This document shows, piece by piece, positions 1-60,738 of a stretch of 60,738 nt of DNA. Origin of the DNA: an uncultured Oscillospiraceae bacterium (GTDB lineage Bacteria > Bacillota > Clostridia > Oscillospirales > Oscillospiraceae); assembly GCA_947629245.1 (NCBI GenBank), contig CANRDC010000007.1:1-60738 (forward strand). Reading direction: 5' to 3'. Under the pieces are notes generated by a model. The model was given only the letters and a program-made list of their open reading frames with translations, was not told where the DNA came from and made no database searches. Position numbers and translations under genes: made by a program. Positions within the stretch are counted from its first letter, which is position 1, and each line of letters opens with the position of its first letter.

Positions 1-861
1 AAGCCCGTGGTAGCCCTGGAGAGCACCATCATCTCCCACGGCATGCCCTGGCCCCAGAACGCCGAGACGGCCTTCGCCGTGGAGGACGTGATCCGCGCCC
101 ACGGCGCGGTGCCCGCCACCATCGCCGTCATCGGCGGGCGGCTGAAGGCGGGCCTTACAAAGGACGAGATCGAGCACCTGGCCAGGAAGGGCCAGGTCGT
201 CGCCAAGGCCAGCCGCCGGGACCTGCCGGTGCTGTGCGCCCGGCATGAGGACGGGGCCACCACCGTGGCCGCCACCATGATCGTGGCCGCCCTGGCCGGG
301 ATACAGGTGTTCGCCACCGGCGGCGTCGGCGGCGTCCACCGGGGCGCCGAGACCACTATGGACATCTCCGCCGACCTGGAGGAGCTGGCCCGCACGCCGG
401 TGCTGGTGGTCTGCGCTGGCGCGAAATCCATCCTGGACCTGGGCCTGACGCTGGAGTATCTGGAGACCAAGGGCGTGGCCGTGTGCGGCTATCAGACCGA
501 CGAGCTGCCCGCTTTCTATACCCGCACCAGCGGCTTTGGGGTGGATTTCCGGGCGGACACCCCGGCGGAGCTGGCCGCCGCCTTCCACGCCCAGCGGGTC
601 CTGGGCTATCCCGGCGGGATGCTGTGCACCAATCCCATCCCCGAGGCATATTCTATGGAGCCGGCCGTCATCAACGCCGCCATCGACCAGGCCGTGGCCG
701 AGAGCGTGGCGCAGGGGATCAAGGGCAAGAAGGTGACTCCCTTCCTGCTGGCCCGGGTCAAGGAGCTCACCGGTGGGGACAGCCTGGAGTCCAACATCCA
801 GCTGGTGCTCAACAACGCCGCCCTGGCCGCCGACACCGCCACGGAGCTTTGCAGACTGTGA
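1..861 (+). CDS. psuG: Pseudouridine-5'-phosphate glycosidase (5' end outside window)
   Basis: PsuG cleaves pseudouridine 5'-phosphate to uracil and ribose 5-phosphate, the second step of pseudouridine salvage, in the cytosol. The frame is open from base 1 (K-P-V-V-A-L-E-S-T), and about 20-30 N-terminal residues are probably missing, since family members are just over 300 aa. Visible family motifs are LESTIISHGMPWPQN with the active-site Glu, ATGGVGGVHRGAETTMDIS with the metal-binding Asp, and CAGAKSILD carrying the catalytic Lys. The stop at 861 is followed by about 40 bases and then a strong promoter for the next operon, so this is the last gene of its unit. A PfkB kinase resembling PsuK lies about 28 kb away at 28787-29680. 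Confidence 0.94.
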   Translation, partial: KPVVALESTIISHGMPWPQNAETAFAVEDVIRAHGAVPATIAVIGGRLKAGLTKDEIEHLARKGQVVAKASRRDLPVLCARHEDGATTVAATMIVAALAGIQVFATGGVGGVHRGAETTMDISADLEELARTPVLVVCAGAKSILDLGLTLEYLETKGVAVCGYQTDELPAFYTRTSGFGVDFRADTPAELAAAFHAQRVLGYPGGMLCTNPIPEAYSMEPAVINAAIDQAVAESVAQGIKGKKVTPFLLARVKELTGGDSLESNIQLVLNNAALAADTATELCRL

Positions 862-904
862 GCTCAATGGCAAAAACTGACAGCAAAAAATTGCAAAAAA
901 GCTC

Positions 905-933
905 TTGACAAACGAAAAGACCAGGACTATAAT
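905..933 (+). promoter_or_regulatory. Consensus sigma-A promoter of the T-box/trpXYZ unit
   Basis: TTGACA (905-910), a 17-base spacer, and TATAAT (928-933): both hexamers match consensus exactly. It lies about 25 bases before the T-box Stem I, where transcription should start, which supports the T-box call. Confidence 0.9.
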
Positions 934-954
934 GCAGACAATTTAATACGACAA

Positions 955-1232
955 ACCGTTGAAGAAGAGCAAGTAACCTTTCCACGCGTGTCACAGAGAG
1001 CCGCGGGTGCTGGAAACGCGGTACAGGCCGGAATGTGCGAATGGACTTCGGAGGGCAATCGGAAGGCGGATGGTTTTCCGCCCTATGTGCGACGGAGAGA
1101 GGCGCTCCGTGAACAACGCCGCCGCGTGACAGCGCGGAACAAAGCGGACGCGAGAGCGTCAAGCCGGGTGGCACCGCAGGAAGTGTAAAGCATCCTGTCC
1201 CAGCAGAAATGCGGGGACAGGATTTTTATTTT
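955..1232 (+). promoter_or_regulatory. T-box riboswitch, tryptophan specifier (UGG)
   Basis: A T-box leader pairs with uncharged tRNA and antiterminates downstream genes. Visible landmarks in order are the GAAGAAGAGCAAGTAAC start of Stem I, the AGAGAG bulge region and GGGTGCTGG/ACGCGGTACAG arms, the specifier loop GCGAATGGAC with TGG at 1042-1044, the T-box sequence GGGTGGCACCGC at 1166-1177, and a terminator at 1192-1232. TGG predicts tRNA-Trp sensing, in agreement with the TrpXYZ transporter genes downstream. The leader fills the otherwise gene-free interval 862-1366. The specifier was assigned by position in the loop, not by folding software. Confidence 0.92.
1192..1232 (+). terminator. 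Regulated terminator of the T-box
   Basis: CCTGTCCC (1194-1201) pairs with GGGACAGG, followed by ATTTTTATTTT. The T-box sequence just upstream can pair with the tRNA-stabilised antiterminator, so this is the off state of the switch. Confidence 0.88.
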
Positions 1233-1366
1233 GATCCGGGAGGTACAGTAAAATGTTCATATTGTCCAAACGATGGCGGGCGTGAAGGACAGCCCAGAAA
1301 AATGAACATAGACCAACATCAACACAAAAAATCAAAACGAAAAAGCATGAAAAGGAGAATCTCAAA

Positions 1367-2383
1367 ATGAAAAAGCTTATCTGCACCGTACTGGCCCTTG
1401 TGATGGTCCTGAGCCTGTCCGCCGCGGCCTTTGCCGACGGCGAGACCTACAAGGTGGGCATCTGCAACTATGTGGACGACGCGTCCCTGAACCAGATCGT
1501 GGAGAACATCCAAAACCAGCTTGCCGCCATCGGCGAGGAAAAGGGCGTGACCTTCGACGTGTCCCTTGACAACTGCAACGGCGACGCCACCGTCATGGAC
1601 CAGATCATTTCCGACTTCATCGCCGACGAGGTGGACCTGATGGTGGGCGTGGCCACGCCCGTGGCCATGCAGATGCAGGCCGCCACCGAGGACAACCAGA
1701 TCCCCGTGATCTTCTCCGCCGTCTCCGACCCTGAATCCGCCGGTCTGGTGGAGAGCAACGACGCGCCCGGCGCCAACATCACCGGCACCAGCGATTTCCT
1801 GGACACCACCGCCGTCATGAACCTGATCTTCGCCGCGGACCCCGACGCCAAGACCATCGGTCTGCTGTATGACCTGGGCCAGGATTCCTCCGCCACCCCC
1901 ATCGCCGCCGCCAAGGAATTCCTGGACGAGAAGGGCGTGGCCTACAAAGAGTATAACGGCACCTCCATCCCCGAGGTCCAGCAGGCGGTCAGCCAGCTGA
2001 TCTCCGACGGCGTGGACGCCGTGTTCACCCCCTCCGACAACACCATCATGACGGCGGAGCTGAGCATCTATGAGGACCTGGCCGAGGCCGGTATCCCCCA
2101 CTACACCGGCGCCGACTCCTTTGCCCTGAACGGCGCGTTCCTGGGCTACGGCGTGGACTACGCCAACCTGGGCGTGGAGACCGCCAACATGATCGCCCAG
2201 GTGCTGATCGACAGCGCGGACCCCGCCGAGCTGCCCGTCATGACCTTCGATAACGGCACCGCCACCATCAACACCGACGTGTGCGAGCAGATCACCGGCA
2301 AGACCTTCGAGGAGCTGGAGGAGCTGTTCGCCGACCTGTGCACCGCCGTCAAGCCCATCGAGACCGCCGAAGAATTTGAGTAA
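1367..2383 (+). CDS. trpX: ABC transporter substrate-binding protein, TrpX type
   Basis: Extracytoplasmic solute-binding component (ABC_sub_bind family) of a predicted tryptophan importer. The 338-aa product begins MKKLICTVLALVMVLSLS, a signal peptide with a probable cleavage after AFA (about residue 23). There is no lipobox Cys, so anchoring is unclear. The start is fixed by AAGGAG at 1352-1357, nine bases ahead of ATG. The mature domain is rich in Asp/Asn and carries family segments such as VDLMVGVATPVAMQMQ and PVIFSAVSDPESAGLV. Substrate assignment rests on the UGG T-box and the trpXYZ gene order; protein sequence alone would not distinguish Trp from related ligands. A hairpin and a repeat separate it from trpY. 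Confidence 0.9.
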   Translation: MKKLICTVLALVMVLSLSAAAFADGETYKVGICNYVDDASLNQIVENIQNQLAAIGEEKGVTFDVSLDNCNGDATVMDQIISDFIADEVDLMVGVATPVAMQMQAATEDNQIPVIFSAVSDPESAGLVESNDAPGANITGTSDFLDTTAVMNLIFAADPDAKTIGLLYDLGQDSSATPIAAAKEFLDEKGVAYKEYNGTSIPEVQQAVSQLISDGVDAVFTPSDNTIMTAELSIYEDLAEAGIPHYTGADSFALNGAFLGYGVDYANLGVETANMIAQVLIDSADPAELPVMTFDNGTATINTDVCEQITGKTFEELEELFADLCTAVKPIETAEEFE

Positions 2384-2411
2384 ATCAAGAGCATCATAGA
2401 TGCTCTTGATT
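2383..2411. terminator. Intercistronic hairpin after trpX
   Basis: Perfect palindrome with arms AATCAAGAGCAT (2383-2394) and ATGCTCTTGATT (2400-2411), beginning at the trpX stop. It has only a short T run, so it may act as a partial terminator or a 3' mRNA stabiliser, lowering trpYZ relative to the binding-protein message. Confidence 0.6.
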
Positions 2412-2422
2412 TAGAAGGCTTC

Positions 2423-2547
2423 GGCCTGCTGCAGCGCACGCGCGAGCGCGCACGTTTGCAGGCCGCAAAGAGTTTTTCCCGAGGCGCATGTCCTCGGGAA
2501 AAACGATTTGAACTTATTTGCGCCTGCGGGCGCAAACTCTGCGAGGC
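2423..2547 (+). repeat. Dispersed three-hairpin repeat, copy 1
   Basis: Hairpin A: GGCCTGC (2423-2429) with GCAGGCC (2458-2464), enclosing a small GCGC hairpin and CACGTTT. Hairpin B: TTTTTCCCGAGG (2473-2484) with CCTCGGGAAAAA (2492-2503). Hairpin C: TTTGCGCC (2517-2524) with GGCGCAAA (2529-2536). The tail is CTCTGCGAGGC (2537-2547). It shares this plan with the copies at 4343, 23737 and 28633, and lies inside the trpXYZ operon 38 bases before the trpY start. Confidence 0.85.
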
Positions 2548-2585
2548 TATTTTTTCGCGGCCAATCATTCCCTGGAGGAAAAACC

Positions 2586-3515
2586 ATGTCACTATCCGCC
2601 ATATGGGGCCTGGTACAGACGGCGCTGGAGCTGGGACTGACCTGCTCGCTGACCGTGCTGGCCCTGTTTTTGAGCTATTCCATGCTGAACGTGTGCGACC
2701 TGAGCACCGACGGCTGCTTCACCCTGGGGGCCGCGGTAGGGGCCGTGGTCGCCATATCCGGCCACCCCTGGCTCTCTATCCCCGCCGCCATGGGCGCGGG
2801 GATGCTCTCCGGCTTCGTCACCGCCGTGCTCCAGACCCGCATGGGCATCGAGAGCCTGCTGGCGGGCATCATCGTCAACACCGGCCTTTACTCCATCAAC
2901 ATCGCCGTCATGGGCAAGTCCTCGCTGCTGAACATGAACAAGACGGTGACCATATTCACCAAGCTGAAGGACCTGCTGGCCGACACGCCGCTGGCCGGCC
3001 TGAACGAGCTCATCATCTCCCTGATCGCGGTGGCGCTGGTGATCGTGTTCCTGGCGCTGTTTCTTCGGACCCGGCTGGGTCTCGCCATCCGGGCCACCGG
3101 CAACAACCCGGACATGGTCCGCTCCTCCTCCATCAACCCCGTGTTCACCACCACGGTGGGCCTGTGCGTCGCCAACGCCTTCACGGGCCTTTCCGGGTGT
3201 CTGCTGGCCCAGAGCCAGAAATCCGTGAACATCGACATCGGCTCCGGCATGGTCACCATCGCCCTGGCCAGCCTGCTCATCGGCCAGACCTTCCTGGGCC
3301 GGGGCTCCATCGCTAGGCGGGCGGTGGGCATGGTATTGGGCTCCGTCATCTTCCGGCTGGTGTACACCATCGCCCTGCGGCTCAATATGCCCGCCTTCAT
3401 GCTGAAGCTGGTAAGCTCCGTGATCGTCATCGTCGCCATCGCGGGACCCTACTTCAAGACCCAGCTGCCCACCCTCAAACGGCGGCTGGCCGGGTCCGGG
3501 AAGGGGGAGGGCTGA
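2586..3515 (+). CDS. trpY: ABC transporter permease, TrpY type
   Basis: Inner-membrane permease of the predicted tryptophan importer, branched-chain-amino-acid permease-like fold, 309 aa. The reading frame is open further upstream into the repeat, but ATG at 2586 is chosen because GGAGG stands at 2574-2578 and the protein then begins MSLSAIWGLVQTALELGLTC, a natural first membrane helix. Roughly eight to nine hydrophobic segments are visible, with a conserved-looking cytoplasmic stretch FLRTRLGLAIRATGNNPDMV that fits the coupling region contacting the ATPase. It ends three bases before trpZ. Confidence 0.88.
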   Translation: MSLSAIWGLVQTALELGLTCSLTVLALFLSYSMLNVCDLSTDGCFTLGAAVGAVVAISGHPWLSIPAAMGAGMLSGFVTAVLQTRMGIESLLAGIIVNTGLYSINIAVMGKSSLLNMNKTVTIFTKLKDLLADTPLAGLNELIISLIAVALVIVFLALFLRTRLGLAIRATGNNPDMVRSSSINPVFTTTVGLCVANAFTGLSGCLLAQSQKSVNIDIGSGMVTIALASLLIGQTFLGRGSIARRAVGMVLGSVIFRLVYTIALRLNMPAFMLKLVSSVIVIVAIAGPYFKTQLPTLKRRLAGSGKGEG

Positions 3516-3518
3516 GGC

Positions 3519-4304
3519 ATGCTCACGCTGAAAAACGTCTCCAAGACCTTCAACCCCGGCACCGTGAACGAAAAGACCGCCCTCACGGGTGTCGACCTGC
3601 ACCTGGATCCGGGGGACTTCGTGTCCATCATCGGCGCCAACGGCGCGGGCAAATCCACCCTCTTCAACGCCATCGCGGGCAGCTTTTATCCCGACACCGG
3701 CTCCATCGTCCTGGACGGGCAGGACGTCACCTTCCTGCCGGAGTTCAAGCGGGCCAGGAGCATCGGGCGGCTGTTCCAGGACCCCATGCGGGGCAGCGCT
3801 CCGGCCATGACCATCGAGGAGAATCTGGCCCTGGCCGCCGGAGGCGGCGGCTGGCTCAGCCACGTGTCCAAGGCGGAGAAGGCCGCCTTCCGGGACCGGC
3901 TGGCCCTGCTGGGCATGGGGCTGGAGGACCGGATGCGCCAGCCGGTAGGGCTGCTGTCCGGCGGCCAGCGGCAGGCTCTGACCCTGCTGATGGCCACCAT
4001 GGTGCCGCCCAAGCTGCTGCTGCTGGACGAACACACCGCCGCGCTGGACCCCGGCACGGCGGAAAAGGTCCTGGCCCTCACCGAGAGCACCGTCCGGGAC
4101 AATCACCTGACCTGCCTCATGATCACCCACAATATGTCCTCCGCCCTGGAGCTGGGCAACCGGACGCTGATGATGGACTCCGGCCGCATCCTTCTGGACC
4201 TGAAGGGCGACGAGCGCAGGGGCCTGACCGTGGACGATCTGCTGCGGATGTTCAAGGAAAACGTGGGCAAGGCATTGGACAACGACAGAATGCTCTTGTC
4301 ATAG
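3519..4304 (+). CDS. trpZ: ABC transporter ATP-binding protein, TrpZ type
   Basis: ATPase of the predicted tryptophan importer, 261 aa, cytoplasmic face of the membrane. Walker A GANGAGKS is at residues 39-46, the Q-loop region is GRLFQDPM, the signature LSGGQRQ lies near residue 146, Walker B is KLLLLDEHTAALD, and the switch His is in MITHNMSSALE. The His after the Walker B Glu (DEH rather than DEP) is typical of this subfamily. GGGAGG precedes the start and the gap to trpY is three bases, so translation is probably coupled. It is followed by a palindrome and repeat copy 2, the end of the operon. Confidence 0.9.
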   Translation: MLTLKNVSKTFNPGTVNEKTALTGVDLHLDPGDFVSIIGANGAGKSTLFNAIAGSFYPDTGSIVLDGQDVTFLPEFKRARSIGRLFQDPMRGSAPAMTIEENLALAAGGGGWLSHVSKAEKAAFRDRLALLGMGLEDRMRQPVGLLSGGQRQALTLLMATMVPPKLLLLDEHTAALDPGTAEKVLALTESTVRDNHLTCLMITHNMSSALELGNRTLMMDSGRILLDLKGDERRGLTVDDLLRMFKENVGKALDNDRMLLS

Positions 4305-4333
4305 TCGTTTGAAAGGCGGCGCCTTTCAAACGA
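4305..4333. terminator. Hairpin at the end of trpXYZ
   Basis: Perfect 13-bp arms TCGTTTGAAAGGC (4305-4317) and GCCTTTCAAACGA (4321-4333) directly after the trpZ stop. No clear T tract follows, so it may be a stabiliser or a weak terminator. It precedes repeat copy 2 in the same way that hairpins precede the other copies. Confidence 0.6.
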
Positions 4334-4342
4334 GAGGGCTGC

Positions 4343-4483
4343 GGCCCGCTGCGGCGCAAAGCGCCCCCGCCCAAAGGCGGGGACGTTCACGTTTGCGGGC
4401 CGAGAAGAATGATTTCCGAGGTACACGCCCCCGGAAATCATATCCAACTTTATTCGCCGCTCCGGCGGCGAACTCTGCGAGGC
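4343..4483 (+). repeat. Dispersed three-hairpin repeat, copy 2
   Basis: Hairpin A: GGCCCGC (4343-4349) with GCGGGCC (4395-4401), holding an inner CCCCGCC/GGCGGGG hairpin. Hairpin B: ATGATTTCCG (4409-4418) with CGGAAATCAT (4432-4441). Hairpin C: TTCGCCGC (4453-4460) with GCGGCGAA (4465-4472). Tail CTCTGCGAGGC (4473-4483). From AAGAATGATTTCC to the tail it is nearly identical to copy 3, 19 kb away. Confidence 0.88.
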
Positions 4484-4539
4484 TATCAGGCGCGCACGGC
4501 ATAGCAAAAGCCCTGCTCATATGAGTCTGGCGCGCCAAC

Positions 4540-4704
4540 TCATTCGTCTTCAGCCGTGATATAGAGCTCTTCCGCCTCCTCCAGGGCTCTCTGCAATATC
4601 ACCCGCGCCTGGTCATTCGCCGCCGTTTCCGGCATTGCGTCCAGCGCCCGCGACGACGCATCGCACAGGATATGATACAAAATGTTGATAGTCTACCAAC
4701 TCAT
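4540..4704 (-). pseudogene. Small acidic ORF broken by an early amber codon
   Basis: On the minus strand an ATG at 4704 preceded by GGAGG (4708-4712) reads M-S-W and then TAG, and continues in the same frame for about 50 codons, ending ...RALEEAEELYITAEDE at 4540. The remaining peptide is Ala/Glu-rich, helical in appearance and has a normal codon pattern, so it looks like the C-terminal part of a small protein rather than noise. An alternative TTG start at 4680 avoids the amber codon but has no ribosome site. The 12-base sequence CCAACTCATTCG is repeated directly at both edges (4535-4546 and 4696-4707). I do not recognise the family. Confidence 0.35.
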
Positions 4705-4723
4705 TCGCCTCCACACTATGATT

Positions 4724-4762
4724 TTATAGTTTATAATATAATATGAAATTATAATATACTAT
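4724..4762. promoter_or_regulatory. AT-rich promoter/operator island
   Basis: A block of almost pure A/T in a GC-rich genome, with two TATAAT hexamers (4732-4737 and 4750-4755) and an imperfect inverted repeat in which TATAGTTTATAAT faces ATTATAATATACTATA. It lies between the broken minus-strand ORF and the ribbon-helix-helix gene, the usual place for an RHH operator. No convincing -35 element was found. Confidence 0.5.
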
Positions 4763-4809
4763 ATCCACCTCTGTCAAGCTAAACTATCTCCATAAGCGAG
4801 GTGGATGAT

Positions 4810-5007
4810 ATGGCGGAAGAGATAAAGATAACGAAAAAGCCTTCTTACCGCGGCGAGGACGGTCACAAGATCGTATCGGTCCGCATGAGGGACGAGTTGA
4901 TCGCCCGGCTGGACGAGCTGGCCGCCCAGACCAACCGCTCCCGCAACGAGCTCATCAACTTGCTGCTGGATGCGGCGCTCAACATCGTGAAGATCGAGGA
5001 AGCCTGA
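4810..5007 (+). CDS. Ribbon-helix-helix (CopG/Arc-like) DNA-binding protein
   Basis: A 65-aa protein with a short basic N-terminal arm (KITKKPSYRGEDGHK) and an RHH core: beta strand KIVSVRMRDE, helix LIARLDELAAQ, turn TNRSRN and helix ELINLLLDAALNIV. Such proteins bind DNA as dimers through the strand. ATG at 4810 is chosen over the in-frame GTG at 4801 because GAGGTGG (4798-4804) is a ribosome site with five-base spacing to 4810. No toxin gene is adjacent, so it is more likely an autonomous regulator than an antitoxin. The AT-rich inverted repeat upstream is its likely operator. Confidence 0.8.
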   Translation: MAEEIKITKKPSYRGEDGHKIVSVRMRDELIARLDELAAQTNRSRNELINLLLDAALNIVKIEEA

Positions 5008-5021
5008 CCCCTTCTACAGCA

Positions 5022-5049
5022 AACGCCCCGCTCGGATGAGCGGGGCGTT
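5022..5049. terminator. Hairpin between the convergent RHH gene and rpmE
   Basis: AACGCCCCGCTC (5022-5033) pairs with GAGCGGGGCGTT (5038-5049), a 12-bp perfect stem. It lies between converging genes and can serve both strands, although T runs are weak on either side. Confidence 0.6.
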
Positions 5050-5065
5050 ACCATTGGCGTTATTT

Positions 5066-5269
5066 TTACTTCGCCAGGCCGTACTTGCGGTTGAACTTGT
5101 CCACGCGGCCGCTGGTGTCCACCAGCTTCTGCTTGCCGGTGTAGAACGGGTGGCACTTGGAGCAAATTTCCACGGTGATGTTCTCACGGGTGGAGCCGGT
5201 CTCGATCACGTTGCCGCAGGCGCAGCGGATGGTGGTCTTGTAATACTTGGGATGGATGCCTTCCTTCAT
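5066..5269 (-). CDS. rpmE: 50S ribosomal protein L31, zinc-binding form
   Basis: Large-subunit protein L31, 67 aa from ATG 5269. The start MKEGIHPKY matches the family start and is served by GAGGTG six bases upstream; a GTG at 5278 is also in frame. Four cysteines (CACG and CSKC) mark the zinc-containing C+ paralogue. The C-terminal [12 protein letters not shown] is conserved. It is the last gene on this minus-strand stretch, after addA, but has its own promoter. Confidence 0.96.
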
Positions 5270-5336
5270 TTCATTCACCTCATATCAGGCTGCCTTGAGT
5301 GCGGACACGGGCCCGCCGTTACAAGGCGCAAGACGT

Positions 5337-5365
5337 ATCTTATCACACCTTTTCCAAAAGCGCAA
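5337..5365 (-). promoter_or_regulatory. rpmE promoter
   Basis: On the minus strand TTGCGC (5360-5365), a 17-base spacer and TAAGAT (5337-5342), about 70 bases before the rpmE start and just past the addA stop. Confidence 0.65.
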
Positions 5366-5372
5366 CTGTTTT

Positions 5373-8300
5373 TTACGGCTTTTTGACCGGGACCAGGACC
5401 ATTTCCTTTTTCCGCAGATACCACAGCGCCGCCTGACGCACCGGCTTTTGGAAGATCCGCTCCATGGCGGCGGCGTAGGCGGCGAGCTGCCCGGTATACC
5501 GGTCCGGCTCCACCGTGCCGTCGGTCTTGAAGTCGACGACCGTGAGCGCGCCCTTTTCCTCCAGGCAGCAGTCCACCACGCCCTGGAGCAGGATCCGCTC
5601 CTCCTCCGGCGCCTGGGGATACCAGGTGTTCGCCGGACACAGCAGCGAGAACCGGAACTCCCGGACCACCCTGTCCGCCCCCAGCAGCCGGGCTCCCAGC
5701 TCCGAGCGGAAGAAGGCCAGGATATCGTCCGGGTCCACCGCCGCGGCCTGCCGGGGCTCCAGAAAGCCCAGGGCCTCCATCCGGGCGATCTGGCCGGATA
5801 TCTCCGCCGCCGAGCCCACATAGCCAAAGTCGATGTGCTGCATGACCAGATGGGCGGCCACGCCCCGCTCCGGCCCCGTGAGGGGCCGGGCGTCCCGGCC
5901 AAAATCCGGCTGCCGCAGCCGGTCGGTGATATGGCCCGCAGGCTCCGGCAGCTCCGCCGCCTCCGGGTCCGCAGCGCCTGGTGCCAGGTCCCCGACGCCC
6001 GTGGCCGTGACCTTGGAGGGAAGCGCCACCGCCGCCTCGAAGGGATAGCGCCAGGCAAGGCGCTCGTCCACCTCCGCCCGCAGGTCCGGGTCCGCCGGGG
6101 GGATGGGCCGGACAGCGGGTTCCGCCGCTGTTTCCGCCTGGTCCTGGGCCACGAGCTTTACGTCGATGGTCTCGCCCCCGTCCCCGGCCGCCGCCGCCAG
6201 CAGCCATGGCGTCACGCTCTGGGCCCGTGCCAGCACACGGGGGCTGACAGGCTCACGGGAGGCCGGACCATAGGCCGCCAGCTTCTCCGCCGCTTTTGGC
6301 TGGACGCAGGTCATGACGAGCCGCTCTCGGGCCCGCGTCATGGCCACATACAGCACCCGCTCCTGCTCGCTGAGCTCCTCCAGCTGCTCCCGCCGGTCAA
6401 TGGCCCGCCAGGGCAGGGTGGGCCACTGCACGCCCCGGACCGGGTCCGTCACGCGCATGCCCAGCCCAAGCTCCCGGTGGCACAGCACCTGGGCGCCCCG
6501 CTGCCGGTTCCAGCCGTGGCTGTTGTCCGCCAGGAACACCACCGGCCACTCCAGGCCCTTGGCCTTGTGCACGCTCAGGATCTGCACCGCGTCGCCCTCC
6601 GCCGGGGCGGGAGGCTCCAGACCCCGCCGCTCCAGCTCCCGCAGCCAGAGCACGAACCGGAAAAGGCCCCGGTTGCCGTCCTGCTCGAACCGCCGGGCGT
6701 ATTCATATAGCTGCATCAGGTCCGCGATCCGCCGGGACGCGTCCGCCATGACGCCGCAGACCGTGAGAAGCTCCGTCTCGTCATAGAGCCGCCGCAGAAG
6801 GCTGTCCGTGGACGCCTCCCGAGCGAAGCTCCGAAGCCGCTCCACCAGCGCCGCGAATTTGGCGCAGCGTTCGTCCTCCCGCGCCCGTGCCCGCAGCGCG
6901 TCCCAAAGGTCTCCCTTCCCGGCGGCCCGGACGGCGGAAAGCTCGTCCGGGGTGAAGCCGAAGGGCAGGCCCCGCAGGGCCGCCACCAGGGGCACGTCCT
7001 GCCGGGGGTTGTCCACCACCGACAGCATGGACAGCGTGAAGCTCACCTCCGGCTGGGAGAAAAAGCTTCCGCCCTGCCGGGCGCTCACCGGCACCCCCGC
7101 CTCGCTCAGCGCCCGCCGGAAGACCCCGCCGGAGGTCTTGGGGGTCCGCAGCAGCAGGGCGATGTCCCCGTACCGGACCGGGCGCAGGCCCCCATTGCCG
7201 TCGGAGACCGGCTCCCTGTTGTCCACCATGGCCCGGATGCGTCCGGCCACATACCGGGCCTCCAGCCGGACCTTGTCCGGGGCCTCCTCGCCAACCTCCG
7301 CCCCCGGCTCCAGCACGCACAGCTCCGGTCTGACCTCCCCCTCTGGGGGATAGGCCGCGCCGGGGACCAGCCGGGCCTCGCCGTCATAGTCGACCTGGCC
7401 CAGCGCCCGGCTCATGATGCGGGAAAACACCCCGTTGCAGGCCGCCAGCACGCTGGCCCTGCTTCGGAAATTTTCCCGCAGCAGCACCCGCTTTCCCTCT
7501 GCTCCGTCGGCAAAGGCATGGTATTTTTCCAGGAAGATGTCCGGCTCCGCCAGCCGGAACCGGTAGATGGACTGCTTCACGTCCCCCACCATGAAGAGGT
7601 TTTTCCCCTCGTGGCTGACCCGGCGGAAGATGAGCTCCTGGACCGCGTTCACGTCCTGGTACTCGTCCACCATCACCTCCACGAACCGGTCGGAGACCGT
7701 CCCGGCCAGGGCCGTGGGACCGTCTTCCCCGTCGCACAGAAGCCGCACGCAGAAGTGCTCCACGTCGGAAAAATCGCAGGCGTCCGCCCGCCGCTTCCGA
7801 GCGGCGTACTCGTCCTCCAACGCCCACACCAGGTCCATCAGCGCCGTCAGCGGCGCTTTGGAGGCATCCAGGCCCGCCAAAAGCGCGGCGCTGTCCCCGG
7901 CGAGGGACTTCCGCAGCCGGACCAGGGCGTCCCGCGCCCCGTCCCATACCGTCTTGACCCGCTCCCGCAGGGTCTGGTCCGCGTCCTTTCCCACCCGGCC
8001 CAGCCGGGGATTGGGCCGGGCCAGCACCGCCCGTGCCTTCTCCCATCCCTCTGCCGCCGCGCGGGACAGGTCCCGGAACAGCAGCGCCATCTCCGCCACC
8101 GCGTCCGCGTAGCCCTTCATAGGCCCGGCGTTCTCCGGCAGCCGCATGGGCGCCAGCACCCGCTCCAGCTCCGACGCCTGCCAGTCCGCCTCCGCTATGG
8201 CGTCGTCCAGCAGGACCCTGCCCCAGGGGGTCTGGGCCGCGTCGGCGAGCCCCGCTGTGTCCAGCATGGCCAGCTTCTCCGCCGCCCACTGCCGCAGAAA

Positions 8301-8858
8301 TGCGTGGCTCTGCATCCGGCTGTCCAGGTCCAATATCAGCGAGCCCAGACGGCTGTCGTCCCGACCGGCCCCGGCGCTGTCCACCAGCGTCCGGAGGCCC
8401 TGGTCGTTCTCAATGTCCTCATAGGCCCGGTCCAGCACGTCCTCCAATGCCCGTGCCCGAAGGGCCTGGGCCCGCTCCTCGTCCAGCACGGAGAAGCTGG
8501 GGGAGACGCCCAGCAGATGGGCGTTTTCCCGGACCAGGGCGGTGCAGAAGCTGTCGATGGTGCCGATCTGGGCCCGGTACAAAAGCGCGCTCTGCCGCCG
8601 CAGCCGCCGGTCGGCGGGGTCCGCCGCCGCGCGGGCGTTCAGCTCCGCCAAAATGCGGCCCCGCAGCTCCGCCGCCGCCGCGCGGGTGAAGGTGATGACC
8701 AGAAACCGGTCGATGTCCTCCCCCGCCAGCACACGGGCCATCAGCCGCTCCGTCAGCACACGGGTCTTGCCGGAGCCCGCTGCGGCGCTGACCAGGATGG
8801 GGCCGCCCTCTGTTTTGATCGCCCGCTCCTGAGAGGGCGTCGGTTTGAATTCACGCAT
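5373..8858 (-). CDS. addA: ATP-dependent helicase/nuclease subunit A
   Basis: AddA is the UvrD-like helicase and nuclease subunit of AddAB, which resects double-strand breaks for RecA loading. The 1161-aa product has Walker A AAAGSGKT at residues 25-32, motif Ia VITFTRAAAAELRGRI, Walker B VMVDEYQD near residue 396, helicase motif VLLRENFRSR, motif V ILSVHKAKGLEWPVVF, motif VI YVAMTRARERLV, and a C-terminal RecB-type nuclease motif VVDFKTDG near residue 1106. Full length is typical. Its ATG overlaps the end of addB by eight bases, so the two subunits are translationally coupled. Confidence 0.97.
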   Translation of the reverse strand: MREFKPTPSQERAIKTEGGPILVSAAAGSGKTRVLTERLMARVLAGEDIDRFLVITFTRAAAAELRGRILAELNARAAADPADRRLRRQSALLYRAQIGTIDSFCTALVRENAHLLGVSPSFSVLDEERAQALRARALEDVLDRAYEDIENDQGLRTLVDSAGAGRDDSRLGSLILDLDSRMQSHAFLRQWAAEKLAMLDTAGLADAAQTPWGRVLLDDAIAEADWQASELERVLAPMRLPENAGPMKGYADAVAEMALLFRDLSRAAAEGWEKARAVLARPNPRLGRVGKDADQTLRERVKTVWDGARDALVRLRKSLAGDSAALLAGLDASKAPLTALMDLVWALEDEYAARKRRADACDFSDVEHFCVRLLCDGEDGPTALAGTVSDRFVEVMVDEYQDVNAVQELIFRRVSHEGKNLFMVGDVKQSIYRFRLAEPDIFLEKYHAFADGAEGKRVLLRENFRSRASVLAACNGVFSRIMSRALGQVDYDGEARLVPGAAYPPEGEVRPELCVLEPGAEVGEEAPDKVRLEARYVAGRIRAMVDNREPVSDGNGGLRPVRYGDIALLLRTPKTSGGVFRRALSEAGVPVSARQGGSFFSQPEVSFTLSMLSVVDNPRQDVPLVAALRGLPFGFTPDELSAVRAAGKGDLWDALRARAREDERCAKFAALVERLRSFAREASTDSLLRRLYDETELLTVCGVMADASRRIADLMQLYEYARRFEQDGNRGLFRFVLWLRELERRGLEPPAPAEGDAVQILSVHKAKGLEWPVVFLADNSHGWNRQRGAQVLCHRELGLGMRVTDPVRGVQWPTLPWRAIDRREQLEELSEQERVLYVAMTRARERLVMTCVQPKAAEKLAAYGPASREPVSPRVLARAQSVTPWLLAAAAGDGGETIDVKLVAQDQAETAAEPAVRPIPPADPDLRAEVDERLAWRYPFEAAVALPSKVTATGVGDLAPGAADPEAAELPEPAGHITDRLRQPDFGRDARPLTGPERGVAAHLVMQHIDFGYVGSAAEISGQIARMEALGFLEPRQAAAVDPDDILAFFRSELGARLLGADRVVREFRFSLLCPANTWYPQAPEEERILLQGVVDCCLEEKGALTVVDFKTDGTVEPDRYTGQLAAYAAAMERIFQKPVRQAALWYLRKKEMVLVPVKKP

Positions 8859-11800
8859 GGCCTTCTATCCTCTCCCACGCCTGTTCCGCCAGCATTTTGC
8901 CCCGCAGCCGCCAGCCGTCTCCCGCCTCGTCGAACAGGCACGCTTCCCGGTAATCGCAGAAGGTGCAGGCGGTCTCCCCGGCGTTTTTGTACCAGGGGTC
9001 CAGCGCCACGCTGCCGGACCGCAGCTCCGCCGCCAGGTCCCGCAGGGTCTTTTCGATGTGCCGACTCAGGGCGCCGAACTGCTCCAGGCTGGCAAGGCTG
9101 GACTGGGAGTCCTTCGTCCAGGCCCCCGCCTTGGTGAGTTTTACGGGAAGGAACCGCCGGTCTGGGCCCGGCTCCATAGCCTCCAGCACCGCCTCGTCGT
9201 CCAAAATAAGGCCGCTGCGCCGGGCGGTGTTTTTCCGCAGCGCCGCCAGCTCCTCGTCCGTCACGTCGCTGTCGGCGCTGACGATATCGAACCGGGCGGG
9301 GGAATAGAGCACCCCCGCAGGTTTGATGTTTTTCGCGCCGAAATACGTCTTGCCCCGCTTTTCCAGGGCGAACAGGTACAGCAGCATCTGCATGTTCAGC
9401 CCCTGGCACACGTCCGCCAGATCGAACTTCTTCACCCCGGTCTTGTAGTCCGTGACTCGCAGATACAGGGTGTCCCCCTGGACCCAGCCGTCCACCCGAT
9501 CGGCCCGGCCGGCCAGGGGCGTGTCCCCCTCTTCGCCCGGCTCCAACACCCCCTCGGCCTTCAGGTCCAGCTCCAGATCCAGGGGCTGGAACTTGGAGTC
9601 TTTGAGCTCCTGCCACATCTCCGCCGTCACCCGCCGCACCGTGGTCCGCAGCCGCCGGAAGAGATAGGCGAACCGGGGGGTCTTGTCCTCGAACCCATGC
9701 AGCTCGTCCCGGATGTACTCGTCCACATACTTGTCCGCGATGGCGCCCACCTGCTCCGCCGTGACCGACGCGAAGCCCCCCAGCGCCAGCACGTCCCCGG
9801 CGGTCTTTTCCAGGATGTAGTGCATGAAATTGCCGTAGTCCCGGGGGTCGAACACCGCCCGCTGGCGGGGCCTTGCCTTAAGGCCGTACTGGAGGAAGTA
9901 GCCGAACCGGCAGCTTGCGAACTTCTCCGCCCGCGTGGCGGACAGGCCCGGCGACCGGCCGTACAGGGCCCGGACGGACGCCTCCGTCAGGCGGCTCTGG
10001 GCCGTTCTCGCCCCCTCCGCCAGACGGGCAAGCTCCGCCTCCCGGCCCTCCCGGACGAAGTGCTCCCTGGCCGCAAGACACAAAGGCGCGTCCTCCCCCG
10101 TCTGCCCCATCAATGCCAGAGCAAAGGCCGGTCCCGGCGCGAAGGTCCTGGCCCGCAGGATGTCCCCCCGGACCGGCTTTACCCCCAAAAGGGCCTCCGC
10201 GCGGGTGATGAGCACGCTGGGCCGGGCCTCTCCGCCCTCGCCGTCCGAGGCGGACCAGCTCATGTATAATGTCTCCGACGGCAGGGTCACGACGCTGTAG
10301 ATCCGCCCCAGCTCCCGGCTCAGGTCCTCCTCCGCGCCGCCCAGGGCCAGGCCCATGGCCGTCAGCTCCTCCCGCTCCTCGGCGGTGAACACGCCCGACG
10401 CCTCCTCCGGCGCCGGGATGCGGCCGTCCGCCGCCCCCAGCAGGAGCAGATGCTTCATGTGCCGCCGACGCATGCCGTCGATGTCCCCGGCGCCCACCCG
10501 GTCCAGGGACACCGGGATCACGCTCACGTCGTATTTGGACAGCATCAGAGCGAACAGTCCCGCGAACTGTTCCCCGTCCATGGGCATGTCCCCCAGCACC
10601 GCCGCGAACTGCTCCAGCGCCGTGCACACCACGTCCCACAACCGGCCCAGCTCCGCGGCCGTCTCGGTCCGGCCCTCCCGGTCCAGCTCCGCCGTCCGCT
10701 CCTGGAGCCTGGCGGCCAGACCGGCGTCCAAGAGAAACTCCCCCACGGCTCTGGCATGCTCCGCCGCCGTGGCCGCCGCCTTTACGCGTCTTTCCAGAGC
10801 CTTCAGAGGGCCGATGACCGCCTGGCGCATGCCGTTGAGCTCCGTCAGGGTCCCGCTGGCCGCCTCGTCGAATTCCCGGTTGTACCCCTCCGGGTGCATG
10901 GTCCAGGGCCGGTCCCACTGGCCGCCCCGGATGCCCCAGAGGAGCACATAGTTCTCCAGCCTGTCCGTCTCGTCCTCCGCCAGGGGCCCCAGGCCGGTCT
11001 TGAGCCAGCCGAACACCGCCTCGTACTCATACCCCCGCTCCACCGCCTCCAGAGCGGAGGTGATGGCCAGGGGAACGGTCTTGCGGGCCGTGTCCTCCCG
11101 GCCGGACAGGAACAGAGGCACCCCGTACCGGGCGCAGGCGCTCTCCAGCGCCGTCCGGTAATCGCCGAAGCCACGGGCCGCCACGGCCATGTCCCGCCAC
11201 CGGCACCCGGACCGGGCCAGCTCGGACAGCCTTGCCGCCGCCAGCTCGCACTCTTCGTATATGTCCGCCGCGTACACGGCGCGCACCGCCCCGTCACCCG
11301 CCGGGGCCGGATCGTTGGAAAAATCGAACAGATGGCCGCAGAAATAGGCGATAGGCGAGCTCTCCGGCTCGGGGGGCTCCAGCCACACCTCTTCGCACGC
11401 CGTCCCATACTCGCGGGCCACGCTTTCCAGCCACCGGGCCGTGGTCCGGGGCAGCAGGAACGCCCCGTCCCCGGCGTCCTTCCCGCAGGTAAGGCACACC
11501 GTCAGGTCCGCCCCGGAGCGGATGATCTCCCGGAGCACGTTTCTCTCCAGGGCGGTGAAGTCGGAAAAGCCGTCCACATAAAAGGTCCAGGCCCCCGCGC
11601 CGCAGTCCCCGATCCGCTGGGCCAGGGCCTCCAGGCGGTCGGCGCTGTCCGCGCCGCCGCGCTCCTGCACGGCGGTATACGCCTCCGTCAGAAGGGCCAG
11701 GTCCCGGAGCTTGTCCGCCAGGGCTCCCTCCGTTTTATCCGCCGCGTCCAGAAGGGCTCCCGCAGTGATCCCGGCGTTTCTCAGCTCCTCCACCGCCCTG

Positions 11801-12159
11801 GACAGGCTGTCCAATGTCCGGGGCTCCCGACAGCCCTTTCGGTAGACCTTCAGCCGGTTCCCCACCGTCCGGGCCGCCACGGCCATGCACAGCAAGCGGC
11901 CGCCGCCGTCCATGACCGGACGGCCGCCGCCGCACTGGGCAAACACCTTCCGGGCAAGCCCCGTGAAGGACAGCACCTCCCCGTACCGGCTCAGCGCGTC
12001 CCCCGCCGCGGCGCAGAGCTCCCGCTCCGCCTCGTGGCTGTACTGCTCCGGCACCAGAAGGACCATGTTCTCCCGGCCCTGCCTCACATATCCCGCTATC
12101 TCCCGGAACACCAGCGCCGTCTTCCCGGCCCCGGCCCGGCCCAATATCAATCGTACCAT
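8851..12159 (-). CDS. addB: ATP-dependent nuclease subunit B
   Basis: AddB is the structural/nuclease partner of AddA, 1102 aa. The start MVRLILGRAGAGKTALVF places Walker A at residues 6-14. A longer open frame runs upstream to 12330, but it only translates the 78-bp repeat twice and is rejected. Iron-sulfur cysteines are visible as FASCRFGYF near residue 748 and CTFCDYREAC near residue 1064. The nuclease motif is VTDYKTG near residue 900. The gene is divergent from the MATE gene and is first in the addB-addA operon. Confidence 0.96.
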   Translation of the reverse strand: MVRLILGRAGAGKTALVFREIAGYVRQGRENMVLLVPEQYSHEAERELCAAAGDALSRYGEVLSFTGLARKVFAQCGGGRPVMDGGGRLLCMAVAARTVGNRLKVYRKGCREPRTLDSLSRAVEELRNAGITAGALLDAADKTEGALADKLRDLALLTEAYTAVQERGGADSADRLEALAQRIGDCGAGAWTFYVDGFSDFTALERNVLREIIRSGADLTVCLTCGKDAGDGAFLLPRTTARWLESVAREYGTACEEVWLEPPEPESSPIAYFCGHLFDFSNDPAPAGDGAVRAVYAADIYEECELAAARLSELARSGCRWRDMAVAARGFGDYRTALESACARYGVPLFLSGREDTARKTVPLAITSALEAVERGYEYEAVFGWLKTGLGPLAEDETDRLENYVLLWGIRGGQWDRPWTMHPEGYNREFDEAASGTLTELNGMRQAVIGPLKALERRVKAAATAAEHARAVGEFLLDAGLAARLQERTAELDREGRTETAAELGRLWDVVCTALEQFAAVLGDMPMDGEQFAGLFALMLSKYDVSVIPVSLDRVGAGDIDGMRRRHMKHLLLLGAADGRIPAPEEASGVFTAEEREELTAMGLALGGAEEDLSRELGRIYSVVTLPSETLYMSWSASDGEGGEARPSVLITRAEALLGVKPVRGDILRARTFAPGPAFALALMGQTGEDAPLCLAAREHFVREGREAELARLAEGARTAQSRLTEASVRALYGRSPGLSATRAEKFASCRFGYFLQYGLKARPRQRAVFDPRDYGNFMHYILEKTAGDVLALGGFASVTAEQVGAIADKYVDEYIRDELHGFEDKTPRFAYLFRRLRTTVRRVTAEMWQELKDSKFQPLDLELDLKAEGVLEPGEEGDTPLAGRADRVDGWVQGDTLYLRVTDYKTGVKKFDLADVCQGLNMQMLLYLFALEKRGKTYFGAKNIKPAGVLYSPARFDIVSADSDVTDEELAALRKNTARRSGLILDDEAVLEAMEPGPDRRFLPVKLTKAGAWTKDSQSSLASLEQFGALSRHIEKTLRDLAAELRSGSVALDPWYKNAGETACTFCDYREACLFDEAGDGWRLRGKMLAEQAWERIEGHA

Positions 12160-12166
12160 GGGCCCA

Positions 12167-12322
12167 TTATACCATGTCGTGCGGTTCCGGCGCAAGCCGG
12201 GAGCACGACCGGTATCTTTTCGGTATAACAGCGCGCAGCGTCTGTTATACCATGTCGTGCGGTTCCGGCGCAAGCCGGGAGCACGACCGGTATCTTTTCG
12301 GTATAACAACGCGCAGCGTCTG
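12167..12322. repeat. Two tandem 78-bp palindromic units
   Basis: Unit 1 (12167-12244) and unit 2 (12245-12322) differ by one base seen (CAGCGC versus CAACGC). Each contains GTCGTGC...GCACGAC enclosing CCGG-CGCAAG-CCGG, flanked by ATACC and GGTAT, and the unit junction forms GGTATAACAG...CTGTTATACC, a further 10-bp palindrome. They fill the divergent gap between addB and the MATE gene. Because 78 is a multiple of three, both strands stay open across them and give false N-terminal extensions. Confidence 0.9.
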
Positions 12323-12419
12323 TTATACAACAGTTTCCGCGGAAAGTCATCGCCTTTCCGCCCCCGCCGATTGCTTTCTTTCGGAACATATGGTATCCTC
12401 CAGTGGTAACGAAAACGGT

Positions 12420-13787
12420 ATGGAGCGGCCCATGGACCAGAGATTGAAAAACATGACGGCGGGACGGCCTGTCCCGCTCATACTCTCCTTCGCCCTGCCC
12501 CTGATGGCGGGCAACGTGTTCCAGCAGCTGTACACGGTGGTGGACACCATGGTGGTGGGCAAGGCGCTGGGGGTGGACGCGCTGGCGGCCCTGGGGGCGG
12601 CGGACTGGTTCAACTGGATGATGCTGGGCATGGTCCAGGGCTTTGCCCAGGGCTTCGCCATCCCCATGGCCCAGTGGTTCGGCGCGGGCCGTCACGATGA
12701 GCTCCGGCGGACGGTGGGCGCCGCCGCCACGCTCAGCGCCGCGCTGGCGCTGGTCCTGACATTGGCGGGGCAGAGCCTCATCACGCCGGTGCTGGCTCTG
12801 CTGCGGACCCCGGCGGAGATACTGGGCGGCAGCCGACTGTATCTGCGGATCATGTTCGGCGGCACGCCGGTGGTCATGGCCTTCAACCTGCTGGCCTGTG
12901 TGCTCCGGTCCCTGGGGGACGGCAAGACGCCTCTGCGGGCCATGATCGTGGCCTCCCTGACCAACATCGCCCTGGACATGCTGTTCGTGATGGCCTTCGG
13001 CTGGGGCATCGGCGGGGCCGCGGCGGCCACGGTCATCGCCCAGGGAGTGTCGGCCCTGTACTGCCTGGGCCGGGCGGCCAGGCTGGAGATCCTGCGCCTG
13101 AGCGCCGACGACCTCCGGCCCCGGACCGCCCGGCTGGGGCGGCTGCTGGCCCTGGGCTCCCCCATGGCCCTTCAAAACTTCGTCATCGCTCTGGGGGGCA
13201 TGATCCTCACCGCCATCGTCAACCGCTTCGGCGTGGCGTTCATCGCCGGATACACCGCCGCCAACAAGCTCTTCGGCGTGCTGGAGATGGCCGCCGTCTC
13301 CTACGGCTACGCCATGATCACCTACGTGGGCCAGAACCTGGGCGCGGGAAAGACCCGGCGCATCCGTCAGGGGGTCCGCTCCGCTCTGGGCATCGCCGTC
13401 GCCACCTCCCTGGCCATCGCCGCCGTCATGCTCCTGTTCGGGCGGACCTTCCTGTCCGGCTTCATCTCCGGCACGCCGGAGCAGTTCACCCAGGCTCTGG
13501 ACACGGCCTACCGCTACCTGGCCGTCATGAGCGTGTGTCTGCCCACGCTGTACGTGCTGCACGTGGTCCGCTCCGCCCTGCAGGGCATGGGCAACACGCT
13601 CATGCCCATGGTCTCGGGCCTCATGGAATTTTGCATGCGCACGCTCGTGGCGCTGACCCTGACCCGGCTCATGGGCGGGCAGGGCGTGTTTTTCGCGGAG
13701 GTGGCCTCCTGGATGGGGGCGGACGTGGTGCTGACGGCCAGCTACCTGCACAGCGTCCGACGCCTGCCGCCGGAGACGGAAAACTGA
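12420..13787 (+). CDS. MATE family efflux transporter
   Basis: A 455-aa multidrug and toxin extrusion-type antiporter with about twelve membrane helices. Family segments are visible: LPLMAGNVFQQLYTVVDTMV in helix 1-2, GFAQGFAIPMAQWFGAGRHD, LRSLGDGKTPL and FGVLEMAAVSYGYAMITYVG. Two starts are possible, ATG 12420 and ATG 12432 (MDQRLKNMTAGRPVPLILSF); neither has a strong ribosome site. The open frame extends upstream through the tandem repeat, but that part has no homology-like character. Substrate cannot be inferred. Confidence 0.9.
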   Translation: MERPMDQRLKNMTAGRPVPLILSFALPLMAGNVFQQLYTVVDTMVVGKALGVDALAALGAADWFNWMMLGMVQGFAQGFAIPMAQWFGAGRHDELRRTVGAAATLSAALALVLTLAGQSLITPVLALLRTPAEILGGSRLYLRIMFGGTPVVMAFNLLACVLRSLGDGKTPLRAMIVASLTNIALDMLFVMAFGWGIGGAAAATVIAQGVSALYCLGRAARLEILRLSADDLRPRTARLGRLLALGSPMALQNFVIALGGMILTAIVNRFGVAFIAGYTAANKLFGVLEMAAVSYGYAMITYVGQNLGAGKTRRIRQGVRSALGIAVATSLAIAAVMLLFGRTFLSGFISGTPEQFTQALDTAYRYLAVMSVCLPTLYVLHVVRSALQGMGNTLMPMVSGLMEFCMRTLVALTLTRLMGGQGVFFAEVASWMGADVVLTASYLHSVRRLPPETEN

Positions 13788-13794
13788 CGCGCAT

Positions 13795-13819
13795 GGGTCT
13801 GTGAAACGCAGACCCTTTT
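13795..13819 (+). terminator. Terminator between MATE and mntP
   Basis: GGGTCTG (13795-13801) pairs with CAGACCC (13809-13815), followed by TTTT. It stands between convergent genes. Confidence 0.7.
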
Positions 13820-13828
13820 ATGTGCTTT

Positions 13829-14383
13829 TTAAGTGATTTTTAGCGCGTTGAGCAGCAGCTTCAGCCCCAGCAGACACAGTATCACGCCTCCGGCGGTCCG
13901 GGCCGCCCTCCGGCGGGACCGGCCCACCCGGCTGCCAAAGGCGGCCCCGAATGTAGACAAAGACCCCATCACCAGCGCGACAAGCCCTCCCGCACGCAGC
14001 GCCGGGACCTCCATCACCGCGAAAGCCACGCCCACGGTCATGGCGTCGATGCTGGTGGCCAGGCTCAGCGCCGCGATGGACCGCACCTGGGTCCCCTGCC
14101 GGACGCAGGGCTCCTCCTCGGGCTGCCAGGCCTCCCGGATCATGCCGATCCCCACCCCGGCCAGCAGCAGCGCCGCCGCCCAGGGATAGACCGCCGCCAG
14201 GCTCTCCGGCAGGCTCGCGCCCACCAGATACCCCGTCAGGAGCATCCCCACATGAAACCCGCTCATGATGCCCACGATGGGCCATATCCGCCTTCTGTCC
14301 ACCGTCATGCCCATGCACACCGACGCGGCGAACCCGTCCATGGAAAGACCCAATATCAATAATAGCTGATCAAAAAAACGCAA
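13829..14383 (-). CDS. mntP: Manganese efflux pump MntP family
   Basis: Six-helix membrane exporter that relieves manganese excess, 184 aa, the usual family length. The signature acidic repeats are present twice: LSMDGFAASVCMGMTVDRR and ATSIDAMTVGVAFAVME. The start is TTG at 14383 (LRFFDQLLLILGLSMDGF), supported by GGAGG at 14391-14395 with a seven-base gap; no upstream ATG gives a better fit. The leader (14391-14483 on the minus strand) is GC-rich and hairpin-prone (CCGCC/GGCGG around GGCA-TGCC), but I could not match it to the yybP-ykoY manganese riboswitch. Confidence 0.88.
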   Translation of the reverse strand: MRFFDQLLLILGLSMDGFAASVCMGMTVDRRRIWPIVGIMSGFHVGMLLTGYLVGASLPESLAAVYPWAAALLLAGVGIGMIREAWQPEEEPCVRQGTQVRSIAALSLATSIDAMTVGVAFAVMEVPALRAGGLVALVMGSLSTFGAAFGSRVGRSRRRAARTAGGVILCLLGLKLLLNALKIT

Positions 14384-14483
14384 AGTATCCCCTCCAACAG
14401 GCGTACCGCTGCCCGGTCCGCCTATGGCAGGATATGCCGGGCGGCCAACCGGGGTGAAAAGGTAAAAATGACCCGCTCGGCGA

Positions 14484-14512
14484 TTGACCCGGTAACAAAT
14501 CAGTGCTATAAT
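14484..14512 (+). promoter_or_regulatory. Promoter of the methyltransferase gene
   Basis: TTGACC (14484-14489), 17-base spacer, TATAAT (14507-14512). Transcription would start about 30 bases before the ATG at 14549. Confidence 0.85.
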
Positions 14513-14548
14513 GTTTCTAATTTGTAACCTGGAGGTCTGTGGGCGTTT

Positions 14549-15409
14549 ATGTGGGTATCGGACAGGTGGCGGGACTATGAGCTCATCGACGCCTCCGGCG
14601 GGGAGAAGCTGGAGCGCTGGGGCGAGCATATCCTGCTGCGGCCGGACCCCCAGGTCATCTGGGCCACGGCCCGGACCGACAGGCGCTGGGCCCGTCCCGA
14701 CGCGGTCTACCGGCGGTCCAGCTCCGGCGGCGGCGCCTGGGAGAAGAACAGCCTGCCTCCCAGCTGGCGGATACGCTATGGAGAGCTGACCTTTCAGGTC
14801 AAGCCCATGAGCTTCAAGCACACCGGCCTGTTCCCCGAACAGGCTGCCAACTGGGACTGGGCCATGGAGAAGATACGCGCCGCGAAGCGGCCTGTCCGGG
14901 TGCTGAATCTGTTCGCCTACACGGGGGCCGCCACGGTGGCGTGCCTGGCCGCCGGGGCGGAGGTGTGCCACGTGGACGCGGCCAAAGGCATGGTGGCCTG
15001 GGCCAAGGAGAACGCCGTCTGCTCCGGCGTGGCGGACAGGCCGGTCCGGTGGATCGTGGACGACTGCGCCAAGTTCTGTCAGCGGGAGCTCCGCCGGGGC
15101 CGAAGCTACGACGCGATCATCATGGACCCGCCCTCCTATGGCCGGGGGCCCGGCGGCGAGGTCTGGCGGCTGGAGGACGATCTGTGGCCCTTCGTGTCCC
15201 AGGTGACGCCGCTGCTTTCCGACGAGCCTTTGTTCGTGCTCATCAACTCCTACACCACGGGCCTGTCGGCGTCGGTGCTGACCTATATCGCCGAGAGCCT
15301 GTTCACGAAAAGGTTCGGCGGTCACAGCGACGCCCAGGAGCTGGGTCTGCCTGTCACCGCTTCGGGACTGGCGCTTCCCTGCGGGGCGAGCTGTAGATGG
15401 GAAAAATAA
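14549..15409 (+). CDS. Class I SAM-dependent methyltransferase, RlmI/RlmK-like
   Basis: A 286-aa enzyme with a Rossmann-type SAM site: motif I VLNLFAYTGAATVACLAAGA near residue 112, acidic loop CHVDAAKGMVAWAKENA and motif IV IIMDPPSYGRG. This arrangement matches the SAM domain of 23S rRNA methyltransferases related to RlmI and RlmK, but the N-terminal PUA domain of RlmI is absent, so the target base is not assignable. GGAGG at 14531-14535 is rather far (13 bases) from ATG 14549. A good promoter precedes it and a MITE-like repeat follows, so it appears monocistronic. Confidence 0.85.
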   Translation: MWVSDRWRDYELIDASGGEKLERWGEHILLRPDPQVIWATARTDRRWARPDAVYRRSSSGGGAWEKNSLPPSWRIRYGELTFQVKPMSFKHTGLFPEQAANWDWAMEKIRAAKRPVRVLNLFAYTGAATVACLAAGAEVCHVDAAKGMVAWAKENAVCSGVADRPVRWIVDDCAKFCQRELRRGRSYDAIIMDPPSYGRGPGGEVWRLEDDLWPFVSQVTPLLSDEPLFVLINSYTTGLSASVLTYIAESLFTKRFGGHSDAQELGLPVTASGLALPCGASCRWEK

Positions 15410-15434
15410 CGCGGCGATGCCGCACATTATGGAA

Positions 15435-15571
15435 GGCTCCCTTGTGCAAAGGGAGCTGTCGAGCGAAGCGAGACTGAGGGATTGTTACCACGGTCGGAAA
15501 TCATCTTACGCTGGTAACAACCCCTCCGAGCGCCGCAAAGCGGCGCCCACCTCCCCTTACACAGGGGAGGC
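15435..15571. mobile_element. MITE-like palindromic repeat with terminal inverted repeats
   Basis: A 137-bp non-coding unit. The left end GGCTCCCTTGTGCAAAGGGA faces the right end CTCCCCTTACACAGGGGAGG as imperfect inverted repeats, each also a small hairpin. Inside are GTTACCA/TGGTAAC (15484-15518) and GCGCCGC/GCGGCGC. It looks like the short mobile palindromic units common in gut Clostridia genomes; only one copy is in this window, and no transposase gene is linked. Confidence 0.7.
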
Positions 15572-15615
15572 GTTCAACAAGGTATTTTATTCAATATTTG
15601 GTTAAGGCAGCATAT

Positions 15616-16449
15616 ATGGACCCTGTTATCCGCATCAAAAACATATCCTACACCTATCCCGACGCGGACCGGCCCGCGCTGGACGGGGTGTCTCTGGACA
15701 TCATGCCCGGCGCCTTTACGGCGGTGCTGGGCTCCAACGGCAGCGGCAAGTCCACCCTGGCCAAGCATCTGAACGCCATTTTGGTCCCCCAGTCCGGCAA
15801 GGTGTTCGTGGACGGCATGGACACCATCGACGAGGGGAATCTGCTGGCCATCCGCCGTCGGGTGGGGATGGTATTCCAGAACCCGGACAACCAGATCGTT
15901 GCCAACGTGGTGGAGGACGACGTGGCCTTCGCGCCGGAAAATCTAGGCGTGGAGCCCAAAGAGATCCGCCGCCGGGTGGACGCGGCGCTGAAGCAGGTGG
16001 GGATGTATGACTTTCGCCTGCACGCGCCCCATCTGCTGTCCGGGGGCCAGAAGCAGCGGGTGGCCATCGCCGGTGTGCTGGCCATGGACCCGGAGGTGCT
16101 GGTGCTGGACGAGCCCACCGCCATGCTGGACCCACGGGGCCGCCGGGAGGTCCTGGACGCGGTGGAGGCCCTGTGCCGGGAGCGGGGCATCACCGTGGTG
16201 CTCATCACCCATCACATGGACGAGGCGGTCGGGGCGGACCGGGTGCTGGTGCTGGACCGGGGCCGGATCGCGCTGGACGGCACGCCCCAGCAGATATTTT
16301 CCCAGACGGCCGCTTTGCAGGCCCTGCGCTTGACGGTGCCGGATACCGTCGCGCTCACAGTTCGGCTGAACGCCGCCGGGATGGCTCTGCCCACGGACGC
16401 CCTGACGCCTGCGGAGTGCGCCGCCGCCATTTGGGAGGCGCTGAGATGA
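15616..16449 (+). CDS. ecfA1: ECF transporter ATPase A1 component
   Basis: One of two ATPases of the energy-coupling-factor module, which powers uptake by interchangeable vitamin- or metal-binding S components. From ATG 15616 the product is 277 aa: MDPVIRIKNISYTYPDADRP, Walker A GSNGSGKS near residue 38, Q-loop MVFQNPDNQIVANVVEDDVAFAPENLG, signature LSGGQKQR, Walker B VLVLDEPTAMLD and switch ITHHMDEAV. A GTG/ATG choice upstream (15598) is less likely. The stop overlaps the ecfA2 start as ATGA. No S-component gene is in the window, as expected for a group II (shared) ECF module. Confidence 0.93.
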   Translation: MDPVIRIKNISYTYPDADRPALDGVSLDIMPGAFTAVLGSNGSGKSTLAKHLNAILVPQSGKVFVDGMDTIDEGNLLAIRRRVGMVFQNPDNQIVANVVEDDVAFAPENLGVEPKEIRRRVDAALKQVGMYDFRLHAPHLLSGGQKQRVAIAGVLAMDPEVLVLDEPTAMLDPRGRREVLDAVEALCRERGITVVLITHHMDEAVGADRVLVLDRGRIALDGTPQQIFSQTAALQALRLTVPDTVALTVRLNAAGMALPTDALTPAECAAAIWEALR

Positions 16450-17309
16450 GTTTGATAGAGCTGCGGGACCTGACCCACGTTTACAGCCAGGGGACTCCCT
16501 TTGAAAAGACCGCTATCGACAGCCTGTCCCTCGCCATCGAGGCGGGCCAGACCGTGGGCCTCATCGGCCATACGGGCAGCGGCAAATCCACCCTCATCAG
16601 CCACCTGAACGCCCTTTTGAAGCCCACCAGCGGCACAGTGCTGCTGGACGGGGATGACATCTTCGCCTCCAAGGCGTCCATCCGCGCCGCCCGGTTCCGG
16701 GTGGGCGTGGTGTTCCAGTATCCGGAATACCAGCTTTTTGAGGAGACGGTGTTCGCGGACATCGCCTACGGGCCGAAAAATCTGAAGCTGGACGGGCCGG
16801 AGATCGACCGGCGGGTCCGGGAGGCCGCCGCCTTCGTGGGGCTGGACGCGGGCGTGTTCGACCGATCCCCCCTGGAGCTGTCCGGGGGCCAGAAGCGCCG
16901 GGCGGCCATCGCCGGGGTGCTGGCCATGGAGCCGGACGTGCTGGTGCTGGACGAACCCACCGCCGGGCTGGACCCGGCTGGCCGGGAGGATCTGCTGGGG
17001 CGGCTTTTCCGCTGGCGCCAGGTCCGGGACGCCACCATACTGCTCGTCACCCACGACATGTCCATCGCCAACCGCTGCGACCGGCTGGTGGTCATGTCGG
17101 AGGGCAGGATCGTGCTGGACGGGACCCCGGAGGCGGTCTTTTCCCACGGGGAGCAGCTGCTCTCCATCGGCCTGGACCTGCCCGCCGCGGCCCATATCGC
17201 GGGGCTGCTGCGGGAGCAGGGCCTAGACCTGCCCGCGGGCATCTACACCCTGGACCGGCTGGCGGAGGCCATCCTGGCCCTGCGGGGGAAGGAGGCTTCC
17301 CCATGCTGA
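16446..17309 (+). CDS. ecfA2: ECF transporter ATPase A2 component
   Basis: Second ATPase of the ECF module, 287 aa. Begins MSLIELRDLTHVYSQGTPFE; Walker A GHTGSGKS, Q-loop VVFQYPEYQLFEETVFADIA, signature LSGGQKRR, Walker B VLVLDEPTAGLD, switch VTHDMS. The ATG overlaps the ecfA1 stop (ATGA) and its own 3' end overlaps ecfT by seven bases, so all three are translationally coupled. Confidence 0.94.
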   Translation: MSLIELRDLTHVYSQGTPFEKTAIDSLSLAIEAGQTVGLIGHTGSGKSTLISHLNALLKPTSGTVLLDGDDIFASKASIRAARFRVGVVFQYPEYQLFEETVFADIAYGPKNLKLDGPEIDRRVREAAAFVGLDAGVFDRSPLELSGGQKRRAAIAGVLAMEPDVLVLDEPTAGLDPAGREDLLGRLFRWRQVRDATILLVTHDMSIANRCDRLVVMSEGRIVLDGTPEAVFSHGEQLLSIGLDLPAAAHIAGLLREQGLDLPAGIYTLDRLAEAILALRGKEASPC

Positions 17310-18109
17310 AGGACATCACCCTGGGCCAGTACTTCCCCGGCGACACGCCGGTCCACCGGCTGGACCCCCGGACCAAGCTGATCCTCACCCTGGTCTACAT
17401 CGCCGCCATCTTCATGGTGGGCTCCTGGGGCGGGTACGCGCTGGTATTCGCCGCTCTGGCGTCCGTCGCCGCCATCGCCCATATCCGGCCCAAGGCTCTT
17501 TTGAAGGGCTTGAAGCCGCTCATCTTCATCATCGTGTTCACCGCGGTGCTGAACCTGTTCTTCACCGGCGGGGACGATATCCTTTTCCAATGGAAGTTCA
17601 TCCATATCACCTGGACGGGCCTGGAGCGGGCCGTGAGCATGGTGCTGCGCATCCTGCTTCTGGTGTCGGGCACCTTTATGCTGACGTACACCACCTCGCC
17701 CCTGGCCATCACCGACGCTCTGGAGAGGCTGCTGTCGCCCTTGAAAAAGCTCCATGTGCCGGTATATGAGCTGAGCCTGATGATGTGCATCGCGCTGCGG
17801 TTCATCCCCACCCTCGTCGAGGAGACGGACCGGATCATGTCCGCCCAGAAGGCCCGTGGCGCCGACCTGGAGACGGGGACGCTTCCGGAGCGGGCCAGGG
17901 CCCTGCTGCCGCTTTTGATCCCCCTTTTCATCTCCTCCTTCCGGCGGGCCGACGAGCTGGCGCTGGCCATGGAGTGCCGGTGCTACAACGGCGGCCAGGG
18001 CAGGACCCGGATGAAGCAGCTTCACATGGCCCGGCAGGACGCGGCGGCGTTCGCGCTGGGGGCCCTGCTGGTGGCGGGCATCCTCCTGCTGCGGAGGCTG
18101 GGGATATGA
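17303..18109 (+). CDS. ecfT: ECF transporter transmembrane component T
   Basis: The scaffold membrane subunit that links S components to the EcfA ATPases, 268 aa with about six hydrophobic segments. The two coupling-helix motifs are visible: SAQKARGADLETG and LALAMECRCYNG, each holding the small-residue/Arg pattern that docks into the ATPases. Starts at ATG 17303 within the end of ecfA2 and ends with ATGA overlapping truA, the usual ecfA1-ecfA2-ecfT-truA order of Firmicutes. Confidence 0.93.
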   Translation: MLKDITLGQYFPGDTPVHRLDPRTKLILTLVYIAAIFMVGSWGGYALVFAALASVAAIAHIRPKALLKGLKPLIFIIVFTAVLNLFFTGGDDILFQWKFIHITWTGLERAVSMVLRILLLVSGTFMLTYTTSPLAITDALERLLSPLKKLHVPVYELSLMMCIALRFIPTLVEETDRIMSAQKARGADLETGTLPERARALLPLLIPLFISSFRRADELALAMECRCYNGGQGRTRMKQLHMARQDAAAFALGALLVAGILLLRRLGI

Positions 18110-18888
18110 GGAACATCGCCATCCGCCTTTCCTATGAAGGCTCCGCCTATCACGGCTGGCAGACCCAGGCGGGCCTGCCCACGGTCCAGCAGACCCTGGA
18201 GCGGGCCGTGAAAAAGACCGTGCAGCACGCGGCGCATGTGACCGGCTGCGGCCGCACCGACGCCGGGGTCCACGCCCTTCGCTACTGCGCCAACTTCCGC
18301 ACGGACTGCGCCATCCCCATCGAGCGCGTCCCCCTGGCCCTGAACAGCCGCCTGCCGGCGGACATCGCCGTCCAGGCCGCCGTGGAGGCTCCGGAGGGGT
18401 TCAACGCCATCGGCTCCTGCATCCAAAAGGAATATATCTACAAGATCCACAACAGCCGCATCCGGGACCCTTTTTTGGATCGCCGGGCCTGCTTCTGGCC
18501 CGCGCCCCTGGACGCGGACGTGATGAACGAGGCGGCGGCGGCTTTTGTGGGCAGGCACGACTTTGCCGCCGTGCGCAGCGTGGGCACCGAGACAAAAACC
18601 ACCGTCCGCACCGTGCGCTGGTGCCGGGCGGCGCGGGACGGGGACCTCGTCACCGTCACGGTGTGCGCCGACGGGTTTTTGTACAACATGGTCCGGGCCA
18701 TCGTAGGCACGCTGGTGTACGCCTCCGACGGCAAGCTCGCCCCCGGCGACATCCCGGCGCTGCTGGAGAAGGGCGACCGGCGTCTCACCGGTCCCACCAT
18801 GCCGCCCCAGGGGCTTTACATGCACCGGGTCTGGTACGAGGGGGCCGTGGGCAGGATGATGGGAAATATACCAGTGGACATCGATTGA
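18106..18888 (+). CDS. truA: tRNA pseudouridine(38-40) synthase
   Basis: Isomerises uridine to pseudouridine at tRNA positions 38-40 in the anticodon arm. The 260-aa protein starts MRNIAIRLSYEGSAYHGWQ; the catalytic Asp52 is in GCGRTDAGVHAL; FLYNMVRAIVGTLV near the C-terminus is the second family motif. The start overlaps the ecfT stop (ATGA). Pseudouridine chemistry also appears at the window edge (psuG) and at 28787 (kinase), though on the catabolic side. Confidence 0.95.
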   Translation: MRNIAIRLSYEGSAYHGWQTQAGLPTVQQTLERAVKKTVQHAAHVTGCGRTDAGVHALRYCANFRTDCAIPIERVPLALNSRLPADIAVQAAVEAPEGFNAIGSCIQKEYIYKIHNSRIRDPFLDRRACFWPAPLDADVMNEAAAAFVGRHDFAAVRSVGTETKTTVRTVRWCRAARDGDLVTVTVCADGFLYNMVRAIVGTLVYASDGKLAPGDIPALLEKGDRRLTGPTMPPQGLYMHRVWYEGAVGRMMGNIPVDID

Positions 18889-18947
18889 CATATTGTGATA
18901 AAATATATAGTTACGAAATACCAAGGGGAATACCAAGGGGATGACCC

Positions 18948-20558
18948 ATGGCGAACAAGCATCTGAAAAAAACCGACGCGCCGCCAAAAGCGGAAAAGAC
19001 CTCCAACGGCGCACGCCATACCAAGGAGGCCGTCACGTCTCAAAAGGCGAAAGCCAAAGCCCCCTCCAAGGCCAAAACGTCCGCCAAAGCGAAGGCCGCC
19101 TCCGGCGCCGGGGCCAAAAAAAGTCCCGGACAGGAGCAGGTCGTCTCCCTGACGGAGGCCCTTGCCGCCCAGGTGGAGGCGTCCATCGCCCAGTCCAGGG
19201 GGACGGCCCCCGCGGCGGAGGCAGAGGCGGCCGCGCCGAAAAAGAAAGTCCCCCGGCCCAAGCATACCGCCTCCCGGCGGTCCGGAGCCCCCGCCCGTCA
19301 GATGAAGGCCGACGGCGGCAAGCCGGAGCACCCGGACGCGTCCCCGGATGAGCCGCCCGCCGGTCCGCAGGAGGACGAGAAGGGCGGAAAAGCCCCCATG
19401 GCCTTCCGCCGGGACAAGGCGAAAAAGGTCCCCGGAGAGAAAAAGCCCCTGCTGTCCCACCGGGACCGGGTAGGGGCGGTCATCTCCCTCATCGCGGCGG
19501 TGGTCCTGCTGGCCGCCACGGCCGTGGTCTGGTTCTATAAGGACAGCTTCTCCCCGGACGGGATGCTCCTGTCCGCCGACACGGCGGCTGTGGCACGGGA
19601 GGAATATGTGTTCGACGCCGGTTCCGGCGAGGCGTTCGCCGCCGCCGGAAAGGGCCTGGCCGTGGCCAACACCTCCGGCTTTGAGCTGCTGGACACCGAC
19701 GGCACCCCCGTCACCAGCATGGTCATGCAGATGGAAAATCCCGCCGCCACCGGCTGCGACAGCTATGCGGTGTTCTACGATCTGGGCGGCAGGCGGATGG
19801 CCGTGGCCCGGTTCGACGGCGCCGTGGAGGAGCTCGACACGGAGGGCAGCATCCTCTCCGCCACCGTCTCCGAGGGCGGATATCTGGCCGTCACCACGGA
19901 GCAGACCGGCTATCGGGCGCTCGTGACGGTGTACGGCCCCGACCTGGACGAGGTATACAAGTGGTACTCCTCCTCCGCCTGGGTCATCAGCGCCGTCGTA
20001 TCCCCCGACAGCCGGAAGCTGGCCGTGCTCAGCTATACCGCCAGCGGCAGCGAGGTCCGCTTCTTCCGGCTGGACGAGGAGGAGCAGACGGCCTCTTACC
20101 AGGCGGAGAGCACGGTGCTGCTGGACATACACTGGTTCACCTCCAGCAAGCTGTGCGCCCTGTCCAGCGAGCAGGCGCTGTTTTTCAGCGCCGACGGCGA
20201 GGAACAGAGCGCCTATCCCTTCGGGGGCCAGTATCTGGTGGGCTATACCTTCGACGGCAGCAACTGCGCCGCCTTTGCCCTGAGCCCCTACAGGGCCGGT
20301 ACCACCGCCACGCTCGTCTCCCTGGACCCCAACGGCGAGGAGCTGGGCACGGCGGAGGTGCAGAGCGAGATCGTGTGCCTCACCGCGGCGGACCTGGAGG
20401 TCATGGTCCTGTGCTCCGACGGCGCCGTGCTCTACAACAGCTCCCTGGCGGAAAAGGGCCGCCTCAACGGTCTGCCGGGCTTCAAATACGGTCTGCTGCG
20501 CGACCGGGGCGAGGCCCTGCTTATCGCTTCCAACTACGCGGAAGTGTATGCCTTCTGA
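18948..20558 (+). CDS. DUF5711-type membrane-anchored beta-propeller protein
   Basis: A 536-aa protein in three parts. Residues 1-170 are Lys/Ala/Pro-rich and probably disordered, with many AKAK and APSKAK strings. Residues about 176-197 form one membrane helix (ISLIAAVVLLAATAVVWFY). The rest is an extracytoplasmic repeat domain of beta strands in the style of a propeller (AVFYDLGGRRMAVARFDG, GYLAVTTEQTGYRALVTVYG, ALSPYRAGTTATLVSLDPN). This matches the DUF5711 proteins of Clostridia, function unknown. It is followed at 46 bases by a CvpA-like gene and then a ClpE-like gene. A poor TTGACA/TATAGT pair at 18885-18911 may be its promoter; AAGGGG precedes the ATG. Confidence 0.75.
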   Translation: MANKHLKKTDAPPKAEKTSNGARHTKEAVTSQKAKAKAPSKAKTSAKAKAASGAGAKKSPGQEQVVSLTEALAAQVEASIAQSRGTAPAAEAEAAAPKKKVPRPKHTASRRSGAPARQMKADGGKPEHPDASPDEPPAGPQEDEKGGKAPMAFRRDKAKKVPGEKKPLLSHRDRVGAVISLIAAVVLLAATAVVWFYKDSFSPDGMLLSADTAAVAREEYVFDAGSGEAFAAAGKGLAVANTSGFELLDTDGTPVTSMVMQMENPAATGCDSYAVFYDLGGRRMAVARFDGAVEELDTEGSILSATVSEGGYLAVTTEQTGYRALVTVYGPDLDEVYKWYSSSAWVISAVVSPDSRKLAVLSYTASGSEVRFFRLDEEEQTASYQAESTVLLDIHWFTSSKLCALSSEQALFFSADGEEQSAYPFGGQYLVGYTFDGSNCAAFALSPYRAGTTATLVSLDPNGEELGTAEVQSEIVCLTAADLEVMVLCSDGAVLYNSSLAEKGRLNGLPGFKYGLLRDRGEALLIASNYAEVYAF

Positions 20559-20604
20559 ACGAAACAAACCACCGCCGAGTCCATTTTGCGAGAGGTAACA
20601 GTCT

Positions 20605-21351
20605 ATGAACGTCAACACCATCATCAACATCGTCCTGATCGCCATCCTAGTCATCTGCGGCTGGCAGGGTTATAAAAAGGGCATCATCATGGGAATTATC
20701 GAGGTGCTGGTGATAATACTATCTCTATACGGCGCCCAGCTTTTGTCCGATACCTATTCCTATGAGGTCATCCCGGTGCTGAAGCCCTTCGTCAGCGGTT
20801 ATATGGAGACGCAGGTGGAGAATACCGCCTACGCCGCCATGGGCTATGAGCTGGACCCCCAGACGGGCCGGTTCGACGTGTCTGTCTCCCTGGCGGATCT
20901 GCTGGCGGAGAACCCCGGCATGGAGGAGCAGATCGCCCGGCAATCCTTCCAGGCCCTGGGGCTGTATGATTCCATGGCCCAGACCCTCACAGACCGGACC
21001 ATGGCCTACGCCCAGGAGAACAACGCCTCCCTCACCTCCTCCATCGTCACCATCGCCTGTCAGACCGTCACCTGGTACGCCGGGTTCCTGCTGGCGTTCA
21101 TCATCCTGTTCGCCGTCTTTACCATCATCGTCAATCTGCCGAATCTGAGCTTCAAGATCCCCTACGTGGGCATCGTCAACGACATCGGCGGCGCCGCCAT
21201 CGGCGTGTTCGCGGGGCTGCTGTTCTGCTCCATCGCGGTGTGGGCCTGCCAGTTCGCGGGCCTGCTCCTGACGGAGCAGACCCTGCGGGGCACGGGTCTC
21301 GCGGCATTTCTTATGGACCAGAATCTTCTGGCCAACTACATAACTCTTTGA
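20605..21351 (+). CDS. CvpA family membrane protein
   Basis: A 248-aa protein with N-terminal hydrophobic helices (IINIVLIAILVICGWQGYKK then GIIMGIIEVLVIILSLYGAQ), an extracytoplasmic insert of about 90 residues, and two C-terminal helices with NLPNLSFKIPYVGIVNDIGG, the glycine-rich CvpA signature. CvpA proteins are linked to colicin V export, envelope homeostasis and biofilm in other bacteria; the mechanism is not settled. GAGAGG precedes the ATG. It sits 46 bases after the DUF5711 gene and 21 bases before the ClpE-like gene, suggesting one transcript. Confidence 0.82.
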   Translation: MNVNTIINIVLIAILVICGWQGYKKGIIMGIIEVLVIILSLYGAQLLSDTYSYEVIPVLKPFVSGYMETQVENTAYAAMGYELDPQTGRFDVSVSLADLLAENPGMEEQIARQSFQALGLYDSMAQTLTDRTMAYAQENNASLTSSIVTIACQTVTWYAGFLLAFIILFAVFTIIVNLPNLSFKIPYVGIVNDIGGAAIGVFAGLLFCSIAVWACQFAGLLLTEQTLRGTGLAAFLMDQNLLANYITL

Positions 21352-21372
21352 TCTTTTTACAAGGAGACTTCC

Positions 21373-23694
<2,322 letters not shown>

Positions 23695-23700
23695 ACTGGC

Positions 23701-23723
23701 AGGAAGGGCCGAAGGCCCTTCCT
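23701..23723 (+). terminator. Terminator of the DUF5711-cvpA-clpE unit
   Basis: Perfect palindrome AGGAAGGGCC (23701-23710) / GGCCCTTCCT (23714-23723) followed by TTTG, seven bases after the stop. Confidence 0.75.
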
Positions 23724-23736
23724 TTGCCAAAGGATG

Positions 23737-23861
23737 CAGCCTGCTGCAGCGCACGCGCAAGCGCGCACGTTTGCAGGCTGAGAAGTATGATTTCCGAGGT
23801 ACACGCCCCCGGAAATCATATCCAACTTTATTCGCCGCTTCGGCGGCGAACTCTGCGAGGC
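23737..23861 (+). repeat. Dispersed three-hairpin repeat, copy 3
   Basis: Hairpin A: CAGCCTGC (23737-23744) with GCAGGCTG (23773-23780). Hairpin B: ATGATTTCCG (23787-23796) with CGGAAATCAT (23810-23819). Hairpin C: TTCGCCGC (23831-23838) with GCGGCGAA (23843-23850). Tail CTCTGCGAGGC (23851-23861). Its 5' hairpin resembles copy 1 and the rest is almost identical to copy 2, so it links the two sequence variants. Confidence 0.88.
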
Positions 23862-23864
23862 AAA

Positions 23865-23889
23865 GGGCCAGACTGATCTGGCCCTCTTT
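23865..23889 (+). terminator. Second hairpin after repeat copy 3
   Basis: GGGCCAG (23865-23871) pairs with CTGGCCC (23878-23884), then TCTTTT. It lies only about 30 bases before the ABC gene start, so it could terminate read-through or attenuate that gene. Confidence 0.6.
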
Positions 23890-23916
23890 TATAGTTCACA
23901 GAAAGAGCGTACATAT

Positions 23917-25659
23917 ATGAAACAGAAAGATTTTACCCAGCACCCTATCCGGCTGTTCGCCAGCTATTACAAGCCCCATATGCGGCTGTTCCTGCTGGAC
24001 ATGTTCTGCGCGCTCGTCGCGTGCGCGGCGGACCTGATCTTCCCCTACGTCACCCGGTACACCCTGAACTCGCTGCTGCCGGATAAGCTGTTCGGGCTGT
24101 TTTTCGCCGTCATGGCCATCCTGGCGGCGGCCTATATCGTGAAGGCGGTGTGCAAGTTCGTCATCACCTACCTGGGCCACCTGATGGGGGTCCGGCTGGA
24201 GGCGGACATGCGCACGGACATTCTGACCCACATCCAGACCCTGTCCTTCTCCTTCTTCGACCACAACCGGACCGGCGTGCTCATGAGCCGGATCACCAAC
24301 GATCTGTTCTCCATCACGGAGCTAAGCCATCACGGGCCGGAGAACCTGATGACCAGTCTGGTGACGCTGCTGGGGGCCTTTGCCATCCTCTGCACCATCT
24401 GTTGGCCCCTGGCCTGCATCATCCTGGCGGTGGTGCCGCTGTTCATCCTCTTCACCGTCCACTGGAACGGCAAGATGGACGCGGCCAACGTGGAGGTGAA
24501 AAAGAGCCTGGGGGAGATCAACGCCTCCATCGAGTCGGGCATCTCCGGCATCCGTACCGCCAAGGCCTTCGCCAACGAGTCCGCCGAGGCGGACAAGTTC
24601 AAGGCCGCCAACGACAGGTTCAAGGACTCCAAGAAAAACTGGTACAAGACCATGGGCATCTACCACGCCGGTATCGACTCCACCATGAGCCTGATGCAGG
24701 TGCTCACCATCGCCATGGGCGGGTTTTTCATCATGCGGGGCCGCATGGACTATGTGGACCTGATCACCTTCTCCCTGTATGTGTCCACCTTCGTCCGGCC
24801 CATCACCCAGCTCGCCGACTTCATCGAGACCTTCACCGACGGCATGACCGGCTTCAAGCGCTTCCGGGACATCATGAACACAAAGCCCGAGATCGAGGAT
24901 AAGCCCGGCGCGGCGGAGCTGGAGCACGTGACGGGGGACGTGGAATATAAGGACGTGTCCTTCTCCTACACCGACGGCGTCCCCGTGCTGGAGCACGTCA
25001 GCTTCACCCTGCCCCACGGAAAGACCCTGGCAGTTGTCGGACCTTCCGGCGGCGGCAAGACCACATTGTGCCAGCTCCTGCCCCGGTTTTACGACGTGAC
25101 GGGCGGGGCGGTGTATCTGGACGGCCACGACGTGCGGGACGTGACCCAGCGGAGCCTGCACCAGAACATCGGCATCATCCAGCAGGACGTGTTCGTCTTT
25201 GCCGACACCATCCGGGAGAACATCCGCTACGGTCGGCCCGACGCCACCGACGAGGAGATCGTGGCCGCCGCCATACGGGCGGAGATACACCAGGACATAG
25301 AGGCCATGCCCAACGGCTACGACACCTTTGTGGGCGAGCGGGGCGTGATGCTCTCCGGCGGGCAGAAGCAGCGGCTCTCCATCGCCCGGGTGTTCCTCAA
25401 AAACCCGCCGGTGCTGATCCTGGACGAGGCCACCTCCGCCCTGGACAGCGTGACGGAAAAGCACATCCAGGCGTCGTTGGACGAGCTGGCCAAAGGCCGC
25501 ACCGGCATCATCATCGCCCACCGGCTCAGCACCGTGAAGAACGCGGACCTGATCGCCGTGGTGGAAAACGAACACATCGTGGAGCTGGGCCCCCGGGAGG
25601 AGCTTCTCGCCAGAGGCGGAGCCTTCGCCCGGCTGTGGCAGGCCCAGGACCTGTCCTGA
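23917..25659 (+). CDS. ABC transporter, fused permease/ATPase (exporter type)
   Basis: A 580-aa half-transporter of the MdlB/LmrA type, working as a dimer in the membrane. Six hydrophobic helices fill residues 20-320. The ATPase domain has Walker A GPSGGGKTT near residue 374, signature LSGGQKQR, Walker B VLILDEATSALD and switch IIIAHRLST. Single gene; a paired half-transporter is not adjacent, so it may be a homodimer. The substrate cannot be inferred. The ribosome site (GAAAGAG) is weak. A strong double-hairpin region follows its stop. Confidence 0.93.
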   Translation: MKQKDFTQHPIRLFASYYKPHMRLFLLDMFCALVACAADLIFPYVTRYTLNSLLPDKLFGLFFAVMAILAAAYIVKAVCKFVITYLGHLMGVRLEADMRTDILTHIQTLSFSFFDHNRTGVLMSRITNDLFSITELSHHGPENLMTSLVTLLGAFAILCTICWPLACIILAVVPLFILFTVHWNGKMDAANVEVKKSLGEINASIESGISGIRTAKAFANESAEADKFKAANDRFKDSKKNWYKTMGIYHAGIDSTMSLMQVLTIAMGGFFIMRGRMDYVDLITFSLYVSTFVRPITQLADFIETFTDGMTGFKRFRDIMNTKPEIEDKPGAAELEHVTGDVEYKDVSFSYTDGVPVLEHVSFTLPHGKTLAVVGPSGGGKTTLCQLLPRFYDVTGGAVYLDGHDVRDVTQRSLHQNIGIIQQDVFVFADTIRENIRYGRPDATDEEIVAAAIRAEIHQDIEAMPNGYDTFVGERGVMLSGGQKQRLSIARVFLKNPPVLILDEATSALDSVTEKHIQASLDELAKGRTGIIIAHRLSTVKNADLIAVVENEHIVELGPREELLARGGAFARLWQAQDLS

Positions 25660-25683
25660 AAACGTATTGTATTGCGATGCGAA

Positions 25684-25789
25684 GCCCGGTCAGGGCGAGC
25701 CGCGCGGCATTCCCGCGCGTCAAAGTCAAAATCCGCTGTGCGACAGGATTTTGACTTTCTGCGAGGGGGAATTCACTTTCCCCTCGCAG
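25684..25789. repeat. Hairpin-rich intergenic element, possibly related to the three-hairpin repeat
   Basis: After the ABC gene stop: CGCGCGG/CCGCGCG-like arms near 25700-25718, then perfect 13-bp arms AAAGTCAAAATCC (25722-25734) and GGATTTTGACTTT (25746-25758), then CTGCGAGGGG (25759-25768) with CCCCTCGCAG (25780-25789). The TCTGCGAGG after the long stem is also the tail of the four-copy repeat, so this may be a diverged member. It probably also terminates the ABC transcript. Confidence 0.5.
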
Positions 25790-25817
25790 TTTCAAACGGA
25801 AAGGGAGCGAAGCTCAC

Positions 25818-27197
25818 ATGGACCAGAATAAGGATTTTCTCGGCACGGAGCCTATCGGCAAGCTGCTGTTCAAGCTGGCGGTGCCCACGGTCATCGCACA
25901 GCTCATCAATATGCTCTACAACATCGTGGACCGGATCTACATCGGCCACATGCCCGGAGACGGAAGCCTGGCCCTCACCGGCGTGGGGGTATGTCTGCCC
26001 ATCATCCTGATCGTGTCCGCCTTCGCGGCGCTGGTGAGCTCCGGCGGCGCGCCCAGGGCCTCCATCTTCATGGGCAGGGGCGACATGGACGCCGCCGAAA
26101 AGACCCTGGGCGGCTGCTTCACGCTGCAGATCATCATCTCGGCCGTACTGACCGCTGTGCTGCTGCTCTGGGACCGGCCCCTGCTGCTGGCCTTCGGCGC
26201 GAGCTCCAACACCATCGACTACGCCGACAGCTACATGCGCGTCTATGCCGTCGGCACATTGTTCGTCCAGCTCACCCTGGGCATGAACGCCTTCATCACC
26301 GCCCAAGGCAACGCCAAGACCGGCATGCTCACCGTGCTCATCGGCGCGGTGTGCAACATCCTGCTGGACCCGGTGTTCATCTTCCTGTGCCACATGGGGG
26401 TCCGGGGCGCGGCTCTCGCCTCCATACTGTCCCAGGGCGTTTCCTGCGTGTGGTGCGTGAGCTTTCTCTGCGGGAAAAAGACGCTGCTGAAGCTGCGTCC
26501 GGCCAACATGCGCCTGGTCCCGAGCGTCGTGCTGCCATGCGTGGCGCTGGGCTTCGCCGCCTTCGTCATGCAGAGCAGCGAGAGCGTCATCTCCGTGTGC
26601 TTCAACGCCTCCCTGCTCAAATACGGCGGCGACGTGGCCGTGGGGGCCATGACCATCTGCACCAGCGTGATGCAGTTCGCCATGATGCCCATGCAGGGCA
26701 TCTCCCAGGGGGCCCAGCCCATCTCCAGCTACAACTACGGCGCCGGTAACGCTGGGCGCGTAAAAAAGACCTTCCGGCTGCTGCTGACCTGCTGCCTCAC
26801 GTTCTCCACGGCCCTGTGGCTGTCACTGATGCTGCTGCCCAGAGCCTTCGCGTCCATCTTCACCTCCGACGGGTCGCTGATCGACTTCGCCGTGGGCGCC
26901 ATCCGCATCTACTGCGCCGGTGTCTTCGTGTTCGGCGTCCAGATCGCCTGCCAGATGACCTTCGTGTCCCTTGGCAACGCCCCCTGCTCGGTGATCGTGG
27001 CGGTGGTGCGAAAGTTCGTACTTCTTCTGCCGCTCATTTACATCATGCCCCGCCTGGTCGCGGACCCGACCATGGGCGTATACCTGGCCGAGCCGGTGGC
27101 GGACGTGACCGCCGTGACCTTCACCGCCATTTTGTTCTCCTTCCAGTTCCGCAAGGCCATGAAAAAGCTGGAGGCGGAACACCCGGCGGGAGACTGA
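25818..27197 (+). CDS. MATE family efflux transporter
   Basis: A 459-aa antiporter with about twelve membrane helices, of the NorM/DinF-like branch different from the MATE at 12420. Family segments include ELLFKLAVPTVIAQL-like IGKLLFKLAVPTVIAQL, MYNIVDRIYIGHMPG, FITAQGNAKTGML, MQGISQGAQPISSYNYGAGN and a C-terminal basic tail. GGGAG precedes the ATG. Adjacent to an ABC exporter and 13 bases before nrnA. Confidence 0.93.
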   Translation: MDQNKDFLGTEPIGKLLFKLAVPTVIAQLINMLYNIVDRIYIGHMPGDGSLALTGVGVCLPIILIVSAFAALVSSGGAPRASIFMGRGDMDAAEKTLGGCFTLQIIISAVLTAVLLLWDRPLLLAFGASSNTIDYADSYMRVYAVGTLFVQLTLGMNAFITAQGNAKTGMLTVLIGAVCNILLDPVFIFLCHMGVRGAALASILSQGVSCVWCVSFLCGKKTLLKLRPANMRLVPSVVLPCVALGFAAFVMQSSESVISVCFNASLLKYGGDVAVGAMTICTSVMQFAMMPMQGISQGAQPISSYNYGAGNAGRVKKTFRLLLTCCLTFSTALWLSLMLLPRAFASIFTSDGSLIDFAVGAIRIYCAGVFVFGVQIACQMTFVSLGNAPCSVIVAVVRKFVLLLPLIYIMPRLVADPTMGVYLAEPVADVTAVTFTAILFSFQFRKAMKKLEAEHPAGD

Positions 27198-27210
27198 AAG
27201 GAGGCTGGAT

Positions 27211-28167
27211 ATGGAGCGTATCGACGCGAAGCGGGCCGCGGCGCTGCTGGCCGCCGCAAACGACATCCTCATCGTCACCCACATCCGGCCGGACGGGGAC
27301 ACCGCCGGCAGCGGCTGCGCCCTGTGCCTGGGGCTGCGGGCCCTGGGCAAGCGGGCGTTTCTCGCCGCCAATCCCCCCTCCATGGCCCGGTATGAGAAAT
27401 ACATGACCCCCTACTTTGCCCCGGAAAGCTTCGTCCCCGGTTTCATCGCCGCGGTGGACACGCCGGGGCCGGGCCAGTATCCCCCCGGCTGGGAGGCTCT
27501 GGCGGAGCAGACCGACCTGGCCGTCGACCACCACGGCACCAACAGCGGCTATGCCCGCTATACCTATCTGGAGGCGGACAGCGCCGCCACGGGGGAGCTG
27601 GTGTATCTGGTCCTCCGTGAGCTGGGCGTCTCCCTTGCCCCGGACATGGCCGAGGCCCTGTACGTAGCCCTGGCTACGGACACCAACGGCTTTCGCACGC
27701 CGGGCACCACCGGCCGGACATTGACCATCGCCGGGGCATTGCGCCAGACGGGCTTTGACGCGGCGGCGCTCACCCGCGCGCTGTTTGAGACGAAATCCGC
27801 CGCCCGGCTCCGGCTGGAGGCGGCGCTGTACGGCGGCATGCGCTTTCCAAGGCCCGGCCTGTGCGTCATGACCCTGCCACTGGAGACCATCGCCGCCTGC
27901 GGGGCCACGGAGGACGACATGGACAAGCTGTCCCTGCTGACCACGGTGCCGGAGGGCGTCCGGACGGGGCTTCTTCTGCGGGAGCTTTCCGACGGGCGCT
28001 GGAAGGTGTCCCTGCGGACGGACGGGTCCGTCCACGCCGGACAAATTTTGCAAACCGCCGTGGGCGGCGGCGGCCACGCCGACGCCGCCGGAGCCGTGAC
28101 CGCCGGACCTCCCCAGCGGATCGAGGCCGCGGTGCTCGCGGCTCTGGACAGGGCGCGGGCCGTATGA
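27211..28167 (+). CDS. nrnA: DHH/DHHA1 phosphoesterase, NrnA-like
   Basis: NrnA-type enzymes degrade nano-RNAs and dephosphorylate pAp in the cytosol. The 318-aa product has the DHH-domain metal motifs THIRPDGDTAGS, VDTPG, VDHHG and ATDTNGFR, and the DHHA1 substrate motif GGGGHADAAG near the C-terminus. AAAGGAGG precedes the ATG, which lies 13 bases after the MATE stop. In many Firmicutes nrnA is next to truB or ribF; here that partnership is missing. Confidence 0.9.
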   Translation: MERIDAKRAAALLAAANDILIVTHIRPDGDTAGSGCALCLGLRALGKRAFLAANPPSMARYEKYMTPYFAPESFVPGFIAAVDTPGPGQYPPGWEALAEQTDLAVDHHGTNSGYARYTYLEADSAATGELVYLVLRELGVSLAPDMAEALYVALATDTNGFRTPGTTGRTLTIAGALRQTGFDAAALTRALFETKSAARLRLEAALYGGMRFPRPGLCVMTLPLETIAACGATEDDMDKLSLLTTVPEGVRTGLLLRELSDGRWKVSLRTDGSVHAGQILQTAVGGGGHADAAGAVTAGPPQRIEAAVLAALDRARAV

Positions 28168-28379
28168 GGGCGGCGGAACGGCTCCGGCCAGCCCTGGACC
28201 GGCTTTTCAGGCTCCCCACCCACCCCTTCGACCCGCAAAACGACGGCGAGAAGTCCCGCGCCGAACGGCGGTACGAGAAGGGCCATGCGCCTGACAAAGC
28301 CAAATGTCCGCCAATGACGGGCAAACGTCCGCCAGAAAAACAATTTCCAAAAAATTGTAAAATTCGCTTGACGAATTGA
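28164..28379 (+). CDS. Possible small basic protein overlapping nrnA
   Basis: ATG 28164 overlaps the nrnA stop as ATGA and opens 71 codons rich in Arg, Lys and Pro (MRAAERLRPALDRLFRLP at the start). The coupling geometry is good, but no domain, membrane segment or clear ribosome site supports it, and its 3' end runs into an AT-rich promoter-like stretch. It may be a decayed gene or a chance frame. Confidence 0.25.
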   Translation: MRAAERLRPALDRLFRLPTHPFDPQNDGEKSRAERRYEKGHAPDKAKCPPMTGKRPPEKQFPKNCKIRLTN

Positions 28380-28403
28380 CAGAAATATGTTTAGATACAG
28401 ATA

Positions 28404-28597
28404 GGAGCTGGAGCATCCCGCACGGCTCCCTGAAACAGCCGCCGGCCACGCCCCTGTATATGGGCCCTTTGTGTAAAACTCCCCTTTCTCCTCTTGATGC
28501 TTTCTCATACAGGAAACTCCTTTCCATTCTCTAAGCGCGCAGGGGTGTGGCTTTTATAAAATGAAAAAGAGGACCGTTCCCGGTCCTCTTTTTTTAA
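28404..28597 (+). ncRNA. Candidate structured non-coding RNA
   Basis: A stretch with no plausible gene carrying a possible promoter (TTGACG 28368-28373, 18-base spacer, TAGATA 28392-28397; TTGACA at 28376 overlaps), a local hairpin GGAGC...GCTCC at 28404-28429, a 12-bp long-range helix GCCACGCCCCTG (28445-28456) with CAGGGGTGTGGC (28540-28551, one G-U pair) and a strong terminator. About 190 nt. I could not fit it to 6S RNA, SRP RNA or tmRNA. Confidence 0.35.
28564..28597 (+). terminator. Strong intrinsic terminator
   Basis: AAAAAGAGGACCG (28564-28576), loop TTCC, CGGTCCTCTTTTT (28581-28593) and further T. It works in either direction and lies between converging nrnA and the PfkB kinase. Confidence 0.9.
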
Positions 28598-28632
28598 GTC
28601 GCTGCGATGCAAGCATCGCCGCGAAAGAGATA

Positions 28633-28772
28633 CAGCCCGAGGCAGCGCAAAGCGCCTCCGCACAGCGGAGGCGTTCACGTTTGCGGGCTGAGATGAATGA
28701 TTTCCCAGGCGCATGTCCTGGGAAATCATGATCTAACTTTGTTCGGCTCTGCGGAGCCGAATCCTGCGGAGC
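28633..28772 (+). repeat. Dispersed three-hairpin repeat, copy 4
   Basis: Hairpin A: CAGCCCG (28633-28639) with CGGGCTG (28684-28690), holding an inner GCCTCCGC/GCGGAGGC hairpin. Hairpin B: ATGATTTCCCAGG (28697-28709) with CCTGGGAAATCAT (28717-28729). Hairpin C: TTCGGCT (28742-28748) with AGCCGAA (28755-28761). Diverged tail TCCTGCGGAGC. Every stem differs from the other copies by paired changes. It ends 15 bases from the stop of the minus-strand kinase gene. Confidence 0.85.
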
Positions 28773-28786
28773 TGACTGCTGCGGAG

Positions 28787-29680
28787 CTATCCGTTCTTCA
28801 CCAGATCCCGCAGGGCCTCGGTGACGGCGCCGTCGTGGGAGATGGTGACGCCCGCCGCCGCCGCGCCCAGCTGCGCGCATCTGGCCAGAGGCAGACCGTT
28901 GGCCAGCCCCACGACCAGAGCGGCCATCAGGCTGTCCCCCGCGCCGGTGGCGTCCACGGTGTGGGCGTTGACGGCGTTCTGGCGCAGGAAGCTCTTTCCC
29001 TCCGCGCACAGGACCCCGTCCGGCCCCAGAGAGATCACCGCCCGCTTCACTCCGGCGTCCAGCAGGGCTTTCGCGCTGTCCAGAGGCCGACTGAAGCCGG
29101 TGAGGACCGCGGCCTCCGACCGATTGGCCTTCAACAGCCGCAGCCGGGGCAGGATCGGACGCAGCCGGACGCACTTGGCCACCGACACGCAGTCCGCCGC
29201 CAGAGGGACGGTCATGTTCTCGCCCAGAAACGCCAGCGTCGCCTCCGGCAGGTTCGTGTCGATCACCGCCGCGTCATACCCGGCCAGCTCCGGGAGCCAG
29301 GACGCGGCCAGCTCCGGGCTGACGCGGGAGCACAGCGCCATGTCGTTCACCGCGGCGGCCACGTCCCCGCGCTCGTCGCATATGTACAGATACCGGTTGT
29401 TTTGCCGCTCCTCCCAGCGGCAGCGGGCAAGGTCCACGCCGAAGCGCTCCCCGTCCGCCCGGATGACGGCCTCGTGCTCGTCCCGGCCCAGCAGGGAGAA
29501 AAAAGCGGTGTCCGCCCCCAGCAGAGAGCAGTCGCGGGCGATGTTCCAGCCCACGCCGCCCAGCGCGGAGCTCACCCGGCCGGGAATGGAATCCCCCCGG
29601 GCCAGCGGACTGTCCGCCCGGCCGCCGATATCCACATTCAGCGCGCCGATCACGGCTACTTTCTTTTTTCGCGTATCCAT
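28787..29680 (-). CDS. psuK: PfkB family kinase, probable pseudouridine kinase
   Basis: Probably phosphorylates pseudouridine to the 5'-phosphate that PsuG cleaves. The 297-aa product starts MDTRKKKVAVIGALNVDIGG, has the PsuK-like substrate motif ALGGVGWNIARDCSLLGA, and the PfkB catalytic motif DATGAGDSLMAALVVGLANG with the catalytic Asp. The GGVGxNIA motif and the PGxxxxxxGG spacing favour pseudouridine over ribose or fructose, though another nucleoside cannot be excluded. It is convergent with nrnA and divergent from the chromate genes; psuG is at the other edge of the window. The promoter geometry suggests a leaderless message. Confidence 0.8.
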   Translation of the reverse strand: MDTRKKKVAVIGALNVDIGGRADSPLARGDSIPGRVSSALGGVGWNIARDCSLLGADTAFFSLLGRDEHEAVIRADGERFGVDLARCRWEERQNNRYLYICDERGDVAAAVNDMALCSRVSPELAASWLPELAGYDAAVIDTNLPEATLAFLGENMTVPLAADCVSVAKCVRLRPILPRLRLLKANRSEAAVLTGFSRPLDSAKALLDAGVKRAVISLGPDGVLCAEGKSFLRQNAVNAHTVDATGAGDSLMAALVVGLANGLPLARCAQLGAAAAGVTISHDGAVTEALRDLVKNG

Positions 29681-29686
29681 GCTATT

Positions 29687-29714
29687 ATTGTAGCAGAGAT
29701 TCTTTGTTTTGCAA
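29687..29714 (-). promoter_or_regulatory. Promoter of the PfkB kinase, leaderless geometry
   Basis: On the minus strand TTGCAA (29709-29714), 16-base spacer, TACAAT (29687-29692). Only six bases separate the -10 box from the ATG at 29680, so transcription should begin at or next to the start codon and there is no ribosome site. Confidence 0.55.
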
Positions 29715-29724
29715 GGAGGAATCC

Positions 29725-29832
29725 ATGACTATTGAAAAAATAACGGCCCCGCTCGCTGAAAACGGCCTGCCGGACCGGCTGCGCAGGTCTGACGTATCCG
29801 CCGCCGCGGCGTCCCAGGAGGCGCGGCCATGA
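29725..29832 (+). CDS. Small ORF coupled to the chromate transporter genes
   Basis: A 35-codon frame (starts MTIEKITAPLAENGLPDRL) with the best ribosome site in the area, AAGGAGG (29713-29719) at proper spacing, ending in ATGA that overlaps the next start. It may be a leader peptide whose translation delivers ribosomes to the chromate gene, whose own start lacks a separate site apart from GGAGG just inside this ORF. I do not recognise a domain. Confidence 0.45.
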   Translation: MTIEKITAPLAENGLPDRLRRSDVSAAAASQEARP

Positions 29833-30374
29833 AGATATACCGGGACCTTTTCCTCTCCTTTTTCCGCATGGGCGCCATCACCTTCGGCGGCGGCTACGCC
29901 ATGCTGCCCATCCTCCAGCGGGAGGTGGTGGAGAGCCGGGGCTGGTGCACCAACGAGGAGCTGACGGACTATTTCGCCATCGGCCAGTGCACCCCCGGCA
30001 TCATCGCCGTGAATACGGCCACCTTCATCGGCTTCAAGCTCAAGGGCGTGCTGGGCGGTATCGTGGCCACGCTGTCGCTGGTGCTGCCCAGCTTCATCGT
30101 CATCGGCCTCATCGCGGCCGTGCTGCAGAACTTCGCCGACTACGCCCTGGTGCAGAACGCCTTCGCCGGTATCCGGGTGGCGGTGACCGTGCTGATCCTC
30201 AACGCGGTGGCGAAGCTTCTCAAGTCCTCCGTGGTGGATAAGGTAACCTGCTGCATCTTCCTGGCGGTGACGGCGGCGTCCTGGTTCCTGGACCTGTCCC
30301 CGGTGGTGTTCGTGCTGCTGGCGGGCGCGCTGGGCGTGGCGGTCCAGGTGGGGAAGGAGGTGCGAAAGAGATGA
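29829..30374 (+). CDS. chrA1: Chromate transporter, first half (CHR domain)
   Basis: A 181-aa single CHR-domain membrane protein; short-chain CHR proteins come as adjacent pairs that assemble into one anion exporter (chromate/sulfate-like). The family motif FRMGAITFGGGYAMLPILQR opens the protein and CTPGIIAVNTATFIG follows. GGAGG stands just before the start, within the small upstream ORF. Ends ATGA with the second half. Confidence 0.88.
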   Translation: MKIYRDLFLSFFRMGAITFGGGYAMLPILQREVVESRGWCTNEELTDYFAIGQCTPGIIAVNTATFIGFKLKGVLGGIVATLSLVLPSFIVIGLIAAVLQNFADYALVQNAFAGIRVAVTVLILNAVAKLLKSSVVDKVTCCIFLAVTAASWFLDLSPVVFVLLAGALGVAVQVGKEVRKR

Positions 30375-30946
30375 TCTATCTGCAGCTCTACTGGGAGTTT
30401 TTCAAGACCGGCCTGTTCGCCGTGGGCGGCGGCCTGGCCACACTGCCGTTCCTCTACGACATGGGCGCGCGCACCGGCTGGTTCACCGCCCACCAGGTGG
30501 CGGATATGCTGGCCGTCAGCGAGTCCACGCCCGGCCCCATCGGCATCAATATGGCCGTGTACACCGGCTATACCAGCGCGGGGCCCCTGGGGAGCCTGTG
30601 CGCGATGGCAGGCATCATAACCCCCTGCGTGATCGTCATCATGCTCATCGCCGCCGCTCTGCGGGCCTTCCGGGACAATAAGTACGTGAAGGGCGCTTTC
30701 TACGGCATCCGCCCCGCCTCCACGGGCCTGATCGCCGTGGCGGGCCTTACCGTGGCCGCGGGGGCGCTGCTGCGCACGGACGCCTGGACCGGCTGGGACC
30801 GGTTCTGGACCGTGCTGGACTGGAAGGCGTGGGTCCTGGCCGCCGTCATCTTCGCCGTCAGCAAGATCTGGAAGAAGCTCCACCCGGCGTTCCTCATCCT
30901 CATCGGAGCCGTGGCCGGAGCCCTGTTCCGCTTTGCTGGCGTATAG
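30371..30946 (+). CDS. chrA2: Chromate transporter, second half (CHR domain)
   Basis: A 191-aa CHR-domain protein, partner of the preceding gene. The motif FKTGLFAVGGGLATLPFLYD and SESTPGPIGINMAVYTGYTS are the mirrored equivalents of those in the first half. Start overlaps the previous stop (ATGA, GGAGG upstream). A clean terminator follows at 30961. Confidence 0.88.
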   Translation: MIYLQLYWEFFKTGLFAVGGGLATLPFLYDMGARTGWFTAHQVADMLAVSESTPGPIGINMAVYTGYTSAGPLGSLCAMAGIITPCVIVIMLIAAALRAFRDNKYVKGAFYGIRPASTGLIAVAGLTVAAGALLRTDAWTGWDRFWTVLDWKAWVLAAVIFAVSKIWKKLHPAFLILIGAVAGALFRFAGV

Positions 30947-30960
30947 CGATACCGTTTACC

Positions 30961-30990
30961 GAGCGCCCCCATCAAGGGGGCGCTCTTGCT
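30961..30990 (+). terminator. Terminator of the chromate transporter operon
   Basis: GAGCGCCCCC (30961-30970), loop ATCAA, GGGGGCGCTC (30976-30985), then TTGCTATT. Ten-bp perfect stem. Confidence 0.8.
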
Positions 30991-31013
30991 ATTCCGGGAG
31001 AATATGTTATAAT
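30986..31013 (+). promoter_or_regulatory. Promoter of the surface-glycan operon
   Basis: TTGCTA (30986-30991), 16-base spacer, TATAAT (31008-31013), about 55 bases before the first gene of an eleven-gene same-strand block. The -35 box sits on the 3' arm of the preceding terminator. Confidence 0.65.
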
Positions 31014-31070
31014 ACATTGTTAAATATTAGTATAGACCATATTCTCGTCCGGGAGATGCGCAGAGCTGCC

Positions 31071-33770
31071 ATGACCACTTCCCCCCTTGAACGGAAAAAC
31101 CGGATACTGTCCGCCTTGTGGGTGTGTCTGGCCGCCATGGGCCTGACGGCGCTGGTGCTGGGGGCGGTGTACGCTCTGCGGGGCATATGGCCCTTCGGCA
31201 CGGACAACGTGGCCTATATGGACGCCGCCCAGTTCTATGTCCCCAATTACTACAGCCTGTGGGACTCCCTGCACGGGGACCTGTCCGGCGGCGCGTGGAG
31301 GCAGCTGCTCTATCCCTATAACTGGCCGTTTTATTTCGTGGCCCGGGACCATGTGCTGGAGGCCATGAGCCTGTACCTGGCCATCCGGATGCTGCTCGTC
31401 GCCCTGTTCGCCGCCGTCGCTCTGTGCTGGCGGTTCCCCCGGCTGAGCGGCGTATGGAAAACGGTCTTCGCCTTGCTTTACGCCTTCTCCGGCTTCGTCC
31501 TGCAGTACTACTCCAATTTCGGCTGGCTCACCGCCGTGACGGTGTTCCCGCTGCTGCTGCTGGGGCTGGAGCGGCTGCTGCGGGAGGGGAAATGCGGCCT
31601 GTACACGGCGATGTACGCCTACTTCCTCTATATGGGCGTGTACTACGCCTACATGGCGACGGTCTATATCCTGCTGTTCGCGCTGGGATATATCCTCCTG
31701 GTGCTGCCGAAGGACCGCCGGGGCGGACGGGCCTTCCGGCTGGGGGTGTCCACGGCGCTGGCTCTGGGCATATGCTCCCGCCGGTGGCTGCGCAATTCCG
31801 CCGCCCTGGCCGGTGGGGCCCGGTTTCAGGAAAATCTGGACTCCGGCCTTCTCTCCGGCATGACCACCTGGAACATCCCCAACACCCGGCACACCTTCCT
31901 CATGCTCATGGGCATGAGCCTGATCGCCGCCCTGTTTCTGCTGGCCCTTCTGCGCCAGCGGACCGCCCCCAGGTCGGAGCGAAAACGGGCCATCCGGTTT
32001 TTCGGCTATATGCTGGGCCTGTTCGCCCTGCCCATGGTCTTTACCAACATCGACACCGCCTGGCACTTCGGCCAGTACAACTTCTTCCCCATGCGCTACG
32101 GCTATATGCTCCCGGCCACGCTGATCGCGGGCGGGTGCCTGGCGTTGGAGGACGAGACCCGGACGGATGCCGCGCCCCTTCCGTCCGGCGTGTGGCGTCT
32201 GCCGTGGGGAGATCTCGCCGCCGGGATCTGCGGGGCCGTGGGTGGTCTGCTTGTCCTGATCCCCCCCGTACAGCGGGCGCTGCGGGAATACGGCGCGTGC
32301 TTTCTCAATACGCTGGGCGCGGCGGGCTATTGGAGATGGTTCGCCATGTACGCCGCCGGAGGGATCATGTTCACCGCCCTGTACCTGCTGCTGCGGGCGC
32401 TTCCGCCCAAGCGGGCCGCCTGGGCCGTGCTGGCGGCTGTCCTTTTACAGCTGGGCGCCAACGCCTGGGGCAGCATCGCCCCCAACGACGACCACACCTA
32501 CACCCACGAATACGACCCGGCCTATATCGACACGGCGGAGCGGCTGCACGACTATTTCGCCGCCCAGCCCCTTGCCCCCCTGGAGCGGGTCAAGAACGTG
32601 GACAACAGCCTGAACGCCGGATATCCCGCCGTCGCCGGGGTGAGCGCCCTGTCCTCCATCGACTCCAACGCCTCCGCCGGGAAGCTGGGCGTGTTCGAGG
32701 ACCTGGGCTATACCGTCAACTACTTCCGCATCCTGGACACCGGCGGCACGGTGTTCACCGACATGCTTCTGAACGTGGACCGGGTCCTGTCCGCGTCGGC
32801 CCTGGACGGGGACCTGTACCTGTCCGGGGACACGGTGGACGGCGTACAGGCGGGCTTCAGCCGTTACCCCGGCGTGCTGGGGCTCATGTACGACGCCGAC
32901 GCCTTGGACGGCTACTTCGACCTGACCACCCTGGCGGACCGGCTCAACGCCCTGTACGGGGCCTTCACCGGCTCGGACGCACCCCTGGCCCATGACCTGG
33001 CCCCGGAGATGAGCGTGTCCGGGGAGGGCATGCGCGCGTATACCCTGACCTGTCGGCTGGACAGGCCCGCGTTCGTCTATATGGCCGTGGATGGCGTGGC
33101 CATGAACATCGCCGCCAACGGGAAGGCCGTGACGGCGCCCTCCTACCGCAACCTGAACAACACGGTATACCCGGCCCCCTTCAACTCCAACCTGCTGTGT
33201 CTGGGCCTGTTCGAGGCGGGGGACGCGGAGATATCCTTCGCCTCCGCCATGGAGCTGGCCCCGTCGGACGTGACGCTGCTGGGGCTGGACAAGGGGCTGC
33301 TGGACAGCTTCCGGGCGGACGCGGACCTGGACGAGGATATGACCCTGGAAAAGACCGAAAACGGCTATACCGTCACCGTCGCCGCCCAGGGGGATGGAAA
33401 GCGGCTGTTCCTGCCCATCATGGACCCAGTTGGCTGGCAATGTACCGTCAACGGCGAGGAGACGGCTCTGAGCTACTTCATCGGCGTCATGACCAGCGTC
33501 CCGCTCCGGGCGGGGGAGAATACTGTGGTCCTGACCCGTGGCGGCGGGAGCGTGTCCACGCTGGGGCGCGCGCTGCCATGGCTGTGCCTGGTCCTGGCGG
33601 CCGGGTGGCTGGTCCTGTGCCGCCGGAGGCGGTCGGAGAGCTTCCCGCCCCGCTGGGCCGGGAGCGCCTCGCTGGCGCTGTTTTACGCCGCCGCCGCGGC
33701 CGTCGTCTGCTTTGTGTATATCGCGCCCACGGTCCTTCTGATCGTTCGCGGCACGGTGGTCTGGTTCTGA
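31071..33770 (+). CDS. YfhO-family polytopic membrane protein
   Basis: An 899-aa protein: an N-terminal half with about twelve membrane helices, a large extracytoplasmic C-terminal part, and a final helix near residue 840. YfhO proteins are GT-C-like and, in Bacillus subtilis, YfhO moves sugar from an undecaprenyl carrier (made by CsbB) to lipoteichoic acid. The loop DNVAYMDAAQFYVPNYYSLW after helix 1 carries acidic residues as expected. A local oddity: around 31760-31810 the frame reads SRRWLRNS inside a predicted helix, whereas another frame reads HMLPPVAAQF, closer to the family, so a compensated frameshift is possible. Starts at 31056 or 31071; neither has a clear ribosome site. A second YfhO gene is at 46311. 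Confidence 0.82.
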   Translation: MTTSPLERKNRILSALWVCLAAMGLTALVLGAVYALRGIWPFGTDNVAYMDAAQFYVPNYYSLWDSLHGDLSGGAWRQLLYPYNWPFYFVARDHVLEAMSLYLAIRMLLVALFAAVALCWRFPRLSGVWKTVFALLYAFSGFVLQYYSNFGWLTAVTVFPLLLLGLERLLREGKCGLYTAMYAYFLYMGVYYAYMATVYILLFALGYILLVLPKDRRGGRAFRLGVSTALALGICSRRWLRNSAALAGGARFQENLDSGLLSGMTTWNIPNTRHTFLMLMGMSLIAALFLLALLRQRTAPRSERKRAIRFFGYMLGLFALPMVFTNIDTAWHFGQYNFFPMRYGYMLPATLIAGGCLALEDETRTDAAPLPSGVWRLPWGDLAAGICGAVGGLLVLIPPVQRALREYGACFLNTLGAAGYWRWFAMYAAGGIMFTALYLLLRALPPKRAAWAVLAAVLLQLGANAWGSIAPNDDHTYTHEYDPAYIDTAERLHDYFAAQPLAPLERVKNVDNSLNAGYPAVAGVSALSSIDSNASAGKLGVFEDLGYTVNYFRILDTGGTVFTDMLLNVDRVLSASALDGDLYLSGDTVDGVQAGFSRYPGVLGLMYDADALDGYFDLTTLADRLNALYGAFTGSDAPLAHDLAPEMSVSGEGMRAYTLTCRLDRPAFVYMAVDGVAMNIAANGKAVTAPSYRNLNNTVYPAPFNSNLLCLGLFEAGDAEISFASAMELAPSDVTLLGLDKGLLDSFRADADLDEDMTLEKTENGYTVTVAAQGDGKRLFLPIMDPVGWQCTVNGEETALSYFIGVMTSVPLRAGENTVVLTRGGGSVSTLGRALPWLCLVLAAGWLVLCRRRRSESFPPRWAGSASLALFYAAAAAVVCFVYIAPTVLLIVRGTVVWF

Positions 33771-33784
33771 GAAGGAGGCTTTTC

Positions 33785-34804
33785 ATGCGGATACTCGTCA
33801 CCGGCGGCGCCGGGTTCATCGGCGCCAACTTCGTCTACTACACGTTGAAAAACCACCCTGACTATGATATCATCTGCGTGGACAGCCTGACCTACGCCGG
33901 GAACCTGTCCACCCTGCAAAAGGCCCTGAAAAGCCCCCGGTTCACCTTCTACAGGCAGGACATCCGGGACCGGGACGGCATCGACGCCATCTTCCAAAAG
34001 GAGCGGCCCGACGCGGTGGTGAATTTCGCCGCCGAGAGCCATGTGGACCGGTCCATCGAGACGCCGGAGCTGTTTTTGCAGACCAACATCCTGGGCGCGC
34101 AGGTGATGATGGACGCCTGTCTGCGCTACGGGAACGTCCGGTTCCATCAGGTGTCCACCGACGAGATATACGGGGACCTGCCCCTGGACAGGCCGGACCT
34201 GCTGTTCACGGAAAACTCCCCGCTGCGGCCCTCCAGCCCCTACAGCGCCTCCAAGGCCGGGGCCGATATGCTGACGCTGGCCTACTTCCGGACCTATGGC
34301 CTTCGGGCCACCGTCAGCCGCTGCTCCAACAACTACGGACCCTTCCAGTTCCCGGAAAAGCTTATCCCCCTCATGATCGCCAACGCCCTGGAGGACAAGC
34401 CCCTGCCGGTCTACGGCCAGGGCCTGAACGTCCGGGACTGGCTGTATGTGGCCGACCACTGCAGGGCCGTCGACCTGATCCTGGAAAAGGGCGAGCCCGG
34501 CCAGGTGTACAACGTGGGCGGACACAACGAGATGCGCAACATCGACATCGTAAAGCTCCTGTGCGCCCAGCTGGGCAAGCCGGAGAGTTTGATCACCTTC
34601 GTGACGGACCGGAAGGGTCATGACCTGCGCTACGCCATCGACCCGGCCAAAATACGCGCCGAGCTGGGCTGGGAGCCGCAGACCCCCTTCGCCGAGGGGC
34701 TGAAAAAGACCGTCCGGTGGTATCTGGACAACCGCCCCTGGTGGGAGCAGATCATCTCCGGCGAATACAGAAACTACTATCAGCGGATGTACGGCGACCG
34801 CTGA
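33785..34804 (+). CDS. rmlB: dTDP-glucose 4,6-dehydratase
   Basis: Converts dTDP-glucose to dTDP-4-keto-6-deoxyglucose with bound NAD. The 339-aa product has the Rossmann motif GGAGFIGAN (residues 7-15), NFAAESHVDRSIE, the catalytic STDEIYGD and YSASKAG (Tyr/Lys), and DWLYVADHCRA near residue 220. AAGGAGG stands ahead of ATG 33785; the longer upstream frame is a shadow of the YfhO gene. It is the only RML-pathway gene here, so its product must be used by the neighbouring transaminase, not turned into rhamnose; RmlA is expected elsewhere in the genome. Confidence 0.95.
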   Translation: MRILVTGGAGFIGANFVYYTLKNHPDYDIICVDSLTYAGNLSTLQKALKSPRFTFYRQDIRDRDGIDAIFQKERPDAVVNFAAESHVDRSIETPELFLQTNILGAQVMMDACLRYGNVRFHQVSTDEIYGDLPLDRPDLLFTENSPLRPSSPYSASKAGADMLTLAYFRTYGLRATVSRCSNNYGPFQFPEKLIPLMIANALEDKPLPVYGQGLNVRDWLYVADHCRAVDLILEKGEPGQVYNVGGHNEMRNIDIVKLLCAQLGKPESLITFVTDRKGHDLRYAIDPAKIRAELGWEPQTPFAEGLKKTVRWYLDNRPWWEQIISGEYRNYYQRMYGDR

Positions 34805-34829
34805 GCGCCTGTTTGGAGGAAGAAGCCTT

Positions 34830-35966
34830 ATGATCCCCTTCAACGTGCCCCCCTACTGCGGCCGGGAGGACGCCTATGTCCTGGAGGCCATCCACTCCCA
34901 TAAGATCAGCGGCGACGGGGCCTTCACGAAAAAATGCCACGCCTGGCTGCAGGAGCATACCGGCGCGGCCAAAGCCCTGCTCACCACCAGCTGCACCCAC
35001 GCGCTGGATATGTCGGCGCTTCTGTGTCGGCTCCGGCCGGGGGACGAGGTCATCCTGCCCTCGTATACCTTCTCCTCCACGGCCAACGCCTTCGTGCTGG
35101 CCGGGGCGACGCCCGTATTCGTGGACGTCCGGCCGGATACCATGAACATCGACGAGACGCTCATCGAGGACGCCATCACCGACCGGACCCGTGTCGTCTG
35201 CGTCATGCACTACGCCGGGGTGGCCTGCGAGATGGACGCCGTCATGGACATCGCCCGGCGGCACGGTCTGCTGGTGGTGGAGGACGCCGCCCAGGCCGTC
35301 ATGGCCTCTTACAAGGGCAGGGCCCTGGGCACCATCGGCGATTACGGCTGCTACAGCTTCCACGAGTCGAAAAACTACTCCATGGGCGAGGGCGGCGCGC
35401 TGCTTCTGCGCCAGGACGACCCCCGGGCGGAGATCATCCGGGAGAAGGGCACCAACCGGGCCCGGTTCCTCCGGGGCCAGGTGGACAAGTACACCTGGGA
35501 GGACCTGGGCTCCAGCTACCTGCCCAGCGAGCTGAACGCCGCGTACCTCTACGCCCAGCTGGAAATGGCGGACGAGATCAACGCCGCCCGGCTCCACTGC
35601 TGGGCCCTGTACCGGCAGATGCTGGCGCCTCTGGCGGAGCAGGGGCGCATCGACTGGCAGACCGTGCCGGAGGGCTGCGCGCACAACGCCCATATGTTCT
35701 ACATCAAGGCAAAGGACCTGGCCGAGCGGACAGCGCTGACCGCCTGGCTGAAGGAGCGCGGCGTACAGGCCCCCTTCCACTACGTGCCCCTGCACTCCGC
35801 CGCCGCCGGGCTTCGCTTCGGCCGGTTCCACGGCCAGGACAGATACACCACCCGTGAGAGCGAGCGGCTGCTGCGCCTGCCCATGTTCTACGGCCTGACC
35901 GACAGCCAGGTGGAGCAGGCCGCCGAGGCGGTGACAGAGTTTTACAAGAGGCGGCGCGGCCTATGA
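34830..35966 (+). CDS. wecE: dTDP-4-amino-4,6-dideoxygalactose transaminase, WecE/RffA type
   Basis: PLP enzyme that aminates the RmlB product to dTDP-Fuc4N. The 378-aa product has the PLP-anchoring motif SFHESKNYSMGEGGALL with the Schiff-base Lys near residue 182, VVEDAAQAVMASYKG before it, and SYTFSSTANAFVLAGATPVF near residue 75. These motifs are those of RffA/WecE rather than the 3-aminotransferases. GGAGG precedes ATG 34830. Together with RmlB it predicts an amino sugar whose free amine could be acylated by later genes. Confidence 0.92.
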   Translation: MIPFNVPPYCGREDAYVLEAIHSHKISGDGAFTKKCHAWLQEHTGAAKALLTTSCTHALDMSALLCRLRPGDEVILPSYTFSSTANAFVLAGATPVFVDVRPDTMNIDETLIEDAITDRTRVVCVMHYAGVACEMDAVMDIARRHGLLVVEDAAQAVMASYKGRALGTIGDYGCYSFHESKNYSMGEGGALLLRQDDPRAEIIREKGTNRARFLRGQVDKYTWEDLGSSYLPSELNAAYLYAQLEMADEINAARLHCWALYRQMLAPLAEQGRIDWQTVPEGCAHNAHMFYIKAKDLAERTALTAWLKERGVQAPFHYVPLHSAAAGLRFGRFHGQDRYTTRESERLLRLPMFYGLTDSQVEQAAEAVTEFYKRRRGL

Positions 35967-37306
35967 CCGGCGAGCGGCTCAAAAACCCCGGCCTGACAAA
36001 GCAGCGCCGGGCCGGTACGGCCGCCGCCCTCGCCATGAGCGGTCTGCTGTTTGGGCTGGTGTACGCGGTGGTGTTCAACTTCCGCCGGGATTTCACCGTC
36101 AGCGACTTCGCTCCCCATATCGCCTGGGCCCTTCAGATGGACGGGCGGGCGGCGCTCTCGTCGTTTTACAACGGTCAGGAGCGGCTCTGGCACATCTTCG
36201 TGCGCATGCTGATCGGGATGGGCGTGACCAACATCTGGACGGCGGCCGCGCTGGTGACGGCGGCCGCGGACGCCGCCGCCTGTTTCCTCGTCTACAAATG
36301 CCTGGACCGGACCGTACCGAAAAAGCTGCCCCGGTGGCTTCTGGCCGGGCTGGTCCTGTGCGTGTTCCTGGCCGGCAGCCTCACCCTGCCCGGCCACAGC
36401 TTTTATCGGGACCGCGCCGCCGTGAACACCTGGCACAACCCCACCAATATCATGGTGCGGCCCTTTGCCGCCGCGGTGTTTTACATGACCGTGGACATCT
36501 ACGACCGCCGCCGTTACGGCGGCCCGGCGGAGACGGCGGACGGACGCCTCGCCTTTTCCGGCGGCTTTTGGACCCGGCTGCGCTCGCCGGTCTTTACCCG
36601 CGCGCAGGCGGTTCTCTACCCGCTGTGCATACTGCTCTCGGCTTACGCCAAGCCCTCGTTCCTGCAGGTCTTCGCCCCGGCGGTCTTTCTCTTCCTGCTG
36701 GCCGACGTGATCCGCACGCGGGGAAAGCTGCTGCCTTGCTGCATCCGGCTGGCGCTGGCGTACCTGCCGGCGGCGCTGATCGTGCTGGCGCAGCTGTTCC
36801 GGTTCTTCGGCGGGTCCGTCTCCGTGGGCGCCGTCACGGACAGCCCGGACGCGGCCGCGCAGGCCGCCTCGGGCATCGCCGTCTACTTCCTCCAGCCGTC
36901 CTTTTCCGGCGCGGGCGAGCTTTTGCTGGCCACGGCCAGACGTCTGCTGTCGGCCCTGTACCCCTGCGCGTTCCCCCTGTCCGTGCTGCTGGCGGCGCCT
37001 CGGCGGGGCTGGAAAAATACCTCCTTCCGGCTGGGCTGGCTGTGCGTGGCGGCGGGGCTGCTGGAGATGACGCTCCTGCACGAGACCGGCTCGCGGGCCG
37101 AACACGGGAACTTCAGCTGGGGCTTCTATCTGTCCATATGGCTTTTATGGACCGCCGCCGCGGGGGCTTACGCCGAACTTCTGCAAGAGCGCAGCCGTGC
37201 CGGGACCGCCGTCCGGTGGGTGAGCACGCCGCTGCTGGCCTGGCATATGGCCTGCGGCGTCCTGTACGTCGAGCGCATCCTCCGCACCGTACAGTATTAT
37301 TTCTGA
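35963..37306 (+). CDS. Polytopic membrane protein, possible GT-C glycosyltransferase
   Basis: A 447-aa protein with about ten hydrophobic segments. After the first helix comes the loop FRRDFTVSDFAPHIAWALQM, an acidic Asp-rich first loop with a following His that resembles GT-C enzymes. The family is not recognised with confidence; a polymerase (Wzy-like) is the alternative. ATG 35963 overlaps the transaminase stop (ATGA), so its expression is coupled to amino-sugar synthesis. Confidence 0.6.
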   Translation: MTGERLKNPGLTKQRRAGTAAALAMSGLLFGLVYAVVFNFRRDFTVSDFAPHIAWALQMDGRAALSSFYNGQERLWHIFVRMLIGMGVTNIWTAAALVTAAADAAACFLVYKCLDRTVPKKLPRWLLAGLVLCVFLAGSLTLPGHSFYRDRAAVNTWHNPTNIMVRPFAAAVFYMTVDIYDRRRYGGPAETADGRLAFSGGFWTRLRSPVFTRAQAVLYPLCILLSAYAKPSFLQVFAPAVFLFLLADVIRTRGKLLPCCIRLALAYLPAALIVLAQLFRFFGGSVSVGAVTDSPDAAAQAASGIAVYFLQPSFSGAGELLLATARRLLSALYPCAFPLSVLLAAPRRGWKNTSFRLGWLCVAAGLLEMTLLHETGSRAEHGNFSWGFYLSIWLLWTAAAGAYAELLQERSRAGTAVRWVSTPLLAWHMACGVLYVERILRTVQYYF

Positions 37307-37323
37307 AAAAAGAAGGGCTCCCC

Positions 37324-38436
37324 ATGAAAAAGCTCGCCATCATCGGCGCAAACGAATTTCAAGACCCCCTCATCGAAAAGGCGAAGCAGATGGGCTACGA
37401 GACCCATGTGTTCGCCTGGGCGGCGGGGGACGTGGGAGAGCGGACCGCGGACGTGTTCCACCCCATCAGCATCACGGAAAAGGAGGCCATTTGGCAGGTG
37501 TGCCGCGATGTGGGCGCGGGGGCCTGCTGCTCCATCGGGTCGGATCTGGCCGTGCACACGGTCAACTTCATCCAGCGGAAGCTTGGCAATCCCTGCAACC
37601 CGGAGATCACGGACACCGTGGCCACCGACAAATACGAGATGCGCCGGGCTTTACAGGCCGCGGGGGTCCCCTGTCCGGCCTTCCTGAGGGTCTCGGCCGT
37701 CCCGGACGAGAAGGCCCTCGCGGGCATGGGCTGGCCCCTGATCGTCAAGCCCGCCGACCGGTCCGGCAGCCGGGGCATCTTCCGGGTGGAGAACTACGGC
37801 CAGCTGGCCGAGGCCGTGCCTCAGTCCATAGAGCAGTCCTTTCAAAAGCGGGCCGTCATCGAGCAGTTCATCCCCGGCCCGGAGTACAGCTGCGAGAGCG
37901 TCTCCTTCGCCGGAGAGCACCATATCCTGGCCCTGACGAAAAAATACACCACCGGCGCGCCCCACTTCATCGAGACGGGCCACGCGGAGCCCTCGGACAT
38001 CCCGCCCGACGCGGAGCGGACCGTCCGGACCCAGGTTGCGGCGGCGCTGGACGCGCTGCACATCCGATACGGCGCAAGCCACGCGGAGTTCAAGCTCACC
38101 GACGGCGGCCAGGCGCGGATCATCGAGATCGGCGCCCGGATGGGCGGGGACTGCATCGGCTCGGACCTGGTGTATCTGTCCACGGGCGTGGACTTCATGG
38201 CGGCGGTGATCGACACGGCCTGGGGCAGGGCCCCGGACCTGACGGTCAAGCGGACGCCCCGGCGGGCGGAGATCCGGTTCATCTTCACCCAGGAGGACGT
38301 AAAGGCCATGGAGCGGGCCCGGCGGACCGCCCCGGAGAGCGTCTGGCGGGCGGTCTATGACGGCCGGGCGGGCGAGGCGGTGACGGACAGCTCCAACCGC
38401 CATGGCTACTGGATCACGGAGGGGGCGGCTCTATGA
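37324..38436 (+). CDS. ATP-grasp ligase 1
   Basis: A 370-aa ATP-grasp enzyme; such enzymes join a carboxylate to an amine or thiol through an acyl phosphate. It begins MKKLAIIGANEFQDPLIEKA (pre-ATP-grasp fold), has TDKYEMRRALQAAGVPCPAF, the nucleotide site PLIVKPADRSGSRGIF, VIEQFIPGPEYSCESVSF, and the metal site ARIIEIGARMGGDCIGSDLV. A much longer frame opens upstream, but it is the shadow of the membrane-protein gene. It resembles peptide- and carboxylate-amine ligases of secondary metabolism, not purine enzymes. Substrates unknown. Confidence 0.82.
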   Translation: MKKLAIIGANEFQDPLIEKAKQMGYETHVFAWAAGDVGERTADVFHPISITEKEAIWQVCRDVGAGACCSIGSDLAVHTVNFIQRKLGNPCNPEITDTVATDKYEMRRALQAAGVPCPAFLRVSAVPDEKALAGMGWPLIVKPADRSGSRGIFRVENYGQLAEAVPQSIEQSFQKRAVIEQFIPGPEYSCESVSFAGEHHILALTKKYTTGAPHFIETGHAEPSDIPPDAERTVRTQVAAALDALHIRYGASHAEFKLTDGGQARIIEIGARMGGDCIGSDLVYLSTGVDFMAAVIDTAWGRAPDLTVKRTPRRAEIRFIFTQEDVKAMERARRTAPESVWRAVYDGRAGEAVTDSSNRHGYWITEGAAL

Positions 38437-39692
38437 GTCTGAACGGAAAGAGGCTTTTGCTGCTGGGCGGGTCCAACAGCACGGAGGACATCCTCCGCTT
38501 CGCCGGGGAAAACGGCGTCACGCTGATCGCCACCGCCCCGGCCCGGTTTGGCCTCACGGCCCTGAAGCGGATCGCGGACGAGCGCTACGAGGCGGACGCG
38601 GTGGACGAGACGGCTCTGGTCCGGCTCATCCGGGACGCCCGTATCGACGGCATATTCCCCGGCAACAATGAGGACGTGATGCCCCACGCCATCGCGGCGG
38701 CGGAGGCGGCGGGACTGCCCGTCTACTGCGACGGCCCCATGTGGGACGCGTGCGCCAACAAGGCCAAATTCAAAAAGATGTGCCGCGACGCGGGCATCCC
38801 TGTGGCGGGGACCTACGACCTGGCCGTCACGGACATAGCGGACATCCCCTATCCCGTGGCGGTGAAGCCCGCGGACAGCTGCGGCAGCCAGGGCTTTTCC
38901 ATCTGCCGCAAAGCGGAGGAGCTTTCGGCCGCGCTGGAAAAGGCCCTGCCCTTCTCCCGGACCGGCACGGTGCTGGTGGAGGACTTCATCCCCTACGACG
39001 CCGCCATCATCCACTATACCCTGGTGGGCGGCGAGGCGTATTTCGGCGGCGTCTCCGACAAGCGCTCCATGCTCCTGGGGGAGGGCGGCGGCTCCGTCAT
39101 GGCCCTGCAGGAGTTTCCCTCCGCCGACACGGGGGCGTATCTGGCCGCGCTGGACGAGAAGGTCCGGGCCATGTTCCGGCGCAACGGCATGCACGACGGG
39201 CCGGTGTGGATCGAGGCGTTCAACGACCATGGCCGGTTCATCTTCAACGAGATGGGCTACCGCTTCGGCGGGTCCATGACCTATTACCCCGTGCGGTATT
39301 TTACAGGCCTTGACCAGCTGGAGTGCATGCTGCGCTACTGTTTGGGCGAAAAGCCGGACCCGGCGGCGCACACCTCCCTGATCCGGCGGGACAGGCCCGC
39401 CGGACGGCGCTACGCCATACTGCCCCTGCATGTGCGCCCCGGTAGGCTCCGGGCCGTGTACGGCGAGGACCAGGTCCGCGCCATGGAGGATGTGTACGCC
39501 TACGTGCCCATCCATTGGGCGGGTGACGTGGTCCGGGCCACCGGCACGGTGAGCCAGGTGTTCTGCTATCTGCACCTTTTGTACGACGACGAAGCCGCCC
39601 TGGCCGACACCGTGGGCCGGATCGTCCGGACTCTGCGTGTGCAGGGCGAGGACGGGGAGGAGCTGCTGTTTCAGCTGTACCACTTTTCCTGA
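38433..39692 (+). CDS. ATP-grasp ligase 2
   Basis: A 419-aa ATP-grasp enzyme, distinct in sequence from ligase 1. It starts MSLNGKRLLLLGGSNSTEDI, has ANKAKFKKMCRDAGIPVAGT, the nucleotide site YPVAVKPADSCGSQGFSICR, VLVEDFIPYDAAIIHYTLVG, and a C-terminal RFIFNEMGYRFGGSMTYY metal-binding segment, followed by an extra domain of about 120 residues. The start overlaps ligase 1 (ATGA), so the two are made in step. Substrates unknown. Confidence 0.82.
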   Translation: MSLNGKRLLLLGGSNSTEDILRFAGENGVTLIATAPARFGLTALKRIADERYEADAVDETALVRLIRDARIDGIFPGNNEDVMPHAIAAAEAAGLPVYCDGPMWDACANKAKFKKMCRDAGIPVAGTYDLAVTDIADIPYPVAVKPADSCGSQGFSICRKAEELSAALEKALPFSRTGTVLVEDFIPYDAAIIHYTLVGGEAYFGGVSDKRSMLLGEGGGSVMALQEFPSADTGAYLAALDEKVRAMFRRNGMHDGPVWIEAFNDHGRFIFNEMGYRFGGSMTYYPVRYFTGLDQLECMLRYCLGEKPDPAAHTSLIRRDRPAGRRYAILPLHVRPGRLRAVYGEDQVRAMEDVYAYVPIHWAGDVVRATGTVSQVFCYLHLLYDDEAALADTVGRIVRTLRVQGEDGEELLFQLYHFS

Positions 39693-39706
39693 TAGGGGGC
39701 GCGCCT

Positions 39707-40780
39707 ATGAAAAACGAGCTGTTCATCCGGTATCTGTCCCAGGAGGACCTGCTCCGGGCCGGATGCTTCGACATACCGAACGCCATGGACGTGGTGGAAA
39801 AGGTCCTGACGGCCTATGAGAACGGCCGGGTGCTCTATCCGGACAAGACTGTGCAGATCTTCGACGAGGCCGTGCAGAGCCGCATCAACATCCTGCCCGC
39901 CACGCTGCTGGACGAGAAGGTCTGCGGGGCCAAGTGGATCTCTGTGTTTCCCGCCAACCCCCGGCGGTTCGGCTGTCAGAACCAGTCGGCGGTCATATTG
40001 CTGTCCAGCCTGGAGACGGGCTACCCCATGGCGCTGCTGGAGGGCATGCTGTGCTCCAGCATCCGCACCGCCGCCGTCAGCGCCGTGGCCGCCAAATACC
40101 TGGCCCGGCCCGATTCCGCCGAGATCGGCCTCCTGGGCGCGGGGGAGATGGCCCGGATGCACTTCGTGGCGCTGAAAACGGCCCTGCCGGGGCTGCGGGT
40201 CTGCCGGGTGGCCTCCCGGAGGTCGGCCACGGAGCGGGACTTTCTCGAGCACATCGCGCCCTTCTACCCCGACGTGGAGTTCGTTCTCTGCCAGGGCGGC
40301 TATGAGAAGGCCGCCACGGGCGCGGACGTGATCGTGACCGCCATCAGCGGCCAGGAGCCGGTGCTGCATGGGGCCTGGTGCAAGCCGGGGGCCTTTTACA
40401 CCCACGTGGGCGGCTGGGAGGACGACGACGAGACCGTCTTTCGGGCGGACAAGCTCGTGTGCGACAGCTGGCATCATCTGCGGAGCCGGGGCAGCCCCAC
40501 CCTCACCCGGCTCTATCAGGCCGGAAAGCTCCATGACGGGGACATCTACGGGGACCTGCCCAAGATCGTGGCGGGCAAGCTCCCCGGCCGAGAGAGCGAC
40601 CGGGAATTCATCTACTTCAACGCCGTGGGCCTGTCCTATGTGGACGTGGCCCTGGGCTATGACTTTTTCAAGCGGGCCGGACATCTGGCCGCCGTACTGC
40701 CTTTGCAGCGGGAGGGCATCTTCGACCACCCGCTGGAAAGCACCGGCGAGCCGGGCCGCTTCCGGCTGAAAAGATCCTGA
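39707..40780 (+). CDS. Ornithine cyclodeaminase/mu-crystallin family enzyme
   Basis: A 357-aa NAD(P)-binding enzyme. Family members make cyclic imino acids or proline from ornithine, reduce ketimines, or (SbnB) condense amino acids with glutamate. Visible parts are YLSQEDLLRAGCFDIPNAMD at the N-terminus, CGAKWISVFPANP (substrate site), the Rossmann motif IGLLGAGEMARMHFVALK near residue 140, and DVIVTAISGQEPVLHG. The position between ATP-grasp and glycosyltransferase genes suggests it supplies the unusual amino or imino acid that the ligases attach. Strong sequence for the family, weak for the reaction. Confidence 0.8.
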   Translation: MKNELFIRYLSQEDLLRAGCFDIPNAMDVVEKVLTAYENGRVLYPDKTVQIFDEAVQSRINILPATLLDEKVCGAKWISVFPANPRRFGCQNQSAVILLSSLETGYPMALLEGMLCSSIRTAAVSAVAAKYLARPDSAEIGLLGAGEMARMHFVALKTALPGLRVCRVASRRSATERDFLEHIAPFYPDVEFVLCQGGYEKAATGADVIVTAISGQEPVLHGAWCKPGAFYTHVGGWEDDDETVFRADKLVCDSWHHLRSRGSPTLTRLYQAGKLHDGDIYGDLPKIVAGKLPGRESDREFIYFNAVGLSYVDVALGYDFFKRAGHLAAVLPLQREGIFDHPLESTGEPGRFRLKRS

Positions 40781-40798
40781 GACGGGAGGTGAGCTTTC

Positions 40799-41749
40799 AT
40801 GCTCGTATCCGTTTGTATCCCCTGTTACCGCAGCGCCGCCACCCTGCCCACGGTGGTGGAGGAGGTGCGGCGGGCCTTCGCCGCCCACGAGGGGTACGAC
40901 TACCAGCTCGTGCTGGTGAACGACTGCTCCCCCGACGACACCTATGAGGTGATACGCGGGCTGTGCCGGGAGGACAAGAAGATCGTCGGGGTGGACCTGT
41001 CCCGCAACTACGGTCAGGCCGCCGCCAAGATGGCCGCCCTCGCATACGCCACCGGCGACGCGGTGGTCTATATGGACGACGACGGCCAGCATCCCGCCGA
41101 GGGCATCTTCCCCATGCTGGACAAGCTGGCGGAAGGCTACGACATCGTCTACGCCGCCTTCCCCCAAAAGCGCCATTCCATCTTCAAGCGGGTCACCAGC
41201 GCCATTTATCAGAAGGTCTCCGAGTGGATCGGCAACAAGCCCAAGGGGATCTCCGTGTCCTCCTTCACCGCCTGGAGCCGGATGGCGGCGGACGCCGTGC
41301 AGCGCTATAAAAGCCCCTTCCCCGCGGCGGGGCTGTATCTGAACAAGATCACCACACGGGTGGCCAACGTGCCCATGCCCCATCGGGACCGGCTGGCGGG
41401 CGAGAGCGGCTATACGCTGGGCAAGCTCGTGAGCCTTGCCGTGACGGCCCTGACCAACTTCTCCATCGTGCCCCTGCGGGCCGCGTCCTTCCTGGGCGTC
41501 GGCTGCGCCATCGTGGGCTTCATTGCGGGGGCGGTCACGATCATCCGCAAGCTCATCCATCCCGCCATCGCCGCGGGCTTCACCACCAGCATCGCCACCC
41601 AGCTCTTCATCGGCGGCGTCATCATGATGATCCTGGGCATCCTGGGCGAGTATGTGGGCAGGATATACATGACCGTCAGCGACCTGCCCCAGTATAACAT
41701 CCGGCGGACGGAAAACGTGCCGGAAGGCGGAAAAGAGGACCGGACATGA
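40799..41749 (+). CDS. GT2 glycosyltransferase, CsbB/ArnC-like
   Basis: Probably transfers a sugar from a nucleotide donor to undecaprenyl phosphate at the inner membrane face. The 316-aa product has a GT2 N-terminal domain (VCIPCYRSAATLPTVVEEV, LVNDCSPDDTYEVI, VYMDDDGQHPAEG with the DDD/QHP motifs) and two C-terminal membrane helices (LGVGCAIVGFIAGAVTII and TQLFIGGVIMMILGILGEYV), the CsbB/GtrB/ArnC design. GGAGG precedes the ATG. It would make the lipid-linked sugar that the YfhO or GT-C proteins use. Confidence 0.9.
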   Translation: MLVSVCIPCYRSAATLPTVVEEVRRAFAAHEGYDYQLVLVNDCSPDDTYEVIRGLCREDKKIVGVDLSRNYGQAAAKMAALAYATGDAVVYMDDDGQHPAEGIFPMLDKLAEGYDIVYAAFPQKRHSIFKRVTSAIYQKVSEWIGNKPKGISVSSFTAWSRMAADAVQRYKSPFPAAGLYLNKITTRVANVPMPHRDRLAGESGYTLGKLVSLAVTALTNFSIVPLRAASFLGVGCAIVGFIAGAVTIIRKLIHPAIAAGFTTSIATQLFIGGVIMMILGILGEYVGRIYMTVSDLPQYNIRRTENVPEGGKEDRT

Positions 41750-42726
41750 GGGATATTTTCCGCGAGGCCACGCTCAAAGGGCTCTTTGCCAGCTCCTTCG
41801 GCTTTTTCCGGCAGGAGATGCGCAAGCAGTACCACGGTCCGGGCCTTCTGCTCGTGTGGCTGAGCATGTTCTGGTGCGTGCTGCGCCACGGGTCAAGCCC
41901 CGCCGAGTACGCCCAGCTGAATTTCGACAAAAAAAGCGACCGGGAGCGGGCCCGGTATTTCACCATGTTCCGCTTCGAGCGCTTCATCAAAAAGGCCAAT
42001 ACCGGCGACAAGGAGCTGTTCATCAACAAGGCCGCCTTCAACGAGCGCTTCGCCGCCTACCTGCACCGGGACTGGCTGGACGTGTCCAAGGCTGGCTTTG
42101 ACGAGTTCGCCGCCTTCATCCGCTCCCACGGTCAGGTGATGATCAAGGCCACCAGCCTGTCCTGCGGCAAGGGCATCACAAAATACGCCTACGACCCGGC
42201 GGACGACCTGCGCGCTCTGTACGACGCCAACCGGGACATGCTGCTGGAGCAGGTCATCGTCCAGCACCGGGAGCTGGCGGCCTTCAATCCCGCCAGCACC
42301 AACGTGCCCCGGCTGAACACCATGGTGGACGGCCAGGGCAACGTGCATGTCTTCTCCGCCTTCCTCCGCACCGGCGCCGGGGACGCGGTGGTGGACAATC
42401 TGGGCGCCGGCGGCATGGCCGCCCACATCGACGTGGACACCGGCGTCGTCACCACCCCCGCCATCGACATGCACCGGCGGGAATACATCGTCCACCCCCT
42501 CTCCGGCCAGGTGTTCCCAGGCTTCCGCGTCCCCCGCTGGGAGGAGGCGAAAAGCGCCGTCATCGCCGCCGCCAGGGAGGTCCCCGGCATGCGCTACATC
42601 GGCTGGGACGTGGCTGTGACGGACGACGGCGTGTGCCTCATCGAGGGCAACGACCGGGCGGACATCTGCGTGCGCCAGTTCGTGGACCGGCAGGGCTGGT
42701 ACAAGCAGCTCCGGGCCATGCTGTGA
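41746..42726 (+). CDS. Sugar-transfer-associated ATP-grasp protein (ligase 3)
   Basis: A 326-aa protein of the ATP-grasp type that is habitually next to glycan genes. It has a basic N-terminus with one hydrophobic segment (GLLLVWLSMFWCVL), VMIKATSLSCGKGITKYAY (nucleotide-binding), LLEQVIVQHRELAAFNP, RLNTMVDG, and a C-terminal metal site VCLIEGNDRADI. The start overlaps the GT2 stop (ATGA). Family members probably attach amino acids or other carboxylates to surface sugars, but the reaction is not established. Confidence 0.8.
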   Translation: MRDIFREATLKGLFASSFGFFRQEMRKQYHGPGLLLVWLSMFWCVLRHGSSPAEYAQLNFDKKSDRERARYFTMFRFERFIKKANTGDKELFINKAAFNERFAAYLHRDWLDVSKAGFDEFAAFIRSHGQVMIKATSLSCGKGITKYAYDPADDLRALYDANRDMLLEQVIVQHRELAAFNPASTNVPRLNTMVDGQGNVHVFSAFLRTGAGDAVVDNLGAGGMAAHIDVDTGVVTTPAIDMHRREYIVHPLSGQVFPGFRVPRWEEAKSAVIAAAREVPGMRYIGWDVAVTDDGVCLIEGNDRADICVRQFVDRQGWYKQLRAML

Positions 42727-42731
42727 ACGCC

Positions 42732-43781
42732 ATGACGCCGTATCTTTCCGTGATCGTGCCGGTCTATCGGGCCGAGCCCTGGCTGCGGGCGTGCGCGGAC
42801 AGCATCCTGGGCCAGACCCTCCGGGAGCTGGAGCTGATCCTGGTGGACGACGGCTCGCCGGATGGCTGTCCGGCCATCTGCGACGAGTACGCGAAAAAGG
42901 ATCCCCGCGTCAGGGTGCTCCACAAGGCAAACGGCGGCGTGGCCTCGGCGGTGGCCGCGGGCATCCGGGCCGCCGAGGGCGCGTTCATCGGCTTCATCGA
43001 CAGCGACGACTGGATAGACCCGGACTATTACGGGGAGCTGTACCGCTGCATCACGGAGCAGGATGCGGACATGGTCGAGGGCCTGATGACCGACGAGCTC
43101 CAGCAGCCCGACGGCTGGCAGAAGTCCCGCGACTGCGTCCGCGCCGGGACCGTGGCGCACAGCGGTCCCGAGGCCATCCGGCGGCTCACCGGGCGGTACA
43201 TGACCTCCTTTCTGTACGACGGCGCGCCGGACCGGCCCCTCTCCTACAGCAAGTGCGACAAGCTGTTCCGCCGAAGGCTCGTCACGGACAACCTGGCCTA
43301 CTATGACGAGCGCCTTTCTCTGGGGGAGGACGCCGTGCTGATCGCCGCCGTGCTGCCCGACTGCGGAAAAGTGGTCACGCTGAAAAGCGCCGCCCGGTAT
43401 CACCGCCGGGTCCTTTCCGGGTCCGTCTCCCACCAGACAGGGTCCGAGCAGATCCGCCGCATCGCCGCCGTGGGAGAGGCTCTGCGGAGGCTCGCGGACG
43501 GAGGAAAGCCCCTGAACAGGGCCGCCGTCGACGCGTTCATCGGCAGCATGGTCCACACCCGGATCTACCGGGCCGCGGCCCTGCCGGATATGCGGACCGG
43601 AGAGAAGGGCAGGCTCATGAAGGACATGCTCCGTCAGGCCCCCGCCGGGGCGCTGGAGGCGTTCCTCCGTCTGCGGGACGACGGCTCTCTGCGGGTGTTT
43701 TACGGCCTGCTCCGGCTGGGCCTGACCGCCCCCTGCGTGTGGATGGCGTCCCTCCACGGCGCGATGCGAAAGAAGGAGTGA
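42732..43781 (+). CDS. GT2 family glycosyltransferase
   Basis: A 349-aa cytosolic inverting glycosyltransferase. It starts MTPYLSVIVPVYRAEPWLRA, with LILVDDGSPDGCPAICDEYA and the DXD region GFIDSDDWIDPDYY. No membrane helices are seen, so it acts on a lipid- or nucleotide-linked acceptor at the membrane surface. A GTG at 42723 (M-N-A-M-T) overlaps the previous stop as GTGA and is an alternative start. Confidence 0.9.
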   Translation: MTPYLSVIVPVYRAEPWLRACADSILGQTLRELELILVDDGSPDGCPAICDEYAKKDPRVRVLHKANGGVASAVAAGIRAAEGAFIGFIDSDDWIDPDYYGELYRCITEQDADMVEGLMTDELQQPDGWQKSRDCVRAGTVAHSGPEAIRRLTGRYMTSFLYDGAPDRPLSYSKCDKLFRRRLVTDNLAYYDERLSLGEDAVLIAAVLPDCGKVVTLKSAARYHRRVLSGSVSHQTGSEQIRRIAAVGEALRRLADGGKPLNRAAVDAFIGSMVHTRIYRAAALPDMRTGEKGRLMKDMLRQAPAGALEAFLRLRDDGSLRVFYGLLRLGLTAPCVWMASLHGAMRKKE

Positions 43782-43785
43782 GAGC

Positions 43786-45363
43786 ATGACCCGCACAAAA
43801 TACTCTTTCTTCAACTGGATCACCGGCGTGGGCGCGTCCGTGCTGACGCTGATCCTGAGCTTTGTCACACGGGCGGTGTTCATCCGGACCCTGGGCAACA
43901 GCTACCTGGGCATCGAGGGCCTGTTCACCAACATCCTGTCCTTCCTCTCCCTGGCCGAGCTGGGCTTTGGCTCCGCCATCGTCTTTAAGCTCTATAAGCC
44001 CCTGGAGGAGGACGACCGGCCCCGGCTGCGGGCGCTGATGCGCCTTTACCGCCGGACATACGCCGTCATCGGCTGCGTGATCGCGTTTCTGGGCGTGTGC
44101 CTGATCCCCCTGCTGCCGGTCCTTATCAAGGACTACGCCACACTGGCGGAGCTGCGGCTGAACGGGACCGTCATCTTCCTCATATATCTGGTCAACAGCG
44201 CCTCGTCCTACTGGTTCTTCGCCTATAAGACCTCCTTCGTCCAGGCCGCCCAGAAGTCCTATGTGCTGAACATCCTGGGCTACGGCATGAAGGTCGCGAG
44301 CAGCGTATGTCAGATCGTCATCCTGCTCACGACGGGCGATTTCATCGTCTATCTGCTGGTCCAGATCGGATTCGTCATCCTCACCAACCTGCTGTACGCG
44401 GCCGTGTGCGACAGGCGGTATCCCTACCTGCGGGAAAAGACCGGCGAGCGGATCTCCCGGCGGGAATTCCGGGAGTTTCTCCGGGACTGCTCGGCGCTGT
44501 TCCTCTACCAGGCCGCCACCGTCGTCGTCAACGCCTCGGACAACATCGTGCTTTCCGTCCTGCTGGGGCTGGAGGCGGTGGGCGTTTACTTCAAATACAC
44601 CTCCGTCAAGACCGCCCTGCTGGGGCTTTTGTACAACTTCTTCAGCGGGGTGCGGGCCTCCGTGGGCAGCCTGTTTACCACCGGCAATCTGGACTGGTCC
44701 CGGCTGGTCTTTCGGACCGTGGGCCTGTGTACCTCCATTTTGTTCGGCGTCACCGCCGTGGGCACGGCGGTGCTGCTGAACGATTTCATCGCCCTCTGGC
44801 TGGGCCCGGAGCACGTGCTCACCGTCTGGACCACGGCCGCCGGGACGACCGTCGCCTCGCCCCTGGCGCTGCTGGTGGCCGTTGAGATGTACCTGACCGG
44901 ACGGGCCTACTGCTACGGCACCTTCCGCTCCTCCATGGGGCTGTTCCGCCAGATGCGGTTCCGGCCGCTGGTCAATATCGTCGTGAATCTGGCCGTATCC
45001 ATCTATGCGGTCCCCCGGCTGGGTCCCGTCGGCTGCGTGCTGGGCACGATCGCGTCCTATCTTGCCTCCAACCTCCTGTTCGACCCCTTCATCATCTGCG
45101 GCAAGGTGCTGGAAATGCCGGTCGGCCGCTATTTTTTGAGCACGCTGGGGCAGGACGCGGTGACGGTCTGCGCGGGGCTCGCGAGCTGGCGGCTGTGTCG
45201 GCTCATCCCCCTGGGCGGGGTGCCGGGCTTCATCGTCCACGGCGTCGTGTGCGTGGCGGTGACCGGCGGCGCGTTCGCGGCCTGCTATTGGCGCACAGGC
45301 GAGTTCCGCTTCCTTCTCAGCACCGCCAAAAGCCTCCTCCCCGGACGCAAAACGGACCCGTGA
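43786..45363 (+). CDS. Wzx-type oligosaccharide flippase
   Basis: A 525-aa polytopic protein of the polysaccharide-export (MOP) family with about fourteen helices. It starts MTRTKYSFFNWITGVGASVL and has the conserved region RTLGNSYLGIEGLFTNILSF and FLYQAATVVVNASDNIVLSV. It would move the lipid-linked sugar unit across the membrane. AAGGAG precedes the ATG. It is the last gene of the block and is followed by a strong terminator. Confidence 0.92.
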   Translation: MTRTKYSFFNWITGVGASVLTLILSFVTRAVFIRTLGNSYLGIEGLFTNILSFLSLAELGFGSAIVFKLYKPLEEDDRPRLRALMRLYRRTYAVIGCVIAFLGVCLIPLLPVLIKDYATLAELRLNGTVIFLIYLVNSASSYWFFAYKTSFVQAAQKSYVLNILGYGMKVASSVCQIVILLTTGDFIVYLLVQIGFVILTNLLYAAVCDRRYPYLREKTGERISRREFREFLRDCSALFLYQAATVVVNASDNIVLSVLLGLEAVGVYFKYTSVKTALLGLLYNFFSGVRASVGSLFTTGNLDWSRLVFRTVGLCTSILFGVTAVGTAVLLNDFIALWLGPEHVLTVWTTAAGTTVASPLALLVAVEMYLTGRAYCYGTFRSSMGLFRQMRFRPLVNIVVNLAVSIYAVPRLGPVGCVLGTIASYLASNLLFDPFIICGKVLEMPVGRYFLSTLGQDAVTVCAGLASWRLCRLIPLGGVPGFIVHGVVCVAVTGGAFAACYWRTGEFRFLLSTAKSLLPGRKTDP

Positions 45364-45372
45364 CCGTGCGAT

Positions 45373-45409
45373 AAAGAGGCTCCCCGGCACATGGCCGGGG
45401 AGCCTCTTT
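45373..45409. terminator. Terminator of the surface-glycan operon
   Basis: AAAGAGGCTCCCCGGC (45373-45388) pairs with GCCGGGGAGCCTCTTT (45394-45409). The core GGCTCCCCGGC...GCCGGGGAGCC recurs in the hairpin at 45612. Confidence 0.9.
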
Positions 45410-45412
45410 GCG

Positions 45413-45610
45413 CTTGTCAAAGAAAGCGGGGATGTCGGTCGCGAAGGGGGAGCTCGAGGGGGACGGAAGTCCCGCCTCGAATGGGATAAATAGCCGCCAA
45501 GCGCCTGCGGTGCAGGCGTTTGGGGAGCGAAGCGACGTTTTTTGCGGCGGCTTGCCGCCGGGAAAAACACGGCGTTTTCAGGCTGTCAAAAAGACCTTTT
45601 TGACAGCCTG
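45413..45610. repeat. Hairpin-rich intergenic element between twin terminators
   Basis: A 198-bp non-coding stretch filling the gap 45364-45667. It contains GGGGGAC/GTCCCGCC-like arms near 45460, GCGGCGGC/GCCGCCGG near 45544-45561, and a perfect 15-bp palindrome CAGGCTGTCAAAAAG (45579-45593) / CTTTTTGACAGCCTG (45596-45610). The left edge GCTTGTCAAAG weakly mirrors the right TTTTTGACAGCC. It looks like an inserted or amplified palindromic element, not a gene. Confidence 0.6.
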
Positions 45611-45611
45611 A

Positions 45612-45646
45612 GCGGCTCCCCGGCACATGGCCGGGGAGCCGCTTTG
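45612..45646. terminator. Second copy of the terminator, 3' of the lipoprotein gene
   Basis: GCGGCTCCCCGGC (45612-45624) pairs with GCCGGGGAGCCGC (45630-45642), then TTTG. It shares its 27-base core with the hairpin at 45373 and lies just past the stop of the minus-strand lipoprotein gene. Confidence 0.8.
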
Positions 45647-45667
45647 CTGCGCGATACGCGCTCCTGT

Positions 45668-46111
45668 TCAGTTCGAGGTCCCCATGACGTATTCGACGCC
45701 GTTGGCGAAACGGGTCGTGGCGACATAGAAGCCGTCGTAGGCCAGGATGCCGTCCTCGCCGCCCTCCACCAGGCAGCTGGCGGTGTATTCCGCGCCCTTC
45801 GGCTCGCCGATGGCCTCGTACAGCTCCTCCACCGCATGGCCCCGCAGCTCCTCCGCCTTGCGCTGGTCCTCGCTCAGCGTGGCCAGCCACTCCTCCTGGG
45901 TCATGCCCTCGGGGGCGTGGTTGTCGTCGGCGGCCAGACCCATCACCTGGCTGTCCTCACCGGCGGCGGGGGGCGCGGTCACCGTGGGCAGATCCGTCGC
46001 CGCGGCGGGGTCCTTCGTCTCGGCGGCGTCGCCGCCCGATTTGCCGCAGGCCGTGCAGAGCATGGCCAATATCATCATCAGCGCCAATGCGGCGCACCAG
46101 GTCTTTTTCAT
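45668..46111 (-). CDS. Small lipoprotein of unknown function
   Basis: A 147-aa protein with a signal peptide and lipobox (MILAMLCTACGKSGG, Cys near residue 22), a flexible Ala/Pro/Asp linker to about residue 65, and a compact domain with TQEEWLATLSEDQRKAEELR and a C-terminal ILAYDGFYVATTRFANGVEY. It should be exported and anchored to the membrane. Family not recognised. It has a perfect promoter of its own and is divergent from the second YfhO gene. Confidence 0.75.
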   Translation of the reverse strand: MKKTWCAALALMMILAMLCTACGKSGGDAAETKDPAAATDLPTVTAPPAAGEDSQVMGLAADDNHAPEGMTQEEWLATLSEDQRKAEELRGHAVEELYEAIGEPKGAEYTASCLVEGGEDGILAYDGFYVATTRFANGVEYVMGTSN

Positions 46112-46172
46112 GATCCGTCTCCTTTTGTGCGTGGTTTGTCTCAGCTTCCGTTTCCTGGGAAATAACTAATGT

Positions 46173-46201
46173 ATTATAGCCGACGCGGTAAAGCGTGTCA
46201 A
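46173..46201 (-). promoter_or_regulatory. Promoter of the small lipoprotein gene
   Basis: On the minus strand TTGACA (46196-46201), 17-base spacer, TATAAT (46173-46178), both consensus, with AAAGGAG ahead of the start codon. Confidence 0.9.
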
Positions 46202-46217
46202 GTCCCCGCCCCGCCGC

Positions 46218-46246
46218 TTGTCCTGCAACGGGTTTTCTGGTATAAT
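46218..46246 (+). promoter_or_regulatory. Promoter of the second YfhO gene
   Basis: TTGTCC (46218-46223), 17-base spacer, TATAAT (46241-46246). It lies back to back with the lipoprotein promoter, the two -35 boxes being 16 bases apart. Confidence 0.75.
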
Positions 46247-46310
46247 GCCCAATGTCCTGCAAAGTATAAACGGGCTGGTCCGGTTTTTCTCCCAATATGA
46301 AAGGCACGTC

Positions 46311-48857
46311 ATGAAAAAAACGCCGAAACGCTCCACCATACTGCTTGCCGCCGCGCTGCTGCCCATGGGACTGATGACGGCGGTGTTCGCCCTGTGCGGT
46401 CTGACCCCCTTCGGCAGCCGGAGCCTGGGGGTGCTGGACATGTCCAGCCAGTATCTGTCCTTCCTGGGCTCTCTGCGGGACCTGGTGTCCGGCCGGGCCA
46501 GCGCGCTGTATCTGCCCAGCATGGCTCTGGGCGGGAGCATGGCGGGCGTCATGGCCTATTACCTCGTCAGCCCCCTGAATCTGATCGTCTGCCTGTTCCC
46601 GAAGCAGAGCCTTCTGACGGCGGTGAGCGTACTGTACATCCTGCGGGTGGGACTGTGCGGCCTGACCATGGCCATTTACGCCGGAGCGCGCCACGGCTGG
46701 AGCAGACGGGTGCTGCTGCCGTCCTTGGCCTACGGCTTCATGGGCTATATGCTGGCCTACGGCATCAACTACCAGTGGCAGGACTGCGTGATACTGCTGC
46801 CCCTGGTCGCCCTGGGCATCGCCCGGCTGGCGGAGGGCCGGGGCTGGCGGCTGTACGCCTTCACTTTGGCGGCGGCCCTGGCGCTGAACTTTTATACCGG
46901 CTATATCCTGTGCCTGTTCTCGGCGCTGTTTTTCCTGTACGAGCTTCTCACCGGACCGGGCGTCCGCTCCTGGCGGACCGTCGGCGTCTTTGCCCTGGCA
47001 AGTCTCGCGGCGGGCGCTATGGCGGCGGCGGTGCTGGTCCCCGCCTTCTTCTCCCTGATGGGCGGCAAGGCCGGATTTTCCCTTTCCGACCTGTCCCTGG
47101 CGGTCAAATTCCCCTTCACCGCCCTGTTTTCCAAGCTGCTGGCGGGCTCCTTCAACTACGACGAGCTGACCCCCGAGGGCTTGCCCAACATCTTCTGCGG
47201 CGCCGTGACGCTGGCGATGGCCGTGCTCTACTTCGCCAACGACCGCGTCCCCCGTCGGCGGCGGCTCGGCACCGGGCTGCTGCTGGGCGCGCTGGTCCTG
47301 TCCTTCTGGGTGTCCGCCCTGGACCTGGTCTGGCACGGCATGAACGTCCCGGCCTGGTACAATTACCGCTACAGCTTCCTCTTCAGCTTCCTTCTCATCG
47401 CAGCCGGGGACCGGGAGGCCGCTCTGTTCCGGGAGGGGACCCGGCCATGGCACCTGGCGCTGCCGGTGGCCGCTGCGGGACTGATCGCGGTCCTGGCCCT
47501 CACCGGCCCCGCCAAAGAGCTGGTCACGCCCTTCGCCGGGATATGGTCCGTGGGCCTCACCGCCGCACTGTGCGGGGGGCTTTATATCCTGCTGCGGCCC
47601 GGCTCGGGCACGCGTCTGGCCGCGGGGCTGGGCGCGGCGGCGCTGCTGGTCCACATGGCGGACCTGGGCCTCAACGCCAGGCTGTCCCTGACCGCCCTGA
47701 CCGCCGCCTCCTCGGATCCGGCCAAATGGGCCGCCTATGTGACGGAAAAATCCGCCGCGCTGGACCTTATCGATACGGGGGACGCCCTGACGCGGGTGGA
47801 GAGCCCGGATATCTTCGACCAGAACCGGTGCGAGCCCATGCTGTTCGGCTACGACGGCCTGTCCCACTACAGCTCCAACATCCCCCAAAAGAATCTGGCG
47901 CTTCTCCAGCGGCTGGGCGTGCCCTGCTACAAGGGGCTGTTCGCCCTGTACGGCCCCGACGTGACCGCCGGAGCGGACAGTCTGCTGGCCGTCCGGTATC
48001 TGGCCGCCTCCCGGTTGAACAAGCCCTATCAGGCGACGGCCACCGACCGAGCCTATACGGTTTGGGAAAACCCTTACGTCCTGCCCGTGGGCTGGACGGC
48101 GGACGGCGCCATTGCGGAGAGCGTCGCGGCGTCGGACCCCTTCGACTATATCCAGGGCCTGTATGACGCCGCCGCGCCGGAGGTGGACGCCGCCATCTAC
48201 GCCCCCGCCGGGGCGGAGCTGACCACGGAGGGGATGACCGACGCCGGAGACGGGCGCTACGCCCTGGACGGCGGTCTGTCCGGCGCCCTCGTCTATACCG
48301 TCACGCCCACGGCGGACGGGCCCCTGTACGGCTTCATCGACATCCGGGACTATCCCGGCGTGCTGGTCTATGTGGACGACCAGTATCTGGCCTATTACGC
48401 CACCGGCCAGACCAACGGCACGCTGTACCTGGGCGACTTTGCCGAGGGAGACACCGTGACCGTCCGGGTCCAGGCCGCCGGGGACCTGACCGTGGCCGGA
48501 GCCGCCTTCGCCACGGAGAACGCCGCCGCCCTGGCTGATTACCAGGCCGCCATGGCAGACGGGGCCTGCGTGCCGCGCAAGCTCTCCCCCTCCCACTTCA
48601 CCGCCTCCTTCACCGCCGGGGAGGACGATCCGCTGCTGGTGCTGACGATCCCCTGGGACAGCGGCTGGCGCGTCGCTCTGGACGGAAAGACCGTCCAGCC
48701 GCTGGAGGTCCAAGACTGCCTCATGGCCATCCCCGTCACCGCCGGAGAGCATACCCTGGATATGCGCTATGCCCCGCCGGGGCTGCTCCCCGGAGCGTGC
48801 GTCTCCGCCGGAGCGCTGGCGGTATGCCTGTTTCTGGCGCTGAGAAAAAGACGCTGA
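46311..48857 (+). CDS. YfhO-family polytopic membrane protein
   Basis: An 848-aa protein, paralogue in type of the gene at 31071: about twelve N-terminal membrane helices, a large extracytoplasmic region (from about 430) and a last helix before the end (GACVSAGALAVCLFLALRKR). The loop SLGVLDMSSQYLSFLGSLRD after helix 1 has the acidic residues and NYRYSFLFSFLLI the family pattern. ATG 46311 is used (MKKTPKRSTILLAAALLPMG) with GAAAGG upstream; the frame opens earlier without support. Likely a glycosyl- or acyl-transfer role on surface polymers. Confidence 0.85.
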   Translation: MKKTPKRSTILLAAALLPMGLMTAVFALCGLTPFGSRSLGVLDMSSQYLSFLGSLRDLVSGRASALYLPSMALGGSMAGVMAYYLVSPLNLIVCLFPKQSLLTAVSVLYILRVGLCGLTMAIYAGARHGWSRRVLLPSLAYGFMGYMLAYGINYQWQDCVILLPLVALGIARLAEGRGWRLYAFTLAAALALNFYTGYILCLFSALFFLYELLTGPGVRSWRTVGVFALASLAAGAMAAAVLVPAFFSLMGGKAGFSLSDLSLAVKFPFTALFSKLLAGSFNYDELTPEGLPNIFCGAVTLAMAVLYFANDRVPRRRRLGTGLLLGALVLSFWVSALDLVWHGMNVPAWYNYRYSFLFSFLLIAAGDREAALFREGTRPWHLALPVAAAGLIAVLALTGPAKELVTPFAGIWSVGLTAALCGGLYILLRPGSGTRLAAGLGAAALLVHMADLGLNARLSLTALTAASSDPAKWAAYVTEKSAALDLIDTGDALTRVESPDIFDQNRCEPMLFGYDGLSHYSSNIPQKNLALLQRLGVPCYKGLFALYGPDVTAGADSLLAVRYLAASRLNKPYQATATDRAYTVWENPYVLPVGWTADGAIAESVAASDPFDYIQGLYDAAAPEVDAAIYAPAGAELTTEGMTDAGDGRYALDGGLSGALVYTVTPTADGPLYGFIDIRDYPGVLVYVDDQYLAYYATGQTNGTLYLGDFAEGDTVTVRVQAAGDLTVAGAAFATENAAALADYQAAMADGACVPRKLSPSHFTASFTAGEDDPLLVLTIPWDSGWRVALDGKTVQPLEVQDCLMAIPVTAGEHTLDMRYAPPGLLPGACVSAGALAVCLFLALRKRR

Positions 48858-48864
48858 ATCTACA

Positions 48865-48903
48865 AAAAAGTTCCCGCTGCTATATCGGCAGCGGGAATTT
48901 TGT
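48865..48903. terminator. Bidirectional terminator between YfhO and TRAP genes
   Basis: AAAAAAG then TTCCCGCTGC (48871-48880) paired with GCAGCGGGAA (48888-48897) and TTTTGT. Serves the two converging transcripts. Confidence 0.88.
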
Positions 48904-48921
48904 CTATGTATCTTGCGCGCC

Positions 48922-50949
48922 TCAAGCGGGGGCGGCGTCTTTCCTGTGGGTGAAGGTCTGGAACAGGAAGATGCCTGCCACCACGGCCAGGCCCACCAGG
49001 TCGCTGACGGTGCCCGGATAGATCAGGAACAGGCCCGCCGCCAGGGCGACGATCCGCAGTACCCAGGGCACATCGCCCTTCAGATAGCCCTGTAAGCCCA
49101 CTCCCAGCGCCAGAATGCCCAGAATGGAGGTAATGACCACCTGCACCACCTCAAGAGCCGTGGTATCAACAAGCAGCATGGTAGGATTTAACGCGAAAAT
49201 ATAGGGTATCACGAAGGCGGCGATGGCCAGCTTGGTGGCGTTGAAGGCCGTCTTCATGGGCGGGGCCTTGGCGATGGCGGAGCCCGCGTAGGCCGCCAGG
49301 GCCACGGGGGGCGTGATGTCGGCCACGATGCCGAAGTAGAACACGAAGAAGTAGGCCGCCACAGGGGCAATACCGATGGACTTGTCGATCAGGATGGGAG
49401 CGCAGGTGGAAGCCATGATGCAGAAGGTAGCGGTGGTGGGCACGCCCATGCCCAGCACGATGCAGCAGAGCATGGTCAACACCAGCGCGATCAGTTTGTG
49501 CCCGCCGGAAAGCTGCACGACAGCATTGATAAGCTTGGAGCCAAGACCCGTGGAGGTGACACAGCCAGCCACCAGCCCTGCCATAGCGCATGCGACCGCC
49601 ACTGTGATGGTGCTCTTGGCGCCGGCTTCCAGAGCGTCGACGAATTTTGGGAACGTCAGGTTGTCGGACCGGTCCTCGGCCTTCGTGACCATATTGATAA
49701 GGTTATTGAGGATGCCCACGGCAATGGTCACAACAATGGCGATGGCCGCGGAGGCCTGCATGGAGTTCTTGCCGGTGGAAACCAGATACACCAGAATGAC
49801 CAGGGGCAGCAGCAGATAGATCTTCGGCAGCAGCTTCAGGAACCTGGGCAGTTCCTCCCGTGGGATGCCCTTCAGCCCCAGCTTTTTCGCCTCCAGGTGG
49901 ACCACGATATAGATGCCGGTAAAATACAGCACCGCGGGCAGGATGGCCTTCAGCGCGACCTGACCATATGGCACGCCCATGTATTCCGCCATCAGGAACG
50001 CCGCCGCGCCCATGATGGGGGGCATGATCTGGCCGCCGGTGGAGGCGGCCGCCTCCACGGCTCCGGCAAACTCGCCTTTATAGCCGGTGCGCTTCATCAT
50101 GGGGATAGTGACAGAGCCGGTGGTGACCGTGTTGCCCACGGAGGAGCCGGACACCATGCCGCACAGGGCGGAGGAGATGACCGCCACCTTGGCAGGTCCC
50201 CCGGAGGAGGAGCCCGCCACGCAGTTGGCCAGATTGATGAAGAAATTGGAAATACCCGTCCGCTCCAGGAATGCGCCGAAGATGATAAACACAACGATGT
50301 ATTTGGAGCAGACGCTGATGGGGGTGTTCATCAGCCCGTCCGTGGCGTAGAACAGGTTATAGATGACCTTACCGAACCGGACGGTCGAAAAGGTGTACAC
50401 AAACAGGACGCCTACCACGCACAGGATGGGGATGCCCACACACCGGCGGCACAGCTCTATCAGTACCAAGATAGACATGATGGCCATGATCACCATCTTG
50501 GGGTCCCGAGTGACTTTGCTGGCCATGGAGATGATGTCTCTGGCGTGCGCCGCGTAATAGACGCAGGGGACTACTCCCACAAATATGAGGACAATATCAT
50601 ACCAGGGCAGGGAGTTGACCTTCACATGACCTTTTCTGGCGGGATAGTTCAGATAGCCGATCACGATAATAACGGCCAGGAAAATCATCATCTTCTGCTG
50701 GCTCATCAGACCCCTGAACACATCCAGGTGCACCTTTGCCAGCGCCTTGTCGGGTAAGGTGACCCAGATGAAATAGAACGAGACGATGGCCTCAAATATG
50801 CGCAGAACGCGCTTGGGCGCGCCTTCCCAGACCCGGACATTGGATTCCCGGTCGTATTTTTTCATGACCTCCTCCACGTCGGCGGCAGTGCCGGTGGAGG
50901 TGTCGGTCTCAGGGACAGGCTCCATTATTTTCTTATCCTTCCACGCCAT
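48922..50949 (-). CDS. TRAP transporter fused permease, TAXI type
   Basis: Secondary, ion-driven importer of carboxylates or amino acids. The 675-aa protein combines the small (DctQ-like) and large (DctM-like) permease domains in one chain, as usual for TAXI systems, with 15 or more helices. Large-domain motifs include CGMVSGSSVGNTVTTGSVTI, GAVEAAASTGGQIMPPIMGA, LGMGVPTTATFCIMA and ADITPPVALAAYAGS. ATG 50949 (MAWKDKKIMEPVPE) is chosen because AAGGAG lies eight bases ahead; the frame opens further upstream over the intergenic hairpin. The binding-protein gene is directly upstream. Confidence 0.94.
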   Translation of the reverse strand: MAWKDKKIMEPVPETDTSTGTAADVEEVMKKYDRESNVRVWEGAPKRVLRIFEAIVSFYFIWVTLPDKALAKVHLDVFRGLMSQQKMMIFLAVIIVIGYLNYPARKGHVKVNSLPWYDIVLIFVGVVPCVYYAAHARDIISMASKVTRDPKMVIMAIMSILVLIELCRRCVGIPILCVVGVLFVYTFSTVRFGKVIYNLFYATDGLMNTPISVCSKYIVVFIIFGAFLERTGISNFFINLANCVAGSSSGGPAKVAVISSALCGMVSGSSVGNTVTTGSVTIPMMKRTGYKGEFAGAVEAAASTGGQIMPPIMGAAAFLMAEYMGVPYGQVALKAILPAVLYFTGIYIVVHLEAKKLGLKGIPREELPRFLKLLPKIYLLLPLVILVYLVSTGKNSMQASAAIAIVVTIAVGILNNLINMVTKAEDRSDNLTFPKFVDALEAGAKSTITVAVACAMAGLVAGCVTSTGLGSKLINAVVQLSGGHKLIALVLTMLCCIVLGMGVPTTATFCIMASTCAPILIDKSIGIAPVAAYFFVFYFGIVADITPPVALAAYAGSAIAKAPPMKTAFNATKLAIAAFVIPYIFALNPTMLLVDTTALEVVQVVITSILGILALGVGLQGYLKGDVPWVLRIVALAAGLFLIYPGTVSDLVGLAVVAGIFLFQTFTHRKDAAPA

Positions 50950-51042
50950 AGGGACTCTCCTTTCTCTCAGGAAACGGGATACATGCCTACGCACCGCAGC
51001 CGGTGCACAGGCATCTGTCCCGCACAAGCTATAATTCCAGGG

Positions 51043-51070
51043 TGCCGCGGCGGGCAGACCCGCCGCGGCA
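51043..51070. terminator. Intercistronic hairpin between TAXI binding protein and permease
   Basis: TGCCGCGGCGGG (51043-51054) pairs with CCCGCCGCGGCA (51059-51070), 12 bp perfect, in the gap between the two genes on the minus strand. As after trpX, it would protect or partly end the binding-protein message. Confidence 0.65.
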
Positions 51071-51094
51071 TCTCTCATTGCAATATCGGTTATT

Positions 51095-52279
51095 TTACTT
51101 CGCGGGGACCTCGATGCCCTTATCCGCAAAGTAGGCGACAGCGCCGGGATGATAGGGCACGGAGGTGACGGAGGAGGCGAACTCCAGGCTCAGCTCTTTG
51201 GCCTTGTCGTGAGCCAGATTGTCCAGGTTCTCGAACACACCGTACAGGAAATTGTACACATCCGCGTCGGACACGTCATCGTTGGCAATGACTACAGCGC
51301 CGATGGCCACGGTGGTGGCGTCCTCCTCCAGACCGTAAGCGTCCTTGGAGATGACGTTCTTGCTGTAATAGGGGGAGCTCTCGGTCAGCTTGTCGATGTG
51401 CTCATCGTCCAGGCTCACCAGATAGACATCGTTGGTGGCAGCCAGGGCGGTGACAGCATTGGTGGGCGCGCCGGCCACGATGAACGCGGCGTCGATGGAG
51501 CCGTCCTGCAGCGCCTCGGTGGACTCATCAAAGGACTTGAACTCGGCCTTGATGTCATCCTCCGTCAGGTCATAGGCGCCCAGCACGTCCAGAGCGTTGA
51601 AGTACACGCCGGAACCGGCCGCGCCGATGGAAACGCTCTTACCCTCCAGGTCGGCGACTGTCTTGATCTCGGGATCAAGGGTCACGATCTGGACCTGCTC
51701 CATGTACATGGCGGCCACGGTGGAGAAATCGGCATAGGCCTCTTCGAACAGGCGCTCGCCGTTGTAGCCATAGGACATTACGTCAGACTGGACGAAAGCG
51801 ATGTTGGCGTCGCCCATCTCCAGCGCCTCGATGTTGGCCTTGGAACCATCGGAGGTGATGGGGGTGACAGTGGTGCTGGTGACCTCGCCGATCTTGGAAG
51901 CCATGACGCCGCCAAAGGCGTAGTAGGTACCGGCGGAGCCGCCGGTGGTGAAGGTCAGCTCTGTGCCGCCGTCCTTGGGCGCAAGACCAGCGTCTTCATC
52001 GGCGGGAGCCTCAGCGTCAGCGGCGTCATCGGCGGGAGCCTCGGCGTCATCGGCGGGGGCCTCGGCGTCATCGGCGGGGGCCTCAGCGTCGTCGGCAGGA
52101 GCCTCGGCGTCGGCAGCGTCGTCGGCGGGGGCCTCGGCGTCGGCCGCATCGTCCGCCGGAGCCTCGGTGGCCTCGGGAGCGTCGGTGGCCTCGGGGGCCT
52201 CGTCCTTCTTCGCGCCGCCGCAGGCGGTCAGGCTCAGGACCATCAGAACAGCCAGCAAAAGTGCAAGAAGCTTTTTCAT
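51095..52279 (-). CDS. TAXI family TRAP solute-binding lipoprotein
   Basis: Extracellular binding protein of the TRAP system, 394 aa. The start MKKLLALLLAVLMVLSLTAC has a lipobox with Cys20. Residues about 27-95 are a low-complexity linker made of repeated ADDAADAEAP and ADDAEAP units. The binding domain starts at LTFTTGGSAGTYYAFGGVMA and has IEALEMGDANIAFVQSDVM, LEGKSVSIGAAGSGVYFNAL and FIVAGAPTNAVTAL, classic TAXI motifs. AGGAGG precedes the ATG. The linker places the domain about 70 residues from the membrane. Confidence 0.94.
   Translation of the reverse strand: MKKLLALLLAVLMVLSLTACGGAKKDEAPEATDAPEATEAPADDAADAEAPADDAADAEAPADDAEAPADDAEAPADDAEAPADDAADAEAPADEDAGLAPKDGGTELTFTTGGSAGTYYAFGGVMASKIGEVTSTTVTPITSDGSKANIEALEMGDANIAFVQSDVMSYGYNGERLFEEAYADFSTVAAMYMEQVQIVTLDPEIKTVADLEGKSVSIGAAGSGVYFNALDVLGAYDLTEDDIKAEFKSFDESTEALQDGSIDAAFIVAGAPTNAVTALAATNDVYLVSLDDEHIDKLTESSPYYSKNVISKDAYGLEEDATTVAIGAVVIANDDVSDADVYNFLYGVFENLDNLAHDKAKELSLEFASSVTSVPYHPGAVAYFADKGIEVPAK
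51990..52190 (-). repeat. Minisatellite coding the TAXI-protein linker
   Basis: Tandem in-frame 21- and 30-base units (coding ADDAEAP and ADDAADAEAP). The units are very similar in sequence but not identical, so the array has probably expanded and contracted by slippage. Variation between strains is expected. Confidence 0.85.
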
Positions 52280-52350
52280 GTGTTTATCCTCCTATATGTT
52301 GTGTAACGGTTGATTGCAGTTTTTACTTGTCGAATCTGCAATGTAGGCTC

Positions 52351-52379
52351 ATTATATCCGTGTTTTTTCGAGAATTCAA
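52351..52379 (-). promoter_or_regulatory. Promoter of the TAXI-TRAP operon
   Basis: On the minus strand TTGAAT (52374-52379), 17-base spacer, TATAAT (52351-52356), about 70 bases ahead of the binding-protein ATG. The rest of the AT-rich leader 52280-52540 shows no gene. Confidence 0.75.
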
Positions 52380-52483
52380 GGGAAAAATGAATTTTATTTC
52401 TTTAAAACTTTCAACATCATGATTATTGCCGACATATCCGTTGTCGTCCCCGCTCATTTTCGTCATTCTGCACAAGAGAATAG

Positions 52484-52519
52484 GGGCCCGCCGCAAAAGT
52501 TGTTTTTTGCAACAGGCCC
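52484..52519 (-). terminator. Probable terminator of the cstA operon
   Basis: Minus-strand stem from GGGCC/GGCCC and GCAAAA/TTTTGC arms with mismatches, about 25 bases past the cstA stop. The T run is poor, so this is tentative. Confidence 0.4.
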
Positions 52520-52542
52520 GTTATCGTCGCGGTTTGAATATA

Positions 52543-54315
52543 TCAGGCCTTGGCCTTGTTCTTGCTCTGCTTGGTGAAGGTTCCGATGCCCTCGACGATG
52601 AGGAACACGGCCAGGATCACCATGGCCACGGCGATGATCAGCTGGAACCAGTTGCCCCACAGGGGAGCCGCGGCGGTGGAGACGCCGCTCATGCACAGCG
52701 TGATCAGGGACTTGATCTTCAGGACCAGGAAGGTCAGCGTGGCGACCATCATGAAGGCCATGGGGATGAAGAACATCTTGTTGTTCTTCCCCACGTTGCC
52801 CAGCCACGCGGCCACGGCCATGAGGGCCAGACCGGCCAGAAGCTGGTTGGCGGCGCCGAACAGGCCCCAGATGGCGCTCAGGCTCATGCCGCCCAGCAGG
52901 CAGCCCACCACCACCATGAAGGTGGTGCCAACCAGGGGGTGCGCCAGGAACTTGCGGATGCCGGTGGCGTCCTTCCAGGTGGCCTCGCCCTCCTTCAGGA
53001 ACAGCTCGGAGAACATGAACCGGCTCAGACGGGTGCCGGTGTCCAGGCTCGTCAGGGCGAACACGGACACGGCCAGGGTCAGCAGGGTGTTGATGACCCG
53101 GTAGACCGTGGTGCCGTCCGCGGCGAACATGGTGGCGATGCCGCTGGCGAAGTAGACGGCCGGGGAGACCGACTTGCCCGCGGCGGCAGCGGCGGCGACC
53201 TCGTCCTTGTACTGGGTGAACAGCATGCCCACGGCGATCAGGGACACGACGCCCAGGGCGGACTCGATGAGCATGGAGCCGTAGCCGATGGGCTTGGCGT
53301 CCTTCTCATTGGAAAGCTGCTTGGAGGAGGTGCCGGTGGAGATCAGGGCGTGGAAGCCGGAGCAGGCGCCGCAGGCCACGGTGATGAACAGGGCCGGGAA
53401 CAGGCCGATGCCGCCCACCTTGGTGCCCCAGCCGGTGAAGGCGGGCAGCTCGAAGGTGGCGGTCCCCGCGAAGGCGGAGAAGAAGATGCCCACCACGGCC
53501 ACGGCCATCATGGCGTACAGCAGGAAGCTGGAAAGATAGTCCCGGGGCTGCAGCATGATCCACACGGGGATCAGGGACGCCACGGCGATGTAAATGCCGA
53601 TCAGCACGACCCAGGTCTTGAAGCTCAGGGCGATGCCCACGTTCAGGCCGATGGCGATGGCCGCCACGATGCCTACCAGGCCGATGACGGTGGCCACGCC
53701 GGTGCTCATACCGGCCCGGTTGGTCAGCAGTCCGTAGATGATGGCCAGGACGATGAACAGCACGCTCACCATGGCGGTGGTCTGCTTGCCGGTGACGGCC
53801 TCGCCGGTGGTGATCAGGCTGGGCATATTGCCCGCCTCATCCGCCACGCTGGCGAAGGTGTTGCCCACCACGTTCACGAAGTTGGCGATGACCATGATGA
53901 GCACCAGCAGGGCGAAGAGGATGAACAGCTTCTTGGCCCGGTCGCCCATGGACGCCTTGATGATCTCGCCCACGGATTTGCCCTCGTTGCGGATGGATGC
54001 GAACAGGGAGCCGAAGTCCTGCAGGCCGCCGAAGAAGATGCCGCCGACGACGCACCACAGAAATACGGGCAGCCAGCCGAACAGGGACGCCTGGATGGGG
54101 CCGTTGATGGGACCGGCGCCCGCGATGGAGGAGAAGTGGTGGCCCATGAGCACGGCGGGCTTGGCGGCGACGTAGTCCACGCCGTCCTCCATCTCGATGG
54201 CAGGGGTCTTTCTGCCGGGGTCGATGCCCCACTGCTTCGCCAGCCAGGAACCGTAGGTCACATAGCCGACGACCAGCAGGACGATCGCCGCGACGATGAT
54301 CAGGATCGCAGTCAT
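52543..54315 (-). CDS. cstA: Carbon starvation protein CstA (peptide/pyruvate transporter family)
   Basis: A 590-aa polytopic membrane protein with about sixteen helices. CstA/BtsT proteins import peptides or pyruvate during starvation. Conserved stretches are AVLMGHHFSSIAGAGPINGP, QASLFGWLPVFLWCVVGGIF, GGLQDFGSLFASIRNEGKSV and SGFHALISTGTSSKQL. The length is shorter than the roughly 700-aa E. coli protein and fits the Gram-positive form. AGAGG precedes the ATG. The gene lies 16 bases after the minus-strand ORF at 54332, so they are co-transcribed. Confidence 0.94.
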   Translation of the reverse strand: MTAILIIVAAIVLLVVGYVTYGSWLAKQWGIDPGRKTPAIEMEDGVDYVAAKPAVLMGHHFSSIAGAGPINGPIQASLFGWLPVFLWCVVGGIFFGGLQDFGSLFASIRNEGKSVGEIIKASMGDRAKKLFILFALLVLIMVIANFVNVVGNTFASVADEAGNMPSLITTGEAVTGKQTTAMVSVLFIVLAIIYGLLTNRAGMSTGVATVIGLVGIVAAIAIGLNVGIALSFKTWVVLIGIYIAVASLIPVWIMLQPRDYLSSFLLYAMMAVAVVGIFFSAFAGTATFELPAFTGWGTKVGGIGLFPALFITVACGACSGFHALISTGTSSKQLSNEKDAKPIGYGSMLIESALGVVSLIAVGMLFTQYKDEVAAAAAAGKSVSPAVYFASGIATMFAADGTTVYRVINTLLTLAVSVFALTSLDTGTRLSRFMFSELFLKEGEATWKDATGIRKFLAHPLVGTTFMVVVGCLLGGMSLSAIWGLFGAANQLLAGLALMAVAAWLGNVGKNNKMFFIPMAFMMVATLTFLVLKIKSLITLCMSGVSTAAAPLWGNWFQLIIAVAMVILAVFLIVEGIGTFTKQSKNKAKA

Positions 54316-54331
54316 TTTGTTTCCTCTTTTC

Positions 54332-54832
54332 TCACTTTTGATTTGGTATATTGCGAAGAAGCTTCCTCAGGCTCCGGCCCATCCGGTTCCAGGCCAGCCG
54401 CCCGGAGGAGACCTCCAGGGCAATCGCGCGGTAGCTGCTCCAGCCCTGCAGGCCGAAGCGGTAGCTTTTGGAGCGTTTTAGTTTTTTAACGGCGGCCTCC
54501 GCCCCCGGCGTCATCCCCTCCGCCAGCACGACCAGGGTCACGTCGGTGTTTTTATGGGCGCTGTGGGGCCGGACGCGCTCCATGCCCCGGCTCCAGGCCG
54601 CCTCGTCCAGCAGCCTGAGCCTTGCCTCGTCCAGCTCCTCCTCCACGGCGAAGAACACATATTCATGGCTGTCCGACTCGGAGATCCGGGCGCTCTTGAC
54701 GAGAAAATACTGCTCGTCGTGGGAGTGGAACCGGGCCTCCGCCGCGAAGGGCGGCTCCACGCCCTCCCGGACCACGTCATAATACTGTGTGTAGGAGCGC
54801 AGCAGGCGCTGCAGGGCTTCGTCAGCGGTCAT
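54332..54832 (-). CDS. Conserved-looking small protein ahead of cstA
   Basis: A 166-aa soluble protein from ATG 54832 (MTADEALQRLLRSYTQYYDV); a GTG at 54841 adds three residues. It has an acidic N-terminal helix, EYVFFAVEEELDEARLRLLD, and a basic C-terminal half (AAVKKLKRSKSYRFGLQGWS then RMGRSLRKLLRNIP). No membrane segment. I do not recognise the family; the position ahead of cstA on one transcript suggests a regulator or partner of that transporter. Confidence 0.65.
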   Translation of the reverse strand: MTADEALQRLLRSYTQYYDVVREGVEPPFAAEARFHSHDEQYFLVKSARISESDSHEYVFFAVEEELDEARLRLLDEAAWSRGMERVRPHSAHKNTDVTLVVLAEGMTPGAEAAVKKLKRSKSYRFGLQGWSSYRAIALEVSSGRLAWNRMGRSLRKLLRNIPNQK

Positions 54833-54862
54833 GAATTTCACCAGTTAAAACAAAAAAGATTT

Positions 54863-54898
54863 AAAGCGGCGTAGAATCATTCTACCGCCGCTTTTTTT
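54863..54898. terminator. Intrinsic terminator
   Basis: AGCGGCGTAGA (54865-54875) pairs with TCTACCGCCGCT (54881-54892, one bulged C), followed by TTTTTTT. On the minus strand it ends the trk operon ahead of the cstA unit. Confidence 0.85.
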
Positions 54899-54946
54899 CG
54901 TTTGCAAGGCTTTTCCGGGGAAATACCCAAAAATATTAAAATTTTG

Positions 54947-55312
54947 TTAAATTTGCACGGGTCGTCCGAACTCCGCCTGGGGCGCGACTGTTCGCAATTG
55001 CTCCATCAGCGCTCGCGCGGCTCTGGTATCGGGCAGCTGGATCTGGGCCAGCTCCCGCTCATCCTTCCCGCAGACCACCAGATGCTCCATGTTCAGCTCC
55101 CCTTTGCCGCAGCACAGCCGGGCCGGTACCGACACCACCCGGCGGAACAGCCGACCGATGTCCTCGTAGGGGACGTAATAGACGCGAAGGCCCTTTTTAA
55201 AGTAGAGCTGCCTGTCCCCCAGCCGGACGAGGCCGATCTCCCGGGCGGACTTATATTCGTCGGCCAGACCGTCGCTGTCGGCGGCCGGGGATGTGAGCGG
55301 AGTAAACTTCAT
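54947..55312 (-). CDS. Unknown small protein downstream of trkH
   Basis: A 121-aa soluble protein rich in beta strands: IGLVRLGDRQLYFKKGLRVY, YVPYEDIGRLFRRVVSVPAR, LVVCGKDERELAQIQLPDT, then a helix. The pattern of a YVPY strand followed by RLFRR and a C-terminal helix is reminiscent of bacterial PH-like domains, which is only an impression. It starts 13 bases after the trkH stop, in the same operon, so it may regulate or be regulated with K+ uptake. Confidence 0.65.
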   Translation of the reverse strand: MKFTPLTSPAADSDGLADEYKSAREIGLVRLGDRQLYFKKGLRVYYVPYEDIGRLFRRVVSVPARLCCGKGELNMEHLVVCGKDERELAQIQLPDTRAARALMEQLRTVAPQAEFGRPVQI

Positions 55313-55324
55313 GGGACGCTCCTC

Positions 55325-56773
55325 TTACTTTTTCTTTCTGGGCCGGATACCGGCGACGAACAGCGTTAGCACAGGGAAGATCTCCAGCCGCCCCAGCAGC
55401 ATGCACAGGCTCAAGATCAGCTTGCTGGGGGCGCTCCAGATGGAGAAGTTCCCGGTGGGCCCCACAAGTCCCAGGCCGGGTCCGATGTTGGAAAGGCAGC
55501 TGATGACGCTGGTGAGCGTGGTCTCCAGGTCGTAGTCCTCCAGGCTCAGCAGCAGGAAGGACCCCAGGGCGAACAGGGCGTAGAGCATGTAATACACCAT
55601 GGTATTGCGCACGGCGCCCTTTTCCAGCTTCTCCCCGTCCAGGGTGACGCGCACCACGGACCGGGGATTGATGAGCTGGCGTATCTCGCCCCAGATGGTC
55701 TTGCCCAGGATCACGAGCCTTGCCACCTTGGTGCCGCCGCCGGTACTTCCGGCGCAGGCGCCCATGAGCATCAGCAGCACCAGCAGCGCCTTGGAATAGC
55801 TGGGCCACAGGTTGAAGTCCGCCGTGGCGAAGCCCGTGGTGGTGATGATGGAGGACACCTGGAAGAAGGAGTAGCGCAGGGCCTGGAGGATGCCGTGATA
55901 CTGGTGGACGATGTTCAGCGCGATGGTCACGGTGGCCACGGCCACCACCAGCAGATATCCCCACAGCTCCTGGCTTTTCAGTCCCTTCAGGGACCGCTTC
56001 ACCAGCACGATATAATAGAGGTTGAAGTTGACGCCGAAGGCCACCATGAACACGCCCACCACCACGTCCACATAGGCGCTGTTGTAGGCGCCGATGCTGG
56101 CGTTGCGCACGCCGAAGCCGCCGGTACCGGCGGTGCCGAAGGAGGTGGTCAGCGCGTCGAACAGGCTCATGCCCCCAAACAGCAGCAGCACGACCTCCAC
56201 CAGCGTCATGGCAATATAAATATAGTACAGCGTCCGGGCGGTGCCCCGCATCTTGGGCGTGAGCTTGCCCTTGACCGGGCCGGGCACCTCGGCCCGCAGA
56301 AGGTGCATGGAGTGCTCGTCGTCGGTGGGCAGGACGGCCATCATGAACACCAGCACGCCCATGCCGCCCACGAAGTGGGAAAAGCTCCGCCAGAACAGCA
56401 CGCCCTTGGGCACGCTCTCCACCTCGGGCAGCACCGACGCGCCGGTGGTGGTGAAGCCGGAGATGATCTCGAACAGGGCGCTTATGTAGTTGGGGATAGC
56501 GCCGGAAAAGACGAAGGGCAGCGCCCCGAACAGGGAGATGAACACCCAGCTCAGCGTCACGGACACGAACCCCTCTCTGGGCCGCAGGCTCCCCTGGTGC
56601 TTCCGGCCCAGGGCCAGCAGCCCGCCGCCCGCCGCCAGGGTCAGAGCGATGGTCCACACAAAGGGCCAGGGGCTCTCTCCGTACAGCAGCGCCACCGCCA
56701 GCGGCGCCAACAGCAGTCCCGCCTCGATGGTCAGCACGCGGCCAAGGATGCTGATAATGATCCGATAGTTCAC
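55325..56773 (-). CDS. trkH: Potassium uptake protein TrkH/KtrB family
   Basis: Membrane K+ channel/transporter subunit, 482 aa, built of four M1-P-M2 repeats. Pore motifs are visible as FTTTGASVLPEVESVP, FGTAGTGGFGVRNASIGAYN, ACAGSTGGGTKVARLV and SCLSNIGPGLGLVGPT. It works with TrkA, which lies six bases upstream. The length fits TrkH rather than the shorter KtrB. Translation is coupled with trkA. Confidence 0.93.
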   Translation of the reverse strand: MNYRIIISILGRVLTIEAGLLLAPLAVALLYGESPWPFVWTIALTLAAGGGLLALGRKHQGSLRPREGFVSVTLSWVFISLFGALPFVFSGAIPNYISALFEIISGFTTTGASVLPEVESVPKGVLFWRSFSHFVGGMGVLVFMMAVLPTDDEHSMHLLRAEVPGPVKGKLTPKMRGTARTLYYIYIAMTLVEVVLLLFGGMSLFDALTTSFGTAGTGGFGVRNASIGAYNSAYVDVVVGVFMVAFGVNFNLYYIVLVKRSLKGLKSQELWGYLLVVAVATVTIALNIVHQYHGILQALRYSFFQVSSIITTTGFATADFNLWPSYSKALLVLLMLMGACAGSTGGGTKVARLVILGKTIWGEIRQLINPRSVVRVTLDGEKLEKGAVRNTMVYYMLYALFALGSFLLLSLEDYDLETTLTSVISCLSNIGPGLGLVGPTGNFSIWSAPSKLILSLCMLLGRLEIFPVLTLFVAGIRPRKKK

Positions 56774-56779
56774 CGCGTC

Positions 56780-58138
56780 TTACCCTCTCAATATATCTTC
56801 CAGACGGCTCATGCCTCGCTTGGTGGTGACGGCCAGCACACTGTCGCCCGCCCAGATCTCGTCGTCGCCGCCGGGGATGACGCACTTGCCGTCCCGGATG
56901 ATGGCGGCCACCAGCACGTCCTGGCGGGTGGGCAGCTCCCGCAGGGGCACGTTCACGCAGGGACTGTTCACCCCCGCCCGGAACTCCAGCACCTCCAGCT
57001 TTCCGTCCAGGATGCGCCGGAGCATCTCCACGCCGCTGCTTCCGCTGGCGTTTTCCATGCTGCGCACATACTGGAGCACCTGCTGGGCGGTGATGTACCG
57101 GGGCTGGACAGGCTCCTCCAGGCCCAGATTCTCCGCCACGGGCAGCAGACTGTCCTCGTTGACCTTGGCCACGGCCTTGTCCACGCCCGCGCTGCGGGCA
57201 TAGGCGCCGAGGATGATGTTGATCTCGTCGGAGCCGGTGATGGCCACCAGCGCGTCCGTCTCCCGCAGGCCCTCCTCCTCCAGGATATTGGGCCGGGAGC
57301 CATCGGCGCAGATGACCTCCGCCTTGGGCAGCAGGTCCTTGATCTGCTCGCACTTGTCCGGGTCCTTCTCCACGATCTTCACCCGGATGCCCATGCCCAG
57401 CAGCTGTCGGCTCAGATACATGCCCACCATGCCGCCGCCTACGACCATCACGTCCCTGGCGCCCTTTTTGAAGATGGCCATGGCCCGGAAGAAGGCGTGG
57501 ATATGCTTGGGCGCGCCCACCACGTTCACGCTGTCCCCGGCCTGCAGGACAAAGTCGCCGCCGGGGATATGGACCTGGCCGCCCCGGCGGACGGCGCAGA
57601 TCAGGGTGCCCCGGTCAAAGCGGCTGTGGAAGTTTTTCAGCGTCAGCCCGCACAGGGGATTGTCCTCCCCCAGCCGGAACTCCACCAGCTCCGCCTGGCC
57701 CTTGGCGAAGGGCTCCACCTTGGCCGCCGACGGAAAGCGCAGCACCCGGCTGATCTCCCCCGCCGCGTCATATTCCGGATTGATGGTCATGGACAGGCCC
57801 AGCTCCTCCCGCAGGAGCATGACCTCCTCATAGTGGTCCTGCCGACGCACCCGCGCGATGGTGTGCTTCACGCCCAGCTTCCGTCCCACCATGCAGCACA
57901 GGATGTTGGACTCGTCCGAATCGGTGGCCGCGATGAGCAGATCCGCCGACGCCACGCCCGCCATCCGCAGCGCCTCGATATCCACGGCGCTGGAGATAGT
58001 GATGGCGTCCAGGGTGGTGTTCACCAGCGTGACCCGGTCGGGATTGCGGTCGATGACCGTCACGTCGTGCCCCTCCCGTGTCAGATACTGGGTCAGCGTG
58101 AAGCCGATCTTGCCCGCGCCCACAACGATGATATTCAT
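56780..58138 (-). CDS. trkA: Trk system potassium uptake protein TrkA
   Basis: Cytoplasmic gating subunit of the Trk system, 452 aa, with two tandem RCK units. The NAD-binding motifs are MNIIVVGAGKIGFTLTQYLT at the N-terminus and VMVVGGGMVGMYLSRQLLGM near residue 230, each followed by a TrkA-C domain. ATG 58138 is used because GGGAGG lies about four bases ahead; the frame starts 13 codons earlier without support. First gene of trkA-trkH-ORF. Confidence 0.94.
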   Translation of the reverse strand: MNIIVVGAGKIGFTLTQYLTREGHDVTVIDRNPDRVTLVNTTLDAITISSAVDIEALRMAGVASADLLIAATDSDESNILCCMVGRKLGVKHTIARVRRQDHYEEVMLLREELGLSMTINPEYDAAGEISRVLRFPSAAKVEPFAKGQAELVEFRLGEDNPLCGLTLKNFHSRFDRGTLICAVRRGGQVHIPGGDFVLQAGDSVNVVGAPKHIHAFFRAMAIFKKGARDVMVVGGGMVGMYLSRQLLGMGIRVKIVEKDPDKCEQIKDLLPKAEVICADGSRPNILEEEGLRETDALVAITGSDEINIILGAYARSAGVDKAVAKVNEDSLLPVAENLGLEEPVQPRYITAQQVLQYVRSMENASGSSGVEMLRRILDGKLEVLEFRAGVNSPCVNVPLRELPTRQDVLVAAIIRDGKCVIPGGDDEIWAGDSVLAVTTKRGMSRLEDILRG

Positions 58139-58189
58139 AGGCCCTCCCAAAAATGGATAGATCCATACAAATTTCAAAATATCTTATAC

Positions 58190-58218
58190 ATATTATCACC
58201 GCGCCCGTTTTCCGTCAA
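58190..58218 (-). promoter_or_regulatory. trkA promoter
   Basis: On the minus strand TTGACG (58213-58218), 17-base spacer, TAATAT (58190-58195), about 50 bases before the trkA start. Confidence 0.65.
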
Positions 58219-58276
58219 GGGCGCTTGTGACAGGTCTGAAAACGTGCCTGTCCCGCGTTCGACAGAAATCTGTAGG

Positions 58277-58789
58277 TGTTACAATGATGAGTGACAGGAA
58301 GGGAAGAAAAAGATAGCGAATAGGGATAGCCTGTGTTAAGGTTGAGTTGACGAGACCAAACCGAAAGGCAGGCGGCACCCTATTCGCCATGAATAAGATA
58401 ACACAAACCATGCGTTACAGGCAAGCCCTTATCCAGTACGCGGAGAAATACGGCGTCACAAAGGCAGCGATCCGTTACCGCACCAACCGCCTGCACTCCT
58501 CTGGAACGGCAAAGCTCACGCTCTTTGAGAAAACGCTTGCCGAATTAGGCATCCGCTATAAGACGATTCGGCCGTATACCCCTCGGCACAATGGCAAGGT
58601 TGAGCGCAGCCACCGCAAGGACAACGAGTATTTCTACGCTACCCACAAGTTTTACTCCTTCGAGGATTTCAAAACCCAGCTTGCACGTTGGAACAGAGCT
58701 TACAACCACTTCCCCATGCGTCCTCTAAACTGGCAGCCTCCTATCCAGGTGCTTTCTTCTTTCCCTATCTCTGTTACACATCATTGACA
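58277..58789 (+). mobile_element. Internally deleted IS481/IS3-like element
   Basis: The ends form imperfect inverted repeats: TGTTACAATGATGAGTGACA on the left faces, on the other strand, TGTCAATGATGTGTAACAGA on the right, then GGGAA and AAGAA motifs on both sides. About 513 bp, far shorter than an intact element, with only a transposase remnant inside. It marks the edge of the accessory region. Confidence 0.75.
58389..58787 (+). pseudogene. Transposase remnant (internal deletion)
   Basis: The first about 35 residues are a transposase N-terminus with a helix-turn-helix (ITQTMRYRQALIQYAEKYGV, TKAAIRYRTNR). Then, without a frameshift, comes the integrase-core C-terminus: TLFEKTLAELGIRYKTIRPY, TPRHNGKVERSHRKDNEYFY and RAYNHFPMRPLNWQPP. 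The first two catalytic Asp regions are missing and only the Glu motif (GKVERSH) remains, so the product cannot transpose. The joint falls at T-N-R, which probably existed twice in the parent gene. Confidence 0.85.
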
Positions 58790-58830
58790 AACCAACACTG
58801 CGTATATCACGGTGTACTTTTTCTTGCCGC

Positions 58831-59361
58831 TCATAGGCCGAACATCTCCCGGACGATCCGATCCGCGCCTTTCACAAGCCCGGTGAGAACGAGCATATTA
58901 AAGATAAGCTGTCCAATATATTTCCAGGCCATCGTGACGGCAGGTAAATCGGCGTCCACCGCCGGGGCGCTGCTGTTGAGAAACGCCGTATAAATGAGAC
59001 AGGCCAGGACGATGACGGCCCCCTCCATACACACGCCGACGTAACTTTTGATAAAGGATTTTCCCACGCCGGACGTGCCTTCTCCGGCAAATGCGGACAG
59101 GGGCAGCGGGGAGATCGCGGTGTATAGGTACAGCTTGAAAAAGCGCCCGTAGACGGTCAGTATCAAAATGAACGACATAACGGTAATGAACAGGCTCCCC
59201 AGGAGGGACACAAGCCAGAGGGGGATGCTCTGCAAAAAGCCCACGTCCTCAATGGCGGACACGATCTCGGTGGGGAGCGTGGTGGCGGTGGAGACGGCCC
59301 CTCCAATGCCGGACAGGGCGGTGTTCACCTCACATAAAAAGTAATTACAATGTATTGACAT
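58831..59361 (-). pseudogene. VirB6/TrbL-like conjugation protein, N-terminally truncated
   Basis: The product is the C-terminal about 170 residues of a polytopic conjugal transfer protein of Tn1549/Tn916-type elements: EVNTALSGIGGAVSTATTLP, GSLFITVMSFILILTVYGRF, LYTAISPLPLSAFAGEGTSG and FIKSYVGVCMEGAVIVLACL, with several helices. The normal N-terminal helices are absent and the first residues (MSIHCNYFLC) come from sequence outside the gene, next to the toxin-antitoxin promoter. Remnant of an integrated conjugative element. Confidence 0.7.
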
Positions 59362-59365
59362 ACAT
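59350..59365. promoter_or_regulatory. Inverted-repeat operator of the toxin-antitoxin operon
   Basis: ATGTAT (59350-59355), TGAC, ATACAT (59360-59365): a perfect 6-bp inverted repeat around the -35 box. Expected RelB-type autorepression site. Confidence 0.6.
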
Positions 59366-59383
59366 CCTGTTCGCGGATATACT
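59355..59383 (+). promoter_or_regulatory. Promoter of the toxin-antitoxin operon
   Basis: TTGACA (59355-59360), 17-base spacer, TATACT (59378-59383); AAGGAG follows ahead of the antitoxin ATG. Confidence 0.85.
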
Positions 59384-59405
59384 ATGACAAAAGGAGTGGT
59401 TTACC

Positions 59406-59729
59406 ATGGATCAGAGCTTCAATGTCGTAACGGCCCCAAAGACGGCCACGTTCCAAATGCGGATAAACCCGGACGTAAAGAAAAAAGTTGAGGACATCTA
59501 CGCCCAGCAGGGTTTGTCTCTGACAGATGCCGTCAACATTTTCCTCCAGCAGTCCATCAATGCCAACGGCCTGCCGTTCCTGGCCTCGTCGGAGAACGCG
59601 GAGTACATGAAGGCAAAGGCATGGAAACAGTTTTCTGCGGAAGTGCAAAAGGGCTTTGATTCCGCTGGGCGGGACGGGTGGCTGACAATGGACGAGGTCG
59701 AGGCCATGCTGGGGCTTGGTGATGAATAA
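59406..59729 (+). CDS. RelB/DinJ family antitoxin
   Basis: Antitoxin, 107 aa. The N-terminal ribbon-helix-helix region TATFQMRINPDVKKKVEDIY then AQQGLSLTDAVNIFLQQSI binds DNA, and the acidic C-terminal part (MDEVEAMLGLGDE) should wrap the toxin. AAGGAG lies well placed before the ATG. Its end overlaps the toxin start by eight bases. The lower GC content of this block compared with the chromosome fits an acquired module. Confidence 0.92.
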   Translation: MDQSFNVVTAPKTATFQMRINPDVKKKVEDIYAQQGLSLTDAVNIFLQQSINANGLPFLASSENAEYMKAKAWKQFSAEVQKGFDSAGRDGWLTMDEVEAMLGLGDE

Positions 59730-60093
59730 GCTACGGTTATCGCCGGAAGCGGCGGCAGATTTGAAAAATATCAAAACCTATATTGCCAAAAATTTACAAA
59801 ACCCCATTGCGGCACGAAATGTCATTAAGCGCATTACAGATGGTATCCGGGTGCTGGAGCAGTACGCACAAGCCGGTTTTGCCATCAGCGCCCGGACAGG
59901 TATCGACACCGACCTGCGTATCCTTGTCTGCGGCGTTTATCGGGCCGTTTGCAGGGTCGAGGGAAACGTCGTATCCGTTGCCAGAGTGATCAATGGCCGC
60001 CAGGACTACATCACGGAGTTGTTTGGACAAGATATAGTCTCTGATCGCGTGGATCTGACAAGCAAAGAAAGTAAGAAATGGTGTGAACTCTGA
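59722..60093 (+). CDS. RelE/ParE family toxin
   Basis: A 123-aa toxin. Helical N-terminus (LSPEAAADLKNIKTYIAKNL) and the beta-sheet core GTDLRILVCGVYRAVCRVEG-like segment (DLRILVCGVYRAVCR, VVSVARVINGRQDYI), as in the RelE/ParE fold. Whether it cuts mRNA (RelE) or poisons gyrase (ParE) cannot be said from the sequence. The C-terminal extension beyond ITELFGQ (about 20 residues) is unusual. Start ATG 59722 lies inside the antitoxin gene; TTG/GTG codons just upstream are alternatives. Confidence 0.88.
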   Translation: MNKLRLSPEAAADLKNIKTYIAKNLQNPIAARNVIKRITDGIRVLEQYAQAGFAISARTGIDTDLRILVCGVYRAVCRVEGNVVSVARVINGRQDYITELFGQDIVSDRVDLTSKESKKWCEL

Positions 60094-60095
60094 CG

Positions 60096-60626
60096 ATGGA
60101 ATTGCGTGTCAACAGCAAAATGTATAGTGTTGTAAAACTTCTTGGCAAGGGGAAAGGCGGATATTCTTATTTGGCAGCAGACGGCCAGGGGCAATACGTC
60201 CTCACGCAGATCCATCACGAGCCTTGCGACTACTATACCTTCGGCAACAAGATCGAGGCGGAACTTCGGGACTATGAGCGCCTCGCCGCTATTGGTATCC
60301 CGATGCCCAAGCTGCTGGACGTGGATGTGGAACAAGAGCGCATTTTGAAAGAATACATCGAGGGTGACACCATCTACGATCTGGTCCTGCGGGACGAAAT
60401 GCGGGAAGTATATTTAGAGCAGTTGCGGGCTATGTGCCATCTGCTCTACCCAGCCCATATCAACATCGACTATTTTCCCACAAACTTTGTGGTGCAGAAC
60501 GGGACGCTCTATTATATCGACTTTGAGTGCAACGAATATATGGAACAGTGGGATTTTGAGCATTGGGGGAGCAAGTACTGGTCCAGGACGCCAGAATTTA
60601 TGCAGTACGTGAATGACCATCAGTGA
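60096..60626 (+). CDS. Small kinase-fold protein with atypical active site
   Basis: A 176-aa protein that looks like a minimal protein kinase fold: glycine loop LLGKGKGGYSYLAADGQG, helix IEAELRDYERLAAIGIPMPK, hinge ILKEYIEGDTIYDL, catalytic loop HINIDYFPTNFVVQNG and the metal motif YYIDFECNEY. The usual beta-3 Lys is not obvious (VLTQIHHE) and HRD is replaced by NID. Two bases separate it from the toxin gene, so it belongs to the same transcript. Similar proteins are often annotated as serine/threonine kinases; a neutralising or toxin-modifying role is possible but unproven. Confidence 0.7.
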   Translation: MELRVNSKMYSVVKLLGKGKGGYSYLAADGQGQYVLTQIHHEPCDYYTFGNKIEAELRDYERLAAIGIPMPKLLDVDVEQERILKEYIEGDTIYDLVLRDEMREVYLEQLRAMCHLLYPAHINIDYFPTNFVVQNGTLYYIDFECNEYMEQWDFEHWGSKYWSRTPEFMQYVNDHQ

Positions 60627-60706
60627 GATAACTTCCCATTTGTCGGGGAGAAGAAATGCGTCTCACCGGGGGATTGGCCGTAAGACAGTACAGTATCGGA
60701 TTTTGG

Positions 60707-60735
60707 AATGGCGTGGCGTTTTGTCACGCCATTTC
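60707..60735 (+). terminator. Terminator of the toxin-antitoxin operon
   Basis: AATGGCGTG (60707-60715) pairs with CACGCCATT (60725-60733), then TCC. The stretch 60627-60706 shows no gene. Confidence 0.65.
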
Positions 60736-60738
60736 CTC

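Follow-up and report, generated by a model that had tools for sequence, protein, structure and literature searches.

The window is a stretch of 60,738 nucleotides from an uncultured Oscillospiraceae bacterium, and positions 31071 to 45363 hold the eleven-gene locus reported in the initial annotation, with all genes open, contiguous and on the + strand. Gene families were assigned by Pfam and NCBIfam profile searches, as follows.

31071..33770, + strand: YfhO-family membrane protein, accessory (PF09586, 156 bits)
33785..34804, + strand: RmlB, dTDP-glucose 4,6-dehydratase (TIGR01181, 483 bits)
34830..35966, + strand: WecE/RffA, dTDP-4-amino-4,6-dideoxygalactose (Fuc4N) transaminase (NF008687, 597 bits)
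35963..37306, + strand: gene 4, polytopic membrane protein, family unassigned, GT-C-like by context alone
37324..38436, + strand: AG1, ATP-grasp ligase, slot 1 (ATP-grasp_4, PF13535, 74 bits)
38433..39692, + strand: AG2, ATP-grasp ligase, slot 2 (model match to 3vot; OCD-linked clade)
39707..40780, + strand: OCD/mu-crystallin-family NAD(P)-dependent enzyme, SbnB-like, slot 3 (PF02423, 178 bits)
40799..41749, + strand: GT2a, ArnC-like polyprenyl-phosphate glycosyltransferase (ArnC-type PDB match, C-terminal hydrophobic segments)
41746..42726, + strand: AG3, sugar-transfer-associated ATP-grasp, ATPgrasp_ST (PF14397, 147 bits)
42732..43781, + strand: GT2b, family 2 glycosyltransferase (PF00535, 117 bits)
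43786..45363, + strand: Wzx-type flippase, polysaccharide biosynthesis family (PF01943, 49 bits, cut-off 28)

Successive intergenic gaps are 14, 25, -4, 17, -4, 14, 18, -4, 5 and 4 nt (at most 25 nt). ATGA overlaps, earlier said to couple many of these genes, do exist, but at just three of the ten junctions (WecE/GT-C, AG1/AG2 and GT2a/AG3). An alternative GTG start of GT2b at 42723 would make a fourth. The locus is not a chance arrangement, because congeners have loci in the same order. The YfhO, RmlB, GT-C-like, GT2b and Wzx genes are variable among these congeners, with YfhO found by tblastn in three of eight AG2-type loci, the window's included.

RmlB and WecE both pass curated cut-offs (365 and 375 bits, respectively), WecE matches PDB entry 4piw over residues 1-358 of 378 (1.6e-156), and RmlA scores above cut-off elsewhere in the genome, on C52 and C30. 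In support of the earlier prediction, the two enzymes together predict dTDP-Fuc4N, the choice of Fuc4N over Qui4N resting on the equivalog model. The Fuc4N branch of enterobacterial common antigen (RmlB-WecE-WecD) has these same equivalogs, above cut-off in the window; the window's run differs from it in having ATP-grasp ligases and no acetyltransferase among its family matches. No uronic-acid gene is found among the Pfam and NCBIfam matches of the run either.

GT2a points to lipid-linked use of this sugar, as had been proposed. Its closest PDB relative is an undecaprenyl-phosphate 4-deoxy-4-formamido-L-arabinose (Ara4FN) transferase (3.9e-39), its best NCBIfam models are NF047588 (PgfS) and NF007986 (ArnC), both below cut-off (149 of 529 bits for ArnC), and it carries two C-terminal hydrophobic segments. 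ArnC transfers an N-acylated 4-amino sugar onto undecaprenyl phosphate, within the pathway (ArnB-ArnA-ArnC-ArnE/F-ArnT) that places Ara4N on lipid A. The window's locus would share with Arn a 4-aminotransferase, N-acylation, a GT2 enzyme with C-terminal membrane segments that loads undecaprenyl phosphate and, in related loci, a small EamA/SMR pair. It would differ in using dTDP-Fuc4N rather than UDP-Ara4N and amino-acid ligases rather than a formyltransferase, and it has a Wzx-type gene but no ArnE/F-like SMR pair in the contiguous eleven-gene run. This qualifies the surface polymer of the initial annotation, whose reading is supported in part: since GT2a is ArnC-like, a Wzx/Wzy polymer is no more likely than a single-sugar undecaprenyl-phosphate donor, as in Arn. 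Pfam and NCBIfam give no Wzy family match in the run, which also encodes an unassigned polytopic protein, gene 4. That gene has relatives of 53-61% in three congeners aligned and matches no Pfam or NCBIfam model at E<=0.01; a simple window count gives it six hydrophobic segments, and it is a candidate for an ArnT-like GT-C transferase by context only. GT2b is without predicted membrane segments, and its copy number differs among congeners.

AG1 matches an L-amino-acid ligase, BL00235 (PDB 3vot), at 6e-27. AG2 gives weak ATP-grasp profile matches, two of them just above cut-off; its AF2 model (mean pLDDT 87.2) also finds 3vot as top PDB match, at 18-19% identity, with biotin carboxylases almost as near by Foldseek. 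BL00235, which makes free dipeptides, is the best solved relative of both, a distant one with conserved ATP-grasp-site residues. These are invariant in the alignments (K142, E255, E268 and R272 in 14 rows for AG1; K145, E261, E273 and R277 in 10 rows for AG2), and their ATP/Mg roles are judged from the 3vot alignments. AG1 and AG2 are predicted ATP-grasp ligases whose putative ATP/Mg residues are intact, AG2 being the one modelled. AG3 has no PDB relative at E<=0.1.

WecE is present in 38 of 391 class genomes. Close relatives of AG1 (E<1e-100) occur, besides the window's own, in eight of the 391, from four families, and all eight encode WecE, compared with 37 WecE-positive genomes among the 390 non-own ones (P = 3e-9, kinship ignored; such values are optimistic because the genomes are not independent). 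The initial annotation had held that ATP-grasp genes occurring mostly without the sugar genes would speak against its proposal, and the outcome is the opposite. Of the 11 non-own loci retrieved that contain a close AG1, all include a GT2a-like gene in the run and nine include WecE; six have a small EamA/SMR-like protein pair (one member just below the EamA cut-off, the other above). A census of the 38 WecE loci, counting ATP-grasp genes that are nearby and co-directional, yields an ATP-grasp at 18, a GNAT acetyltransferase at eight, an AMP-ligase at one, and none of these at 11. ATP-grasp and GNAT never appear together (0/38, P = 0.0026, likewise optimistic). One of the eight GNAT matches is weak and 5.5 kb away from WecE. 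The three ATP-grasp genes, grouped together in the initial annotation, are tied to sugar genes but not equivalent, AG1 being common to loci without AG2 and OCD. Outside the window's own genome, AG1 and OCD fall in disjoint sets of class genomes.

The AG2-OCD pair is strictly linked within related loci: an OCD-family gene directly follows AG2 in 13 of 13 readable ones, from Bacillota and Bacteroidota (AG2 clade support 100/99). Here too the tie to sugar genes holds, since 11 of 14 AG2-OCD loci include a sugar aminotransferase in their run and the remaining three genomes encode WecE elsewhere (in one case truncated at a contig end, in another interrupted by an internal stop). The L085 genome has parallel runs, GNAT-GT2a-SMR-SMR and AG1-AG2-OCD-GT2a-SMR-SMR, its WecE and second GT2a having one internal stop each; the SMR pair is present in L084 as well. 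AG1-like genes at the Bacteroidota loci are just 24-25% identical. Aminotransferases score best with DesI in Bacteroidota and with PseC in Tissierellia, all below cut-off, so the sugar of those loci need not be Fuc4N.

Judged from sequence, the locus has a common scaffold within the genus, and between WecE and GT2a lie slots whose contents are interchangeable. Slot 1 holds AG1 or WbqC, the latter replacing AG1 in six of 16 readable congener loci without AG2. After it come AG2 plus OCD (OCD only with AG2, 7/7), or the ligase AGx plus a hexapeptide transferase (the transferase only with AGx, 4/4), or the ligase AGx2 with nothing beside it (10/10). In congeners, slot 1 can thus carry WbqC (PF08889), a family linked to glycyl-Qui4N O-antigens, and slot 3 a hexapeptide transferase (PF00132), both of them unrelated families. 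Congeners L081 and L154 are 90-94% identical in DNA through the end of AG1 and again from Wzx onward, and differ in the cassette between; L161 and L169 against L170 show a further swap with clean borders. AG2-OCD-GT2a-AG3 travels as one unit within the genus, and in L075/L090 and L087, too, a PF14397 (AG3-family) gene adjoins the cassette. Not every side-chain change is accompanied by a change of GT2a: L161/L169 have it in common with L170, within DNA that is 84-85% identical, although their slots 1-3 differ. In a wider tree, contrary to prediction, the OCD-type GT2a proteins of other families do not group with the window's.

The OCD enzyme resembles SbnB, of staphyloferrin B synthesis, more than a cyclodeaminase. 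Its NCBIfam scores are 178 bits for SbnB (TIGR03944, cut-off 327), 153 for archaeal alanine dehydrogenase and 80 for ornithine cyclodeaminase (NF005762, cut-off 350). The best PDB chain is 4m54, titled "putative ornithine cyclodeaminase" there, which we take to be SbnB. As in 4m54, the glycine-rich loop (G-G-[W/Y/R]-E in the 16 aligned rows) is shortened relative to archaeal alanine dehydrogenase (1vll/1omo) and pyrroline-carboxylate reductase (6t3e), and this would presumably take away the catalytic Asp of ornithine cyclodeaminase. A D-W motif is likewise shared with SbnB.

The explanation we favour, and consider probable as a whole, is that Fuc4N, a rare amino sugar, is amino-acylated stepwise and that the side-chain genes are interchangeable cassettes diversifying the surface, as O-antigen loci do. 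RmlB and WecE would make dTDP-Fuc4N; AG1 would ligate a first residue onto its 4-amino group and AG2 a second residue of an amino-acid-derived side chain, on which OCD, as an SbnB-like dehydrogenase, would act (we lean toward tailoring after ligation, and prior synthesis also fits). GT2a would move the finished sugar onto undecaprenyl phosphate, AG3 would probably attach another group during or after that step, and Wzx with the membrane proteins would export the sugar for attachment to a surface glycan. Gene families, strict linkages and cassette exchange are read from the sequence, and from them we infer the step order, the acceptor, the substrates and what OCD and AG3 do chemically. Against this explanation count the 11 of 38 WecE loci with none of the N-acylating partners sought, the weak GNAT match, the GT2a genes that do not follow the side chain, the nearness of biotin carboxylases to AG2, the divergent Bacteroidota and Tissierellia loci, and the disjoint class-genome sets of AG1 and OCD.

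Within it, OCD may instead supply a free amino acid (L-2,3-diaminopropionate, like SbnB, or another simple one) for AG2 to ligate, a variant that is possible though doubtful: the SbnB likeness and the strict AG2-OCD linkage fit it, but OCD falls well under the SbnB cut-off and no SbnA partner scores above the TIGR03945 cut-off in eight cassette genomes (nor in 14 controls, so this lacks a positive control), although a simple amino acid may be supplied by some other route. More speculatively, and rather unlikely in its entirety, the locus would use neither ribosomes nor NRPS modules to assemble short, tailored peptide-like chains on a 4-amino sugar in its nucleotide-activated form: AG1 or WbqC in slot 1, AG2, AGx or AGx2 in slot 2, and a cap in slot 3, with recombining cassettes changing the surface of gut Clostridia. 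OCD is read as the cap because it occupies the position of the hexapeptide transferase in sister loci; it would reductively alkylate the terminal amine with a keto acid, giving a sugar with an alanopine-type opine cap.

That AG2 and OCD work off the sugar seems improbable. In that case OCD would produce a non-protein amino acid in free form and the ligases would turn out a soluble dipeptide or small molecule, from genes lodged in a glycan locus. The kinship of AG1 and AG2 to free L-amino-acid ligases suits this, as does an OCD sister clade adjoining oligopeptide-type ABC transporter genes in four of seven loci and, in another, peptidases and alanine racemase; against it stand the sugar aminotransferases and WecE of AG2-OCD genomes, the clean-bordered exchange between WecE and GT2a or Wzx, and a run whose family matches include no small-molecule exporter. 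A conventional Wzx/Wzy-type polysaccharide with ordinary N-acylation, its ATP-grasps acting on another residue (e.g. amidating a uronic acid), is more improbable still: it would account for the Wzx-type flippase and several GT2 genes, and passages in PMC10609480 describe amino acids amide-linked to uronic acids, but ATP-grasp and GNAT are mutually exclusive at WecE loci, close AG1 relatives are seen only in WecE genomes, and the family matches of the run include neither a uronic-acid gene nor a Wzy. Least credible is the earlier proposal in the form that a cyclodeaminase makes an imino acid (proline or pipecolate) for N-acylation, which has the family name and PF02423 membership behind it and is not favoured because OCD scores best with SbnB and has the shortened loop.

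To our knowledge, the attachment of amino acids to 4-amino sugars is poorly assigned. Bacterial glycans are known to contain aminoacylated amino sugars (passages of PMC10609480). Among O-antigens with an aminoacyl-4-amino sugar is that of Providencia alcalifaciens O35, in which alanopine is carried by 4-amino-4,6-dideoxyglucose (a title in the reference list of PMC10609480). The likeness to O35 is one of structure, a 4-amino-4,6-dideoxy sugar bearing an amide of an amino acid or opine, as proposed here from genes; the sugar differs and O35 belongs to a Gram-negative organism. We found no description of surface-sugar diversification by swappable amino-acid-decoration cassettes. Because natural cassette swaps link the ligases, an unusual dehydrogenase and the lipid-carrier transferase, the locus is a genetic system open to testing, and it supplies an OCD enzyme and a number of ligase families with defined candidate substrates. 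In Oscillospiraceae and some Bacteroidota, it predicts a layer of surface variation that has gone unnoticed.

The eleven genes proposed to form one amino-sugar glycan locus do lie together on one strand, with intergenic gaps of 25 nt or less; the ATGA overlaps said to couple many of them are present, but at three junctions only. The run and the features downstream of it are as follows.

31071-45363, + strand: eleven-gene run, in order YfhO, RmlB, WecE, a polytopic membrane protein (GT-C-like by context), the ATP-grasp ligases AG1 and AG2, the OCD/mu-crystallin-family enzyme OCD, the ArnC-like family 2 glycosyltransferase GT2a, the ATP-grasp protein AG3, a second family 2 glycosyltransferase GT2b, and Wzx
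45668-46111, opposite strand: small lipoprotein-looking ORF with no Pfam match, between Wzx and the second YfhO
46218-48857, + strand: second and stronger (509 bits) YfhO-family protein, about 0.85 kb downstream of Wzx
48922-52279, - strand: TRAP-TAXI-like pair, a DctM-family permease and an NMT1_3 binding protein with repeats of an EAPADDA-like acidic linker at its N-terminus

Scanning the window for Rfam families and tRNA genes gave no match. The source genome is a draft of 3.08 Mb in 146 contigs, whose closest named relatives are Oscillospiraceae MAGs called "Lapin" (rabbit gut, to judge by the name). Because RmlB and WecE both exceed their curated equivalog cut-offs (483 bits against 365, and 597 against 375), solved dTDP-4-amino-4,6-dideoxygalactose transaminases align to residues 1-358 of the 378 in WecE, and RmlA, absent from the run, has two matches over cut-off elsewhere in the genome, dTDP-Fuc4N is a well-supported prediction for the product of the first steps, as the initial annotation had it. 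YfhO was rejected as a core part: it is present in five of eight genomes tested and missing from three of the four that have AG1 without the AG2-OCD unit (the cassette). A third YfhO-family protein of the genome is on contig C57.

Relatives of AG1 at E<=1e-35 occur in 14 of 391 genomes of the class, the window's own counted. Eight genomes besides that one, from four families, have a relative at E<1e-100, and every one of them has WecE, against 38 of the 391 overall (hypergeometric P=3e-9, kinship ignored), which bears out the expected tie between ATP-grasp and sugar genes; in the five genomes with weaker AG1 matches (E<=1e-35), WecE is found once. Among eleven fetched loci, other than the window's own, with a close AG1 (from the class sample, plus three from an order sample), WecE is within the run in nine, 53 kb off on the same contig in one, and on another contig in one. 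A GT2a-like gene is in the run in all eleven, and six also encode two small proteins of EamA/SMR-like type, a pair that resembles the ArnE/F flippase. The idea that AG1, AG2 and OCD form a universal fixed set was rejected: in the class sample only the window's own genome matches both AG1 (E<=1e-35) and OCD (E<=1e-45), and none of the nine other OCD-positive class genomes has WecE.

A census of all 38 WecE loci of the class sample places an ATP-grasp gene within 6 kb in 18, always on the WecE strand, the nearest stop-to-stop frame being at most 917 nt away; such frames may extend into a neighbour, and AG1 in the window starts 1.36 kb after WecE. A GNAT acetyltransferase is within 6 kb in eight loci (one weak and 5.5 kb off), an AMP-forming ligase in one, and none of these sought partners in eleven, some loci ending at contig ends and hexapeptide and WbqC genes being outside the census. 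First detection was by BLAST; since some census members went into the ATP-grasp and GNAT profiles, the E-values that these profiles give are inflated. ATP-grasp and GNAT genes never occur together (0/38; P=0.0026, kinship ignored). Both versions coexist in a single Ruminococcus MAG as parallel runs: GNAT-GT2a-SMR-SMR at L104, whose contig also bears RmlA, RmlB and WecE (one stop in the WecE frame), and AG1-AG2-OCD-GT2a-SMR-SMR at L085 (one stop in the GT2a frame). If the ATP-grasp proteins are the N-acylation enzymes, both the exclusion and the parallel runs would be seen. Six loci of other Clostridia families (L118, L119, L124, L126, L135, L137) have a different run, of WecE, a GT2 of 230-250 aa, an ATP-grasp protein of about 410-440 aa and ABC-uptake-like genes, with a LysR-like gene close to some of these runs; the ABC-uptake-like and LysR-like labels are guesses from sequence starts.

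The L-amino-acid ligase BL00235 is the best solved relative of both AG1 (6e-27) and AG2 (6e-9), and ATP/Mg-site-aligned residues are invariant in 14 AG1 and 10 AG2 rows. It is also the top structural match of an AlphaFold model of AG2 (mean pLDDT 87.2; TM 0.73/0.77), with biotin carboxylases so close behind that the fold alone leaves the AG2 substrate unsettled. AG3 belongs to the Pfam sugar-transfer-associated ATP-grasp family (ATPgrasp_ST) and has no solved relative in the PDB by sequence.

A pattern-based scan with an AG2 alignment, covering 84,980 species at one genome per species, found at least 14 AG2 loci (seven "uncultured Oscillospiraceae", two Ruminococcus, one Prevotella, two Muribaculaceae, one Tissierellia, one Clostridia). 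OCD directly follows AG2 in all 13 loci of sufficient extent, L078 ending at AG2; in one Muribaculaceae MAG (L089:7407-8685) the AG2 frame is broken in two, by a real pseudogene or an assembly error. AG2 has an ATP-grasp gene before it in 13 of the 14, the exception being L090 (AG2-OCD-GT2a-ATPgrasp_ST), whose genome has RmlA-RmlB-WecE-AG1 (59%) elsewhere, at L103. Eleven of the 14 runs include a sugar aminotransferase; each of the three remaining genomes contains a WecE gene at 66-70%, truncated by a contig end in one case and interrupted by an internal stop in another. The 13 OCD-linked AG2 proteins (window plus 12 loci) group in a single clade (100/99) that excludes 13 selected AG2-like proteins with no adjoining OCD, 11 of those judged on flanks of about 1.5 kb; L089, with its broken frame, and the distant matches L005, L008 and L012 are outside this tree. 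The Prevotella locus (L086:7391-11269) has three consecutive ATP-grasp genes before OCD, the third between the AG1-like gene and AG2, which suggests a longer side chain. L087, from another phylum, has nearly the gene set of the window: RmlA-RmlC-RmlB (all over cut-off), a flippase-like gene (by eye), DegT, an AG1-like gene, AG2, OCD and ATPgrasp_ST; its OCD, sought in 149 genomes of its family, was found only in its own. Because the best aminotransferase model is DesI for L086, L087 and L089 and PseC for the Tissierellia locus L088 (all under cut-off), and no RmlA match was found in the L088 genome, the cassette may serve 4-amino sugars besides Fuc4N.

Within the genus (35 genomes, own included), WecE is present in 26 and AG2 in eight of these. 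The WecE loci of the 18 without AG2 were fetched (L153 shows only a 68% WecE, L159 too little), and three slots between WecE and GT2a could be compared. Slot 1 holds AG1 in ten and a WbqC-family protein in six of 16 readable loci, and slot 2 holds the ligase AGx in four and AGx2 in eleven of 15. Slot 3, readable in 14, holds a hexapeptide transferase wherever AGx precedes it (4/4) and nothing after AGx2 (10/10). In the AG2 loci (window, L077, L079-L083) OCD fills that slot every time (7/7). AG1 and WbqC are each found with both AGx and AGx2; the slots therefore mix. L081 (AG1, AG2-OCD) and L154 (AG1, AGx-hexapeptide) are 90% identical in DNA over a stretch that starts with YfhO and stops at the last bases of AG1, and 94% identical once more from immediately ahead of Wzx; inside these borders AG2, OCD and AG3 are unmatched and GT2a is at 71%. 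L161/L169 and L170 are about 84% identical as far as WecE extends, and the identity returns, at 84-85%, with GT2a. The intervening side-chain genes differ, second ligases matching at only 66%, as does a large membrane protein seen in L161.

The trees agree with cassette exchange. AG2-type GT2a splits from all others (100/100), and WecE, YfhO and AG1 need four, three and five changes of type, the starred branches forcing two in each (the YfhO tree has only three AG2-type rows). Averaged over pairs of different type, identity is 82% (WecE), 74% (AG1) and 58% (GT2a); the corresponding means within the AG2 type are 85%, 76% and 80%. GT2a does not always track side-chain type, being conserved across AGx/AGx2 and AG1/WbqC exchanges (L161/L169 vs L170). 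In a wider tree, the GT2a proteins that belong to OCD cassettes of other families do not group with that of the window to the exclusion of congeners; the tree does set all two-ligase loci together, separate from six loci with single acylation, but on long branches flagged as unsure. For both reasons we restrict to this genus the claim that GT2a moves with AG2-OCD.

The best NCBIfam model for OCD is SbnB, at 178 bits where the cut-off is 327; archaeal alanine dehydrogenase follows with 153 bits, and ornithine cyclodeaminase scores 80. Its best solved relatives are 4m54, which we take to be SbnB, a pyrroline-2-carboxylate reductase and archaeal alanine dehydrogenase. OCD and 4m54 have a D-W motif in common, and the loop that the reductase and the alanine dehydrogenase carry after the glycine pair is shortened in both; the catalytic Asp of ornithine cyclodeaminase presumably sits in that loop. 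L-Dap by the staphyloferrin route is unlikely, since no SbnA scored over cut-off in the eight cassette genomes (a search without positive control). A capping role for OCD, only a possibility, fits its place in the slot of an acyltransferase-like protein. OCD as supplier of an amino acid to AG2, likewise a tentative reading at best, fits the strict AG2-OCD pairing just as well. The SbnB substrate is N-(2-amino-2-carboxyethyl)-glutamate, an opine-like secondary amine. That compound is named in PMC12414870. Providencia alcalifaciens O35, cited in PMC10609480, is a known precedent for an opine amide (alanopine) on a 4-amino-4,6-dideoxy sugar. In a tree without L083, seven OCD relatives (L068-L074, 47-52%) branch as sister (93/90) to the OCDs of the cassette, whose own clade has modest support (86/81). 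Four adjoin ABC genes of the oligopeptide type, one binding protein having been checked against Pfam, and one has peptidase and alanine racemase neighbours; the neighbourhood is not clear-cut in two. Outside the four, the neighbours include M20 peptidase, alanine racemase and M81 peptidase, and at one locus also an amidohydrolase. These neighbourhoods perhaps serve to take up and degrade an opine- or peptide-like compound.

In the open literature, with most subscription journals outside it, searches for ATP-grasp with Fuc4N or Qui4N, for ATPgrasp_ST or a dideoxygalactose transaminase plus ATP-grasp operon, and for OCD with ATP-grasp, polysaccharide and glycosyltransferase found nothing; nor did titles and abstract openings among the matches listed give a described system of this kind, all weak negatives. 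The initial annotation was right in what it observed, and its central proposal, a 4-amino sugar N-acylated with an unusual amino or imino acid by ATP-grasp ligases, emerges strengthened, with the corrections made here.

In the congener locus L079, proteins of 718 and 734 aa with weak, sub-cut-off choline-binding-repeat matches near their C-termini replace the GT-C-like gene (L079:4501-8876), and LicD and glycerophosphotransferase genes nearby on the other strand hint at a teichoic-acid-like polymer. The N-formylated substrate of ArnC and the borders of the cassette lead us to infer that the side chain would be assembled before GT2a: dTDP-Fuc4N would be made, AG1 would act on it, AG2 with OCD would follow, GT2a would transfer the product to Und-P, and export and transfer would come after. 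This gene arrangement is apparently undescribed; the kind of system it represents, amino sugars that are aminoacylated and follow a carrier route like that of Arn, is already known.
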